From: Tillus elongatus
Taxonomy: Eukaryota > Arthropoda > Insecta > Coleoptera > Cleridae
Assembly: GCA_964006375.1 (NCBI GenBank)
Contig: OZ023262.1
Span: 198,362,778-198,426,777, forward strand
Length of the DNA: 64,000 nucleotides
Direction of reading: 5' to 3'
Below, piece after piece: positions 1 to 64,000 of this stretch (position 1 is the first letter of the stretch; every line of letters begins with the position of its first letter). The notes below the pieces were generated by a model, which ran no database searches, had not been told where the DNA came from, and saw nothing but the letters and a program-made list of their open reading frames with translations. A program made the translations under genes and the position numbers.

Positions 1-200
1 GTGCGTGCGTACTTACGTGTGTGTGTGTGTGTGTGTGTGTGTATGTATCCACGGGATACTCGGCAAGAATCTCTATTTCATTAATAGCTTGGTCTGTTCG
101 TTAGCCAGCCCTATCGGACCAGTTTTTCTAAAAAAAAAATTCAAAAAAATATATATCTTAAAAAATAACCAAGTTATTTTGATGAAATTTGGTATGCTGC
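1..200 (-). repeat. Family A repeat fragment with (GT)n tract
   Basis: A (GT)n run at about 18-43 is followed by a diverged copy of the arm that also appears at 48090-48200 and 61857-61990. The shared words include CGGCAAG, TTAATAGCTTGG and TTCGTTAGCCAG. It is read on the minus strand relative to the copies at 44548 and 60470. No gene is seen. Confidence 0.6.
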
Positions 201-1009
201 CCCCGTAAATACCTTACTCCACCAACACTCAATTTTTTAGGTTTATACAAAAGTGAAGCATTTAATGAAAATTCGCTACCATAACGCATTTGCTGCGCCC
301 CGATTTTTTTATAATTTAATAGAGTCTTTACTGCATTTAATGAATGTAACTGTATACCTAAATCGGTAATTTTTAATGACTACAATTTGTGATTAAAAAG
401 TAGTAAACATACCACAAAAGATTAAGATTCGTAGACGATGACGATTCTATGGAAAGAATCTAATATTACATTTACCGCGAAATACTTTTTTTATTGTTAA
501 ATGTGTCGAAATAGTTTCATGGTCATAACGAGTTTTATTGTAAGATTACAAGGTCTTGAAATTCAATATGCTAAGATGCTGAAATGTGGACCGCATTGTT
601 TGTGTTTTGTGTTGGAGTAATTAATTGTCAGATTTCTTGGTGTATTTTGTTTTGTAATGTAATGCCTCAGGAGGTAAGTTTAATTCTACTATTGTTAGTA
701 AAACGTGTTTACGTTTAGTTAAAGTAAGAGAGGTAACGTGTTTTGCGTTGTGTTAAAGCCATAAAGTGTAAGCCTGGTAAATTTTAATCCAAAACTTGAG
801 AGGTAATAATATAGATATACTATTATATACCTACTTATTATTATTTCCCATTTGTCGCATTTCTTTGTCGTATAACTTCCCACTATAAGGAAAAGGTGTA
901 GGCAGAACATGGGTATAAACAGTTAGGTACATGTTAAAGAGAAATCAGAATCACCCAAAAAATAACGGAGCTTGCGCTAAATCCCTATTTGCAATTATTT
1001 TTGTGATTT
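201..1009. other. No gene recognised; one MITE terminus
   Basis: AT-rich DNA without a convincing coding region. At about 264-302 there is a reverse-oriented copy of the recurrent terminus (core CCATAACGCATTTGCTGCG), which is the end motif of the MITE-like family found throughout the window. Confidence 0.5.
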
Positions 1010-1128
1010 GGGGGCATTCTGCTTTTTAGTCAATTTTCTTAAAAAAATTCACTTTCAATTTTAAAAAATTTCTACAAATGAGCGCGAACTAAGCACACAC
1101 ACACACACACATACATGCATACGCACAC

Positions 1129-1198
<70 letters not shown>
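1010..1198 (-). repeat. Family A right-arm fragment with (CA)n and (AT)n
   Basis: The stretch with AATTCACT and AAATGAGCGCGAACTAAG is the reverse-oriented right arm of family A, as at 61625-61760. It runs into (CA)n at about 1095-1112 and an (AT)n tract at 1131-1198. Confidence 0.6.
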
Positions 1199-1201
<3 letters not shown>

Positions 1202-1619
1202 AAGCAACATTTAAAGTCAAATTGACGTAAAATCGCCCTACCAATAGGTCGGCGACCAAATCACCACAGGTCATTTTCAAGTAAAATTTAAGTGTATATT
1301 ACCAATGTGGGGAATAAAGTCAAAGTAATATGGAAGTCGATAATAGGTCCAGCAAGGCGTTTCGACCAAGGCGTTTAAGTTATATTTAGGGCATTTTCAT
1401 TCAACATTGGGCCAATGGAGGTAATATATTGGTAAATATGTGCTACGCTTTACTTGAATCTGACATATATGCGCCGAGTGTCGTGACGTTCTTAACAACG
1501 AACTACGCATACTCATGTGACATTATTCGATTCTGCAGGATCCCGTATCGTGAGTATTTGTGAGCATATAGTAGGCTTAATTCTAAGACAAAAAAAAAAA
1601 ACACAAAAGTGGTACTGGT
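1199..1619. other. No feature recognised
   Basis: AT-rich intergenic sequence with a short A-run at 1591-1603. Nothing coding or repetitive could be supported here. Confidence 0.4.
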
Positions 1620-2360
1620 AGTTCAATTTTTATTCCATCCGAAGTTACAAGCCTAAGAAATTATTACACAATTTAAATTCTAAAACCAAACAAATCTTGC
1701 CTTATTTAACAAATATTCAATCCATCATCTGTTGTAAATGCCCTCCTCCTTGCTGAATTAAATCCGGTGCTTATGTACCAATGGATCAAGCGACAATTCT
1801 TATTTCACGCTGGTTTTCTCTGGTTTATTGGACAGCTTGCCAAATACGCTCCACTAATTCCAATAACCTTGTTTGTAACTTTTGCGTTTACCAAATCTTC
1901 GATTTTCCCCCAAAAATAATAATTTAAAGGATTATAATTAGGAGATCTAGCTGGCAGTGCAATAGGTGCTCCTCTACCAATTCATTGTGGATAATTGTTG
2001 TTCATTAAGTTGCGAACCTTAATTCCGAAATGTGCTGGTGCCTCATCTATTTGAATTCACATGTCTCTTCTTTTGATCAGGGGATCTGTAGGTAATTGGC
2101 GACATTTAATCTTATAGGCGGAATGTAAGGACCAATTAGCACATCGTCGATTAAGGCAGCTCAAACGTTCACGGAAAATGCATGCTGGAAGTGAGACGCG
2201 CATATTGCTTTGAGATTTTCTAGTTCCCACCAATGGAGGTTTCTCAGATTGATGATACTGCGTCTGGTAAATGAAGACGCGCACTCCCGTCACAAACACC
2301 ATAAATGAAGTGCGTATCCGCATACTCTTCACTAGAAAATAGAAAGACATTTGAAATAAT
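1620..2360 (-). pseudogene. IS630/Tc1-mariner-type transposase relic
   Basis: Reading the minus strand across frames recovers pieces of the transposase common in arthropod genomes. An N-terminal piece reads THFIYGVCDGSAR (about 2260-2330). A catalytic-region piece reads DEAPAHFG (about 2010-2050). The piece after it reads IGRGAPIALPARSPNYNP (about 1930-1985), where the family normally has the WPARSPDLTPLDFF-type block. An in-frame stop replaces the expected tryptophan before IGRG, and several frame changes separate the blocks, so the gene is dead. The enzyme would cut and rejoin transposon ends in the nucleus through a DDE/DDD triad. The superfamily is judged from these motifs; the exact family is not resolved. 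Confidence 0.65.
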
Positions 2361-2945
2361 AAGTCAGCAACTCAATCAGAACTACAGCTGGTATCCACAT
2401 TTCTTATTATTACAAAAAAATACTTTTGTTAAGCTTGTAACTTCGGGAGAAAAAAAAATCGAACTACCACTTTTGTTGGGTTTACGTTACTATGGAAACA
2501 AACTTTCAGTTTAAAAATCTAAATTAATACTTTTGCGTCTTTAGTGAACAAACAATTTTAACTCCATTTGGATTGAAATTTATACCAGCATACCTTCTTT
2601 TTGTATTAGTCTGAGTTTTTTAAAAAGGTGGGAAATTTCAGAAATTTTGCCTTTTAACATACTTTTTTCTAAATTATAACACTCAGACTGCCCCCACGCG
2701 CTTCACACAATAAATCGGATTTTGCGTTTTTCTTTATATGCTGTTAATATTTACTGGTGCACAACTTTTCGAAATCTTATCTTTAGCCGTTTTAAAGATC
2801 ATTAAGGAAAATCGCTTTAAGCGTAACAACCTTAACACCTTGTATCTCAGTATCACGACCTTAAAATGAAAAATCTTATACGAACTACCCCTATTATTTT
2901 TTTAACGGCAACCCACACCCCAATTTTTTTGGAGCATAATCAGGA

Positions 2946-2950
<5 letters not shown>
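2361..2950. other. No feature recognised
   Basis: AT-rich sequence. The short open frames here have no recognisable motif and no supporting context. Confidence 0.4.

Positions 2951-3015
<65 letters not shown>
2951..3015. repeat. (AT)n microsatellite
   Basis: A 65 bp alternating TA run immediately precedes the first copy of the 302 bp repeat unit. The Tyr-Ile open frames across it are artefacts. Confidence 0.95.
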
Positions 3016-3017
<2 letters not shown>

Positions 3018-3471
3018 TTACGTGGCGATTTTGGTTGTTGCCCTCGAATTGAGGGTCTTCCGAATAGTGCTGCAAATGTGCAATGGTTGTCTGCTGTGAC
3101 TCCGTGTATTTTTGCTTCTTCATCCAGAGTGTTCCCATCATCACCTGGCTATACTGTACTGATGATAGCTGGTAAGCTTGAAACACGTGTATGCGGTTGT
3201 CTCCTTGCGGCCTTGCTCTTAACCTTTCTCCTTGTATAGTATGCAGCAGTGCCGTGTTCCTGTTATGAATGGTGTGACTCCTGGGCTCCGGATGCTCACG
3301 CAGGTGATTTCTTTGCCTACGTGGCGATTTTGGTTGTTGCCCTCGAATTGAGGGTCTTCCGAATGATGCTGCAAATGTGCACTGGTTGCCTGTTGTGACT
3401 CCGTGTATTTTTGCTTCTTCATCCAGAGTGTTCCCATCATCACCTGGCTATACCGTACTGATGATAGCTGG

Positions 3472-3473
<2 letters not shown>
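3016..3473 (+). repeat. Tandem ~302 bp unit, 1.5 copies, with hammerhead motif
   Basis: The sequence from 3016 to about 3172 recurs at 3318-3473 with a handful of substitutions, giving a period of about 302 bp. The second copy stops inside the ribozyme stem II and passes directly into an (AT)n tract. On the minus strand both copies keep an open frame containing MMGTLWMKKQKY, but no family is recognised. Tandem units carrying a self-cleaving ribozyme are typical of hammerhead satellites, retrozymes and Penelope-element flanks; which of these applies is not resolved. Confidence 0.8.
3153..3197 (+). ncRNA. Putative hammerhead ribozyme
   Basis: The core CTGATGA (3159-3165) is followed by a stem AGCT-GGTA-AGCT (3167-3178) and then GAAAC (3180-3184). 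A minimal helix III, AC-ACGT-GT, follows at 3183-3190, with A3191 at the cleavage position. Bases 3192-3197 (TGCGGT) can pair with 3153-3158 (ACTGTA) as helix I, using two G-U wobbles. All invariant core bases are present. The weak point is a T-T opposition at the base of stem II. Helix III is very short, as in the minimal hammerheads known from Penelope elements and retrozymes. The activity is inferred. Confidence 0.6.

Positions 3474-3563
<90 letters not shown>
3474..3563. repeat. (AT)n microsatellite, 5' side of the Gypsy insertion
   Basis: A 90 bp alternating tract abuts the 5' LTR. Together with the (AT)n at 10082 it represents one original microsatellite split by the retrotransposon. 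ATAT on both sides is compatible with a 4 bp target duplication. Confidence 0.9.
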
Positions 3564-3567
<4 letters not shown>

Positions 3568-4299
3568 ACAAAGCACTTCAATAGACGTAGGTGCGGTGTT
3601 GCCACATCTCCAGAATTTCCCCAACATCTGGGAATTTTTGCACAGTCTGGCAACACCGCCTCCCCACCCCCCTGGGGGTGCCTGGGGTGACCCCCCTCAG
3701 GCGAAGTCTCAACCCTCTAGGACCAGAAATAACGAAGTTACCAACTTGTACCCCGTCGGAACGGATAACTGAGGTCTGCACATTCCGAACACCCTGTATA
3801 TACACCCTGTATACGCAGAGAACCCTTACACCCTGTATACGCAGAGAGATCTTATAGTTCGAGAAACACCTCTTGTGTAACATAGGAGTGGTGACCACAT
3901 TTGGATCATCCTGTATATACATCCCCCTGTATACACACGGGACCGATCTGTATTCACAGAACCTTCTAGTGAAAGAAGGTCCTGGAACGTTCTGGAATGG
4001 AATGCTCTAGAAAGGAGGGGAAGGTACGGCGAGTATATAAAAGCGAAAGCAAGCCAGCACAGTTCAGTTCAGTAAGAGAATGTGGTAGTGACTTGAAGCA
4101 GTGTAAAGTGTTAAGAGAGTGGTGACTGTAGTACCAGATTAGTGACTTTTGTTGAGAGTAGTAATTGTAGACAGTAAATTAAGTGTTTTGTGAGAGAGAC
4201 ATTCTAGAAATTTTATTGTATCCATATTTAGAGTGTAAATAAAGTTGTTTTGTTAAAATTTAAAGTCTCACTTATCCAGAACCCGGAGAAAACGCAACA
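3564..4299 (+). repeat. 5' LTR of the Gypsy element
   Basis: 736 bp, TG...CA ends. U3 contains heat-shock-element-like triplets and a TATA box. An AGTTCAGTTCAGT initiator-like stretch near 4060-4072 probably marks the start of R. AATAAA at 4238-4243 is the likely polyadenylation signal. Confidence 0.95.
3985..4040 (+). promoter_or_regulatory. LTR promoter: heat-shock element plus TATA box
   Basis: GAACGTTCTGGAA at 3985-3997 matches the inverted triplet rule GAAnnTTCnnGAA exactly. TATATAA follows at 4034-4040, and an initiator-like TTCAGT lies about 25-30 bp further on. A second TTCTAGAA occurs at 4202-4209. The same layout recurs in the 3' LTR at +5782. Heat-shock factor binding is inferred from the motif only. 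Confidence 0.6.
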
Positions 4300-4322
4300 A
4301 TTTGGTGTCAGAAGTGTGGGAT
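4300..4322 (+). other. Putative primer-binding site
   Basis: TGGTGTCAGAAGTGTGGG begins three bases inside the 5' LTR and starts with TGG, the complement of a tRNA CCA end. The priming tRNA was not identified. Confidence 0.6.
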
Positions 4323-4359
4323 AAGTGAGTGAAGAAGTGGACAACTAAGCTAGCTGTAA

Positions 4360-7300
4360 ATGGTAAACACTAGATCGACTGACTACGACAAGATGGCTGA
4401 AATCAAAGAGTTGATGGACTTACTGAAAAGACAACGCGAAGAAGACGAGAGAAGACGACAAGAAGATAAAGAAGACATCAAGAAGCACCGTGAAGAAGAC
4501 GAACAACGACGACAAGAAGATAAAGAAGAACTCAAGAAGCAACGTGAAGAAGACAAAGAAGACCTCCGAAGTATGTTCCACAATATGAGAGTCGATGTAA
4601 AAGAAGAAATTGAACAGATCAACGAACAAATAGAAAATGTGGACAAGAAAGTAGAAGATGTGGAAAATGCAATAGGAGTGGTGAACAGGAAAGTAGAAAA
4701 TGTAACAGAGGAAATGAATAAACAATGGGAAGAAGTTGAAGGATTGAAAGAACAAATAAAGATGATGATGAAAGGCACAGACATCAGACATAAAGAACTG
4801 ACAGAACAGGTGATGGGTCAGACTGATAGAACTCAGCCAAGAGGAGTTACTGGAATGTCTCCAGTTCAAAATCGTCCGGAAGAAGATATGCCAGCCGTGC
4901 AGCAGCTTAATGGAACCCTGAAGCCGCCGACCTTTGACGGAGAAACATCGTGGCCCATGTACAGGAGGCAGTTTGAGGCGGCAGCTCTCAGCAATGGATG
5001 GAGCGAACAACAGGCAGCAACTGCTCTGATTCTCTCGCTTCGAGGTAAAGCCCTAGAAATCCTCCAGAACATCCCGGAGTCGAAACAGCAAAACTACTTA
5101 ACAGTGATACAGGCCCTAGACTTGAGATATGGTAACAAGTACATGAGCCAGGTCTACCAGACACAACTAAAGACAAGGGTCCAGAAGCCAAATGAGACTC
5201 TGCAAGAATTCAGTGCCGAAGTGGAGAAACTTGTGCGACTGGCATATCCCCAAGCCCCAGAAGAATTTGTCAACCAGATCACCGTCCAGACCTTCATCGA
5301 TGGGGTACTTGACAACGAGATGCAACAAGCTTTAAGGCTCGGAAGATTCAAAACACTTACAGACTGCGTTATCTATGGCTTGCAATTTGAAGCAGCGAAG
5401 AATGCATCTCAAGCTCGCCGCAACAGGCTGCGCGAAGTGAAGGAGATAGAGGACCATGCAGACACGACAGAGGAACTAAGGCGAGAAATCAAGTTGATGA
5501 AGGAAGCCATAAGCAAGCTCACTGCAACGGTTGGAGCACGTAAGACGAAAGCAGATTGGTCCCACATAGAATGCTACAAGTGTGGTAGGAAAGGGCACAT
5601 AAGTAGGCAGTGCTCACAAACCCAACAGGTGGCATGCAGAAGACAAGAATACACCAACAGGGAGCGCCATCAGGGAAAACGACCTGACGCCAGTGTAGGT
5701 GGGCGACACGTGGCATGCGAGACCCAATGCCCCAAAGTCAGGGTCTCCACTATCCGACGCTGCCGCGACAGACTCGTCATACCTGGCAGCATAGACGGAA
5801 GACAATGCAGTTTTACCATCGATACTGGCGCCACTACATCCGTTGTACGCCCAGACATGTTGCCAAATATGTCGGCACTAACTACCAACAAACAGCCTGT
5901 GTTGGAGACGGCAAAAGGAGATAGAATACCCGTGCATGGAGAGGCCACTGTTTACATTAGGCTGGGCAGTACTGAGCTACAGGTAAGGGCTGTCGTCGCA
6001 GAAATCGTCGACGAATTTATTCTGGGCCTGGATTTAATGGAGGAGTTCGATGTCCTATCAGTAGACTTCCAGAATAAGATCTTGAAAATCGGTAACGAAG
6101 AGTTGTATTTATCTCCAACAGCAGGCGAAGCTGGTCCCAGGGTGAGACTTATTGTCGACGAAGATACACGGATTCCTGGTAACAGTGAGAAGATTGTCAG
6201 AGCCAGGCTAGAGAAGAAACTTGATGGTATGTCTGCTCTCATAGCGGAGCCCCTAAAAGATAGACATGATGGTGCCCTCGTCGCACGATGCTTAGTAGAC
6301 CCGAAGAGGACAACACCCATAAGAGTGGCTAACGTACAAACTAACAGGGTCACATTGAAGAAAGGTGAGGTTATCGCCACTTGCGAACCCATTGACCGAG
6401 TGACGTTGTCCAAAAACGTGACACCCACTGCATTAGACAGAAGACTGCCAGTAGAATTAGTAGAGCGGTTCAAGAATTCATGGGGCCAATTGAACAATAT
6501 GGAGATGGAGATGGCAGTGAAGTTCATATTGGAGGAGGCCGATATTTTCGCTCAAGATAAAATCACAGGTCGTACGAGTCTAGTGCAACACAGAATTAAT
6601 ACTGGCGACGCAAGACCAATTAGACAGCCGCCGAGAAGACTGCCTTTTGCCAAGCAATCAGAAATCAAGGCGATGGTTAACGAAATGCTGGAAGATGGTG
6701 TGATCGAGGAGTCTAATAGTCCTTGGTCGTCCCCAGTAGTTTTGGTCACCAAGAAAGATGGCACTATGAGATTTTGCGTGGACTATAGAAAGCTGAATGA
6801 TGTCACCAAGAAGGACAGTTATCCCCTGCCCCGGATCGACGACACTTTGAACACTTTGGCCGGATCAAAGTGGTTCTCTACATTAGACCTGAAAAGTGGC
6901 TACTGGCAAGTAGAACTTCATAAAGACGATAAGGAGAAGACTGCTTTTTCAACCGGGAATGGGTTGTACCAATTCAAGGTCATGCCATTCGGCTTATGTA
7001 ATGCCCCTGCCACCTTCGAGCGACTAATGGAATTAGTGCTAAGAGGACTGACATGGGAAACATGCCTGGTGTATCTCGATGATGTCATGGTGATTGGAAG
7101 GACTTTCGATGAACACCTGTCGAATCTGAAACAAGTTTTCTCCAGGCTGAGAGGTGCCAATCTGCAGCTCAATCCCAAGAAATGCGTCCTCTTCCAGAAG
7201 AAAGTAAGTTTCCTCGGACATGTCGTTTCTGAGAAAGGGATAGAAACCGATCCAGAGAAAATAAAGGCAGTAAGAGACTGGCCTGTGCCGAAGAACAAAC

Positions 7301-9333
7301 ATGAGGTCAGAAGTTTTCTGGGACTTTGCAGCTACTACCGACGCTTTGTGAAGTACTTCAGCAGCATTGCGAAACCTCTACATAGCCTAACTGAAAATAA
7401 GGCCGAGTTCATCTGGTCACCAGATTGCCAACAGTCTTTTAGAGAACTCAAACATCGTCTTCTCACTGCTCCTATACTGGCTTATCCTCAGGACGAAGGA
7501 CTGTTCATACTGGACACTGATGCTTCCCAGTATGGCATTGGGGCAGTACTCTCGCAGCTCCAAGCCGGAGAAGAAGTTGTGATAGGCTACTTCAGCAAAA
7601 CGTTCGGAAAAGCAGAAAAAAATTACTGTGTAACCCGGAAAGAACTGCTGGCAGTTGTAAGATCCATCGAACATTTCCACAGCTTCCTGTACGGAAGAAC
7701 ATTCCGCGTGAGGTCAGATCACTCTGCTCTGCAATGGCTTCTGAACTTTAGAAATCCTGAAGGACAGATAGCACGATGGATAGAGAAACTACAGAGCTAC
7801 GACTTCCGGATTGAACATCGAAGAGGAAGAAGTCACGCCAATGCAGACAGCCTGTCGAGAAGACCATGTTCAGTGCATGAATGTAAATTTTGCGAGCGAC
7901 AAGAGAACAAAGAGATCGACAAAGTAACTCATCAGATCAAACAACTGGTGGCAGGACAGAAGAATAACACCGATCTAGACGTAAATCTTGAATACATCAG
8001 AGACGCACAGAAGACAGATCCAGACTTGAAAAATATTAGAGAATGGCTACAAAAGGGGAAAAGACCTGAGTGGCACGATGTGTCCCGGTTTGGGGCGGAG
8101 GTTAAAGGATACTGGCTACAATGGGACTCATTGTGTCTAAAGAATGACATGATCACTCGAAAATGGGAAACTGCCGATGGTAGAGACTGTATATACCAGA
8201 CCGTTGTGCCAAGTGAGTGCATAGACAGTGTTCTTCAAGAGTTACACAATAGTAGAAGTGGAGGCCACTTTGGTGTCAACAGGACTCTTGCCAGAGTGAG
8301 AGACCGCTTCTATTGGATAAACTGCCGAAGGAGCGTGGAAGAATGGTGCAAAAGGTGTGACCAATGTGCTTCAAAGAAAGGACCAAAGACCCGATCCAGA
8401 GGAAAAATGATGCAGTACATCTCAGGTACACCGTGGGAGAGAGTTGCCGTAGACATCGCAGGACCTTTTCCCATCACAGAGTCTGGGAACAGATACATAA
8501 TGGTGGCGATGGACTACTTCTCGAAATGGCCTGAAGTTGCGCCGATCCCCAACCAAGAGGCAACGACCGTAGCAGAAGCCCTGATGGAAAATGTCATATC
8601 ACGGCATGGCGTACCCTTGGAGATTCACACCGACCAGGGCCGGAATTTCGAATCAGAGGTCTGGAAGAGCCTAATGGACTTGCTAGGCATAAAGAAAACG
8701 AGAACAACGCCACTCCACCCTCAATCAGACGGCATGGTAGAACGGCATAACAGGACCATCAATCAGTATCTTGCTATGTTTGTCGACGAGAATCAGAGAA
8801 CCTGGGACAAGCTGATACCTCTGTTCCTCCTAGCTTACAGAAGCTCTCAGCATGAATCTACCGGCTACACTCCATCCATGATGTTGACCGGCAGAGAGAT
8901 GCGGTTACCAATCGACATGACGAGACCACCACCGAACGAGGACATAGCGGACCTAGCTACGTTACCTGAGTATGTCGCCGACCTAGAAGGGAAACTGCGC
9001 ACTATACACAGATGTGTCAGAGATAGGCTCCTCTTAAGCAGTGACCGGATGAAGATGCGCTTGGATCGCAGAGCAACACCCCATACATTCAAGGAAGGTG
9101 ATGCAGTGTGGCTGTACCAACCAACAAGGAGAAAGGGTCTCAGTCCAAAACTTCAGAATCCATGGGAAGGGCCATACTTGGTGACTAAGAAAATTAATGA
9201 CCTAGTCTACAGAATCCAGCTGTCTCCAAGAACTAAACCCAAAGTTGTTCACATAGAGAGGTTGAGTCCCTATCGGGGCAACGAACCCCCAAGTTGGCAG
9301 CCGGTAAATACTGTTCGGGACGAACAGTCTTAA
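4360..9333 (+). CDS. gag-pol: Gag-Pol polyprotein of Ty3/Gypsy retrotransposon
   Basis: A single 1657-residue frame encodes everything needed for reverse transcription and integration. In order: a charged coiled coil rich in Glu, Asp, Lys and Arg (about 10-160); a retrotransposon Gag domain (about 185-345); a CCHC knuckle, CYKCGRKGHISRQC (405-418); an aspartic protease with DTGA (488-491); reverse transcriptase with FCVDYRKLND and YLDD (905-908); RNase H with DTDAS (from 1052); an integrase HHCC zinc region starting at His1296; and a DD35E core of Asp1365, Asp1425 and Glu1461. A GPY/F-like WEGPYLV segment follows, and no C-terminal chromodomain was seen. There is no gag/pol frameshift, so Gag and Pol are fused, which is less usual for the family. 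All catalytic residues are present. The ATG lies 60 bp after the LTR. Confidence 0.95.
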   Translation: MVNTRSTDYDKMAEIKELMDLLKRQREEDERRRQEDKEDIKKHREEDEQRRQEDKEELKKQREEDKEDLRSMFHNMRVDVKEEIEQINEQIENVDKKVEDVENAIGVVNRKVENVTEEMNKQWEEVEGLKEQIKMMMKGTDIRHKELTEQVMGQTDRTQPRGVTGMSPVQNRPEEDMPAVQQLNGTLKPPTFDGETSWPMYRRQFEAAALSNGWSEQQAATALILSLRGKALEILQNIPESKQQNYLTVIQALDLRYGNKYMSQVYQTQLKTRVQKPNETLQEFSAEVEKLVRLAYPQAPEEFVNQITVQTFIDGVLDNEMQQALRLGRFKTLTDCVIYGLQFEAAKNASQARRNRLREVKEIEDHADTTEELRREIKLMKEAISKLTATVGARKTKADWSHIECYKCGRKGHISRQCSQTQQVACRRQEYTNRERHQGKRPDASVGGRHVACETQCPKVRVSTIRRCRDRLVIPGSIDGRQCSFTIDTGATTSVVRPDMLPNMSALTTNKQPVLETAKGDRIPVHGEATVYIRLGSTELQVRAVVAEIVDEFILGLDLMEEFDVLSVDFQNKILKIGNEELYLSPTAGEAGPRVRLIVDEDTRIPGNSEKIVRARLEKKLDGMSALIAEPLKDRHDGALVARCLVDPKRTTPIRVANVQTNRVTLKKGEVIATCEPIDRVTLSKNVTPTALDRRLPVELVERFKNSWGQLNNMEMEMAVKFILEEADIFAQDKITGRTSLVQHRINTGDARPIRQPPRRLPFAKQSEIKAMVNEMLEDGVIEESNSPWSSPVVLVTKKDGTMRFCVDYRKLNDVTKKDSYPLPRIDDTLNTLAGSKWFSTLDLKSGYWQVELHKDDKEKTAFSTGNGLYQFKVMPFGLCNAPATFERLMELVLRGLTWETCLVYLDDVMVIGRTFDEHLSNLKQVFSRLRGANLQLNPKKCVLFQKKVSFLGHVVSEKGIETDPEKIKAVRDWPVPKNKHEVRSFLGLCSYYRRFVKYFSSIAKPLHSLTENKAEFIWSPDCQQSFRELKHRLLTAPILAYPQDEGLFILDTDASQYGIGAVLSQLQAGEEVVIGYFSKTFGKAEKNYCVTRKELLAVVRSIEHFHSFLYGRTFRVRSDHSALQWLLNFRNPEGQIARWIEKLQSYDFRIEHRRGRSHANADSLSRRPCSVHECKFCERQENKEIDKVTHQIKQLVAGQKNNTDLDVNLEYIRDAQKTDPDLKNIREWLQKGKRPEWHDVSRFGAEVKGYWLQWDSLCLKNDMITRKWETADGRDCIYQTVVPSECIDSVLQELHNSRSGGHFGVNRTLARVRDRFYWINCRRSVEEWCKRCDQCASKKGPKTRSRGKMMQYISGTPWERVAVDIAGPFPITESGNRYIMVAMDYFSKWPEVAPIPNQEATTVAEALMENVISRHGVPLEIHTDQGRNFESEVWKSLMDLLGIKKTRTTPLHPQSDGMVERHNRTINQYLAMFVDENQRTWDKLIPLFLLAYRSSQHESTGYTPSMMLTGREMRLPIDMTRPPPNEDIADLATLPEYVADLEGKLRTIHRCVRDRLLLSSDRMKMRLDRRATPHTFKEGDAVWLYQPTRRKGLSPKLQNPWEGPYLVTKKINDLVYRIQLSPRTKPKVVHIERLSPYRGNEPPSWQPVNTVRDEQS

Positions 9334-9345
9334 GGAGGGGGGCAG
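9332..9345 (+). other. Polypurine tract
   Basis: AAGGAGGGGGGCAG lies directly between the Gag-Pol stop codon and the 3' LTR. This is the expected position for plus-strand priming. Confidence 0.85.
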
Positions 9346-10531
<1,186 letters not shown>

Positions 10532-10559
10532 TTTCCGGGTATATTGTAGGTTTCTTTCG

Positions 10560-11110
10560 AAAACATTTTCTGATCTTCGCAAATAACAAAGCTATGGCAA
10601 CCAAATTTGGTAAACTGATATACCAAGATTTAGATCTCTAAATTAAAAGAAAAAGAAGTTATAGTCATTTAAAGAAAATAATTTGGGTGTCACTGGTGAT
10701 CAAAAAACGCAAAAAACCAAAATATCTTGTGTGGATAACAAAATCTATTTATGTATATTACAAACAAAGATTAGTTTTTGGTCCAAAATGCCAATAAATA
10801 CATAACAGAAAAATTACTTTGAATATTTTATAGTTTTTCTTCTTAAAACTTCAAAATTGCGATCTGAAACGTCAAAATTTACCACTTTTATCTAAAGAAC
10901 CTGAAACGAATACGGGTTATGTCGAGAAAATGTCAGAAGTGTATTTTAGAAAGCCTTGAGTTGCAGCCTTAACCGTCATTGTTCTTCATTTTAGTAAAAT
11001 ATTGCAGAAAATTTATTTGAAATAGACACTTTCTCTGATGCTTTGGCGGTAGTTTTAGTTAGAGAGAGTTTATTGGTGTAATTTTGAGCGAATTTTCATA
11101 GAAAATTACT
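10560..11110 (+). repeat. Family D dispersed repeat copy
   Basis: From about 10690, the segments GTGTCACTGGTGATCA, ACGAATACGGGTTATGT and GATGCTTTGGCGGTAGTTTT are shared with 61095-61525 and, in reverse, with 38215-38580. It has no coding potential and its family is unknown. Confidence 0.7.
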
Positions 11111-11735
11111 ACACTACTATGCGCCCTAGTGGTGATAAAATTTGGAATAATAGGAATATCTGTATAGAGGTGAACTTACACGCTTGCACATGTCAATTTT
11201 ATTTTTAATTCTGAATTTTTTTAGCTAGTACTAGTATATACAGGGTGTTGCATAAATTAAATATCACGTTAAATGGAACACCTGTATATTATTGCATTTT
11301 TGGATTCTTTGGAAAATTATAGATGATTCATCTATGGTGTCCTCTACCTATCTTTAATTGTTCACGAATTATTGACAATTGAGAATTAAACATTTTCAAT
11401 GAAAATAAAAATCGAACTGTCCCTGCGTTTTTGTGAAAAGTTAACCTGTTCACAGCTTCACGATTAACCAATATATCCTCAACAAACTCTATTTGAACGT
11501 TAGTAGCAGTATCTGGGGTAATTTGCCGTTTCGTCGCAAGCGTAGTTAAAATCATACGGGCCATAATGAAACCAGTGGTGTACACAATGTTTGGTGAATT
11601 GAAAGAAAAATGTGTTTCCAATTTTTGTGTAAAAGAATATTTAGGGAAGTTTTGATGGAATATTTCTTAACTAAATTCTTTTGTGCATTGTGTTTAAGGA
11701 AATATTTTTAAGAAATATATATATACTAATAGATT

Positions 11736-11738
<3 letters not shown>
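11111..11738. other. No gene recognised
   Basis: AT-rich DNA with a CAGGGTGTTGCATAAATTAA motif at about 11240, which resembles the start of dispersed arthropod repeats. The minus-strand open frame at 11328-11621 has no recognised motif. Confidence 0.4.

Positions 11739-11804
<66 letters not shown>
11739..11804. repeat. (AT)n microsatellite
   Basis: A 66 bp alternating AT run. Confidence 0.95.
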
Positions 11805-11806
<2 letters not shown>

Positions 11807-11911
11807 ATCACTGTTATAAAATTATAAATAATGCGTCTTATGGTATTTTATTACGTCGATAAAGAGAAAGGGAGTGGAAACACCACGTAGACTCGAACAC
11901 AATAATTTGGC

Positions 11912-12410
<499 letters not shown>

Positions 12411-12419
12411 TAATGTGCA

Positions 12420-13884
12420 ATTTGCATAATTTTTTTGAAAAAGTGTTACCATATAATTATATTCACAAATTGTGATTCAGAGATATGACTTTTTTACAAA
12501 ATGCCATTTCAAAGTGTTTATTCAAATCACTTAATAACTTCTCCATTTCGGATTTATGATTACCTATCATAAGACCACCATCTACATATAGTGCAGGAAC
12601 TGTACTAACATCATCATCTTTAAATATACACCATTCAGATTTTATAGGTTTAAAGGCCGTTTAAGTTTGTAAATGTTATATTCCAACAATGCGGTGCTTG
12701 CTTTAATTCATATGAAGTCTTTTTTAATTTGATTTCATACCATTTTGGAACATGAAGTGGATATATCAGATAAGCGTCCACCTAAAAATGCTGTTTTAAT
12801 ATCTAAAGTCATAATATGTCTTTTTTTTGCTTGACAGTTAATGCAAACATTACCAACAATGTATGTATTCGAAAGCACTGGACTATAAGTTTCCTTAAAA
12901 TCTATGCCATATATTTCGTCAAAACCTCTTACAACCAATCTTGCCTTAAACTCGTTGCTTTGTTTTCCTGTAACAGGTACCGATTTAGTACTTCATATTT
13001 TTCACCGGTTTCTTTATTGTCAACATACTTCTAGGTATTATTTTTTTAGTGATTTTTTCTTATCTTCAATCGCTGCCAACCATTCACTTTTATTTTAGCC
13101 TGATATAGCATTGACATTGCATACTCATCATTTTATAATTCATAGTCATGAAGTTTGGCAGGTAACTTAATTTCTCTTTCACTTAGAGTAGTAATACTTT
13201 TAACTTCATACGGTATTTTTGTTTGTTTCGATGTCTTGGGGTTTCAGTTTCTATTTCTTGTTGACTCTGTTCAACTGCGTCGTCATCTGCTACATTTCTA
13301 TTTTGAATACTTTCTGGTTCCTCTTCATTAACTGTTGTTACTTTGCTATTTGTACCTTTCTTTAATTCCTCAAAGGTGCCATCTCTGCCTACCACAATTT
13401 TCTGTTTTTCTTCACTCCACAATCTGTATCCCATTTGTTGTATAGCCCACAAAATGATCAACTTTTCACTTCGTGAATCTAGCTTCTTAATATATCACAG
13501 AACTTTGCTGTATGCATCACAACCAAACATTTGTAGTTGTGACATCTGGTTTTTTGTTCGTTCATAATTCTGTTGGTTTTGACTCAATTGTGCTTGATGG
13601 ACTTCTATTTAGTAGATACGTGCACACTCTAACGGCTTCTCCCCAAAATTTCTTGTCAAGTACAGAATCACAGATTGCTCGCGCCTTTTCCATTAATGTT
13701 CTGTTTACTTTTTTCGCCTTTACATTCAGTTGCGGTGTATATGGTATTGTATAGTCTAAAATGATAACTTTATTTTTTGCACCAAGATTTTATATCACTA
13801 TTTACATGCACTTCGCCATTATCACATCTTATTCTTGATACTTTGAGGTTTTTAACAGCTTCCATTTCTTTAATATATTATCTT
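12420..13884 (-). pseudogene. Ty1/copia Pol relic, 3' part (integrase C-end and RT)
   Basis: On the minus strand, broken frames give an integrase tail near 13500-13760 with KKVNRTLMEKARA and KFWGEAVRVCTYLLNR. Next come a linker with GYRLWSEEKQKIVVGRD (13390-13450), then RT motifs VVRGFDEIYGIDFKETYSPV (12880-12938), TLDIKTAFLGG and, near 12590, YVDG in place of YVDD. Stops and frameshifts are frequent. The 5' continuation lies at 17081-18050, because a LINE was inserted at 13885-17067. The order integrase before RT identifies the copia superfamily. No LTRs were found. Confidence 0.8.
13872..13884. repeat. Target-site duplication of the LINE, 3' side
   Basis: AATATATTATCTT matches 17068-17080 exactly. 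It flanks the LINE, and an oligo-T run (the poly-A tail on the minus strand) lies immediately inside it. Confidence 0.8.
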
Positions 13885-14338
13885 TTTTTTAAGTCTAGGG
13901 GTTTGGCTGCGGCAAACTGCCATTCTTTCAAGTTACAATATTTTTATATTTATCATCACCATTATCATTATTTTTTACCTGGAACTCCAAGTCAGAAATC
14001 AGTTTCCATTATGCTTAATTTTTGTTTTTGCCAAAATCTTACCTTACATTCTTTAAGATACTTCTATACCTAATTCTACTTTAATTTTTGTTATTAGTTG
14101 TTTTTCTTTTCTCTGTTTTCTGTTTGTTTTTGTTTTGGTTTTTGTTTGTTGTTTTTTTGTATTGTTTTTTTATCTTTTTTTTTCAATTTATTATTTGGGA
14201 AAACGGACATATTGGACCATGGGGTTTGTCATGGCCACTTTTACACAAACAAGAGAACCACGGATAGTGCAGGATCACATTTGGAAAGACATTTAGGTTT
14301 CCATCTAATGTTACTATTTACAATGTACTCACACTATA

Positions 14339-15852
14339 TCTACCTTATATTAATAACAGTGCAAATATTCTTACACCTTAATCTTCAATTCTTTGAGCAT
14401 TGTCACATAAAGTTGGTATACTGTTTTATTTTTTGTTTGTAAAACATGCTTCAAGTTGAAGGGAGGCACAAGCACTTTTATATTATATAACACATTTAAA
14501 TACTTATTAATAACACTTTGATTCTTTCCACAACCCAACAATAAGTGCTCGGCGTCCCCTAACTCGCCACATTCACAAAAAGGATTTTCTCTAATATTTA
14601 TCTTAAATAAATACGCGGGAAATAAGGCATGGTTAAATCGTAGCCTGCAAATTGTTTTGACAGAGTTCTTCTCTAAATTCATGTCTAGAAACCAAGGTTT
14701 TTTTGGAGGAGTCACCTGTAGTTCTTTATAATATTGCCCTTTATTGCCATTTTGGTATCGTTTTACCCAATTCTCCTATTGCTGTTTCTTTATTTCATTT
14801 AAACTATCGTTTGCTGGGCATAAGAATTCTATTGCGATGCAATCATTTAGTAATTTATTTATTTTCTAATTTATCTATGCAACTCCTATCAGATAATATA
14901 ATAAAACTTTTGTGGTTAATAGTTTTTATATATCCAAGGGCTTCCCATATAGCTAACATCTCAGCCGTGTATATGCTCATAATTCTATTTGTTCTAACTT
15001 TTTTGTTAAATTCGTTTTGGGGGTCATAAATTGCGTAACCTGTGTAATTGTGTAAATATGGTACGCATTGGGCATTACATTTTCTCAATCAGATATCTAC
15101 CTTATATTAATAACAGTGCAAATATTCTTACACCTTAATCTTCAATTCTTTGAGCATTGTCACATAAAGTTGGTATACTCTTTTATTTTTTGTTTGTAAA
15201 ACATGCTTCAAGTTGAAGGGAGGCACAAGCACTTTTGTATTATATAACACATTTAAATACTTATTAATAACACTTTGATTCTTTCCACAACCCAACAATA
15301 AGTGCTCGGCGTCCCCTAACTCGCCACATTCACAAAAAGGATTTTCTCTAATATTTATCTTAAATAAATACGCGGGAAATAAGGCATGGTTAAATCGTAG
15401 CCTGCAAATTGTTTTGACAGAGTTCTTCTCTAAATTCATGTCTAGAAACCAAGGTTTTTTTGGAGGAGTCACCTGTAGTTCTTTATAATATTGCCCTTTA
15501 TTGCCATTTTGGTATCGTTTTACCCAATTCTCCCATTGCTGTTTCTTTATTTCATTTAAACTATCGTTTGCTGGGCATAAGAATTCTATTGCGATGCAAT
15601 CATTTAGTAATTTATTTATTTTCTAATTTATCTATGCAACTCCTATCAGATAATATAATAAAACTTTTGTGGTTAATAGTTTTTATATATCCAAGGGCTT
15701 CCCATATAGCTAACATCTCAGCCGTGTATATGCTCATAATTCTATTTGTTCTAACTTTTTTGTTAAATTCGTTTTGGGGGTCATAAATTGCGTAACCTGT
15801 GTAATTGTGTAAATATGGTACGCATTGGGCATTACATTTTCTCAATCAGACT
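14339..15852 (-). repeat. Internal ~757 bp tandem duplication in the LINE
   Basis: The segment at about 14339-15095 is repeated at about 15096-15852. I noticed only a few differences: G/C at 14421 versus 15180, A/G at 14478 versus 15237, and T/C near 14777 versus 15534. It duplicates the RNase H fragment and the C-terminal region. The high identity implies a recent event or a collapsed/expanded assembly. Confidence 0.85.
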
Positions 15853-17067
15853 TTAATAAGTTATGTCTAAGATTTTGTGGATAATCGGCTAGGTCTCTCA
15901 TATATGTCGTGTGAAATTTCACATCTTTTTTTGTAGGTAAAGTTTGGGCTGACTTCATATTGTTGAACCTGTTGCATTAAATTCAAGATATTGTTATATG
16001 ATTCCCCTAGAGGTGCCAATTTTTTTTCACCCAAAATTGTTTTATCAGGTCGTAGATAAAAAGTCTATGAAGTTTTGTAGTAACGTCACTCTTCTTTTCA
16101 TGCATTTTTATGAGGAATCTCTCTGCCAGCATCAGTCTTCTATGACATAGGGGCATCTCGCCACTTTCTGCTCTTAGATTATCTATAGGGGTACTTTTTA
16201 GTGCCCCCAAGCAGATTCTTATATATCTGTTTTGAATTATCTCTAACTTGTTGAGATGCACGTCTGCTGCTTGATGGTAAAATATGGCACCGTAATCCAT
16301 AACCGATCTTATGAAGGCTTTGTAGAAAATCAGAGATATTCCTGGATCTGCACCCCAGCTGGAATGTGTTACCATTCTAAGAATATTAATTCCCTTTTCC
16401 GTTTTTTCAAATTGTGTTATCTATTTGATCTTTCCAGAATAATTTTCGGCCCAACGTAATCCCCAAATAAGTCACTTTAGACATAACTGGATAGCTTGAT
16501 GCTCCTAGTTTTATATTTTCTTGCGTTATTTCACGTTTTCTGGAGAATATACACACAACTGAGATTTTTTTGCACACATAGATAGACCGTTTTATAGCAT
16601 CATACCTCAAAGTTTTCCGTTGCTTTTTTAAGCTGTGTTATACCTTCTTCAATGTTTAAGTCCTTAGCGTATATACAGACATCGTCTGCAAACTGTAAAA
16701 CTTCAATGTCACCGAGTTCATTTTCTAAGTCTAAGATATATTAAATGGGCTTAAAATTCCACCTTGAGGCAATCATATGTTCGTTATTCTTGGGCCAATT
16801 AATTTTTCGTTAACTTTGAGAAACAGTTGTCGATGTTTGTATAGTTTTAAAATTTTTCTGATTAGGTTTTTCGGAATACCTAGGTTTTCCATTTTCTTTT
16901 TTAGCATCTCAAAGTTAACATGATCATATGCTCCAGAGATATCTACAAATAAGGCTACCACAGCTTTTGAATTTGTAAATGACAAATTTATATCTGTGAT
17001 CAGGTGTGTCAAGTTTTCAGCTGTTGAACAACCTTTTCTGAAACCAAACTGTGTTTTTCCAAATTTG
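14371..17067 (-). pseudogene. LINE ORF2 relic: RT, RNase H, C-terminal domain
   Basis: Minus-strand pieces in order: an RT palm with VVALFVDISGAYDHVNFEML (16773-17012), PQGGILSP (about 16745) and FADD in LQFADDVCIYAKDL (about 16660-16700); an RT thumb region with SVMDYGAIFYHQAADVHL (16007-16375); RNase H with YTAEMLAIWEALGYI and ILSDR (15612-15845, duplicated at 14855-15088); and a C-terminal CECGELGDAEHLLLGC knuckle (15128-15472, duplicated at 14371-14715). The pieces lie in different frames with stops between them. The product would nick DNA and prime reverse transcription at the target; this copy cannot make it. The endonuclease and ORF1 were lost by 5' truncation. Confidence 0.8.
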
Positions 17068-17080
17068 AATATATTATCTT
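17068..17080. repeat. Target-site duplication of the LINE, 5' side
   Basis: AATATATTATCTT, identical to 13872-13884, at the 5'-truncated end of the LINE. Confidence 0.8.
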
Positions 17081-18050
17081 AAATATCCTTTTACTTCACT
17101 CTTACGTTCAAGGAAGACACATAACTATAAAATGGTAAAATCATCTAATGTAGTTTACAAATATGTGTTCTTATCCCACGTCACATGATCTATGGGACCA
17201 CAAATATCTGTGTGGATAATTTCTAATGGTCACAAAGCTCTTATTTTTTTACTTTCAAAAGGCAATCTAGCTTGTTTTGCTTCCAACACTTCACCGCCAT
17301 TTTCTGTAATGGTATTTACAGATACATTTTTAGTGAAATCTGGAACAAAGAATACATTCTTCAATATGGAACTATGTCGTTTAACATTCCCCATTCGAGT
17401 TGCTTTTATAGATTCTTGCAACTTTCTTTGCAACCAAAATGTAAGATGTTTTATTGGTTAGCTTGTTAAACAGCTCTCTGTCATTTGTCATATGGCTTGA
17501 GCAATATCGACTACAAAGGTACTTACTCTGTTTGAGAAATGCAAATTTATTTTGACCGCGCTTATAGTTTTCACCTCTGCCAAAGAAGCAATCTCTCTCC
17601 AGTTGATTTTTCTTTTGTATATATTACAAAACTTTGTTTTTTGCACATATGTTTAAGCCAAATGTTCTATATCACCACAGTTGTAACATTTACTGCTGTT
17701 TTCGGGTTTTCGGTTTTATTTAAATCTCTTTTATTACAAAAGCGAGATAGGTTTATTTGCAAGACTTACACATTTAAAACGTTTTCTTTTTGTAGATCTA
17801 AAAGCAACAGTTCCTTCATTGTCTTTTGATTTGCGTCTAGTGTCTTCAGGCATTAATCTCGGTATTAAATTAGTTAGGTTTTTTCCAAGTGTTGACTTCC
17901 AAGCAGTAAAGAAATATTTATATTCTTCTGGTAATATGGACAATATCTTTGACACAATCATATTACCACTGATGTCCTGTTTTAAAGATTTAAGTCTAAA
18001 TGCAAAATTTTTTAACTGATATGCAGGCTTATATCACCTCCTTTTTCAAA
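17081..18050 (-). pseudogene. Ty1/copia Gag-protease-integrase relic, 5' part
   Basis: Minus-strand blocks: Gag with ILSILPEEYKYFFTAWKST (17870-17961) followed by a poorly preserved CCHC region; a protease/integrase junction with KNVFFVPDFTKNVSVNTI and TENGGEV (17280-17360); a pre-integrase His/Cys region; and HTDICGPIDHV (about 17180-17215), the first integrase catalytic block. It continues at 13884 after the nested LINE. The 5' end stops where the foldback element begins (18062). Multiple stops mark it as non-functional. Confidence 0.8.
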
Positions 18051-18061
18051 TGAAAAAAAAA

Positions 18062-19032
18062 AACCTCTAGACGCAGCAAGTACGTTATGGTAATGAATTT
18101 TCATAAGAATTGTACACTATTAGTAAGATATATTATTAAAACTAATTCTTTAAATTTAAATGGACCTTGGAGATCGGTTTTAGAGTCCCAGTTAGCGATT
18201 ATTTGAAAAAAAAAATATATTTTATATGGAGCTACTAAATTAAAATTTGGTCTTAGATATAATATGTAAGTACTGCAAGTGCCTTTAAAAAAATTGTGTT
18301 ACAAATTTCATTAAAGTTACAAACGCTTTTCAGAAAAAAAAATTTACAAAGGGAATGTACCTGTCGAATGACAGGTATTTCTCCATATTAATTGCTCGGA
18401 CGGTTTTGTTTTAGTCAACACATCAGTTTTTGCAAACAATAAACAACAAAAAAGGTTTTTTGTGTTATGGTAGAAAATTTTCGTCAAAATATTTCAAATC
18501 CGATAGCTCAATAAATTTCCCATTAAGCCAGAATCTTCAATCTTGAACCTTAGTAACACCTATGTAAACACACGTGGGTAATAAATTAAAGAAAAGTAAC
18601 ATATTGAGCTTCGTTTTGTTTTAAAAAACCTTTTTTGTTGTTTATTGTTTGCAAAAACTGGATGGGTTGACTAAATCAAAACCATCCAAACAATTAACAA
18701 GGAAAAATACCTGTTATATTTATAATTTAAAAGGTACATTCCCTTTGTAAATAATTAATTGTTTTTTGAAAAACTTTTCTAACTTTAATGAAATTTGTAA
18801 CACAATTTTTTTAAAGACACTTGCAGTATTTACATATTATATCTAAGACCAAATTTGAATTTAGTAGCTCCATATAAAACATAATTTTTCTCAAATAATC
18901 GCTAACTAGGACTCTAAAACTGATCTCAAAGGTCCATTTAAATTTAAAGAATTAGTTTTAATAGTATATCTTACTAACAGTGTACAATTCTTATGAAAAT
19001 TCACTACTATAACGCACTTTCTGCGTCCCGAA
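18062..19032. mobile_element. Foldback/MITE element with ~400 bp inverted arms
   Basis: The arms at about 18065-18465 and 18630-19030 are diverged reverse complements around a loop of about 165 bp. Both ends carry the recurrent terminus (GACGCAGCAAGTACGTTATG at 18068, with its complement at about 19008-19028). No transposase is encoded. It interrupts the 5' end of the copia relic. Confidence 0.8.
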
Positions 19033-20079
19033 ATTTTTGTGATACTGGAACCAATAAGTATAAGTTAGTATTTGTTTCACTTGCCAGGTTATTAAATATA
19101 GAAGAACACAAATAACGACAAGCATGTGCTACTTACATTTGATTAACAATTTTGTCAGAAACTTTAGGACCAAATCAAAAGAACACTTTTTAATAACAAC
19201 TCTAACATAATATGTAGAGATATAATAATAAAGAGCTTTATAACAACAAACGTGGCTAGTCGCTAACACTTCATGTAAGGATGCTTTGCAAATAAAACCA
19301 TAAACAATAATATCGAATCTTAGAATGTTTTGAGGTTAGATTGATATTTAAAAGTGAATATATTCCTGGATTATGGATTATAATGCTACTGGCGCTGAAG
19401 CTGCGGAAATTAGTACTGAACCTATAGTTTTAAACGATTTCATTGAAGTGAAACTTCTATTTGGTATATTCTGTAATATAACAAACACATTTAAGTTTTA
19501 ATAAACGTAAAAACACGTTGAGTGTCTCGGGTTTCGGCGTCGGCAATCGGCGGCTCCCGTTTCGCGATGACAGTTGGTCTACCATGCAGCGGTGTCAGAT
19601 TAAGTAAATAAGAATTAATGATAAATCGAATGAGAAATTATTGGTAACTCAACATTTATTAATATTAAGCCACATTTATTGGATGGATTAATTTTTTGAC
19701 GAACTTTTATTTGCCATGAATAAGTACCAATATGTGTTATTAGTATATGTTTTAGATTTTAAGATTCAAATGAAATTTTATTAAATCTGACAACCCGGTT
19801 CCTTTCTATTTAATTGTCAGGTGACTGTTTCTATTTGAATTATCTACTTAAAATGACGCATTCACAGTCTAATCATCCTTATCAACATTGAAGGTGGGAA
19901 ATGCTGTATCAAATTTGAACTGATATCTTAGACTGTTTATTCATTTATAATTTTGATTTTTTAATAACTCCTGTCCTCGTATGCCATTTAATTTGAAATT
20001 TGGTTAACAGCCATATTGTAACGTCTCCTATATATGTGCAAATTTTCATTCGAAACACTTCAATATTTCAAAAAATATT
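19033..20079. other. No gene established; one short open frame
   Basis: The region is mostly featureless. A 42-codon frame at 19373-19501 begins MDYNATGAEAAEIST and lacks a recognisable domain. It could be a chance frame or an exon-like piece of a transposon. An AATAAATAA-type stretch is common here and not informative. Confidence 0.35.
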
Positions 20080-20500
<421 letters not shown>

Positions 20501-21195
20501 TTTCTTGTCAAATGCTGCCCTTTTGTTGCTTAGTATCTCTGTGATAGGTATATGGTATATGGAACAAATTTTATCAAACATTTCTTTCATTATACAGTCG
20601 CTGCATAATTGTAGGCATTTGTGTATATTGATGACCTGTGTGTATACTACGTAACATCACATTAAAGATTAAATTTTAAAAAATTGAAAATTTTACTACC
20701 ATAACGCACTTGCTGCATCCAGACTTTTAAGGTAGCTTTTGCAGGCCTGGTTGATACTTGTTTTTATACAATTAAACATTAAAAGGACTACACTACGATT
20801 TTCTACAACCAGGCGTATATTTTCCATGTAGTATTAATTTACCGAAAGTAAAAAGTTAATTACCACAATTAGAAAACAATTGTTAAAATGCACCTTCAAC
20901 ATAAAAGCGACATGCCAGTTTAACTAGCAGATCGATGATGTAATAACTGCCAAGGTCATAATCTAGTTCAAGTTGTACTATCGGTTGACGTGTATTTTGA
21001 TGTAGATGTATTGATCATGTTGTTATAAGACATTTGGATTTTAATAATTTATAAAGAATTCCCGGGATTAACCTGCTTTCTCATTTGTACATGTCTGATG
21101 TTTCTTACAATAATTTACGATATTAATTACCTATTTACCAACACTAACAAGATCTTTCACAAAGATCTACTGAGGTTTTGCTACATCTATGCATC
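20501..21195. other. No gene; MITE terminus at 20690-20730
   Basis: One reverse-oriented MITE terminus (CCATAACGCACTTGCTGC) lies at about 20697. The rest is unassigned AT-rich DNA. Confidence 0.4.
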
Positions 21196-21243
21196 TAATA
21201 AGTACACTTGGAGAACACCCAAATCACCACAACACATATTTCA

Positions 21244-21289
21244 GAGACCTTACGATCGTTTCGTTGACAAAGTCAACATCTTCAGAGGA
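21244..21289 (-). ncRNA. Hammerhead-like motif in the Penelope flank
   Basis: Minus strand: CTGAAGA, then a perfect GTTGAC-TTT-GTCAAC hairpin, then GAAAC and a short AC-GATC-GT helix. Position 7 of the core is variable in hammerheads, so CTGAAGA is allowed. One extra T precedes stem II and helix I is weak (CCT/AGG). Hammerhead motifs are established in Penelope pseudo-LTRs. Confidence 0.5.
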
Positions 21290-21865
21290 AGAAAATTATA
21301 ACATCAAAAAAACTAGATCCCGTATATTTATATCGCGTCAAGGTAAACGAACTAGTCCGAATTAAAGTTCTCGTCCAAGAACGATCGTTTGTTTATTGCG
21401 CAGTGAAACAGGTCGGAGACCTGCTTTAATCCTTTGGTCGACAAATTTATGACCCTTATCTAATATAGGTTTAAAAGGACCAAAGATCTTTAAAGAATCA
21501 GCACGTTTCCTTTCGATCTAGAAATTTACTATGTGGATATTGGTTCATGCCGATAAAGACATCTGGTGAGATAAACAACGTTAACTCAACTCATCTCTTT
21601 TAAAAATAGAAAACTAAAAACCCAGATGTCTGTCTCACCGTGTTAACTTTAACAAAGGAAAAATAGTTCAACTAAAATACTACATAAAAACTATATTTAT
21701 ATTGATTTTAATTCTACTTGAAAATATTTATATTGACTACATAGATACAAAAAACCGAACAGGTATTTAAATCAAGACAAACATAGTGATTAGTATATGT
21801 ATAAACCGGTCGAGTTATTGACAATAATTTATTATTCTCCAGACAAATTAGGAGTATTTAAGCGG

Positions 21866-22508
21866 TCAAATGCAAAGAGAAAACAAAGGGCTAGAAATTA
21901 CAGGTGTCGCACGGTTTAATGAAGTTTTGTTCATAATAGACCTTAATATAAAAATACTTTCTAATGAATCAAGCATAGTTTGATGTCTGACATTTTTGAC
22001 AAGTTTCAAATTTACTTTGTCAATGTGGTGGTTATTATCCCATATATGTTGTGCCACACATGATTTGTCCACCGTACCATATCGTAACTGTGCGAGATGT
22101 TCACGAAATCTGGTGGCTATGTTTCTCCTAGTTTGGCCCACGTATTTAAGATCACAATCTTTGCAACTAATCTCATAAATTCCGGACATTTCAGTGACTT
22201 TGTCTTTGTCTTTCGTATTACCCAACAAATTTTTTAAATTACTTGTCGAAAACGTCAAATGTAAATCGGATTTCTTAAAAATACTTTTCAAACCCTTTGT
22301 GATTCGTGGTTCATAAGGTAAACAAACAAATTTTTTTCTCGATTTTATCATTCTTAAATGTCGTACATTCAGATATCACCTTCTTTGTTTTGTGTTTGTT
22401 AACTAAGTTGTCTGTTAAACCATCCGAGTAACCGTTATCTCTCGCCACATTTTTTATGTATTTTAATTCTGTATTAAATCTATTTTTACTCAACGGAAAA
22501 TTGATCAA
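21866..22508 (-). pseudogene. Penelope GIY-YIG endonuclease domain, frameshifted
   Basis: The minus strand carries the C-terminal endonuclease of the Penelope polyprotein: SGIYEISCKDCDLKYVGQTR (about 22120-22180), then the catalytic Arg region TRFREHL, a His-containing CVAQHIWDNNHHID and a Glu in DSLESIF. The segment from 22311 to 22508 (LSKNRFNTELKYIKNVARD) is in another frame, so a small indel near 22330-22350 breaks this copy. The paralogous plus copy at 24370-25014 reads through the same place. The enzyme nicks target DNA for target-primed reverse transcription. Confidence 0.85.
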
Positions 22509-22525
22509 TCTATTTACTAAGAAAT

Positions 22526-24175
22526 TTAAACTAACCGTTTTTTGTGCAAACGTATGATGTGAGTCATTAGGAATATAGTAGCCGTTTCCTTCCTATAGAC
22601 ATCGAATTCAAGCGAGCCTTTATTTTTATTTTTAATAACTAGTACATCTAGGAACGAAAGTTTATTGTTGATTTCTATTTCGTGGGTAAATTTTATTGAA
22701 TCAAATTGACTATTTAGTTTTTCAGTAAATTCTTCTACCTTACATGTATTTGTGTCAAACACTGCAAAAATATCATCGACATAACGAAACCAAACTCTAG
22801 GGAAATACCCATTTTTATTTTTTAAATCCGTCTCAAATCTGCTCATAAACAAATCTGCAATAAAATGCGATAATGGATTGCCCATAGCTGTGCCTTCAGT
22901 TTGTTCAAAGAACTCATTGTTAAATTGGAAAATATTTTGTTTTATACAAAGGCTAGTTAGAGTTAAATATTCTTTGCAGACGTCTTGACTTATGTTGTTC
23001 AATTTTAATAATTCTTTCAAATACTCCAACGTTTGTTTTGTGGGTACACTAGGAAATAATGACGCCACGTCGAATGACATCAAAATCTCTCCTTCCAATA
23101 ATTTAACATCTTTAATTTTATCAATGAAATGAAGAGAATTTCGCACCGAACAACTTTTCTGTTTAATAGGTAGTCTTTTAAACTCGTTTGACAACCACTT
23201 TGCCAAATTATATGTTGGAGAATCTATAGCCGAAATGATAGGCCTGATTAATTTTCCCGGTTTATAGATTTTCGGGAGACCATATTTTTTGGGGACTTTG
23301 GGATTAGAAACTTGTAAACGTCTTCTTAAATCCTTTGTTATGAGATTTGGACATTTTTTAAAACTGTTTTTAACTTCGTTAATCATTCTTGGTAACGGAT
23401 TTTTATCTAATTTTCTATACGGCCCTGACTCTATTGCATTATTCACTCGCTCTTTATAATCACTTTTGTCCATTATCACAACTTTATTGCCTTTATCCGC
23501 CTTAATATAAAAACAATCATTTTCTCGCAATCGTTTAACTATTTTCATTTGATTATAATTTTTGTTTTTTGTAGGATTGTTTTCTTTTAGATTTTTAGAG
23601 ATTTTCGTTTTACATGCTTCACGAATAAAGTTTTTTGAAGAATCCGGTAATTTTTTAATTCCCGTTTCTATACTGGCAACGTCATCTAAAAGTGCTTATT
23701 TTTGTGACTGTAATCCGAATTTTAACCCTCTGTTTAAGAGGTCCATCTCATTTTTGTTAAACCACTGCGAAGAAAGATTTTCTACAAGGTCAATTTTCCG
23801 AGGAACTGATTTTTCAATTTTAATCTGATCGTTTACAAGTTTTTTTAGTTTTTTATTATGAATATTGATTTTCTTAATTAACTTAGCGTTTATGACTACA
23901 AACATGTTCCTCTGAAAATTGCACCATTCATCATACTTTACGTTACCTAAATTAAATGTTAACTTTTTAAACAAACTATAAGCTTGTATTTCTAATTCAC
24001 TACGTTTCGAGTAAAGATATTGCCTTTCTAAATCTAACCATTTTTGCTTAGCACACTTTAAAACTTTTTGACCAACTTTTGTGTTAGAAATTTTAACATT
24101 GAAATTAATGAAATTATGAAAAACCGACTTCTGTTTACATGATTTTAAAAATATACTATAGTTAATTTGATTCAA
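22526..24175 (-). pseudogene. Penelope reverse transcriptase, broken
   Basis: The minus strand encodes the N-terminal Penelope region (23696-24175) and, after a frame break near 23550-23700, a 340-codon RT (22526-23548). Visible RT blocks are KADKGNKVVIMDKSDYKERV, GLPKIYKPGKLIRPIISAID, LMSFDVASLFPSVP, EGTAMGNPLSHFIADLFMSR and the catalytic FRYVDDIFAVFD (YVDD near 22772-22783). These are diagnostic of Penelope RTs, which resemble telomerase RT rather than LINE RT. The RT catalytic core is complete, but the polyprotein is split into at least three frames. Confidence 0.85.
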
Positions 24176-24369
24176 TAAAATTTACCCACGAAATAGAAAT
24201 CAACAATAAGCTTTCGTTCCTAGATGTACTAGTTATTAAAAATAAAAATAAAGGGTCGCTTGAATTCGATGTCTATAGGAAGGAAACGGCTACTATTAGT
24301 TATATTCCTAATGACTCACATCATACGTTTGCACAAAAAACGGCTAGTTTAAATTTCTTAGTAAATAGA

Positions 24370-25014
24370 TTGATCAATTTTCCGTTGAGTAAAAATAGAT
24401 TTAATACAGAATTAAAATACATAAAAAATGTGGCGAGAGATAACGGTTACTCGCATGGTTTAACAGACAAATTAGTTAACAAACACAGAACAAAGAAGGT
24501 GATATCTGAATGTACGACATTTAAGAATGATAAAATCGAGAAAAAATTTGTTTGTTTACCTTATGAACCACGAATCACAAAGGGTTTGAAAAGTATTTTT
24601 AAGAAATCCGATTTACATTTGACGTTTTCGACGACAAGTAATTTAAAAAATTTGTTGGGTAATACGAAATACAAAGACAAAGTCACTGAAATGTCCGGAA
24701 TTTATGAGATTAGTTGCAAAGATTGTGATCTTAAATACGTGGGCCAAACTAGGAGAAACATAGCTACCAGATTTCGTGAACATCTCGCACAGTTACGATA
24801 TGGTACGGTGGACAAATCATGTGTGGCACAACATATATGGGATAATAACCACCACATTGACAAAGAAAATTTGAAACTTGTCAAAAATGTCAGACATCAA
24901 ACTATGCTTGATTCATTAGAAAGTATTTTTATATTAAGGTCTATTAAGAACAAAACTTCATTAAATTGCGCGGCACCTGTAATTTCTAGCCCTTTGTTTT
25001 CTTTTTGCACTTGA
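24370..25014 (+). CDS. Penelope GIY-YIG endonuclease domain, second copy (partial polyprotein)
   Basis: This 214-codon frame is the opposite-strand duplicate of the endonuclease end. It begins in the RT-endonuclease linker, with LSKNRFNTELKYIKNV, and keeps GIYEISCKDCDLKYVGQTRR, FREHL, HIWDNNHHID and LESIF without interruption. The ATG used here is internal to the normal polyprotein, because the RT is missing upstream; the copy starts at the inversion junction near 24170. Its intact frame shows that the indel in the minus copy is secondary. It is unlikely to be a functional gene alone. Confidence 0.8.
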   Translation: MINFPLSKNRFNTELKYIKNVARDNGYSHGLTDKLVNKHRTKKVISECTTFKNDKIEKKFVCLPYEPRITKGLKSIFKKSDLHLTFSTTSNLKNLLGNTKYKDKVTEMSGIYEISCKDCDLKYVGQTRRNIATRFREHLAQLRYGTVDKSCVAQHIWDNNHHIDKENLKLVKNVRHQTMLDSLESIFILRSIKNKTSLNCAAPVISSPLFSFCT

Positions 25015-25588
25015 CCGCTTAAATACTCCTAATTTGTCTGGAGAATAATAAATTATTGTCAATAACTCGACCGGTTTATACATATACTAATCACTATGTT
25101 TGTCTTGATTTAAATACCTGTTCGGTTTTTTGTATCTATGTAGTCAATATAAATATTTTCAAGTAGAATTAAAATCAATATAAATATAGTTATATGTAGT
25201 ATTTTAGTTGAACTATTTTTCCTTTGTTAAAGTTAACACGGTGAGACAGACATCTGGGTTTTTAGTTTTCTATTTTTAAAAGAGATGAGTTGACTTGACG
25301 TTGTTTATCTCACCAGATGTCTTTATGGGCATGAACCAATATCCACATAGTAAATTTCTAGATCGAAAGGAAACGTGCTGATTCTTTAAAGATCTTTGGT
25401 CCTTTTAAACCTATATTAGATAAGGGTCATAAATTTGTCGACCAAAAGATTAAAGCAGGTCTTCGACCTGTTTCACTGCGCAATAAACAAACGATCGTTC
25501 TTGGACGACAACTTTACTTCGGACTAGTTCGTTTACCTTGACGCGATATAAATATACGGGATCTAGTTTTTTTGATGTTAGAATTTTG

Positions 25589-25635
25589 TTCCTTTGAAGA
25601 TGTTGACTTTGTCAACGAAACGATCGTAAGATCTC
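25589..25635 (+). ncRNA. Hammerhead-like motif, plus-strand Penelope flank
   Basis: This is the mirror of the motif at 21244-21289: TTGAAGA, the GTTGAC-TTT-GTCAAC hairpin, GAAACGATCGTA. The first core base is T instead of C, which should impair cleavage. Confidence 0.4.
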
Positions 25636-25684
25636 TGAAATATGTGTTGTGGTGATTTGGGTGTTCTCCAAGTGTACTTATTAG

Positions 25685-26309
25685 TGCTCATCACAGGTTC
25701 CAGTTTTCACATAGCGATCTATGCATCTATTTGATCACCATTTTGAACGTATTAAATTTAAACTCATGTTTTCTTTTCATTATAACTCATTGCCATAGTC
25801 TAAAGGTGATGTCGCATGGTTCACGGAACCTGCAGCTCAACGCCCCAATCGAAAGGCAAAACGTGCATACATTCAACTTACTCAAGCCACAACTAGTGAT
25901 GTAAAATTACCAGTAATTTAAAAAATGGTAGTATTAGCCGCAATAAACATAGAACAGAAAGCGTATTCAGCGTACTTTTTGATGATGTTAATTATTTTTA
26001 AGTTACCTTTGGCAAGAGCGAATACAATCGGCTTTTCATGAAATTAAACGAAGTAAAATAAACACAATTCAAGTAATTTTATCTCTGTCCAAAAAAGCAT
26101 AAAATACGAGTACATGGCCTTATCAGACATGAAGATTATTCAAGCGATAATACAGGCTACACTTCAAACATTTCACGCAGAAAATCAGTGTTCTCAAACC
26201 TATTAGCCCGATCTTCCACAGTGGCAAGCGTTTTGGTTTGTGAATTAAAACATTCATTTTTTTTTAATTTACTTCATTTACTTTTTTGTGATATGGCTCA
26301 CCTAACTGA
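25685..26309. other. No gene recognised; one arm of a short inverted repeat
   Basis: The start (25684-25714, CATCACAGGTTCCAGTTTTC) is the reverse complement of 26920-26950, at the 5' edge of the IS630 relic. This suggests a transposon terminus. The rest has no assigned feature. Confidence 0.45.
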
Positions 26310-26840
26310 ACAAATAAGTACACTTGGAGAACCCAAATAACCACAGCACATATTTCAGAGACATTACGATCGTTTCGTTGACCATGTTCAGCGGAAAAAA
26401 AATTCTAAAATTAAACTAGCTACCGTGTATTTATATCGCGTCTAGGTAAACGAACTAGTCCGAAGTAAAATTGTCGTCGAAGAGCCATCACTTCTGGTCG
26501 ACAAATTTATGAGCCCTTATCTAATATAAGGATAATAGGTTTAAAAGGAACGGTACCGAGTTATTTAAGGAATCTGCACGTTCCCTTTCGATCTAGAAAT
26601 TTACTATGTGGATATTGGAACAAGCCGACAACCACATCTGGCGAGACAAACACAATAACCTCAGCTCATCTTTTGTATACCACGTTTTGTGTAAAGATAT
26701 TGCCTTTCTAAATCTAACCATTTTTGCTTAGCACACTTTAAAAACTTTTTGACCAACTTTCGTGTTAATAGAAATTTTAACATTGAAATTAATGAAATTA
26801 GGAAAAACTGACTTCTGTTTGCATGCTTTTAAAAAAGCAA
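26310..26840 (+). repeat. Penelope flank and N-terminal fragments
   Basis: 26310-26660 is a diverged third copy of the Penelope flanking repeat, with the hammerhead stem II deleted. 26690-26840 matches the N-terminal coding part at about 24030-24150 (complement). The two pieces are rearranged relative to the complete element. Confidence 0.75.
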
Positions 26841-26919
26841 TATCAGTACCTAAAAATTTAATGTTAGTACTTAGCTTTCTATATAGATTCAGTTCCGTTG
26901 ACCTGGCAGCCCTAATTCA

Positions 26920-27757
26920 CTATGTGAAAACTGGAACCTGTGATGATCACATACTAACTGAACAATATCGCATCGAAGTTTTAATGATGATCGGTTATTA
27001 TGATAATAAAAGGACTAATGATGACGTTTGTCATTTATTCAGTGAGGTTCACCGTGACCGCCTCCCCCTTAACAGGTCTAAGATAAGCAGACTTCACCAC
27101 AAATTCACTGAAAGTATGAGCGTCCTGTAACTGCTACTTGGCACGAAAAGACGCTGGATGTATTGCTTACTGTACAAGAAACTCCCAAAACTTCTGCATT
27201 GAAAGTAGCTACAACGAACGAGATCTCCAGACGTTCTGTACAGCGAATTTTGCACCGGGACAAGTATTTTCCCTATAAGGTTCGTAACTTGCAAGAACTT
27301 TTTGTAGAGGACTTTGATAGAAGGATAGAATTTTGTGAACAAATATTTGCTCTGATGAAGCTGCCTTTTGCCTTAATGGTAGTGTAAACAAACACGATTG
27401 TCGATATGGGTCTAACAGTAACCCCCATTGGATGGAATAAATTCATTCCCAATATCCTCAGAAATTGAACGTATGGGCTGGAGTTGTTAGTCATCACGTA
27501 ATTCGACCCTTCTTCTTTGAAGGGACTTTAACAAGTCTACGCTATCTAAGATTATTACAAGAAGATATTGTGCCCCGTATCAGGGAATTATTTCAAAATG
27601 ATTTCCTAATGTCTACTTCCAACATGATGACGTCCTACCCCATTTCAGTCGAGACGTAAGGGAATACGTAATATGACATTTACTAACTGCTTGATAGGCA
27701 GAAGAAGAACCATCGAGTGGCCAGCTAGTTCTGCAGATTTGTCTCCACTGTCCACAA
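26920..27757 (+). pseudogene. IS630/Tc1-mariner-type transposase relic
   Basis: Consecutive plus-strand frames give the helix-turn-helix region (RIEVLMMIGYYDNKRTNDDV), a second helix-turn-helix with ISRRSVQRILHRDKYFPYKV, the block VEDFDRRIEFCEQ, a first catalytic region (SNPHWMEE-like with KLNVWAGVVSHHVI), LFQNDFL and, after several frame changes, IGRRRTIEWPASSADLSPL near 27700-27750. A canonical WPARSPDLSPLDFF would follow. At least four frameshifts are present. The 3' end is cut off where the MITE terminus at 27764 starts. It is a dead copy of the arthropod transposase type also seen at 1620 and 56400. Confidence 0.75.
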
Positions 27758-27882
27758 ATTCGCTACCAAAACGCACTTACTGCGTCTTAATTTTTTTTCA
27801 CAAAAATGCATCATATTTCGTTAAAAAAATGCAAAAATACAATAATATAAGAGATGTTCGAAAAAAAGTTTTAGGTATCACC
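27758..27882. repeat. Left half of the dispersed repeat hit by the Polinton
   Basis: The repeat starts with a reverse MITE terminus (CCAAAACGCACTTACTGCG) and runs to GGTATCACC. It matches the complement of about 49060-49165. The right half resumes at 37959. Confidence 0.8.
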
Positions 27883-27888
27883 AACGAC
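27883..27888. repeat. Polinton target-site duplication, left
   Basis: AACGAC, identical to 37953-37958. Six bases is the standard target duplication length for Maverick/Polinton integration. Confidence 0.9.
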
Positions 27889-27922
27889 AGTAGGTATTGC
27901 GACACTTGGGCTAGACAGGAAG

Positions 27923-28227
27923 TGACGTCACTGGCGCCGGCGCCTAGCCACGCCCTGGCGCCTGCCCTGGCGCCGGCGCCGGCGCCACGCCCTGGCGCCA
28001 GCCCGGCGCCGGCGCCTAGCCACGCCCTGGCGCCTGCCCCGGCGCCTGCCCTGGCGCCACGCCCTGGCGCCTGCCCTGGCGCCAGCCCCGGCGCCTAGCC
28101 ACGCCCCCGGCCCAGGCGCCAGCCCCGGCGCCTGTCCCGGCGCCCAGCCACGCCCTGGGCCAGACAGTCACATCCGTGTTATTCTGCATTCTAAGGTCAT
28201 TGACCTGTCTAGGAAACTGTGACGTCA
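27923..28227 (+). promoter_or_regulatory. GGCGCC-rich island between CRE palindromes, left TIR
   Basis: About 230 bp (27931-28160) is built of CCCTGGCGCC- and CACGCCCTGG-type units and is very GC-rich in an AT-rich window. TGACGTCA palindromes stand at 27923-27930 and 28220-28227. It mirrors 37725-37922. Possible roles are promoter, replication origin or packaging signal; none is proven. Confidence 0.6.
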
Positions 28228-28313
28228 CACGACTTGGGCCAGACAGTCACATGCAAACATTTCAAAGTGTCTAACCTATTACTTCAAATTATTATATTTT
28301 GAAAAAAACCATT

Positions 28314-28387
28314 TGGTGCAGGTGAGTTTCGAACCCGGGGCATTCAGATGGGAGGCAACGATGCTACCCGTTGAGCTAAGCAGACGC
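28314..28387 (-). ncRNA. tRNA-like Pol III promoter sequence, left TIR
   Basis: The minus strand shows an A-box-like TAGCTCAACGGG and a B box GGTTCGAAACTC, spaced as in a tRNA gene, with CACCA at the 3' edge. Acceptor and anticodon stems pair poorly, so a functional tRNA is doubtful. The right-TIR twin differs at one noticed base (TTAAC versus TCAAC). Confidence 0.5.
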
Positions 28388-28831
28388 TTATTAATTTATT
28401 GTTTTAGGTTGGTATATATATACGACTACAAACAAACCATACATGTAACATAATTAAAGTTTATTATTAGACAAATGGATGATTTACAAAATAATGTTTA
28501 ATATTAGAGGCGGAACCAAAACGGAGGAAAATGGCGGAAAATGGCGGAATGAAAGATGGAAGCCTGTGATACCTTAAGCTGACATTATAAAAATGGCGGC
28601 TTTCGTTGATAAAGATGGTGCAAGGATGGATGAAGACTTATTTAAAGATACGTCACTCCAACCTAGCCGACAAATGAGAGTGTAGACATAAGACATAATA
28701 ATTAATATGTTTAATATTAGACAGACTAGAACGTCACAATTGTTATATGGGTAGGTTCTAAAAATAACACACAGAGGTCGCTGGCAAAACAAAAGAAGGA
28801 AGTTCAGAAACAAAATAGACAACAGGTTCAA

Positions 28832-29340
28832 CCGTGAGATGTACGATGGAACCAATACATGCACGGTGTTAAGGAGGCCAAATCAAATTGGAATATACAA
28901 TAAAATGGCCACTTCCGGTCTAAACTTTAAATCGTTATATCTTTTGAAGGACAAGTGATAGAAATGAACTGACTTTAAAAAATGTATGTTTCATAACAAG
29001 GTCTACAAGAAACTGAGATAAAAAACTTTAAACCCTTATCGCGGAAGATCCGTGAGACGTACGCAGGAACCAATACATGCACGGTATTAAGGAGGCCAAA
29101 TCAAATTGGAATATACAATAAAATGGCCACTTCCGGTCTAAAACTTTAAATCCTTGTATCTTTTCAATGGAAAGTGATAGAAAGGAACCGACTTCAAAAA
29201 TGTATGTTTCGTAACAAGGTCTACAAGAAACTGAGATAAAAAACTTCAAACCCTTATCGCGGAAGATCCGTGAGATGTACGATAGAATCAATACATACAC
29301 GCTGTTCAGCAAAGCAAACTCTATAAGCATATTCAATAAA
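28832..29340 (+). repeat. 218 bp tandem repeats, ~2.3 copies
   Basis: CCGTGAGATGTACGATGGAA-type starts lie at 28832, 29050 and 29268, an exact 218 bp spacing. Each unit contains ACCAATACATGCACGGT and AAATGGCCACTTCCGG. The third unit is partial. The array lies inside the element just past the left TIR; no coding frame is shared among units. Confidence 0.9.
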
Positions 29341-29869
29341 AATGTTACTTCCGGTAGACACTTCCGGTATAGCTATTCTTAGAGCTACATACATGTGTGA
29401 CACATCAAAATAATCGTCTTGTTGAACAGAAGAAATATAATATTTAAGTAAGTTAGAACAAGCTGTATTAACACCTAAAACCAACACACACTCTCTTGTA
29501 CAGGCTGATTACCCTGCCATCCAATTGTTAGTAAGGTTATGTTTGTATTTGTTATTTGAATACAAACAGACATAATAAGAAGAGTGTACTTACATACAGC
29601 AAGACACGTCATCCTTGTTTCACGACTTAACACATACTGAACAAGTGTCTCTCTCTCTTGTATTGAGGAAACAAACTGATGTAAGAGAGAGGGGGTCTTA
29701 CAAAGGATAAACAACGTTTTTTACAGTTGTTAACCTTACAGAAAGGGGTTAATAAAAATGCAACAAAATAAAAATAAAACAACTGATTTACATACAATAA
29801 AAATTTATTAGGATTAATTAAGTTGTACATATTGATACATAAATGACATACATAAATGACATACTATTA
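29341..29869. other. Non-coding stretch left of the capsid gene
   Basis: No gene is recognised. AATAAA-type signals for the minus-strand capsid transcript appear near 29800-29812 (complement of TTTATT). Confidence 0.5.
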
Positions 29870-31075
29870 TTACATAATGGCTCTAACGATACCCGTTAGA
29901 GGTTTATATTCCATTACACTGTCATGAATAACCAAACAATAAACACGAGTATTTTTTGGGAAGTTGGCGTGACTCATGAACTCCACCTTAATGTCCACCG
30001 TTGAAGACTTGATTGACTCGTTCTGGTACTGACAGTCAATCACAAATAGAGCTCTGTCTTTAAACTCGTCATAATTCAAGATAGGCTCCGACATGTTTTT
30101 ATAACAGAAGTTTTTTTGAAAATCTGTATACATGTTATAGGCTTCTGCATATTTCGATTTCTCAAAATCCATATTCATAGATTCATAAGGGTAGCATTCT
30201 GAATTTAGAAACACTCTGAGGTCCAACATACCAATGTTATCGAAATAGTCTGACCTCTTCTTCACGTTATCCTTACGATCTGTTTGAAATGCTATAATCA
30301 CATATCGAGGTCTTTCCAAGTTGGTTGCAGTTTTAACAGCCCACACATCTCTGTTGATATCTCTGAGTGCTGGTAACTCATATATGTCCCATTTGCGGTA
30401 TGCGAGAAATATAGAGGTGTCTTTGGCTATTTTATCCATCAGTTCCAATTTCATTTTATCATTGGGAAATACATGTTTTACCTTTAAAAACATATTGGTT
30501 ACGGTAATTTTTGCTCGTGCCGTACCTGTGCTGTAATAGCCGTTGGAATCGTTTCGACTTCTTGTAAAGCGGAAAGTATGTTTGCCACAGAGAACTCCTT
30601 TGAAATGATGAAAGAAACTGAAGAGGAACCAGACAGGTATGAGCATGTGAAACTTGTTATCATTTAAGGTGATGTGCTCCGACGACACATTCAGACCGGC
30701 GTTGCTAAGAGATTGGGCTTCATTCTTACTGAACGATAGCAGACTTTTGATGATGGTTGTGGTGTATGGGTCTCGCACTCGTTCCACTTCCTTGTTATTT
30801 AACTCATAGGTCATTGATTCAAACAGAGCTGCTCCTCCATTATTTGACAGATAACAAGCACCAGTGGCATTTTGGATTGCTACAGGTTCCAGAGCACCTT
30901 CGATTATTAGAGCTGACTCGGCCAGACATACGAACGCATCTTGTTGGTTGATGGCTATTTCAATTTCATCGCTGTTACCAAACGATTTAGTTGGTGAATA
31001 GTAAGAACGCAGCTCTTCTCGATCGATGCCATCATCAAACACGGGTTCTTTGAATATTTCTAGTTTTGACGACAT
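29870..31075 (-). CDS. Polinton major capsid protein (double jelly-roll, hexon-like)
   Basis: The 401-residue product starts at MSSKLEIFKEPVFDD; the ATG at 31075 was preferred because the frame upstream lacks family features. It contains blocks typical of Maverick/adintovirus capsid proteins: a YSPTKSF start region, IPVWFLFSFFHHFKGVL in the middle, and DNIGMLDLRVFLNSECYPYE near residue 290. The product would form trimeric capsomers of an icosahedral shell. It is the downstream member of a minus-strand block with penton, protease and core genes, mirroring the virion cassette of adintoviruses. No stop or frameshift is present. Length is in the range expected for compact versions of this protein. 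Identification is by pattern recognition and would be settled by an HMM or structural prediction. Confidence 0.85.
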   Translation of the reverse strand: MSSKLEIFKEPVFDDGIDREELRSYYSPTKSFGNSDEIEIAINQQDAFVCLAESALIIEGALEPVAIQNATGACYLSNNGGAALFESMTYELNNKEVERVRDPYTTTIIKSLLSFSKNEAQSLSNAGLNVSSEHITLNDNKFHMLIPVWFLFSFFHHFKGVLCGKHTFRFTRSRNDSNGYYSTGTARAKITVTNMFLKVKHVFPNDKMKLELMDKIAKDTSIFLAYRKWDIYELPALRDINRDVWAVKTATNLERPRYVIIAFQTDRKDNVKKRSDYFDNIGMLDLRVFLNSECYPYESMNMDFEKSKYAEAYNMYTDFQKNFCYKNMSEPILNYDEFKDRALFVIDCQYQNESIKSSTVDIKVEFMSHANFPKNTRVYCLVIHDSVMEYKPLTGIVRAIM

Positions 31076-31197
31076 GATAACCCAGGCTTTGCAGGAACTC
31101 AATATTATCGGGACGAAGCGTACCCTTTGACGTGTCTGACTCAACTGAATTTGATGTGGTAGATGCACTTGATTTTATATCCTTGAAGACCAACATA

Positions 31198-31908
31198 CTA
31201 AGCAACTTTTATAAGTTTTAAGCGAACAGACACCTCTTCACCTTGAAAGTTGACAGGAACTGAATCTTGGTCGACGATGTCGATGCTTATATTGGAAATC
31301 TCTTGCTTGTTCACAGGCAAGTAAATTAAATTGTTAGGTTCTATGTCGATTGCGTAGCCAGGATCAACCATCGGAGCAAACTCATACAGCGTATGTGAGG
31401 GTTGTCCGTTATAATAGGAACCAGACACAATATTGGTTTCGATGCGAATCTGTCTAACATCCACTATATCAACAGGTAAATCAGATTCATAAAAGGTGTC
31501 CGGCTGAAGAACTTGTTTTGAAAAGCCCAACATTCGCCCAATCGAACCATCAAATTCAAAACTGACATTTGTATAACACTTTAGTCTACATTTGATGGTG
31601 TTCGGATTAGGTCTCAGAATCAGAGCCTGTTGCTTTTGTTCGTGTGTTGCTGTAGCACCAACAAGTTCATTTTGAAGTAACTCTTCCAAGTGTGTTATTT
31701 CATAAGCACCGGTGGGTATCGTGATGGTTCGCCAACCGGTTCCTTCTTTTACATGAAATTTGTTTTTACCTTCATAGATGTTGGGTATGTTGTTGTAGGT
31801 GTGAAAGCCTATCAAGGCAACAGCATAATTACCATCCAAAACAATTGGTGGATGGTAGTCTGACGACAGATGGGAGCTGCGGTCTTTCAACACAAAGGTG
31901 TGCGCCAT
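31198..31908 (-). CDS. Polinton minor capsid/penton-like protein (single jelly roll)
   Basis: 236 residues starting MAHTFVLKDRSSHLSSDYHP. The N-terminal segment with LDGNYAVALIGFHTYNNIPN and the following GAYEITHLEELLQ match the penton/minor capsid protein of Polintons, in which beta-rich sequence predominates. It would occupy capsid vertices. It lies 122 bp upstream of the capsid gene on the same strand and 16 bp downstream of the protease stop, a spacing that suggests a shared late transcription unit. The frame is intact. The family assignment is firm from position and sequence; the penton role is by homology. Confidence 0.8.
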   Translation of the reverse strand: MAHTFVLKDRSSHLSSDYHPPIVLDGNYAVALIGFHTYNNIPNIYEGKNKFHVKEGTGWRTITIPTGAYEITHLEELLQNELVGATATHEQKQQALILRPNPNTIKCRLKCYTNVSFEFDGSIGRMLGFSKQVLQPDTFYESDLPVDIVDVRQIRIETNIVSGSYYNGQPSHTLYEFAPMVDPGYAIDIEPNNLIYLPVNKQEISNISIDIVDQDSVPVNFQGEEVSVRLKLIKVA

Positions 31909-31924
31909 GACTGATACACACAGG

Positions 31925-32377
31925 CTACTGTTTAAGGCTTTTATTTAAAAATTTTAAACATAAGTGACCACAATTATAAGTATTATATTTCTGATACACA
32001 TCATGATTGTACATTAAAGTAGAGTTTTTAAGGTAACGCTGCAGCTCAACTGGTGGTTTCAAGTTTCCATATGAGTCAAAGTACACGGCTGTGTCACCAC
32101 GTTTCTTAACTGCAACCCAATGACTGCCAGGTTCCTTGTTTGTTTGCAAATTCATGATAAGTGATTCATTCTTGCGTGGCCCATTCGATGGCAAAGTATC
32201 TCGCATGTATACACCTCTAAAATATGGAATTTTCATTTTACCAGCAAATTTCACAAGGTCTTCATTTGTTAGAGGTCTTGCTGGTAAACATCTTACTCGT
32301 TTTTTGGTTTCTGCAGATACAACCCATAACCGGAGCGCTGTTTCTTGAGATACATGCCTGTGCCCAGTCTCTTGCAT
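31925..32377 (-). CDS. Adenain-type cysteine protease (capsid maturation)
   Basis: 150 residues. The conserved start of the family, LTNEDLVKFAGKMKIPYFRG, lies at residues 36-55, followed by VYMRDTLP. The catalytic residues fit adenain: His86 in GSHWVAV, Asp101 in YFDSYG, Gln129 for the oxyanion hole and Cys136 in YNCGHLCLKF. The enzyme would process capsid and core precursors in the assembling virion. The ATG at 32377 lies inside the 3' end of the neighbouring core-protein gene in another frame, giving an 85-nt overlap. The next Met (residue 48) would delete the conserved N-terminus, so the overlapping start is preferred. Shorter than adenovirus protease (~200), but all key residues remain. 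Confidence 0.9.
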   Translation of the reverse strand: MQETGHRHVSQETALRLWVVSAETKKRVRCLPARPLTNEDLVKFAGKMKIPYFRGVYMRDTLPSNGPRKNESLIMNLQTNKEPGSHWVAVKKRGDTAVYFDSYGNLKPPVELQRYLKNSTLMYNHDVYQKYNTYNCGHLCLKFLNKSLKQ

Positions 32378-32805
32378 TTTGGCTTAAATTTCAAGCCACT
32401 CCCTCTCCTACCCATCGCGATGGCTTCCATTGTTTTGTTGTGCCGTTCTTCCTCCTCTAGTTTCTGTTTCGCAGACTTGGCATCGTTCACGGCTTTGGCA
32501 ATACCTGCAGCACCACCACCCAGAGCTCCTAGTGCTGACAGCCCACCAAATATCAGAGGCAACAGCGGAAGGAAGCCTCCACTTTTAGGTATTGGAATAA
32601 CTCGAGGTTTCTGCACATTCTTACGTCCACCAATGTTTCTAACGATTGTATGAGCTATATCAAATACGACGTTCGCTGTTGGAATAAGATTTCTATCTTT
32701 TATAACTTCCTCAATCAGACTTAGTATGTTTTTAAAGGGAACCTTCTTCTTTGGCTTCGAGTTGATTACATAAAACCCCTCATTAAGTTTTCTGTTAACT
32801 TTCAT
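32293..32805 (-). CDS. PX/pVI-like virion core protein with hydrophobic glycine-rich segment
   Basis: 170 residues from the ATG at 32805 (MKVNRKLNEGFYVINSKPKK); the longer frame upstream lacks an ATG. The middle holds GFLPLLPLIFGGLSALGALG followed by a Gly/Ala-rich run, then a basic C-terminus with GSGLKFKPKCKRLG. This layout resembles the pX/pVI-type proteins of adenoviruses and adintoviruses, which bind DNA and disrupt membranes during entry. It is first in the minus-strand virion block, next to a divergent promoter, and overlaps the protease gene by 85 nt. The exact homology is less certain than for its neighbours. Confidence 0.65.
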   Translation of the reverse strand: MKVNRKLNEGFYVINSKPKKKVPFKNILSLIEEVIKDRNLIPTANVVFDIAHTIVRNIGGRKNVQKPRVIPIPKSGGFLPLLPLIFGGLSALGALGGGAAGIAKAVNDAKSAKQKLEEEERHNKTMEAIAMGRRGSGLKFKPKCKRLGTGMYLKKQRSGYGLYLQKPKNE

Positions 32806-32963
32806 GGTGTTTGTAACGCCCCGCAACGTTTCAGCAAAACCTGTATCTGTCTTTGTTAATAACAGCCCTCACTCTGTGACACCAACATGCATACTGACTG
32901 GGTGTCTCACTTGCATTCATATATATACACACCCAAATAAAATATAGTTTAGTTTAAGTTAAG
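32806..32963. promoter_or_regulatory. Divergent promoter region between virion block and ATPase
   Basis: 158 bp separates two outward-facing genes. ATATATAC near 32920-32928 is a TATA-like element about 40 bp before the ATPase ATG. The minus-strand side has no obvious TATA. Confidence 0.45.
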
Positions 32964-33659
32964 ATGCGTACCAGCAAACACGCTTCTGCCTTACCCATTA
33001 CAAATATAGACGATGTTGTTACGGACACAGCTCAACAACAACTGAGGCATGGTCCTCTCTTTCCAAACACCGTTCGCTGTATCATATGTGGTCCCAGTGG
33101 GTGTGGTAAAACTAATGTCATGCTGAGTTTGTTGTTTGAAGCAAACGGTTTAAAATTTGATAACGTGTATGTGTATTCAAAGTCTCTGTATCAACCGAAA
33201 TACAAGATGTTAAAGGAGGTGATGAATGCCACAAAAGGTGTTGGTTACTATCCTTATCGAGAAAACGATGAAATATTAGATCCGGAAGATGCCAAGGACA
33301 ACTCTGTGTTTATATTTGATGATGTAGCTTGTGACAAACAAGATAAAATAAGAGCATACTTCAGTATGGGCAGACATAAGAATATTGATTCATTCTATCT
33401 CTGTCAAACATATACACGAATACCCAAACATCTGGTACGTGACAACACCAATGTTATTGTGTTATTCAAGCAAGATGAAACCAATTTAAAACATGTGTAC
33501 GACGATCATGTGACCACCGATATGGACTTTAAACAATTTAAAACTATCTGCCACCAATGCTGGAAAGATAATAAGTATGGTGTGTTGGTGATTGTGAAGG
33601 AAAACGATGTACACAAAGGTCGATATAGAAAAGGATTCGATAGATATATATTATTCTAA
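32964..33659 (+). CDS. A32/FtsK-HerA-type genome-packaging ATPase
   Basis: 231 residues starting MRTSKHASALPITNIDDVVT. Walker A is GPSGCGKT at residues 43-50, preceded by the beta strand VRCIIC; Walker B is VFIFDD at 115-120. A sensor-like YLCQTYTRIPKHL region follows near 146-158. This arrangement is the packaging ATPase of Polintons and related viruses, which pumps the DNA genome into preformed capsids. The gene faces away from the capsid cassette and leads a plus-strand block with the DUF8207-like, fibre-like and chromodomain genes. The frame is intact and of normal length for the family (~200-250). Confidence 0.9.
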   Translation: MRTSKHASALPITNIDDVVTDTAQQQLRHGPLFPNTVRCIICGPSGCGKTNVMLSLLFEANGLKFDNVYVYSKSLYQPKYKMLKEVMNATKGVGYYPYRENDEILDPEDAKDNSVFIFDDVACDKQDKIRAYFSMGRHKNIDSFYLCQTYTRIPKHLVRDNTNVIVLFKQDETNLKHVYDDHVTTDMDFKQFKTICHQCWKDNKYGVLVIVKENDVHKGRYRKGFDRYILF

Positions 33660-33689
33660 CAAACGATGATAGACAGGACAGTCAGCTGT

Positions 33690-33848
33690 CTAACACAGAT
33701 GTCATACAAGTGTCTAATACAGCTGTCATACAGCTGTCATACAGCTGTCTAACACAGCTGTCTAACACAGCTGTCTAACACAGCTGTCTAACACAGCTGT
33801 CTAACACAGCTGTCTAACACAGCTGTCTAACACAGCTGTCTAACAAGA
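33690..33848 (+). repeat. 13 bp tandem array with CAGCTG palindromes
   Basis: The unit ACAGCTGTCTAAC is repeated about eight times head to tail. Diverged units (CAGCTGTCATA, AGATGTCATAC) lie on the 5' side. Each unit carries an E-box palindrome. It sits directly upstream of the next gene and could act as a promoter or binding array. Confidence 0.85.
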
Positions 33849-33884
33849 CAGCCAGACATCGTGATAAATAAGAAGGCATGTACC

Positions 33885-35036
33885 ATGAAGGAGTCAGTAT
33901 ATGTTAAACCACCACACAACCTGTATCGCTCAAACAAATTATTAGACCAGCTGGTAATACCGACCAGTTGTAGCACAATGGAAGTGTTGGGTAAGGAAGA
34001 GCGAAAAGTTAAGAAAAGGATTTTACAACTTGCTGACAATATTCGAAAAAAACATTTAATGTTTAAACTTAACAGAGCCGAGAATGATGATGCTCTGCAA
34101 CGTTTATATAAACCACTTGTTGAGCCCCTAAGTGAAATATCTAAAAACACAGCAGCACAGCAGCAGCAGCAGCCCCAGCAACAACCAAAGGCTGAACAAA
34201 TCAAAGAAGAAGTGGTACCAGAAACGAAACCCCAAGTACAGTTCCTTAAAGACCATGAAGTTTTTGAAGCTGAACCTAGGGAAGAGGCTGAGGAGACAAG
34301 TTCCGATGAGGATATCCCAACATTTGAAGAGCTTGAGGCAGATCTACAAACTGTCACATCCAACCCTGCATATCAAGAATTTTTGGAGCAATATCCTGAA
34401 CGAGTTCGATATTATGTAGACAAGTATTTTACTGAACCACCAAGGCTCGCTACCATTGATCAAACGTATGGTGTTCGCTACGCTAAAGATACCGGTAGCT
34501 GGAGTCTTGGCAATAAACACTTGGATTTTACTGATAATGACATTCGACTAGGTCAACGGAGATATCCGCAAACACAAGGTCTGCTAGAATTGATATTTAT
34601 GAAAACACCTAGAGGGTATACCTATGACGATCTTCAACACTATAGAGATATTCTAGAAGCAACTAGTGTGCATAAAATGAACTATGATCCTAACGCACGA
34701 ACCAAGGGTTGTTCCTCTGAAAAGTACCTGACTCTAATAAAACCGGTGATAAATCCACGAGGTCGTAGATCCTCAACTCCTCAAGGTTTTGGTTACGACA
34801 CACATCATAACGCAGAACAAAAAACTGAACCTAGAGCTCAGAATGTAAGCAGCAACACTAACAACTATATGCTACAAAATAACAAACAAATAGAATATGT
34901 CTATTGGGATGACATAAATGAGCTGGTTGATAGACTTAGACTTTTAGTAGCTTCCCAGGCTGCTGGTAATAATGCTCATAACAATGAAATTCAGTCAATC
35001 ATTGAAGAACTGAAGGAGGTTGGTGTTATCGCCTAG
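33885..35036 (+). CDS. DUF8207-like Polinton protein (possible IIIa-like)
   Basis: 383 residues from the ATG at 33885 (MKESVYVKPPHNLYRSNKLL). The N-terminal third is helical with basic clusters (GKEERKVKKRILQLADNIRK). A glutamine-rich stretch (AAQQQQQPQQQPKAEQ) and an acidic segment (EEAEETSSDEDIPTFEELEA) follow. The C-terminal half holds a conserved block, GVRYAKDTGSWSLGNKHLDF then LLELIFMKTPRGYTYDDLQH, that I associate with the DUF8207 domain frequent in insect Polinton relatives. Function is unknown. Its position between ATPase and fibre-like genes and its length suggest a structural role comparable with adenovirus IIIa, but that is inference. The frame is intact. Confidence 0.6.
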   Translation: MKESVYVKPPHNLYRSNKLLDQLVIPTSCSTMEVLGKEERKVKKRILQLADNIRKKHLMFKLNRAENDDALQRLYKPLVEPLSEISKNTAAQQQQQPQQQPKAEQIKEEVVPETKPQVQFLKDHEVFEAEPREEAEETSSDEDIPTFEELEADLQTVTSNPAYQEFLEQYPERVRYYVDKYFTEPPRLATIDQTYGVRYAKDTGSWSLGNKHLDFTDNDIRLGQRRYPQTQGLLELIFMKTPRGYTYDDLQHYRDILEATSVHKMNYDPNARTKGCSSEKYLTLIKPVINPRGRRSSTPQGFGYDTHHNAEQKTEPRAQNVSSNTNNYMLQNNKQIEYVYWDDINELVDRLRLLVASQAAGNNAHNNEIQSIIEELKEVGVIA

Positions 35037-35085
35037 TATACCTACATATATCAAAGATATACCTACCTTAGTGCTTAGTATAAAA

Positions 35086-35535
35086 ATGTCTATCGATAAG
35101 TTCGGACGTTCCCAATCCAATAAAGGTTCTAAGTTTAAAATTATTGAAAGAGAGATTTTCCCAAGAACTACTAGTGGTGATTTTGATTTGCAAAGCCATA
35201 GATTGTGTAACATAGCTGATCCAGTCGATGCAACAGATGGTGTAAATAAAAAATTTGTTGATGTATGGATAGACGACTATCAGAAGAACAAAGATGAGGT
35301 AACACAAAGAATCATTGCCATACTACTTGAAGCTGTACACAAACCTGAGTTGGAAGATTTAAAAAACGAATTTGAAAATAAATTGAAAATTTTAGCTAAG
35401 AACATAACTGCTCAAGTTTTAAAAGATGTTGATGTATTAAAGAATAATAAGCTAAAGAATAAGCTGGGAGAAATAGACAGCAAACTAAAAGATTTACATG
35501 ATAAGTGGATACTTTTAAATCCAACATCGCCATGA
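35086..35535 (+). CDS. Small fibre-like coiled-coil protein
   Basis: 149 residues from the ATG at 35086 (MSIDKFGRSQSNKG). The segment FDLQSHRLCNIADPVDATDG followed by VNKKFVD resembles the repeat used in trimeric tail-fibre and fibre-shaft proteins (hydrophobic core, then N-x-x-D-P, then D-A-x-x-K-x-Y/F-V-D). The C-terminal two thirds are charged heptad-like helix (LEDLKNEFENKLKILAKN; KLGEIDSKLKDLHDKW). It could be a short host-attachment fibre or its shaft. The gene starts 49 bp after the DUF8207-like stop, and its TGA overlaps the ATG of the chromodomain gene. Confidence is moderate because the similarity is to a short motif. Confidence 0.5.
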   Translation: MSIDKFGRSQSNKGSKFKIIEREIFPRTTSGDFDLQSHRLCNIADPVDATDGVNKKFVDVWIDDYQKNKDEVTQRIIAILLEAVHKPELEDLKNEFENKLKILAKNITAQVLKDVDVLKNNKLKNKLGEIDSKLKDLHDKWILLNPTSP

Positions 35536-35657
35536 AACAAACAGACATCTATCTGGTTGAACGCATCTTGAGGAAGAAAGGCAAGCAGCTCTATGTAAAA
35601 TGGCTGGGTTTTGATAAATCTCAGAATTCTTGGATAAATTCAGATGATGTTAAATAA
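35532..35657 (+). CDS. 41-residue stand-alone chromodomain protein
   Basis: The frame starts MKQTDIYLVERILRKKGKQL and continues YVKWLGFDKSQNSWINSDDV before the stop. This is almost nothing but a chromodomain: Y-x-V-E-x-I-L, then the basic loop, then Y-x-V-K-W-x-G-F, then N-S-W. Chromodomains bind methylated histone tails, and occur at the C-terminus of some Polinton and Ty3/Gypsy integrases, where they steer integration. Here no integrase precedes it. Its ATG shares the ATGA overlap with the stop of the fibre-like gene, which suggests reinitiation or a frameshift fusion. AATAAA at about 35689-35694 follows. It may be a tethering factor, or the last remnant of a deleted integrase. Confidence 0.75.
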   Translation: MKQTDIYLVERILRKKGKQLYVKWLGFDKSQNSWINSDDVK

Positions 35658-35685
35658 GCTTATATATTTAATGTATTAATGTACT

Positions 35686-35710
35686 TAGAATAAAATAAAA
35701 GTCTTTATTA
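35686..35710. terminator. Bidirectional polyadenylation region
   Basis: AATAAA at about 35689-35694 serves the plus-strand block. TTTATT at about 35703-35708 provides AATAAA for the convergent KilA-N gene on the minus strand. Confidence 0.6.
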
Positions 35711-35766
35711 AAATAATGTTATTTTATTTTTTCATCTGGTTACATACAATTAAGCTAAGTGAACAA

Positions 35767-36705
35767 TTACAATTTATATCGTAAATCAATAATATCCTGA
35801 ATAAACTTCTCCTGAGGTACATCTGCTATCTGTAGATCGTTTCTCTTCGCCTTGAGGTATTCGACTTCGGTCTTTATTCTGTTAAAGAGATTTACAGAAT
35901 TTGGATCATACAACATGTTTAAAACTACTTCGGAATCAGGGTGTTTATTTTTAAAGTTCTTGACAGCTCTTTTAAAACTTTTCTTCTGAGTCCTTACAGC
36001 ATGATATGGATAGGTAGTATCCTTCTCATTTCTTGAAAGCAAACCAAAAACACAAAGTTTTCCAGGGTTGCTTGGTTTTGGAGATATATCTTCTAAATGT
36101 TCTGTGATTTTAGCATTTGTTTCTCGCATACGCTGCACTTCATCATCTATCTCCATTAATTTCACTTCAATTTCTTTGAGGTTATCCTTGTATTTTTGAT
36201 TAAATTCACTTACGAAAAAATCAAAAATAATTTGGTTGCACTTTTCATAGAAACTATTGGATATCCAACAAGCCAAATTTAATATCAAATCTTTACAGAC
36301 ATATGTACCAGATATCAAGTTGTTTTCAGTCTGTGTTCCACCAAAGTCCACCAAGTATGTAGCAGTTGTAGGTGTTAGTTGAGATGTTGCTTCCAGCACA
36401 TCTAGGGGGCCGGAATTCCGGCCCCCTAGATGTGACTCTAAGTGGACATCTTCGGTTGAAATATTAAGGTAATCGGTATTCTGGCTACCTAAATGTTTCT
36501 TCGCCTGACCGTTGTAATAGGTAATCAACTCTTTAGTTTTCTTATTTTCCAACCAATGTCTGAATCTTTTCTCACCATCTTTACACAGCTTAGTCGCATT
36601 AAAATAACCAGTGTTTTTATCAATAATTAATTGAAAGTCTGCAAATAAACCATACCAGAAGTTGTATTTAATTTGCTGGTAGCACACATCATTTAATGTA
36701 GCCAT
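35767..36705 (-). CDS. KilA-N domain protein with DUF3627-like C-terminus
   Basis: 312 residues from the ATG at 36705 (MATLNDVCYQQIKYNFWYGL). The KilA-N domain covers about 15-150: IDKNTGYFNATKLCKDGEKR, FRHWLENKKTKELI and, after an insert, DLILNLACWISNSFYEKCNQ. A coiled coil follows (about 175-210, KEIEVKLMEIDDEVQRMRET). The C-terminal part with LCVFGLLSRNEKD, YPYHAVRTQKKSFKRAVKNF and DPNSVNLFNRIKTEVEYLKA resembles DUF3627, which often accompanies KilA-N in insect dsDNA viruses. KilA-N proteins bind DNA; the role in this element is unknown. It converges on the plus-strand block. A 38 bp perfect palindrome lies within the coding sequence at residues ~91-103. Confidence 0.85.
   Translation of the reverse strand: MATLNDVCYQQIKYNFWYGLFADFQLIIDKNTGYFNATKLCKDGEKRFRHWLENKKTKELITYYNGQAKKHLGSQNTDYLNISTEDVHLESHLGGRNSGPLDVLEATSQLTPTTATYLVDFGGTQTENNLISGTYVCKDLILNLACWISNSFYEKCNQIIFDFFVSEFNQKYKDNLKEIEVKLMEIDDEVQRMRETNAKITEHLEDISPKPSNPGKLCVFGLLSRNEKDTTYPYHAVRTQKKSFKRAVKNFKNKHPDSEVVLNMLYDPNSVNLFNRIKTEVEYLKAKRNDLQIADVPQEKFIQDIIDLRYKL
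36397..36434. repeat. Perfect 38 bp palindrome inside the KilA-N gene
   Basis: The sequence is its own reverse complement, centred on GGCCGGAATTCCGGCC (36408-36423) and flanked by CACATCTAGG and its complement. It is GC-rich in an AT-rich gene and keeps the reading frame open. Confidence 0.95.
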
Positions 36706-36819
36706 TTTAAACACACTACTGAGCACTTGGATACGTTAGAGTTAACTGAAGCACGTCTTACCTCTACGATAACTAAATTTTGAATGAGTTTAACAGTGTG
36801 TAGTGAACAATTTACATGG

Positions 36820-37135
36820 ATGATGTCATCCTTTCGGTTTGTACTAGACAAGCTCAAACACGAGTAATGGGGGTGATTGAACAGATATAACACAAGATAA
36901 CATTCACCAAAGTCATCAACTGACATGTTATTTACCCTAAGCGGGCCTCTCTCTTGCGTATATTAAACAGATACACAGACAAGTTCAAACACAAATAATG
37001 GGGTGATGTCATTCAACGGAAATTACACTAGATAACAACCGTACAGACAAAACTCAAACAGGTTTGTGGAACAGGTTTGTGGATGATGTCATACTTCTAA
37101 CGGCTGTATTCTAGACAAGCTCAAACACGAATACC
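36820..37135 (+). repeat. Subterminal direct repeats, ~68 bp spacing
   Basis: AGACAAGCTCAAACACGA-type motifs start at 36846, 36977, 37045 and 37113 (spacing 131, 68, 68). GATGATGTCAT precedes several of them. The array lies between the KilA-N gene and the right TIR. It looks iteron-like. Confidence 0.75.
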
Positions 37136-37487
37136 ATTTACCCATCAAGGGGCCCCCTACAGTATGTTTCTGAACTTCCTTCTTTTGTTTGCTAACGACC
37201 TCTGTGTGTTATTTTTAAATAAGTCTTCAACCATCTTTATCAGCGAAAGGCACCATCTTTAAGAAAGAAAGCCGCCATTTTTTATAATGTCAGCTTAAGG
37301 TATCACAGGCTTCCATCTTTCATTCCGCCATTTTGGTTCTTCCGTTTTGGTTCCGCCTCTAATATTAAACATTATTTTGTAAATCATCCATTTGTCTAAT
37401 AATAAACTTTAATTCTATTACATGTATGGTTTGTTTGTAATTAAAAGTCGTATATATATATACCAACCTAAAACAATAAATTAACAA

Positions 37488-37561
37488 GCGTCTGCTTAGC
37501 TTAACGGGTAGCATCGTTGCCTCCCATCTGAATGCCCCGGGTTCGAAACTCACCTGCACCA
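37488..37561 (+). ncRNA. tRNA-like Pol III promoter sequence, right TIR
   Basis: The plus strand shows TAGCTTAACGGGTAGC (A-box-like, with a 3 bp D-stem), CTCCCAT (anticodon-loop-like), GGTTCGAAACTC (B box) and terminal CACCA. The stems pair incompletely. It may drive a short Pol III transcript towards the terminus. Confidence 0.5.
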
Positions 37562-37635
37562 AATGGTTTTTTTCAAAATATAATAATTTGAAGTAATAGG
37601 TTAGACACTTATGTGATTGTCTGGCACAAGTCATG

Positions 37636-37922
37636 TGACGTCACTGTCTGGCCAAAGACAGGTCAATGACCTTAGAATGTTTACATAACAAGACTAAATG
37701 TGACTGTCTGGCCCAGGGCGTGGCTGGGCGCCGGGACAGGCGCCGGGGCTTGGCGCCGGGGGCCGGGGCGTGGCTAGGCGCCGGGGCCGGGGCAGGCGCC
37801 GGGCAGGCGCCAGTGCAGGCGCCGGCGCCAGGGCGTGGCTAGGCGCCAGGGCGTGGCGCCAGGGCGTGGCGCCGGCGCCAGGGCGTGGCGCCGGCGCCGT
37901 GACGTCACTTCCTGTGACGTCA
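37636..37922 (-). promoter_or_regulatory. GGCGCC-rich island with CRE palindromes, right TIR
   Basis: TGACGTCA occurs at 37636-37643, 37900-37907 and 37915-37922. The GGCGCC-rich block between about 37725 and 37900 is made of GGGCGTGGC and CAGGCGCCGG-type units. It mirrors the left TIR but differs in unit number. Confidence 0.6.
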
Positions 37923-37952
37923 CTGTCTGCTCAAAGTGCCGCATTACCTACT

Positions 37953-37958
37953 AACGAC
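37953..37958. repeat. Polinton target-site duplication, right
   Basis: AACGAC, identical to 27883-27888. Confidence 0.9.
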
Positions 37959-38110
37959 ATATGGGCCACCCTCTGTGTGTCAAAATAATTTATAAGATGC
38001 AACTCAGGACACACTATAATAACATATACAATTTTTTCTCATGTCTTGTATAAAAACAATTATATTGAGCTTTGTCGTAGAACTGCGTCACCCTGTAGAT
38101 ATGTAAACAG
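37959..38110. repeat. Right half of the dispersed repeat hit by the Polinton
   Basis: It continues the repeat interrupted at 27888 and matches the complement of about 48900-49045, including AATTTATAAGATGCAACTCA and ACAATTTTTTCTC words. It ends near CGTCACCCTGTAGATATG. Confidence 0.8.
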
Positions 38111-38214
38111 AAAAAACCTGAAACTAAACCCTCATATGGATTCTCGGGGGCGTTTGCTTTCATTTGGAAAAATCTTCTTAAAATTCAACAGGCACGGCCT
38201 CCCCATTAACGAAT

Positions 38215-38580
38215 TACTTCTATGAAAATTAGCTAAAAATTAAACACCGTTAAACCATAAACTTAACTAATACTACTGCCAAAACGTCAGAGAAAGGGTC
38301 TATTTGCAATGAATTTTCTGGAAATATTTTAGTAAAATGAAGGACAGTGACGGTTAAAGCTGAAAGTTAAGGGTTTGTAAAACACTCTTCTTGCCACATT
38401 TTCTTTATATCACCGGTTATCGTTTTAGGTTCTTTGCCTAAATGTTGCCGATTTTGACGTTTAAAATCACGACATTGACGTTTTGAGGAAAACCCCATTT
38501 TTTTCTTTAAATGCCTATAACTTTTTTGTTTTCTAACTTACAGACCTAAATTTTGGTACGTGATTTACTTTTAGTGAATT
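38215..38580 (-). repeat. Family D repeat, reverse copy
   Basis: It contains the complements of the words at 10690-11110, such as CTAATACTACTGCCAAAACG and GAAAGGGTCTATTTG. It is diverged and without coding capacity. Confidence 0.65.
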
Positions 38581-38684
38581 TTCTTTAAAAAATCACTAAT
38601 GAGATCACGACTTTTGTATTCTGAAAAAAATTCTTCAAATGTGCGCGAACTAGGCCCCCTAGAACACATCCGGGATCCATTTCG

Positions 38685-38721
<37 letters not shown>
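38570..38721 (-). repeat. Family A right arm with short (AT)n
   Basis: The hairpin AGTGAATTTTCTTTAAAAAA is followed by TGTGCGCGAACTAGGCCCCC and ATTTCGATTTATAT, then an (AT)n of about 33 bp (38688-38721). Confidence 0.75.
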
Positions 38722-38723
<2 letters not shown>

Positions 38724-38919
38724 TTTTGTGTTTTCTTTCGTAAAATTTTTATATCTCCGAAAATAACAAAATAAGGGCAACCAAATTTAGTACGCTTGTT
38801 TGTATTATAAAAACCATGTACCAACATTTTGATCTGTAAGTTAAGACAAAAAAGTTATGGGCATTTAAAGAAAAAAAAATTTCTTCAAAACGCCAAAGTC
38901 CCTCTTTGTCGCTTACCTA

Positions 38920-39085
38920 TTGAATCACCCTGTATATCTCGGCTCCAATGCACTTTTGAAATCTTTTTGTACCACTGTTACATATGTTGTATGAGGTACT
39001 ATCAAAGCGTGTTAGTTTTATTCGTGGCCGCTAAAAAAAGTGATCATCCCAAAAGGACCATACCCCTTTGGTGGATAATATTGCC
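38920..39085 (-). repeat. Family B repeat fragment
   Basis: It shares TGCACTTTTGAAATC, TTGTATGAGGTACTATCAAA and ATTCGTGGCCGCTAAAAAA with the copies at 49550-49670 (complement) and 56250-56345. Confidence 0.75.
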
Positions 39086-39285
39086 TTGGGAAAGACCTTA
39101 GTACATACCAAAATTCAAATTTGTAGGTTTATAGAAATTTAAGTTATTTAAATTTGAAGCATTTAATCAAAATACAATACCGCACTTGCGTCCCGAACTT
39201 TTCTTTACTTTACCTTTTAGGTCAAAATTTTACACTTAATGTGTTTTGTGTTTCGTGTATTTTTGTTTGTATTTATAGGTACATG

Positions 39286-39291
<6 letters not shown>

Positions 39292-39377
<86 letters not shown>
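39292..39377. repeat. (AT)n microsatellite
   Basis: An 86 bp alternating AT run. The MITE-like terminus GCACTTGCGTCCCGAAC lies upstream at about 39183. Confidence 0.95.
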
Positions 39378-39380
<3 letters not shown>

Positions 39381-39390
39381 CAAAATAGGA

Positions 39391-39579
39391 GTGACTCACA
39401 AACGCAAAATAGTTTTGAAAGATTTAGCGAAGAAAGTAGTGATACCAGATATGCGGACCAGATCTAGTAACCCTAACCTAAAGCCTAGTGTCCGGGAGGG
39501 TATCAGCAGATTTTTAGATATCCTTAACCTGTCAGCCGCTCAAACAAAGAACATGCTCAGTATGCCCCTAAAATATTGA
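39391..39579 (+). pseudogene. Unrecognised short coding remnant
   Basis: About 62 codons follow the (AT)n tract and lack an ATG near the start (first codon GTG). The sequence includes KRKIVLKDLAKKVVIPDM, RTRSSNPNLKP and REGISRFLDILNLSA. The basic, helical composition resembles C-terminal ends of cut-and-paste transposases, but no family could be assigned. An AATAAA-rich stretch follows at about 39745. It is most likely a fragment of an unknown DNA transposon. Confidence 0.35.
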
Positions 39580-39866
39580 TCGTAAGAGCACAATAATATG
39601 TATTGTAAAAATAATATATGTAATAAGCATAGCATTAGAATATGCACTACTTTGAAGATTAGAAAATATTTTCTTCTTAATATTTTTTTTAACAATAACG
39701 TTTACTTTCATATTTAATCTCACGTTTGTAACATATATGTATCAATAAATAAAATTTTACAGTCACTAACTTTGTTTCTGTTGTGACTATACATGATGCC
39801 ATAGACCGGGCCTCAGAAGCCCGGATTATGTAAATGCCGACTAGGGTTTAACGATTTAGACTTTGT

Positions 39867-42800
39867 TCAACTGGGAACTAGTAGTAGTAGTAGTAGTAGC
39901 AGTGGTGTGGAGGCTAACGCCAAGCAAGTAGGCCACAATGGGCCCTTTTTGCCAACCCCAGCAACCATACTATACTCTTCCTCGGTTCCGTCTCCAAACC
40001 GTCTCGACCTCGAAATGAAGGCCGTGACGGTCTTCAATTGGACGGTACTTACCTGATTCCTCTGCAGACTCCTCGAACCGAACAATTCTGCTCGAAGACT
40101 CCCAAAAGCCCCGCGTTCACACAAATAATAGTAAGACGTTTCTTCATCCTCGCCGCATTCCTGGCAAATGGGATCCCTCTCTACACCTATTAGTGAGGTA
40201 GGTGTCTTCTAAGGGGGCAGTGGCCTGTCAGCACCCCAAGGATGCGGCGAAGCGTAGGTCGACTTCTACCGAGTAGCCAGACAGCTTTATCTCTGTCCGG
40301 CCCCTCCACGAAGTCCCTCGCCTGCCTACAGCCACCAACTGACCCCCAGTGCATCTCCATGGCTTCCTCCCTCCACCTGTCTAAGGCGACAGAGACCATC
40401 TTCCTACTTATGCCTATCGCAGGCTTCGGGCCACGGAACGGTCGCCGGGAACCAAGCCTTGCGAGATTATTCGCTTCCTCATTCCCCGCTACGCCACAGT
40501 GTCCCGGAAGCCACACCAGTTGCACCTCCTTTGTCCTGGCTAGTCCTTTGAGGGCGTCAGCGCACTTCTGAATCAGTGTTGACCTGATTCTAGCCGCGCA
40601 GACTGCCCGGAGGACCGCCTGGCTATCCGAGCAAATGTATACACCTTTCTCGGGGCTTCTCCTCACATCCTCTCTATTGGCCACAGACAGGATAGCGTAC
40701 ACCTCTGTTTCGAATGCCGTGGTATATGCGCCCAGAGCATAACTCTCGCGCACCCCAGGCCCTCGATGTATATTCCTGCCCTGGAGGATTGTTGATCTTC
40801 CAGCCGCGATCCGTCGATAAAACAGACCAAGCTTGCGGGCTGGAATGCAACCTCAGTTTCCTCCACTGATCCCTACTGGGGACCTAATATCGACCTCGGC
40901 ATTCCGCACCTTGATGGCGGAAATCGGAATTTCCTTTTCCACCTCCTTGGCGACTCTTGCATGCCCTATTACTGCTCCCTCTCCGCACCAGTTTTCAGAG
41001 TCTCGTATTCTAAGACGCGACGCCATAGCCTCCCTTCTGATACAGATGGGAAGCGGTGGCAACATCATCGTCCTCATAGCGCCTGTGATTCCCAGGATTG
41101 CCAGCCTTAGGAGTTTGGCCAGCTTCCTAGTAGTAGTTTAGTTCACACCACACCACCAGACCAACGCCCCATAGAGGATTCTCGGCCTGACGATCGCAAT
41201 GTAAATTCAGTGAAGGATCCCAGGAAGAAGTCCCCAGGTCCTCCCTATCACTCGCCGCAGCTGCCAGAGGGTCGCTACTCCCTTCGTCACTACTCGTTCT
41301 ATTTGCGACCCCCATGTTAGTTTGGAGTCCAGGACCCCCCAGATATTTGACCTCCCGCACTAAAGCTAAAGGTTTTCCAAACATCACGGGCGCCCTGAAC
41401 CCCTCCACGTTTTCCTTCTTGGTGAATAGGATCATATCCGTCTTTGCCGGGTTTACGGAGATTTCCAGCTCACCACACCACCTTTCAATTATGCTACAGG
41501 CAGCTTGCATGCACTCACAGACGACGCCGAGGAATTTGCCGGTAACTAGGACCAGCCCATTATCAGCGTACGCCTGGGCGTAGAAGCCATTCTCGGAGCG
41601 CCGCTCCAAGAGGCCGTCCATGACGGGACACCATAGATGAGGCGAGAGGCAGCTGCCCTGAGGACAGCCGCCCGTCACGCCAACATCCAGCCACCGGCCC
41701 CTCAAGGTCAGCGAGACTCTCCTGTCCTCCAGCATGCTCGCCACCCAGCTTATCAGGGACCCCGACGATCCCCTGTCCTGTAGGGCGGCACAGACCGTAT
41801 CCGTCGTTGCCCTATCAAAGGCCCCCTCCACATCGAAGAACACTGCTAATGTGTTCTCCCCGTAGTGTAGGGCCCTTTCCACCTTTCGCGTCACAGCGTG
41901 GAGCGCCGTCTCCGTCGATTTCCCTCGCTGGTACGCGTGCTGGCTTTTATGGAAGGGGTGATCCCTGAGGATCCTTCCCAACATAAACCTATCTACTATT
42001 ATTTCCAATGCCCAGGTCGACAGCCCCCGTGACGGCTCCACCGCCCGTAAGGTGAACTTCGGCGAGATGGCACAATGTCTCCCCGCCGGTGTTGGTCCAA
42101 TTCCCGTCCGGTTTCCTTAAGGATCCTATCGTACTGCCTGTCTCCTGTTCGAGTACCCTTACCAGCCTGGCTGCGTCCGGCAGGGAATTGAATTTCCTGC
42201 AGTACACGCGCCAACCAGCTCGTTTACTCCGTTGTAATTTCTTCTTAAACTCCCTTCTGGCAGTTCTAAACTCGTCCCAGGCCACCTCACCCGATTATCG
42301 GACGGCTCGGTTTAAGGCCATCCGAGTCCGTCCGCGTAGTGCGGTGTGATCCCTGTTCCACCATCTAACTTTGATGGACGGCTCTCCCCTAAGTGACGAC
42401 GCGCCTTCGTAGGTTGCATTATTTTACCTTCTAGGGCCTCGATCTCGCTATCTAATGCCTCTATAGAGAGTCCTCTCCCCTCTGGGCTTCTTGGCGATCC
42501 ACCGAGGCCTATTCCGTAGGCATCCCAGTCGGTCTTCCTTGGGTTTTTCCTGGGGGGAGGACTCTCACGGTCCACATCCAATTCAAAGCTTATACGATGA
42601 TCAGACATTGATATGTGTTCCGTCACCCTCCAGCTAGATATATCCTCTGTTATTCCTCTGCTCGCTAACGTGACGTCGATCACCTCCTGCCGGTTACGAT
42701 TGACAAACTTCGGAGCTGTACCTATTTAATATCTCCAGGTTCGTTGTACCCAAATACTCTGGTAGAGCCTCACCGCGTGGGTTGGTATTTGTGCTGCTCC

Positions 42801-43215
42801 ACATCCTGTGGTGAGAATTGGCATCGCAGCCTATAATCAGTTGTAACCCATATTCCCTCGCGAAATCGACGATACGCAGCAGTTCCTCCGATGGAGGAAG
42901 CCCCCGCCGATCGTAGGGAACTTAAAGGCTGCACATCATAACCTTAAGCTCAATATTACTCACCTAGTACTCTAGGACAGCTGCTGTGGCGTCGCTGGAC
43001 CCGAGCTGCGGCAGCAACATCATGTTCAGATCCTTCGACGCCAGTATGCATGACCTAGTTTGTTCCTCCTCTGCTTCGCCACCAACTAGAATGTTGAAGC
43101 CGATTCCTCCAAGCCCTCTCACTTGCTTCTTATACACATAAGGCTCTTGGATCAACACAACACCGCCTGCGAGGGGCTTTGCCAGCTCCCGAGTGGCATC
43201 CCGGCTATGTTGGAG
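39867..43215 (-). pseudogene. LINE ORF2 relic: endonuclease, RT, RNase H
   Basis: Minus-strand pieces in several frames: endonuclease start VGQINLQHSRDATREL and LIQEPYVYKKQVRGLG (43100-43215); endonuclease end ISSWRVTEHISMSDHRISFE (42550-42650); RT with VFFDVEGAFDRATTD, CPQGSCLSPHLWCP and AYADNGLVLV (41127-42041); RNase H with FIDGSRLEDQQSSRAG, VYICSDSQAVLRAV and WLPGHCGVAGNEEANNLARL (40190-40866); and a tail with CGEDEETSYY. The catalytic YADD is YADN, so RT would be inactive even apart from the frameshifts. The RNase H block is unusually well kept. The combination of an APE endonuclease with RNase H fits the I/R1 group. Confidence 0.8.
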
Positions 43216-43600
43216 GTTGATCTGGCCTACCCGCAGTTGCCCCGCGAATTAATCGCGGCGCCGACCGGGCGGAGCCCCCCTCTGGTCAGAGCCTGTCCGC
43301 GTGCCCGCCGCGGGACGGGCGGAGGCGACCACACTCAATGTCGGAACTCTGATTACATTCAGAGTGACCATCCGCTACCTTGCCCGCCAGCCTTGCCCGC
43401 CCAGCTCGCGAGCCACCCCGGGCTCAACTGAGAAGACCAGACGCCATGCCCAAGATCATGCTGCCGTCTCCAGATGCCGCCATTGCCCAACATTGAGCGA
43501 TCGGTTCTGGAGCGCAAGCATCCTGACCACTTCCTCTAGGTCCATCTCTTGAATTCTGACCCAGAAGCCGATCCGGATCGGCCATGTGGCGTCCCCTGCC
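43216..43600 (-). pseudogene. LINE ORF1/5' leader remnant
   Basis: A GC-rich stretch upstream of the endonuclease with short open frames and no intact CCHC motif. It is assigned to the same LINE by orientation and base composition only. Confidence 0.4.
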
Positions 43601-44547
43601 CTTGCGGAACTAAGTACCTTATTGATAAAAATTGGTAGTCATTTTGTAAACATATTTAAATAGTTTGGACAGTTTTGTTGGCTACCCCAATCGGATGGTT
43701 GTATTCAATGAAAGTTTCTTTAGAAAACTGTTTGTATGTCTTAAAACCATATTATTATTATAATGAAAGTTGGCAGACAAGTGGACTTTTCGGGAAAATA
43801 TCATATACCAAAAATCAAGTAAGTTCAATGAAAAACTAATTAATATGCATTTGAAAAAAAAAATGAACCTAACGCATTTCCTTCTTCAGGGCTTTTGCTA
43901 TATAGTTTTTTTTACTAAGAAATTACGCATTTTCTAAATAAAACATCTAATTTAGTGGAAAACTATTATTTCCCCCCTAATATTTCACAGCCATTTTTAG
44001 TCTATTGTTCTCATTACAATACCTACCTCCCGACAAAATTAAATTCATCCGTCCTTTTCGCTAACGACGCTCTTTTGAGTATCTCAAAAAGAAACGCTAA
44101 CATATAGTTCAATGCTTTCTAAAGTCATCGATATATTTCACCTATTTCGCTTTAATATACGAAGTTTGCGAGCTTTTAAAGTTAATGTATTATGTATACA
44201 AAATGTCATGACATTAAGGGCAACAACAGAAAATGGAATTAGGCCGAGCGCAGGCATAGGTTGGTTGCATTTCAAGTTAGCTAAACAGCGAGGCTATAAA
44301 CTTATCATGACCCAAATAGAACTTGGCTAATTCTATACGGAACGTGAAGGGAAGCGTATAGGTGTGGCCAGTGCTTTTTAGCCTAATAAAAAATCCGATG
44401 TCAAAAGATTTATATTGAGGAAGACATAAAGCAGGAGTAGAAATTTATGTTTCGTGTTGCAAATCTTGCTCACTATATTAGTGACCTTGCAGGGACCTAA
44501 TTATACATAATAAAGGTTTTTTTAACAAGTTGCCTATATCTTAAAAG
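43601..44547. other. No feature recognised
   Basis: AT-rich DNA. A 72-codon plus-strand frame at 44112-44330 shows no motif and is not supported as a gene. Confidence 0.4.
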
Positions 44548-45304
<757 letters not shown>

Positions 45305-45483
45305 TACCTGTGGCTAATAGATTCGTCTGAAGCCATACCAAAGCTGTTTTGTCACACACACACATATATATATAATTGAAGGGAGGAGTAACAGTCGTTA
45401 CACGTTAGCGTGCTAAAATTTGTATACTTTTAAGGGCAATTACGACCAAAAACGAGGGCTATATTTTAAAGAAAGTCACTCAG

Positions 45484-45536
45484 TACTAAAACTCGATATA
45501 TTTCGCTCGGGGTTCCGAACATCTTCAGGAGTACTA
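45484..45536 (-). ncRNA. Hammerhead-like ribozyme in the Penelope flank
   Basis: Minus strand: ACTC-CTGAAGA-T, then a stem GTTCGG-AACC-CCGAGC, then GAAATATATC and GAGT. ACTC pairs with GAGT as helix I, and a tiny AT-rich helix III precedes the cleavage base C. The core is complete except for one extra T before stem II. Confidence 0.55.
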
Positions 45537-46051
45537 AAAATGAATAAAGATCAGCACAAACATCTAGATTATGCATTAAAAAACACTTACAGCACTGTAA
45601 CTAATTGTAAAAGCAAGGCCAAAAGCATCAAAAACAGGGAATATCTGCCACAAAGACATGTATAAAAACAACAATGCAAAAAACATCTTTACATTACATG
45701 TAACTTAACGCGAACATTTCTACTTTCAAAACATTCAAAGCTAGTCATGAAAAAGTATAAAAAAGTGTCACTAATGTTAAAAAACTAAAAAAGCTTTGAA
45801 AAATTCGCGTGTAACAAAATGGACACCTAACCCCATTTTTTCACGTTAGAAATGTCGACCAAAGATATAAATGACAGCTGCAAGACCTCACTGATCATAT
45901 ACTATTTGTTACTATATTGATGAAATATGTGACATGTTTTCTTATTCTAACTAAATTATAGAACCGGCCAACACAGAGGCGCCATCAGACATATCAAAAA
46001 GTATTACATAGCTATATATGTTACTTAGATTTTGAATATCTGCTTTTAAGT

Positions 46052-46530
46052 TCATAGTGTCATTTTCAAGAATATGACACATTTCAAGAAGAGAACGTTT
46101 TTAAAAAAAATTTCCCTATCTAATATTTTTACATTTTCAAAATCCATATTATGGCCTAAAGTAGACACATGATGTGCCAATGCACATCTGTCAGGTCTAA
46201 GTTTGGAGTCGCTCTTATGCTGGCTGATCCTCCTACCAACAGACTGTGAGGTCTGACCTATATAAAAAAAGAGAGCAATTTTTACAGTCCAACTTATAAA
46301 CCACATCACGTTGTTTATGCACCGAAATTTTGTCCTTATTGTTGGTGAAAAAGTTCTTGTTGCTCAGAACATTGTATTTAGCCACTTTAATGTCTTTAAA
46401 AACTTTGAAGAGGTTAAACAGTCTGTGTGTTAGTCCACTGATGTAAGGCAAAACTGCATATTTGGCATCCAAACCTGGGTCGGAGGCGTCTGTCCCATCC
46501 TGTACAGGCGGGGAAGGCCTAGTAGCTGCT
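46052..46530 (-). pseudogene. Penelope GIY-YIG endonuclease relic
   Basis: Two minus-strand frames: [20 protein letters not shown] and VVYKLDCKNCS (46300-46450), then FYIGQTSQSVGRRISQHKSD and ALAHHVSTLGHNMDFENVKI (46120-46270). Together they give the LPYI linker, the Cys pair, the YIG half of the motif, the Arg and the His of a Penelope endonuclease, split by a one-base frame change near 46265. It is a different Penelope family from that at 21196. Confidence 0.8.
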
Positions 46531-46541
46531 CGGTGAGGTGC

Positions 46542-46544
<3 letters not shown>

Positions 46545-46623
<79 letters not shown>

Positions 46624-46760
46624 ATATAAAAATTGAAACTGACCCCGGATATGGGTCTAGTAGGGGTCCTAGTTCGCGCTCATTTGAAAATGTTGTGCAA
46701 AGTGTCGCCATCGATACCTCTCTATTAGTGAGTTTTTTTAAATAAAAATTCACTAAAATT
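46545..46760 (+). repeat. Family A (AT)n and right arm
   Basis: (AT)n at 46545-46621 is followed by AACATATAAAAATTGAAACT, GCGCTCATTTGAAAATG and ACCTCTCTATTAGTGAG, closing with AAATAAAAATTCACT. Confidence 0.8.
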
Positions 46761-47224
46761 GATAAAAATGCATAGTTACATTGACTGAATGAAAGTCATT
46801 CTTCCAGAGCAGTTTAATGCAATTTTCGTACCATACGCATTTCAGCTTTTAAGCCGTCTTCACGGAAAATCTAAAAATACTTTAAAAAGCTTGTCAGAAG
46901 CATTGCAAAGCACGGTTCAACAATATAAAATGTAAGAATTACGCAAAAATCTGGACGCAGCAAGTTCATTATGGTGGCGATTTTTCATTCTGATTTTAAG
47001 TATGAAGCGTACTGCATCCTCGAACTCAGAATGAAATGCTGCACCCAAATGTCTAAAAATATACAAAGTGGTTAATTTGAAAATATGCAACTTAGATGAT
47101 TCACTTTTGTTTTTTTAAGACGTCAAAAAACACTTGAAAAAGAGCCCTGGAAGTCAGTTTTTGTCCCATCTCTCTTTCTTCAAAGCCTTCAGAGTTATGT
47201 TGATTTGAAATCTGATCAAGTTCC
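46761..47224. other. No gene; degenerate MITE terminus
   Basis: A MITE-type terminus (GACGCAGCAAGTTCATTATG) begins at about 46953. No coding feature is seen. Confidence 0.45.
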
Positions 47225-47665
47225 ATGGAATGTACTGTACAGGTGTCCCATTTTGGTTGCAATCGCTGGGTATATCAGTTACTAGTAAAGATAGAACCTT
47301 GCGGATTTCGAGAACCTGAGCTACTTTTTTGTGAAACAAAAGATGCCGCAAACAAAGTTGCCATGGTCCTCTTAGTTTCCGAGCTACAGGGCGATATTGA
47401 AAATATTGCATTTTGTAATTCAATTGTAAGGTAAAAACGAATCCTTTAAGAACTTTTTACGTAGAATCTAGTGACGTAGTTAGTTTTTTCCAAATCTTAC
47501 TGTTTTGAAATATTGACCAATGTTTTTTTTTTATGCGACTCTATGTATATTTGTCAAGAAATTTTTCGCATTTTTACAAGCTTATCAAAAATATATAACA
47601 TTATGGGTCTATTTTAATAAACAAAATAAATCCTAATTTTCATAATTCGCAATCAACATTTTTCA
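47225..47665 (+). repeat. Family C dispersed repeat
   Basis: It is the reverse complement of about 57755-58155. Shared words (here in plus orientation) include GTACAGGTGTCC, CCGAGCTACAGGGCGATATTG, ACGTAGAATCTAGTG and TGGGTCTATTTTAATAAAC. It is non-coding. Confidence 0.75.
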
Positions 47666-47749
47666 GTAGGCCATGGAAAAAAATGCTGCTGTTTATCGTT
47701 TACTTGGAGGCAAGTTCCCAAAATTTGTCCTATGCCATGTGTCACTGCT

Positions 47750-48390
<641 letters not shown>

Positions 48391-48899
48391 GCGTTTCATT
48401 GTGAATAGCTCATATGAGATCTAGTATCTTGTTGCTGTGGTAACGGAACATTTAATATTATTGCGCAGGTCTGTTAGACGCTGTAACTGATGTCGTTTGG
48501 TATTGGTATGAGATTATTTATATGTTTATTTGTTTGAGTCGACGAATTATTTGTGTCATTTGGGAAAATTTTATATACAAGTGCAAATTATTCGTTTATT
48601 AATGTTAGTGGGTGGATTAAACAGTGTTTGTTATGTTTTATCAACACATATATATGATCGAAGTTTTACAAAAAGGCTGATATGCAACAGGTTAGTTCTT
48701 ACTCTCTAATTCTTTGGCGGTAGTTTTAGTTAAGTTTATGGTTTAGCGATCCATAATTTTTAGCTAATTTTCGTACAAAAAATTCGTCAATGAGGAGACT
48801 GCGACTTTAGAATTTTAAAGATTTCTTCAAATGAGCGCAAACTAAGCCCCCTGGAATCCATATCCGGGTTTACGTTCAGTTTTGATCTGTTTACATATA
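48391..48899. other. No gene; family D and A scraps
   Basis: A scrap of family D (TTTGGCGGTAGTTTTAGTTA, 48710-48735) and a family A right arm (48770-48895) are present. The rest is unassigned. Confidence 0.5.
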
Positions 48900-49165
48900 T
48901 ACAGGGTGACGCGTTTCTATGGTAAAGCTGAATATAATTATTATTATACAAGAGACGAGAAAAAATTGTATAAGTTAATTATAGGGTGTCTTGAGCTGCA
49001 TCTTATAAAATTATTGTAACAATCACCGACTGGCACACAAGTCGATCGTTGGTGATCCCTACAATTTTTTTTCGAACAGCCTTATTTTATGGCATTTTTT
49101 ATCGAAATATGTTTGTAAGAAAAAAAATCAAGACGCAGTAAGTGCGTTTTGGTAGCAAATTTTCA
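48900..49165 (-). repeat. Unoccupied relative of the Polinton target repeat
   Basis: The complement of this segment aligns across the Polinton: 49060-49165 with 27758-27888, and 48900-49050 with 37953-38110. The target hexamer is AACGAT here against AACGAC at the insertion. Confidence 0.8.
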
Positions 49166-49339
49166 TTAAATGCTTCAAATTTCAATAACTCAATTTGCTA
49201 TTAACCTAAGATTTGTTGGTTAGAAAACCAACGTTTAAGGTATATTGTCGGAAAATTTGTGTAAATTTTCAAACAATAAGTTATTTTGATAAAATATGGC
49301 ACATTGTTTTTTAATTATAAGAATTTTGTGTTTCATTTT

Positions 49340-50078
49340 CAAAGGGATATCTAGATCTGAATATGCTTGCTCACGGGAATTGTTGACAATATTCATCACC
49401 GCTATTATTGGAGCTACAGTGTGGTTCAAATAAGGAAAGTTGTTTAACTTTTCACGAGCATCTCGATTCTGACGTCAAAAAACCATTTGCGCAGTGAAAT
49501 CTCGAAAGGGGTATGTTCATTTTACATTGGGTTTTAGGATGTCCACTTTTTTAGCGGCCACCAATAAAACTATAATACTTTGATAGTACCTCATACAACA
49601 TATGTAATAGCGGTAAAAACAGGTTTCAAAAGTGCATCGGAGCCGAGATATACAGGGTGATTCATTAGGTGAGCGCCATTCGTATCTCGGTAACTATGGC
49701 AACTAGAGCTTGAGGAAAAATTAATCGAAAGGTTTTTCCAAGTACAATTCATATAACATTTTTTATTTTCTTATCCTTACCACCAGATGGCCGTTTTTCA
49801 GTTAAAACTCTTTGAAGGCTGTTATTTCAAAATATTCTTATTACAATGTTATCTTCTTCTTACTATTAGTGAAACCCCTAACCTTGTTCCATATTTTTTG
49901 TCTGAGCTACAACCCTTTTATACAGGGTGTTAATAGATTCGTTTAGAATGGTTGGAGCTAACATGTGGTTCAAATAGGGAAAGTTATTCAACTTTTCACA
50001 AGAATCTGACGTCAAAAAAAAAAACCAATTGCCAATCGAATTGCTGATATTGACATATCAAATTAATTTTTCTTACTT
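49340..50078 (+). repeat. Family B repeat, left part, interrupted by a LINE
   Basis: It contains ATCTAGATCTGAATATGC, GTTTAACTTTTCAC, CAGGGTGATTCATTAGGTGA and AATTGCTGATATTGACATAT. It resumes at 54424 after the LINE, and recurs reversed at 55480-56375. Confidence 0.8.
50072..50078. repeat. LINE target-site duplication, left
   Basis: CTTACTT, matching 54424-54430. The unoccupied relative at about 55797-55810 has one copy (CTTAGTT on the minus strand). Confidence 0.75.
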
Positions 50079-50162
50079 AGGTTAGGTTAGGTTTGTATGT
50101 GAGTGGTCCATATCGGTCCCTCCACCCCGACCATAAGGTCTATTGTGGCTCACGCCTAATGT

Positions 50163-53100
50163 CTATATTTCGCCCAACAAATCCAGCCTCCTGCAGAGGT
50201 CGATAACCTTTGTGGGCGAAAGTTGATCCAGATCCTCTGGAGCAAGCTTTACCTTGCCAAAGAGCAAGTATCTAGTCCTGTCCGCTGCCGGACAGGAACA
50301 CAGCACGTGCTCTGCTGTCTCGTCATTCTCCATACACAGCCGGCACTCGGTCTCCTGACCGACCCCAATACGGTGCATGTGATGCCGCAAGCTGCAGTGT
50401 CCTGTATACAGGCCGACTAGAGTACTCAGTTGTTGTCTGTTCATCTCTAGAAGTTTTTTAGCCCTTGACTCAGACAGGCCATTTATGAAGGCCTTAGAGT
50501 GAGCTCATCCTGGAAGATTTTGCCAATATTGGATTGTCATTCTTTCTGTCCAGGTCTTTAAGGTGCGTTTTGCTGTGCAAGATGTTATCCCCAGCACCGG
50601 TTCTGGTCCGACAAAGTCTCTCTGGGCACCACTCCTGGCAAGCGCGTCGGCCGCAACGTTGCCATCATGGTCCGAGTGACCCGGTATTTAGACCAGCGAC
50701 ACCTCATTACAGCTGACCAATTCGTTAAGGGCAGATTTACAACTCCATACCGTCTTTGAATTACACCGGTAGGAACCAAGAGCCTTTATTGCAGCTTGGC
50801 TATCTGCATATATCTTTATCGATTTGTTTGTGCACAGGTCTTTTATACTTTCCCTTGCACACATCTCGATGGCATACACTTCTGCCTGGTGTATGGTTGC
50901 GTACTTGCCGAGGCTAGCTGATAGTCTAGCATCGGTGCTGCCCCCATATGCGCCGGCTCCTACTCCCAAATTGGTTTTGGAGCCGTCAGAGTAGCAGCAG
51001 AGGTCCGCTCTCAACAGGGTAGTTGAGTTTCGGTCCCAGTCCTCCCTTTCCGGGAGGACGATCTTGAAAGACAGATATATGCTGATCTTTGTAGGCATCA
51101 AGTCTGAGACCATTCCCAGAATCCGGTGACAATCACTGTCATCAAGGAGACCGGACCCTCCCAGACTGACTTCCCTCGGCATGCTGTCTGCCGTTTGTTT
51201 TAGTCTGTACGATGTCCACCTCGCCACCCTCTCCAACCATATGTAAAGAGGGGGAATATTAAGGAGGACCTCCAGAGCGGCTGATGGTGCGGTGCTTATC
51301 GCTCCCGTTATTATCAGACAAGCTTGTCTCTGTAGATGAGCCAGTTTGACCCTCGCGATACCACGAAGTGCGTTAGGCCACCAAACTATGGCTCCATATG
51401 TTATCATTGGCCTGATAACCACTACATAGAGCCAGTACATCTGTTGGGGGTTTGTTCCCCAGTTGTTACCACAGATTCTCCGGTAGGTCCACAGGGACAT
51501 TTTAGCCCTGCGGATAACATTTTCTAACTGTTTGTCCCAGTTGAGCTTCTTATCTAGGATAACTCCCAGATATTTTGCTTGGTCCGAAAATGGAATGGTT
51601 TCCCCCATAAGAATACGTGGTTTTAATTTGTCCAACCTTCTTCTTCTGGTAAAAGGTACAATGATCGTTTTGCGGGGGTTCACAGACATCTGTTCCCTCC
51701 GGCACCAATCATTGATTACATTTAGTGCCTCTTGAAGAGTACTTGCCAGTTCCTCCTCAGATTTGCCTCTAACCATTATGACAAGATCATCAGCATACGC
51801 CTGGACCTCAACCTCCCAGAGTCCGAGGATAGCCAGCAAATCGTCCACAAAGAGGGACCACAGCAGGGGGGGTAGAACGCCCCCCTGAGGACACCCCATC
51901 GCGGCCCTGACGCCGACCACCTCCCCTCGCAATGAGGTTATAATGGTCCGATTGTGCAGCATGTTTCCGATCCAGCCACAGATGGTAGGTTCCACCCCCC
52001 TAGCGATAGTGGCCTCGTAGAAGGAGATCGGTAATGCATTATTAAATGCTCCTTCGATGTCGAGAAATGCGCAACCTCTCAATTTTCCAGAGAGTGTGTG
52101 ATTTTCTCGACGAGGTTATTGAGCGCTAACTCAGTTGATTTGCCAGTTTGATAGGCATACCTTTGGGTATTTAGGGGGTTGTTGGGTAAGATGTTCCCCC
52201 TAATGTGTCCGTCCAGTATTTTTTCCAATCCCTTCAGGAGAAATGATGTAATACTGAGAGATCTCAGTGATGTAGGTAGGAGGTCCTTACGTCCCAATTT
52301 GGGAATGTGAACCCCCCTAACCACCGTCCAGCTGGATGGAATGTAGTTCCAGGACAGACTGGCTCTGTACAGCTTGATAAGGTGAGGTAGGAGAATCTCC
52401 AGTCCCTTTTGTAGTAGGACCGGTACCACCCCATCCTCCCCTGGCGACTTGAATGACTGGAAATGATTCACAGCACACTCCACTGCCGAGGCTGTAATTA
52501 TTCGCCGAGCAACCCGCCAGTCCTCCCCATGAGGGCGTTTAAATCGTCCCTCAGCCGGTAGGACATCTCCGTTGCTCAGGATCAGGAAGTGTGTGTGTGC
52601 TAAGAGCTCTAACGTTTCTTTCCGAGATTCAGTAAAGGAACCATCTGGTCGTTTTATCGATCCCAGCTCCTGAACACGGTCGCGTGAGAGAATCCTGTGG
52701 ATTCTGGCGCTGCTGGGCAAATTATTAATGTCCCCGCAGAACCTCCTCCAGGACTCCCTCTTAGCGTTCCTTATCTCTTTGTTATAGTGTGTTAAAGCGG
52801 TTTTATATTGCTCCCAGTTGCCTGTAGTCTTAGCACGATTGAAGAGACGTCTAACTTCCCTTCGTAGTTTATCGAGGTTATTATTCCACCAAGTAGACCC
52901 CCGACTGTCTCTCTTTGACCTTAGTGGACAGTTTTCATAATATGCAGAGACAACAGCTTCCCTAACCTGTTCAGCTGCAATCTCAATCTCATCACGATCC
53001 CGCACCGTGGGGATAGCGGACCCAAGTCCGGCGGCGAGGGACTGTTTGTACCCCTCCCAATCCGTCCTTCTCTGGTCGCGATACTCCACCACAGGTCTAG

Positions 53101-53761
53101 GGCCTGTTACAATCTCAAATAGGATATGGGCATGGTCAGAACATGAGGGTTCAGACGACACCCTCCATTTGAGGATTTTTGAGCTCAAGAGCCTTGAGCT
53201 GATCGTGAGATCTAAAACCTCTCTCCGATTATCTGTAAGAAAGGTGGGTTCCGAGCCTATGTTGTTAACAACCAGCTCCTCCCGTAAAATGTATTCGAAT
53301 AGTGATTCACCTCGCCTGTTAGTGTCCGTGCTCCCCCAAGCCAAGTGATGGGAGTTCGCATCACACCCCATTACGAGGTGATAGTTGTTCCTCTTGCAGT
53401 AGGCGATCAATTTCCGCACCTCTGCTGGAGGTGGTTGTTCTGCATCTCTGTCTCCAGGGAAATAGGCCGAACAGGCCACTACTTCCAGCCTGGTCCCCCA
53501 GGATGTGATCACGAGATGGATGGATGCCATGTCCTTGGTGCAGTATTCTGAAAGTGTAAAATACTGCAAGTTGTTTCTGATCCAGATACAGGCTCTGGGG
53601 TTGGTACCAGTGCCCACCTCTACTATCTTACCAGAAGTGTTACCCAGCCCTTTAGTTCGTTCCGAATTGGCGGTCCAGGGCTCTTGGAGAAGAGCAATAT
53701 CTATTTGCTCTTCCTTTAATTTCATGCTAAGGAGGTATGTCGCAGCCTTAGCATGATGCAA
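50163..53761 (-). pseudogene. LINE ORF2: endonuclease, RT, RNase H, Cys-rich tail (frameshifted)
   Basis: A 560-codon frame (52079-53761) gives the APE endonuclease (IDIALLQEPWTANSERTKGL, MGCDANSHHLAWGSTDTN, SEPSCSDHAHILF) and the RT start (SPGEDGVVPVLLQKGLEIL). A frame change at about 52080 leads to the rest of RT (CAFLDIEGAFNNALPI, GCPQGGVLPPLLWSLFVDDL, YADD in VQAYADDLVIMV) and RNase H (CYSDGSKTNLGVGAGAYGGS, EVYAIEMCARESI, IYADSQAAIKALGSY) at 50688-52082. After a second break a CRLCMENDETAEHVLCSC-type knuckle lies at 50163-50444. All catalytic motifs survive, so only a few indels separate it from an intact gene. Confidence 0.9.
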
Positions 53762-53843
53762 ATTAGCTTGAATGCACCTTATGTTGGTGGGAATGGGGGT
53801 AGGAATATGGTTTGTGTATAAAGGATAAAGGAGTAGGTTAAAG

Positions 53844-54304
53844 TTAAGGAGCTCGAAAGGAAAGAGATTTATGGTGCAGGTTCCTCCTCCTTTTTAGAAG
53901 CTCGATTACCAAACTTCCTATAGGAGAGTCTACCTTTGGTAGTCGTCCAAGGGGTGGACTTTCCTTTCCCCTGTTGTTTCCCTCTGGAGGTTCTAGTGAA
54001 AGGTTGAATCCTGCCACCTCCTCTATTGGGTCTGTGTCAGTCGTGTCCATGTTTGGTCCCACGAGCAGCAAGGGAAAATAAACCTCCATGGAAGAGCCCC
54101 GCATCCCATGGAGAGGCATTGTACACAGGGAGGTCGCCCGGTTTCCCTGGGGAGGGTTACGTTAGCGACAGAATTACCACCCTGCCAATGCCCGGCCATA
54201 TCGGCCAGAAGCATCATCGCTTCGGCACCAACCCACCAACGACCTTGCGATGTGGGTTTTTTATAGAGGACTCTCCTCGCAATGCCGGCAATTAAGGCAA
54301 GCAT
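53844..54304 (-). pseudogene. LINE ORF1 (Gag-like) remnant
   Basis: Two overlapping minus-strand frames, upstream of ORF2 in the same element. They contain LALIAGIARRVLYKKPTSQG and MMLLADMAGHWQGG. No CCHC knuckle is preserved, so it is assigned by position. Confidence 0.5.
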
Positions 54305-54423
54305 TCCCGGCCCTCCTAAGACATGACTAGGTAGGGTTACGGTCTGGTTAGTTCATTTAGTTCACGTCTAATAGTAGACGCTATCCAGGGTGCACCACGG
54401 GGAGGCGAACTAACTTTACACCC

Positions 54424-54960
54424 CTTACTTGAACGCTAGGGATTTTCCCGGTTAGTTGAACTGCAAATTCGATTATCCATCTTATGAAGCTAACACGTTC
54501 TAGTCGATTTTGCATAGTTCCAGAGATATCTAGATCTGGATATGCTAGTTCACGGGAATTGTTTACAATAGTCATCTCCGTTATTATTGGAGCTACAATG
54601 TGGTTCAAATACGGAAAGTTGTTTAACTTTTCACCAGCATCTCGATTCTGACGTCAAAAAAATATTTGCGCAGAGAAATCTCGAAATGGGTATGGTCTTT
54701 TTACGTGGGGTTTTGGGATGGTCACGTTTCTTTAGCGGCCACAAATAAAACTAGTATGCCTTGATAGTACCTCATACACAATTTAGGGAATGTTTTTTAT
54801 TTTCTTATTCTTGCCACCAGATGGCCCCTTTTCGGTTGAAGCTTTTTGAAGGCTGTTATTTCAAAATATTTCTAGTACAATGTTATCTCCTTTAACTTTT
54901 TCTGAAATCCCTAAACTGGTTCTATATTTTTGTCTGAGTTTTGACCCTCTTTTATTAAAG
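54424..54960 (+). repeat. Family B repeat, right part after the LINE
   Basis: It begins with the second CTTACTT and continues TGAACGCTAGGGATTTTCCC, then repeats the ATCTAGATCTGGATATGC block also found at 49350. Family B is therefore itself a tandem of about 0.8 kb. Confidence 0.75.
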
Positions 54961-55479
54961 GGTGGTAAGAGGGTTTAATTTAATCAAAAGTTGATGTAAG
55001 TTGGTAAGCTTTTACTTTAGACCCATTATTTGATACATCAGTAAAATTGTTTCAACAAGTCCAACATACTGATGATTAAATTCAATACGGCTCTCATTTG
55101 AAAAATCAAAGTTGATGATGATTCTCAAAAAACGTCGGAACTTGGTTTTGATACCAGTTTCAAATATGACTAATTAAAGTGTTTTAGGAAAGTGACATTA
55201 CATATTTTCAGAAATGAAGAGGGTGTTTAAGACATTCTAAAAATAAGTTTTTTCACAATATTCCAGGAAGCGTAAAGATTAGGTGACATTTTTCGCCAAT
55301 AAATTATTTTCTTTACTAGATTGTGCAACTCCCCTCTCATCTAATTAGTTGTTTATATTTTACCGTTGTGAGCGTCTAAATAGTTAAAGCCTTTAATGCA
55401 GATGACCCTTAATGTGACTAGTTTGAACTTGTCTTGCCAAAACAAATCTGATTCTATAATATTCAAATAGAGATGTTGC
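54961..55479. other. No feature recognised
   Basis: AT-rich unassigned sequence without a supported frame. Confidence 0.4.
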
Positions 55480-56375
55480 TAGTTTTGTTTGCGGCCGCTA
55501 AAAAAGTGATCATCCCAAAACCCAATGTAAAATGACCATACCGCTTTCGAGATTTCACTGCTCAAATGTTTTTTTGACGTCAGAATCGAGATGCCCGTGA
55601 AAAGTTAAACAACTTTCCCCATTTGAACCACATCGTAGCTCCAATAATAACGGTGATGACTATTGTCAACAATTCCTGTGAGCAAGCATATTCAGATCTA
55701 GATATCTCTGGAATTATGCAGAACGACTAGAACGTGTTAGTTTCATAAGATGGACAATCGAATTTGTAGTTCAACTAATTGGGGAAATCCCTAGCGTTCA
55801 ACTAAGAAAATTAATTTGATATGTTAATATTCGATGCGCAATTGTTTTTTTTACGACAGAATCGAGATGCTTGTGAAAAGCTGAATAACTTTCCCCATTT
55901 GAACCACATTTTAGCTCTAATAATAACGGACTTAGTTATTGTAAACGATTCCCGTGAACAGCCTGTATAAGTGGTGGTAACTCAGAAAAAAAATATGAAA
56001 CAAGATTAGGGGTTTCAGGAAAAGTAAGAAGAACATAACATTGTAATAGGAATGTTTTGAGATAACAGCCTTCGAAAAGTTTCATACGGAAAAGCGCCAT
56101 CTGCTGGCAAGAATACTACAATAAAAAATATTACCTGAATTACACTTGAAATAACTTTTCGAATGTTTTCTTCCGAAGCTCTAGTTGCCAGAGCTACCGA
56201 TATATGAAGGTCGCTTACCTAATGAATCACCGTGTATATCTCTGCACCGATGCACTTTTGAAATCTGTTTTTACCTCTATTACGTATGTTGTATGAGGTA
56301 CTATCAAAGCATGCTAGTTTTATTCGTGGCCGCTAAAAAACGGATCATCTCAAAATGACCATACCCCTTTGGCTG
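55480..56375 (-). repeat. Family B repeat, reverse copy without the LINE
   Basis: It is the reverse complement of 49340-50078 joined to 54431-54600. The join CTAAGAAAATTAATTTG (about 55803) shows the pre-insertion state of the LINE target. Confidence 0.8.
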
Positions 56376-56399
56376 GTTCTTTGTATTTATTTATTGTGT

Positions 56400-57350
56400 A
56401 TCCGGATAATTGTGACTATGGCAGTAAACCAAGCTCTCGAACATTTTGAGAAGTACGAAATGTTAGCTTGTTTTATATTAAGTAATGGAATTGTTGAAAC
56501 CGCATTTGGGATGTATTTCAACAGGTAAATAGTTGGTTTTCATTTATGTTTAAATACTATTGCTTAATCTTTATTTAGATCACCAGGAAGGAGGCAACCG
56601 AATACATCCACTTTTTACCGATTAAAAAAATTCTTGGTCACGGATCATTTAACAAACCTCGCTAAAAAACATATAATAAAGAAAATCGACAGGTTGAGGA
56701 AGTCACAGTTTTGGCTAATGTAGAAACTTATCCTACAAACTTCTGTATAGCCGTTAAAAGGAGCGTAGCGATTCCAAAAGTTAAAGTTAAAAAAATTCAA
56801 AGAAAACACAAATACCACCCATACAAATTTAGGTTTCTTCAGCACCTACACCCTGGGGATGCTCAACGCCGGCCAGACTTCTGCAATTGGTATCGGAAAC
56901 GATATGATATGGTTAAAGATTTTGTAATGAAGGTTATATGGGCAGACGAAGATCATTTTAGTAATTGTGGTAGACTTAATAGGTACAACAGCAGATTCTG
57001 GTCGCAGGAAAACGAACACCAAATATTTCCTAGAAGACAGCAGGGCAGGTTTGGTCTAAACGTGTCTTGCTTCATATTAGGAACACAGATAAAATTTTAT
57101 ATATTTTAGGGAAACCTAACAGCCAATCGCTAGGTTAAAATTTTAGAGACAGCTATACCTGAATTGCTCGATGATATTCCTTTAGCGCATGTAAACGAAA
57201 TTAATTTTCAACAGGACAGGGCTCCTGCACACAATTCTCAAATGGCGAGGTTATTTCTGGAGAATAGAATGGCCCGCTAGGTCCCCAGACTTGCCTACAA
57301 TGTATTTCTTTCTATAGAGATATCTGGAGACTAAAATTTGCAAAGTTCAT
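56400..57350 (+). pseudogene. IS630/Tc1-mariner-type transposase relic
   Basis: A plus-strand series: N-terminal MAVNQALEHFEKYEMLACFI (56418-56520), a helix-turn-helix part with RRQPNTSTFYRLKK (after a frame change near 56580), then a 132-codon frame (56711-57109) with RFLQHLHPGDAQRRPDFCNW, the first catalytic block VIWADEDHFSNCGRLNRYNS and FGLNVSCFILGTQIKF. Downstream, LLDDIPLAHVNEINFQQDRA-type codons (57160-57230) give the second catalytic block in another frame. Several frame changes and stops inactivate it. It is the best preserved of the three IS630-type relics in the window. Confidence 0.8.
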
Positions 57351-57754
57351 TATGATAATATTTAAGATTTAGGAAACGTAATAAGATGGAGTTTTTGTTA
57401 CTTAAAAACCATTCCGTTGTTTTGCTCAATTCCTTAAAACGAATAGGAAAAGTATGCGAAGCGTGCATACAACAAAATGGAAATAATTTTGAACAGTTTT
57501 GTTGATTTACTATATTACTTTAGTGCTTATGTTACGATTTTCAAAGTTGGTTTTTGCTGATAGGCTTATGGGATAATACTTATTTATTAATGTTATTTTC
57601 TTTTGTTACATAAATTTAGGCAGGTAGCATTGTTTTGTGGAAAATTATCAATAGATATATTGGTAAATAGCTGTTATTAAATAATTCTCTCGACTTAAGG
57701 CTAGCAAATAGAAATAAATAAACAGTAGCACTTTTGCATGGCTTACTGCAAAAT
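57351..57754. other. No gene recognised
   Basis: AT-rich sequence between the transposase relic and the family C repeat. No motif is seen. Confidence 0.4.
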
Positions 57755-58155
57755 TTTGAATGCGAATTATGAAAATTGGGATTTTTTTGTTGTTTATTAA
57801 AATAGACCCATAATGTAATGTGTTTTTGAAAAGCTTGTCAAAATGCAGATTAATTTCTTGACAAATATACAGGTGTCCTATTAAAAAAACATTTGTCAAT
57901 ATTTCAAAAATAGTAATATTTAGAAAAAACTATCTACACCACTAGATTCTACGTAAAAACTTCTAAAAGGATTCGTTTTTACATTTTTGACAAATTGTGG
58001 TACCTGAAAATGCAATATTTTCAATTTCGCCCTGTAGCTCGGAAACTAAACGAGCCATGACAATTTTGTTTGCGGCGTGTTTCGTTTCACAAAAAAGTAG
58101 TTAAGGTTCGATATTTACTAATAACCGAACCAAAATCGAACCACCTGTACATAAA
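57755..58155 (-). repeat. Family C repeat, reverse copy
   Basis: Reverse complement of 47225-47665, with GACCCATAATGTAATG, ACAGGTGTCCTATT and TTCGCCCTGTAGCTCGGAA. Confidence 0.75.
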
Positions 58156-58759
58156 TTATTTGTCTCGTAGTACTAATAACAAATTTTTTTGTAACAGTTA
58201 AAAATTATTCGAAAATCCAATTATCTATATCTATTATCATATATCGTTATAAGACTATTTTTTCGCATTTTTTGACCTCGAGATTTACTTACACGGCCAC
58301 GAATTTTTTTCATGTACTTCTCGATAGTTATAAAACTTAATTGAAAGTCTTTAAACATTTGCAAAAATGTTTTCATTATTATGTGTCTACATAAAATATT
58401 AGATATTGATTATTTATTAGGTGATTTGTCGTAAATACGTCCATCATTAGCCGGTCTATTAATACTTTTCTTATTTATCCAATCTATATGATTTAGGGAA
58501 ATAATTACGATAATCGGATTATTGTTCTTCTGTTGTGCTTATATATCTTTCTTTCATAATTAGTTATAAGTACATCTGTGTATTATTAATAGTTATCGTT
58601 AATCAATAAAGGGTAATCGTATAATTCTTCTTTTACGTCTTCTATTTTGGAGTTAATATTTGTGTTTTAAACTATTATGCAGGTCGTCTCTTAAGTAGAG
58701 CTCAAAAATCAAGTAGCATATTCTGTGGTCAAAATAGGTTATTCTTTTATTATATACAC
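58156..58759. other. No feature recognised
   Basis: AT-rich DNA with no supported coding region or repeat. Confidence 0.4.
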
Positions 58760-58768
58760 ATTGGGGTC

Positions 58769-59035
58769 TTAGGGCAGTTTTACAAGGGCTAGGATATCGT
58801 GTGGAATATTGTGTTGATTTTTGATGTCAGTGAACAAGGAAACAATATCGCAGCTAACTAGGATGTCATTTTGAAAAATTGTGCTGTTTTGAAGTAGGTC
58901 AATAAAATGGCTTGAGTTTTTGACATAGGATGTAGCTTCTTTTACTAATGGCGGGATAGTTTTGGCTAGATGTTTTGCAAGTTTTTGTGAGGGTGAACGA
59001 TGGGCACTCAGGATAGGACGCCCCATATTCCACAC
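58769..59035 (-). pseudogene. Penelope RT fragment (inverted part)
   Basis: Minus-strand blocks RPILSAHRSPSQKLAKHLAK, SSHFIDLLQNSTIFQNDILV and SCDIVSLFTDI match the RT fingers/palm of Penelope elements (the PIVSAI and SFDVVSLFT-type blocks). It ends in IPHDILALVKLP, which the plus-strand part repeats as IPHDILALLEHC. Confidence 0.75.
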
Positions 59036-60240
59036 GATATCCTAGCCCTTCTAGAACATTGCACTCTAACACTTATTTCCTTTTTCAGAACAAATTCGAC
59101 AAACAAGTTCGAGTTGCTCCGTGGTTCACCACTCTCTCCTTCACTCGCTAACATTTTCATCGAAAATTTAGAGACGCAAGCTCTCAATTCATCCCTACTA
59201 AAACCAACCTTTCTTAGATGTACGCATCACTAAAAACCTAGTCCATGGATTTTCTTACACTGTGTGCCGAATACCAACACACACTAAGCGTTACCTTGAC
59301 GCCCAATCTCTTCATTACACATCTCAACTAAATTCCGTGGTTGGAACACTAGTAACACGTTCCCTTAGACTACCGGAATTAAACTTCTTAAAACAGACAT
59401 TGCTTGAAAACGGATATGACAAAAATCACATACAACAAAACATTAGAAACGCACAACAGCCAGCTACTACACCTCAACGAGAACAGCACCCACCCTCACA
59501 ACAACGCAAAGTCTTCCTACCATACATTAAAGGTGTCACCGATAAAATCAGTTGAATTATTAGAACCCACAATGTCAAAACCATATTCACAACAGAGCAA
59601 AAACTATCAAATCTAATAAAAACACCCAAAGGTACAATTCCAAACGAACCCAATGCAGTTTACCAAATTCCTTGTTCCGACTGCTCTCGGACTTAAATAA
59701 GACAAACGAATACACGTATTCACAATATAATATGCGAACACACAATTAGAAAATCCGACCCCTCATCCACACTGGCCATGCATTATATTCATACAGGACA
59801 CAAAATAGACTTTGACAATGCCAAAACAATAGCCTCGGTTTACAGAAAACCAGAACTATCCACAAAGCGATCAAGATCGAAAAACATCGTATGGTTTAAA
59901 TAAACGTCGTATGGTTTAAATAAGAAGGATGATGTCTTCACCTTTAAAGTACTTGGAAACTTATAACCTCATTACAAAGGCGGAAAAGACAATTAATTCA
60001 ATAAATAATTTAACTGTCCAATTACCTGACTCAACAAATACATCTAATCCGCTTAAGCATATTAGTACCGTTACGAAAGCACCTGACTTAATAGACCTTT
60101 ACTCGACTAATTACACCGACGACGAGGCAGGTAGACGAAACAACACAAAACTCACGACAAACTGTCAGATCTCTCTTACGTCTAGGATTGCACATACTGA
60201 GACCTTAGAGACGATTTCCAGTGAGATTTGGGGAGTAGGT
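59000..60240 (+). pseudogene. Penelope RT-endonuclease remnant
   Basis: Plus-strand pieces in several frames: LLRGSPLSPSLANIFIENLE (RT block with G-SPLSP, about 59110-59180); TKRYLDAQSLHYTSQLNSVV and ENGYDKNHIQQNIRNAQQPA (59280-59470); LPYIKGVTDKIS (59515-59555); then IPNEPNAVYQIPCSDCSRT (59640-59695) and a GIY-YIG region with HTGHKIDFDNAKT and VYRKPELSTKRS (59795-59880). The catalytic YVDD block is missing. A trailing 105-codon frame (59929-60246) continues the C-terminal region. It is inactive. Confidence 0.75.
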
Positions 60241-60250
60241 AGTTGAGGCC

Positions 60251-60469
60251 ACGTAATCGTACAACAACCCAACGTAACCTTACCCACAGCTCTAAGGAGT
60301 AGGCAGATTGAGGCCTTAGGATTCATTTCCTTTCGTATTTCCTTAACCCCTTGAAAATGGCTCCAAACCGGAGCCGAACCGTCGAGTTTTCATAAATTCT
60401 GCACGCATTTCAACCAGAAAACCAAGTATACTGTACCAAGATTGAGATTTATATGTTAAAAGAAAAAAG
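60251..60469. other. Unassigned
   Basis: Possibly the tail of the Penelope fragment. No further motif is seen. Confidence 0.35.
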
Positions 60470-61075
60470 TTCGGGACCCAGCAAGTGAGTTATGGTAGTG
60501 AATTTTTATTAAATGCTTTAAACTTGGATAACTCAATTTTCGATGAACTTAGAAAGTTGAATTTCGGTATGTAGTAAGGCCTTTCTCAAGGCAATATATC
60601 CGCCAAATGTCATTAAAATAGCTTTTTAATTTTCGGGGAGAAAAATTTTTTTCTAAAGAAAATTCAAAATTTGACAAACTCGATTTTCTATCAACTTAGG
60701 AAGTTGAATTTTGGTATGTGGTAAGGCCTTTCCCAAGGCAACGTATTCACCAAATTTCATTAAAATTGCTTTGTAATTTTCGGGGAAATTTTTTTTTTTC
60801 GAAAGAAAACTCAAAATTTTCCTGGAAAACCTTGTCCGATTTTCCTGGCTAACGAACTCATCCAAGCCATTAATAAAATAAAGGCACTTGCCGAGTTTCA
60901 TCGAAATCGGTTGATTATTTTTTGAGTTATCAACATATAAAAATTGAAACTGACCCCGGATATGGGTTCTAGGGGTTCTAGTTCGCGCTCATTAGAAATT
61001 TTTTTTTGCAAAGTCTCACCATCGATACCTCTCTATTAGTGAATTTTTTAAAATAAAAATTCACTGAAAACAGTT
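60470..61075 (+). repeat. Family A copy lacking the (AT)n tract
   Basis: It runs from the MITE-type terminus (CAGCAAGTGAGTTATGGTAG) through two related sub-blocks to GAGTTATC, then directly into AACATATAAAAATTGAAACT and the right arm, ending AAATAAAAATTCACT. It shows the ~0.6 kb consensus layout without a microsatellite. Confidence 0.85.
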
Positions 61076-61094
61076 ATAGAAATTTAAAGAAAAA

Positions 61095-61525
61095 AAATGG
61101 TGTCACTGGTGATCAGATAAAACGCACAAGATCAAAATATTTTGTGTGGATAACAAAGTCTATTGTATATTACAGATAAAGATTAAGTTTTATGTGCAGA
61201 AGGGCCAAGATATACCTAAAAAAGCCCTTAGAAAATTTTATAGTTTTCCTTCGTAAAACGTCGAAGTCGCGATTTGAAACGTCAAAATTGGCAACATTTA
61301 GCCAAAAAGCCTGAAACGAATACGGGTTATGTAGAGAAAATGTCGCAAGAATTGTTTTTTACAAAGCCTTACGTTTCAGCTTCAACCATCATTGTCCTTC
61401 ATTTTACTAAAATATTTGCAGATAATTCATTTCAAATAGACCCTTTCTCTGGTGCTCTGGCAGCAGTTTCAGTTATAAAATTTGCGGTTTAATAGTCTAT
61501 AATTTTGAGCGAATTTTCGGAGAAA
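61095..61525 (+). repeat. Family D repeat copy
   Basis: It aligns with 10690-11110, sharing GTGTCACTGGTGATCA, ACGAATACGGGTTATGTAGA and TCTCTGGTGCTCTGGCAG. It is non-coding. Confidence 0.75.
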
Positions 61526-61990
<465 letters not shown>

Positions 61991-62185
61991 AGTTTTGACT
62001 CAAAAAATAATAATTATAGGGTGTCTTGAGCTACATCTTAAAAAATATTTCCACAATTACAGGCTGGCCCATAAGTCGTTGTTGATTCAAATTTTCTTTT
62101 TTTTTTAATCGAACACGCCCTATGTTATCGCATTTTTGCATTTTCCATCGAAATATAATACATCTTTGTAAGAAAAGAAATTCGG
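61991..62185 (-). repeat. Third relative of the Polinton target repeat
   Basis: GGGTGTCTTGAGCTACATCT, GGCCCATAAGTCG and ATCGAACACGCCCTATG match 48960-49090. Like the other copies it ends beside a MITE-type terminus. Confidence 0.7.
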
Positions 62186-62495
62186 GACGCAGCAAGTGCG
62201 TTGTGGTAGCGAATTTTCATTAAATGCTTCAAATTTGAATAGCTCAATTTGCTATTAACCTATAAGGTTGACCAGGAAACCAGTTTTTTCTGGAACAATT
62301 TAAGTTTACTTTCGGAAATTTTTGTACATTTTCAAACAATAAAATTATTTTCATGAAACATGGCACATTGTTTCTACTATATAGATTACACTGGTAACTA
62401 AATTTGATGCCTGCTTTCTAAAAAAAACATATTTGCTATTAAAAACATTTTAATGAAAATTCACTACCATAACGCACTTGCTGCGCCCAGAGTTT
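62186..62495. mobile_element. ~310 bp MITE with ~40 bp terminal inverted repeats
   Basis: The left end GACGCAGCAAGTGCGTTGTG continues with AGCGAATTTTCATTAAA. The right end is its complement (TTTAATGAAAATTCACTACC then CATAACGCACTTGCTGCG). The inside is non-coding. It gives the clearest view of both termini of the recurrent family. Confidence 0.8.
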
Positions 62496-62640
62496 TATTT
62501 GTTTACATATATACAGACTGGCGCATTTCAACGGTAAAGCTTAATATATCCGTTATTATACAGGATATGAAACAAGTTTTTATACAATTGTAATAACCGA
62601 CCAGATTATGGGATTATTCAGCGAATTTACAAAGAAAAAA
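62496..62640. other. Repeat scraps
   Basis: ACATATATACAGACTGGCGC and TGGTAAAGC-like words resemble the outer part of the Polinton target repeat (48895-48930). Confidence 0.45.
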
Positions 62641-62988
62641 GTCTGGACGCAGCAAGTGCGTTATTGTAGTGAATTTTCATAGAAATGATCTGATACCAAA
62701 TATTTTTTATAACTTTTTTTATTATAACATAGAAATAATATAAATTTTGGTATATAGTTTCCTTTTAATTTCGTAAACTATCGTACCAAATTTGGTTACC
62801 ATAGCTTTTCTATATTTTTGAGAAAAATTTTTTTCCGTAGGGAAACCCAAAATTTTCCCGGAAAACCTGGTTCGATTTTCCTAGCTAACGAACTTATCCA
62901 AGCTACTTACAAACGGAAGGTACATGCACAATTTGATCAAAATTGGACGATTATGTTTTGAATTATTTGTGTAAGACACACACACACC

Positions 62989-63070
<82 letters not shown>

Positions 63071-63200
63071 AACATATAAAAATTGAAACTGACCCTGGGT
63101 TCTAGGGTTCCTAGTTCGCGCTCATTTGAAGAAATTTTTTTAAAATTCAAACGTCGGGATATCCCCAATAGTGAATTTTTTTTAAGAAAATTAAGCAATA
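62641..63200 (+). repeat. Family A copy with (AT)n
   Basis: It has the MITE-type terminus (GGACGCAGCAAGTGCGTTAT), a left arm ending GTGTAAGACACACACAC, (AT)n at 62992-63067, then the right arm from AACATATAAAAATTGAAACT to CAATAGTGAATTTTTTTTAA. Confidence 0.85.
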
Positions 63201-64000
63201 TTAAAACATTTAAATTAATTTTGGTACAAAAAAGGTAAAAAACAATAATTTGATTGGCTTGTCTATGTTTACATTTTCATAATATATAGGCAGTTGAAAA
63301 ATGGTTTGCACAAATGTCAAATGACACTTCAAAGTGACAGATTTACATAACGTTCATATTTCTGACAGCTTATGACATAAATATATTTAGTATCTTCTGA
63401 TTTTTCTTTACTTCCGCTGGTTTAAATTTCCTTGAAAGGTTAAAAAACCTTTTTTACATTTTATTTTCTTCAATTTTGAGTAGAGATTAGGTATATAATT
63501 TGAATCTTTTGTATTTTTTCAGCAAATTTTTTTACAGAAAATATCTAGTCAGTTTTTCACAGACATTTTTTCAGTGTTTTCGCATTTTTGTGAAATGCTA
63601 TTAATTAATAATTTTATGAGAAATAGTCGACGTCTGTATTTAATACGGAACGGTTTCACCAAGCAAGGGCTACAAAAAATAATGAATGTAAAAAGAATAT
63701 TTGCGAATTCACGTGCAAAAATTGTTTTCGAATTTTCTTAAAAAAATTGTTTAGTAAATTTACGTGTAAAAAGCTTTTTTTTTAATTTCACTAAAAAGAT
63801 TTCTATATAATTTTCGTGGAAAATTACATTGGCGAATTTTTCTGAAACAAATTGTTTGCAAATCTTCATGTAACATTTTTTTTTTATTTCTCTCAAAAGC
63901 TTTCTGTGAATAATTATATGTTGGCAGGTGCACTTTTTGTGTAAATTGCTTGGAATGCCCGACCAGTTTTTTTTTTTCGGGAAAAATATAAGGTTAGGTT
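63201..64000. other. No gene recognised
   Basis: AT-rich sequence to the window edge. It ends in GGTTAGGTT, resembling the (TTAGG) tail of the LINE at 50079 and possibly the start of another element that runs out of the window. Confidence 0.4.

What the first reader, a model, noticed from the sequence alone, without database searches (positions are those of the whole stretch)
27889..37952. 10 kb Polinton that keeps the virion genes but has no polymerase B or integrase
Seen: exact 6 bp duplication AACGAC, 5'-AG termini, long TIRs, and uninterrupted genes for MCP, penton-like protein, protease, core protein and packaging ATPase. Known: autonomous Mavericks/Polintons carry PolB and a retroviral-type integrase in 15-20 kb. 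Inference: this is a compact, possibly parasitic or satellite-like lineage that can make or package particles but borrows replication and integration, or a recent internal deletion derivative.
Basis: partly seen in the sequence, partly recalled or inferred. Interest (0 to 1): 0.88.

Follow-up and report, generated by a model that had tools for sequence, protein, structure and literature searches.

The report
Polinton split into capsid-only elements
A virus-like jumping gene in what is probably an insect genome carries the shell-making genes but no copying enzyme or working integrase, has spread to over a hundred nearly identical sites, and shares its end sequences with separate elements that carry the copying enzyme but no shell genes.

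Summary
27889-37952 is a discrete insertion with AACGAC duplicated on both sides, long TIRs and open virion genes; two repeat copies in the window show the empty site. No PolB or integrase core was found, but an overlooked 41-codon chromodomain ORF (35532-35657) sits where insect Mavericks appear to end their integrase.

It is a lineage, not a local deletion. In the window's own 1.72 Gb assembly, all 103 scored matches have an identical, open MCP (a lower bound, ranked best-first). Of 10 copies sampled, all keep the same integrase-less slot and 7 have their own exact 6-bp duplications. None of 77 listed PolB loci lies within 29 kb of the 103.

Those PolB loci mostly have long open frames (67 of 77 at least 1000 aa). 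Of 8 read, three share this element's TIRs and 218-bp repeats, and a fourth shares the repeats and a similar end. One complete PolB element (17,940 bp, duplication TATACA) has PolB and a matrixin gene but no capsid genes. None of the 8 has a capsid gene or packaging ATPase within the 20 kb read.

Best reading: a split Polinton, with capsid and polymerase modules on separate elements that share ends, mobilised in trans. The integrase source was not found; particle formation is untested.

The parts
27883..27888 (.). left target-site duplication AACGAC
27889..28650 (+). left terminal inverted repeat (5'-AGTAGGTA; GC-rich minisatellite about 27931-28155, best-conserved blocks 28265-28593)
28757..29363 (.). 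218-bp tandem repeats, copy number variable between copies; best alignments to PolB elements 90-94%
29870..31075 (-). major capsid protein, 401 aa, double jelly-roll
   Evidence: Pfam PF21738 E 9e-76; model pLDDT 90; PDB iridovirus, PBCV-1, Sputnik and mavirus MCPs
31198..31908 (-). penton-like/minor capsid protein, 236 aa (assignment inferred)
   Evidence: position; no match above a cut-off; model unusable
31925..32377 (-). cysteine protease, 150 aa, with HW and NCGHLC motifs
   Evidence: Pfam PF02902 E 1.4e-4; motifs
32293..32826 (-). small core-like ORF, 177 aa from a TTG (function inferred)
32964..33659 (+). FtsK/A32-type packaging ATPase, 231 aa, Walker A and B present
   Evidence: PF04665 E 6e-9; 2413 homologues; 81 of 81 conserved columns
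33683..33845 (.). 13-bp minisatellite
33885..35036 (+). 383-aa ORF of unknown function, in the place that ORF2 seems to take in insect Mavericks
   Evidence: order inferred from PMC5803895
35086..35535 (+). 149-aa ORF, weak phage tail-fibre-like matches below cut-off, no homologue found
35532..35657 (+). stand-alone 41-aa chromodomain ORF, overlapping the previous stop codon (ATGA); the integrase slot
   Evidence: Pfam Chromo E 2.3e-6; identical in 10 of 10 copies read; 150 of 150 scored matches at the same score, in a 50-aa frame
35767..36705 (-). KilA-N + DUF3627 protein, 312 aa
   Evidence: PF04383 E 9e-24, PF12299 E 4e-20
37165..37952 (-). right terminal inverted repeat
37953..37958 (.). 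right target-site duplication AACGAC

Best explanation
This is the capsid component of a split Polinton. It encodes major capsid protein, protease and packaging ATPase, probably a penton, plus a KilA-N protein and a stand-alone chromodomain, but no recognisable replicase or catalytic integrase. SHOWN: many near-identical copies, own TSDs, a conserved PolB/INT-less layout, and PolB elements in the same genome that share its ends and lack these genes where read. INFERRED: protein-primed PolB made from those elements copies any linear DNA with the AGTAGGT-type TIR; an integrase from a source not found inserts it with a 6-bp duplication, perhaps guided by the chromodomain; the capsid proteins package one or both element types.
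For: 103 of 103 scored own-genome matches have an identical, open MCP. Of 10 sampled copies, 7 have exact, different TSDs and all 10 the same chromodomain ORF; in 9 of the 10 the slot piece matches without gaps over 798-850 bp with 0-1 mismatch, and one has an indel downstream of the chromodomain. 75 of 90 MCP places on C1-C5 have a listed chromodomain ORF 4-8 kb away. The nearest of 77 listed PolB loci to any of the 103 MCP places is 29.6 kb off. 67 of those 77 have open frames of at least 1000 aa (counted). In three PolB loci TIRs match at 78-81% over 756-820 bp (right TIR) and the best repeat alignments at 90-94%; a fourth has the repeats and a similar end. One PolB element end equals this right end over 50 of 50 bases. 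A complete 17,940-bp PolB element with TSD TATACA shows PolB and matrixin genes and no capsid gene. 0 of 240 MCP/ATPase queries hit any of the 17 PolB pieces, against 240 of 240 for the window. 0 of 77 PolB loci have a listed ATPase within 100 kb.
Against: No integrase was found on either component, so a third source is required and unseen. The genome lists are partial (103 of 7278, 77 of 809, 148 of 2182 candidates), so a complete Polinton elsewhere is not excluded; the ATPase-PolB distance test alone is weak for that reason. The MCP list is ranked by score, so identity is partly selection of the best. 15 of 90 MCP places on C1-C5 have no listed chromodomain at the expected distance (that list is partial too). 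Of the eight PolB loci, four share only traces of the TIR or none. One PolB-type TIR has an ATPase 5.2 kb away. Trans-replication, packaging and particles were not observed.
Confidence: 0.62

Rival explanations
1. Ordinary non-autonomous Polinton: one internally deleted copy was amplified by complete, autonomous relatives, and its capsid genes are passengers with no function.
For: Non-autonomous elements moved in trans are a standard phenomenon (passage of PMC6431247). With median divergence of 0.21% between 9 copies, open ORFs are expected without selection. The chromodomain looks like a leftover of a deleted integrase. The middle 3 kb of two shorter TIR-flanked elements hold fragments of KilA-N and ATPase, one also of PolB (L077, L078).
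Against: Complete helpers were not seen: none of 8 PolB loci read carries a detectable MCP or ATPase. The virion genes are kept while replication and integration genes are gone, and the ATPase keeps 81 of 81 conserved columns.
Confidence: 0.22
2. Satellite of a complete autonomous Polinton or an exogenous adintovirus that supplies PolB and integrase, in the manner of a virophage.
For: No PolB or integrase detected; copies with their own TSDs.
Against: It has its own capsid and packaging genes, and the PolB loci that share its ends are endogenous elements without detectable capsid genes rather than a complete virus.
Confidence: 0.1
3. Autonomous element with an unrecognised replicase or recombinase in the 383-aa, 149-aa or KilA-N protein.
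For: Two ORFs have no annotated relative.
Against: Polinton-type ends and 6-bp TSD match elements that do carry PolB; no enzymatic family match above cut-off in Pfam or NCBIfam.
Confidence: 0.05
4. In-situ deletion of one full-length Polinton at this site.
For: The integrase-type chromodomain remains.
Against: The same layout occurs at other sites with different TSDs.
Confidence: 0.01

Closest known systems
Insect Mavericks/Polintons (Sf Maverick 1 and 2, PMC5803895: passages, section 15, and part 1 of 2 of section 11)
   Same: ATPase (228 aa there, 231 here), then an ORF2, then the integrase slot, the integrase there having a chromodomain on its C-terminus; this order is inferred from the ORF numbering and table, the figure was not seen. 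An unassigned 404-aa ORF7 there has about the length of the MCP here (sequence not compared).
   Different: Sf Mavericks have a 1162-aa PolB and a 310-aa integrase; here only the chromodomain is left and PolB was found on other elements. The paper says Sf Mavericks lack a homologue of the usual PY capsid protein.
Vertebrate Mavericks (PMC8097293: section 7 and passages)
   Same: 6-bp TSDs, long TIRs, AGT-type end motif, intronless genes.
   Different: 134 intact elements there encode eight conserved ORFs (seven in Xenopus tropicalis), pPolB and integrase in the described layout, at 12.7-24.6 kb.
Adintoviruses and other meldviruses (PMC11071296: section 16 and passages)
   Same: Adenovirus-like virion gene set; integrase with C-terminal chromodomain in adintoviruses. 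That paper already reports adenovirus-class virion proteins in genomes lacking recognisable PolB and integrase.
   Different: One such example in its legends has a primase-helicase and a tyrosine recombinase; no partner element with the same ends is described in what was read.
Bidnaviruses / Vesanto virus (passages of PMC8363768 and PMC11071308)
   Same: PolB of Polinton origin and, in Vesanto virus, possibly up to twelve genome segments: a precedent for dividing genes.
   Different: ssDNA viruses related to parvoviruses, not TIR-flanked integrated elements.
Polintons without capsid genes (PMC4028283: section 4 and passages)
   Same: Module loss: nine elements there lack MCP, protease and ATPase together.
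   Different: Here the opposite module is lost, and both halves occur in one genome with shared ends.

Membership tests
Polinton/Maverick (autonomous) | protein-primed DNA polymerase B | tested here: not met
   no PF03175 match in eight main ORFs and 30 further ORFs; no listed PolB within 29 kb of any of 103 copies (partial lists)
Polinton/Maverick (autonomous) | retroviral-type (rve) integrase | tested here: not met
   no rve match; only a stand-alone chromodomain, same in 10 of 10 copies
Polinton/Maverick (autonomous) | 6-bp target-site duplication and AG-type termini with long TIRs | tested here: met
   exact TSD in 7 of 10 further copies
Polinton/Maverick (autonomous) | DJR major capsid protein, protease, packaging ATPase | tested here: met
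Polinton/Maverick (autonomous) | size 15-20 kb | tested here: not met
   10,064 bp here; 8,326-11,334 bp for 7 copies with exact TSDs
Non-autonomous Polinton lineage | Polinton ends, no replicase/integrase, many copies with own TSDs | tested here: met
Adintovirus (as defined in PMC11071296) | PolB with OTU-like domain plus recognisable hexon sequence | tested here: not met
   no PolB found; sequence comparison with adintovirus hexons not done
Virophage / satellite | dependence on a helper for replication | tested here: inconclusive
   no replicase detected here, PolB elements with similar ends present; dependence itself not testable

The most novel reading that the evidence does not exclude
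A two- or multi-component Polinton: virion genes and the replicase live on separate, co-resident mobile elements with the same TIRs and repeats, so that neither is a complete virus and both move and perhaps get packaged together, like a segmented virus kept as scattered insertions; the chromodomain survives alone as an in-trans targeting factor.
Probability: 0.5. Interest if true: 0.9.

Novelty: new variant of a known kind. Interest (0 to 1): 0.8.

Why it matters
Polintons are thought to stand at the root of many eukaryotic DNA viruses, and module loss is known in both directions. A genome in which the capsid half and the polymerase half persist as separate, high-copy elements with shared ends would show how segmentation, satellites and virophage-like dependence can arise from one ancestor. 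It gives a natural system to test whether Polinton particles form and what they package.

Tried and rejected
Rejected: local deletion; coincidental TSD; a complete Polinton with overlooked PolB at this site. TIR dating of this copy: its arms differ at 5 of 317 sites, while the coding-rich part of 9 copies differs by a median of 0.21%, so arm differences probably predate insertion. The nonsense-mutation test gave only P = 0.09 and is not used. miRNA-like Rfam matches fall on the 13-bp minisatellite, below gathering scores. A tRNA-like stretch in the TIR is not called by ARAGORN or Rfam. Led nowhere: seven viral-contig scans (six by the search for related loci, one by pattern) and two genome-contig scans found no relative; the 149-aa ORF had no homologue; the penton model was unusable. 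Integrase in the PolB element: no ORF of integrase size besides PolB and matrixin, and no rve in the 9 smaller L065 ORFs scanned by Pfam of the 25 listed at 55 aa or more; an intron-split or decayed gene could be missed. The middle 3 kb of two shorter TIR-flanked elements held KilA-N and ATPase fragments, one also a PolB fragment, no integrase ORF. No paper search was made for split or bipartite Polintons; the ten searches predate that result, so I do not claim that it is absent from print.
Full report
1. The element. The window holds a 10,064-bp insertion at 27889-37952. AACGAC stands at 27883-27888 and again at 37953-37958, and both ends begin AGTAGGTA. It sits in a dispersed repeat. Joining the two flanks gives a sequence that aligns across the junction to two other copies of that repeat in the window, at 49162-48713 (79%, with 4 extra bases at the junction) and 62216-62013 (76%); the latter has a single AACGAC. 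So the unit inserted precisely and duplicated 6 bp. The TIRs run to about 700-760 bp, with a GC-rich minisatellite near the tips and well-conserved inner blocks; the gap-free blocks differ at 5 of 317 sites.

2. Genes. Leftward: MCP (PF21738, E 9e-76), a 236-aa protein in the penton position, a cysteine protease (PF02902, E 1.4e-4) and a 177-aa ORF. Rightward: packaging ATPase (PF04665, E 6e-9), a 383-aa ORF, a 149-aa ORF and a 41-aa chromodomain ORF. Leftward again near the right end: a KilA-N/DUF3627 protein. The MCP model (25 sequences, pLDDT 90) matches iridovirus, PBCV-1, Sputnik and mavirus capsid proteins in the PDB. The ATPase keeps 81 of 81 columns that are at least 90% identical in 17 chosen relatives; the MCP keeps 39 of 46 such columns against 24, towards the low end of the leave-one-out range. 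'Penton' and 'core' are inferred.

3. What is missing, and what was overlooked. No PolB or rve domain was found in the eight main ORFs or in 30 further stop-to-stop ORFs of 35 aa or more. The 14 others of the list, all within the TIRs, and ORFs lying mostly over the main genes were not scanned. But 35532-35657 encodes a chromodomain (E 2.3e-6 for the 50-aa frame), starting inside the stop codon of the ORF before it (ATGA). In Spodoptera Mavericks the integrase has a chromodomain on its C-terminus and seems to follow ATPase and ORF2 (PMC5803895, sections 15 and 11 part 1; order inferred from ORF numbers, figure not seen); adintovirus integrases end likewise (PMC11071296, section 16). Here ATPase and a 383-aa ORF are followed by the 149-aa ORF and the bare chromodomain. 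I infer that an integrase stood there and lost its catalytic part.

4. One of many copies. The window lies in G000, a 1.72 Gb assembly of 30 contigs. The MCP search scored 103 of 7278 first-look candidates; all 103 are identical over 404 residues, open and without stops. This is a lower bound, and the ranking favours the best. Ten of them, all in the window's orientation, were read in pieces. Seven have exact 6-bp TSDs, all different (TGCGTC, ACTGAA, TATATG, TACTCT, CCGGGT, TATATA, TATAAC; some are AT-rich and so weaker), one matches at 5 of 6, and two were not resolved (left end of one not found, right end of one rearranged). Lengths of the seven are 8,326-11,334 bp; part of the variation lies in the 218-bp repeats and minisatellites, and the shortest copy has lost most of the left non-coding part. 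All ten have the same chromodomain ORF. In nine the slot piece matches the window without gaps over 798-850 bp with 0-1 mismatch; the tenth has an indel downstream of the chromodomain. The chromodomain search scored 150 of 2072 candidates; all have the same score and a 50-aa frame, so none of these sits in an integrase; lower-scoring relatives were not scored. 75 of 90 MCP places on C1-C5 have a listed chromodomain 4-8 kb away; 73 of 150 chromodomain places have no listed MCP within 9 kb. Eight copies (chosen as best MCP hits) plus the window differ by a median of 0.21% (36 pairs, maximum 0.73%) over 2,865 bp; 13 of the 29 variable sites cluster at 32017-32057, mostly in one copy. The spread was therefore recent and happened in the PolB/INT-less state.

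5. The polymerase is on other elements. PF03175 gave 77 scored places of 809 candidates; by my count 67 of 77 have open frames of 1000 aa or more. None lies within 29 kb of the 103 MCP places. I read 20 kb around 8 PolB loci. Three (C1; C3 near 63.19 Mb; C4) share this element's right TIR at 78-81% over 756-820 bp and the 218-bp repeats at 90-94% in the best alignments; the C6 locus shares the repeats and a similar end; the other four share only traces or nothing; the gene-bearing part of the capsid element has no DNA match in any. By protein, only a weak KilA-N match was found in two. The C3 element's end is identical to the right end here over 50 of 50 bases. One complete PolB element, C1:141838713-141856652 (17,940 bp), is bounded by TATACA on both sides and has both TIRs with repeats. 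Its ORFs of 120 aa or more are PolB (one stop in this copy) with an antisense frame over it, a 137-aa ORF resembling a PolB C-terminal part (recalled motif), a 121-aa ORF resembling the PolB N-terminus, and a 560-aa protein. Pfam identified PolB and matrixin/hemopexin on the close copy at C3. No integrase was found, within the limits told in Tried and rejected.

6. Are the two modules really apart? tblastn with 240 MCP and ATPase proteins from the searches hit none of the 17 PolB pieces, and 240 of 240 hit the window. The Pox_A32 family search listed 148 ATPase places; 0 of 77 PolB places have one within 100 kb. As both lists are partial, the second result alone is weak; with the eight loci read directly, the picture is consistent. 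One PolB-type TIR, of 40 listed, has an ATPase 5.2 kb away, and 7 have a listed PolB within 20 kb, so capsid-type elements with PolB-type ends may exist. Two shorter TIR-flanked elements, read over their middle 3 kb, are mosaics of KilA-N and ATPase fragments, one with a PolB fragment, which suggests that the two classes recombine.

7. Mechanism. Shown: amplification as a PolB/INT-less unit, own TSDs, and partner elements with similar ends. From family knowledge: Maverick ends carry short repeats thought to allow jumping-back in protein-primed replication (PMC8097293, passages); the end here, AGTAGG, is one base from the vertebrate (AGT)2 motif. Inferred: PolB from the partner copies both classes; an integrase from an unseen source inserts them; the capsid class may package both. 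The chromodomain may help targeting, or be a relic: in copies this young its conservation does not prove function.

8. Known or new. Loss of modules is known: Polintons without capsid genes (PMC4028283, section 4) and virion-gene genomes without recognisable PolB/integrase (PMC11071296, section 16). What I have not met in the sections and passages read is the two halves in one genome, high-copy, with shared ends; no search was aimed at that. I file it as a non-autonomous Polinton lineage and new variant of a known kind, not as an autonomous Polinton, because PolB and integrase were tested and not met.

Noticed in passing
window 36397-36434: A perfect 38-bp palindrome without spacer lies inside the KilA-N coding sequence; 97% matches to it occur in two chimeric elements (L077, L078).
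   Followed up: partly
G000 C6:128643486-128659336 (L068, L069): A 15.85-kb TIR-ended element with a PolB gene in each of two inverted arms, its flanking 6 bases matching at 4 of 6; one search lists several other inverted PolB pairs about 8-16 kb apart (e.g. on C1, C2, C4, C5, C8, C9).
   Followed up: partly
L060, L065, L072: PolB elements carry a 560-aa gene, matrixin plus hemopexin by Pfam in L060, apparently a captured host-type metalloproteinase.
   Followed up: partly
L060, L065, L066-L069, L072: A separate 130-137 aa ORF follows PolB downstream and resembles the missing PolB C-terminal part (motif recalled; no Pfam match for the one scanned), suggesting an intron or split gene.
   Followed up: no
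window 28350-28420 and 37453-37530: tRNA-like stretch with a B-box-like motif in both TIRs, followed by a T run; not called by ARAGORN or Rfam.
   Followed up: partly
L077 (C3:98001000-98004000), L078 (C3:122976500-122979500): Shorter elements between PolB-type TIRs whose middle is made of KilA-N, ATPase-tail and, in L077, PolB fragments.
   Followed up: partly
L070/L071, L074/L075: Two further PolB loci without this TIR, each with a weak KilA-like match.
   Followed up: no
window 4360-9333; 21866-25014; 40190-42041; 50688-53761: Gypsy-like 1657-aa polyprotein ORF (by eye), an RT ORF and GIY-YIG ORFs suggesting a Penelope-like element, and two LINE-like RT regions.
   Followed up: no
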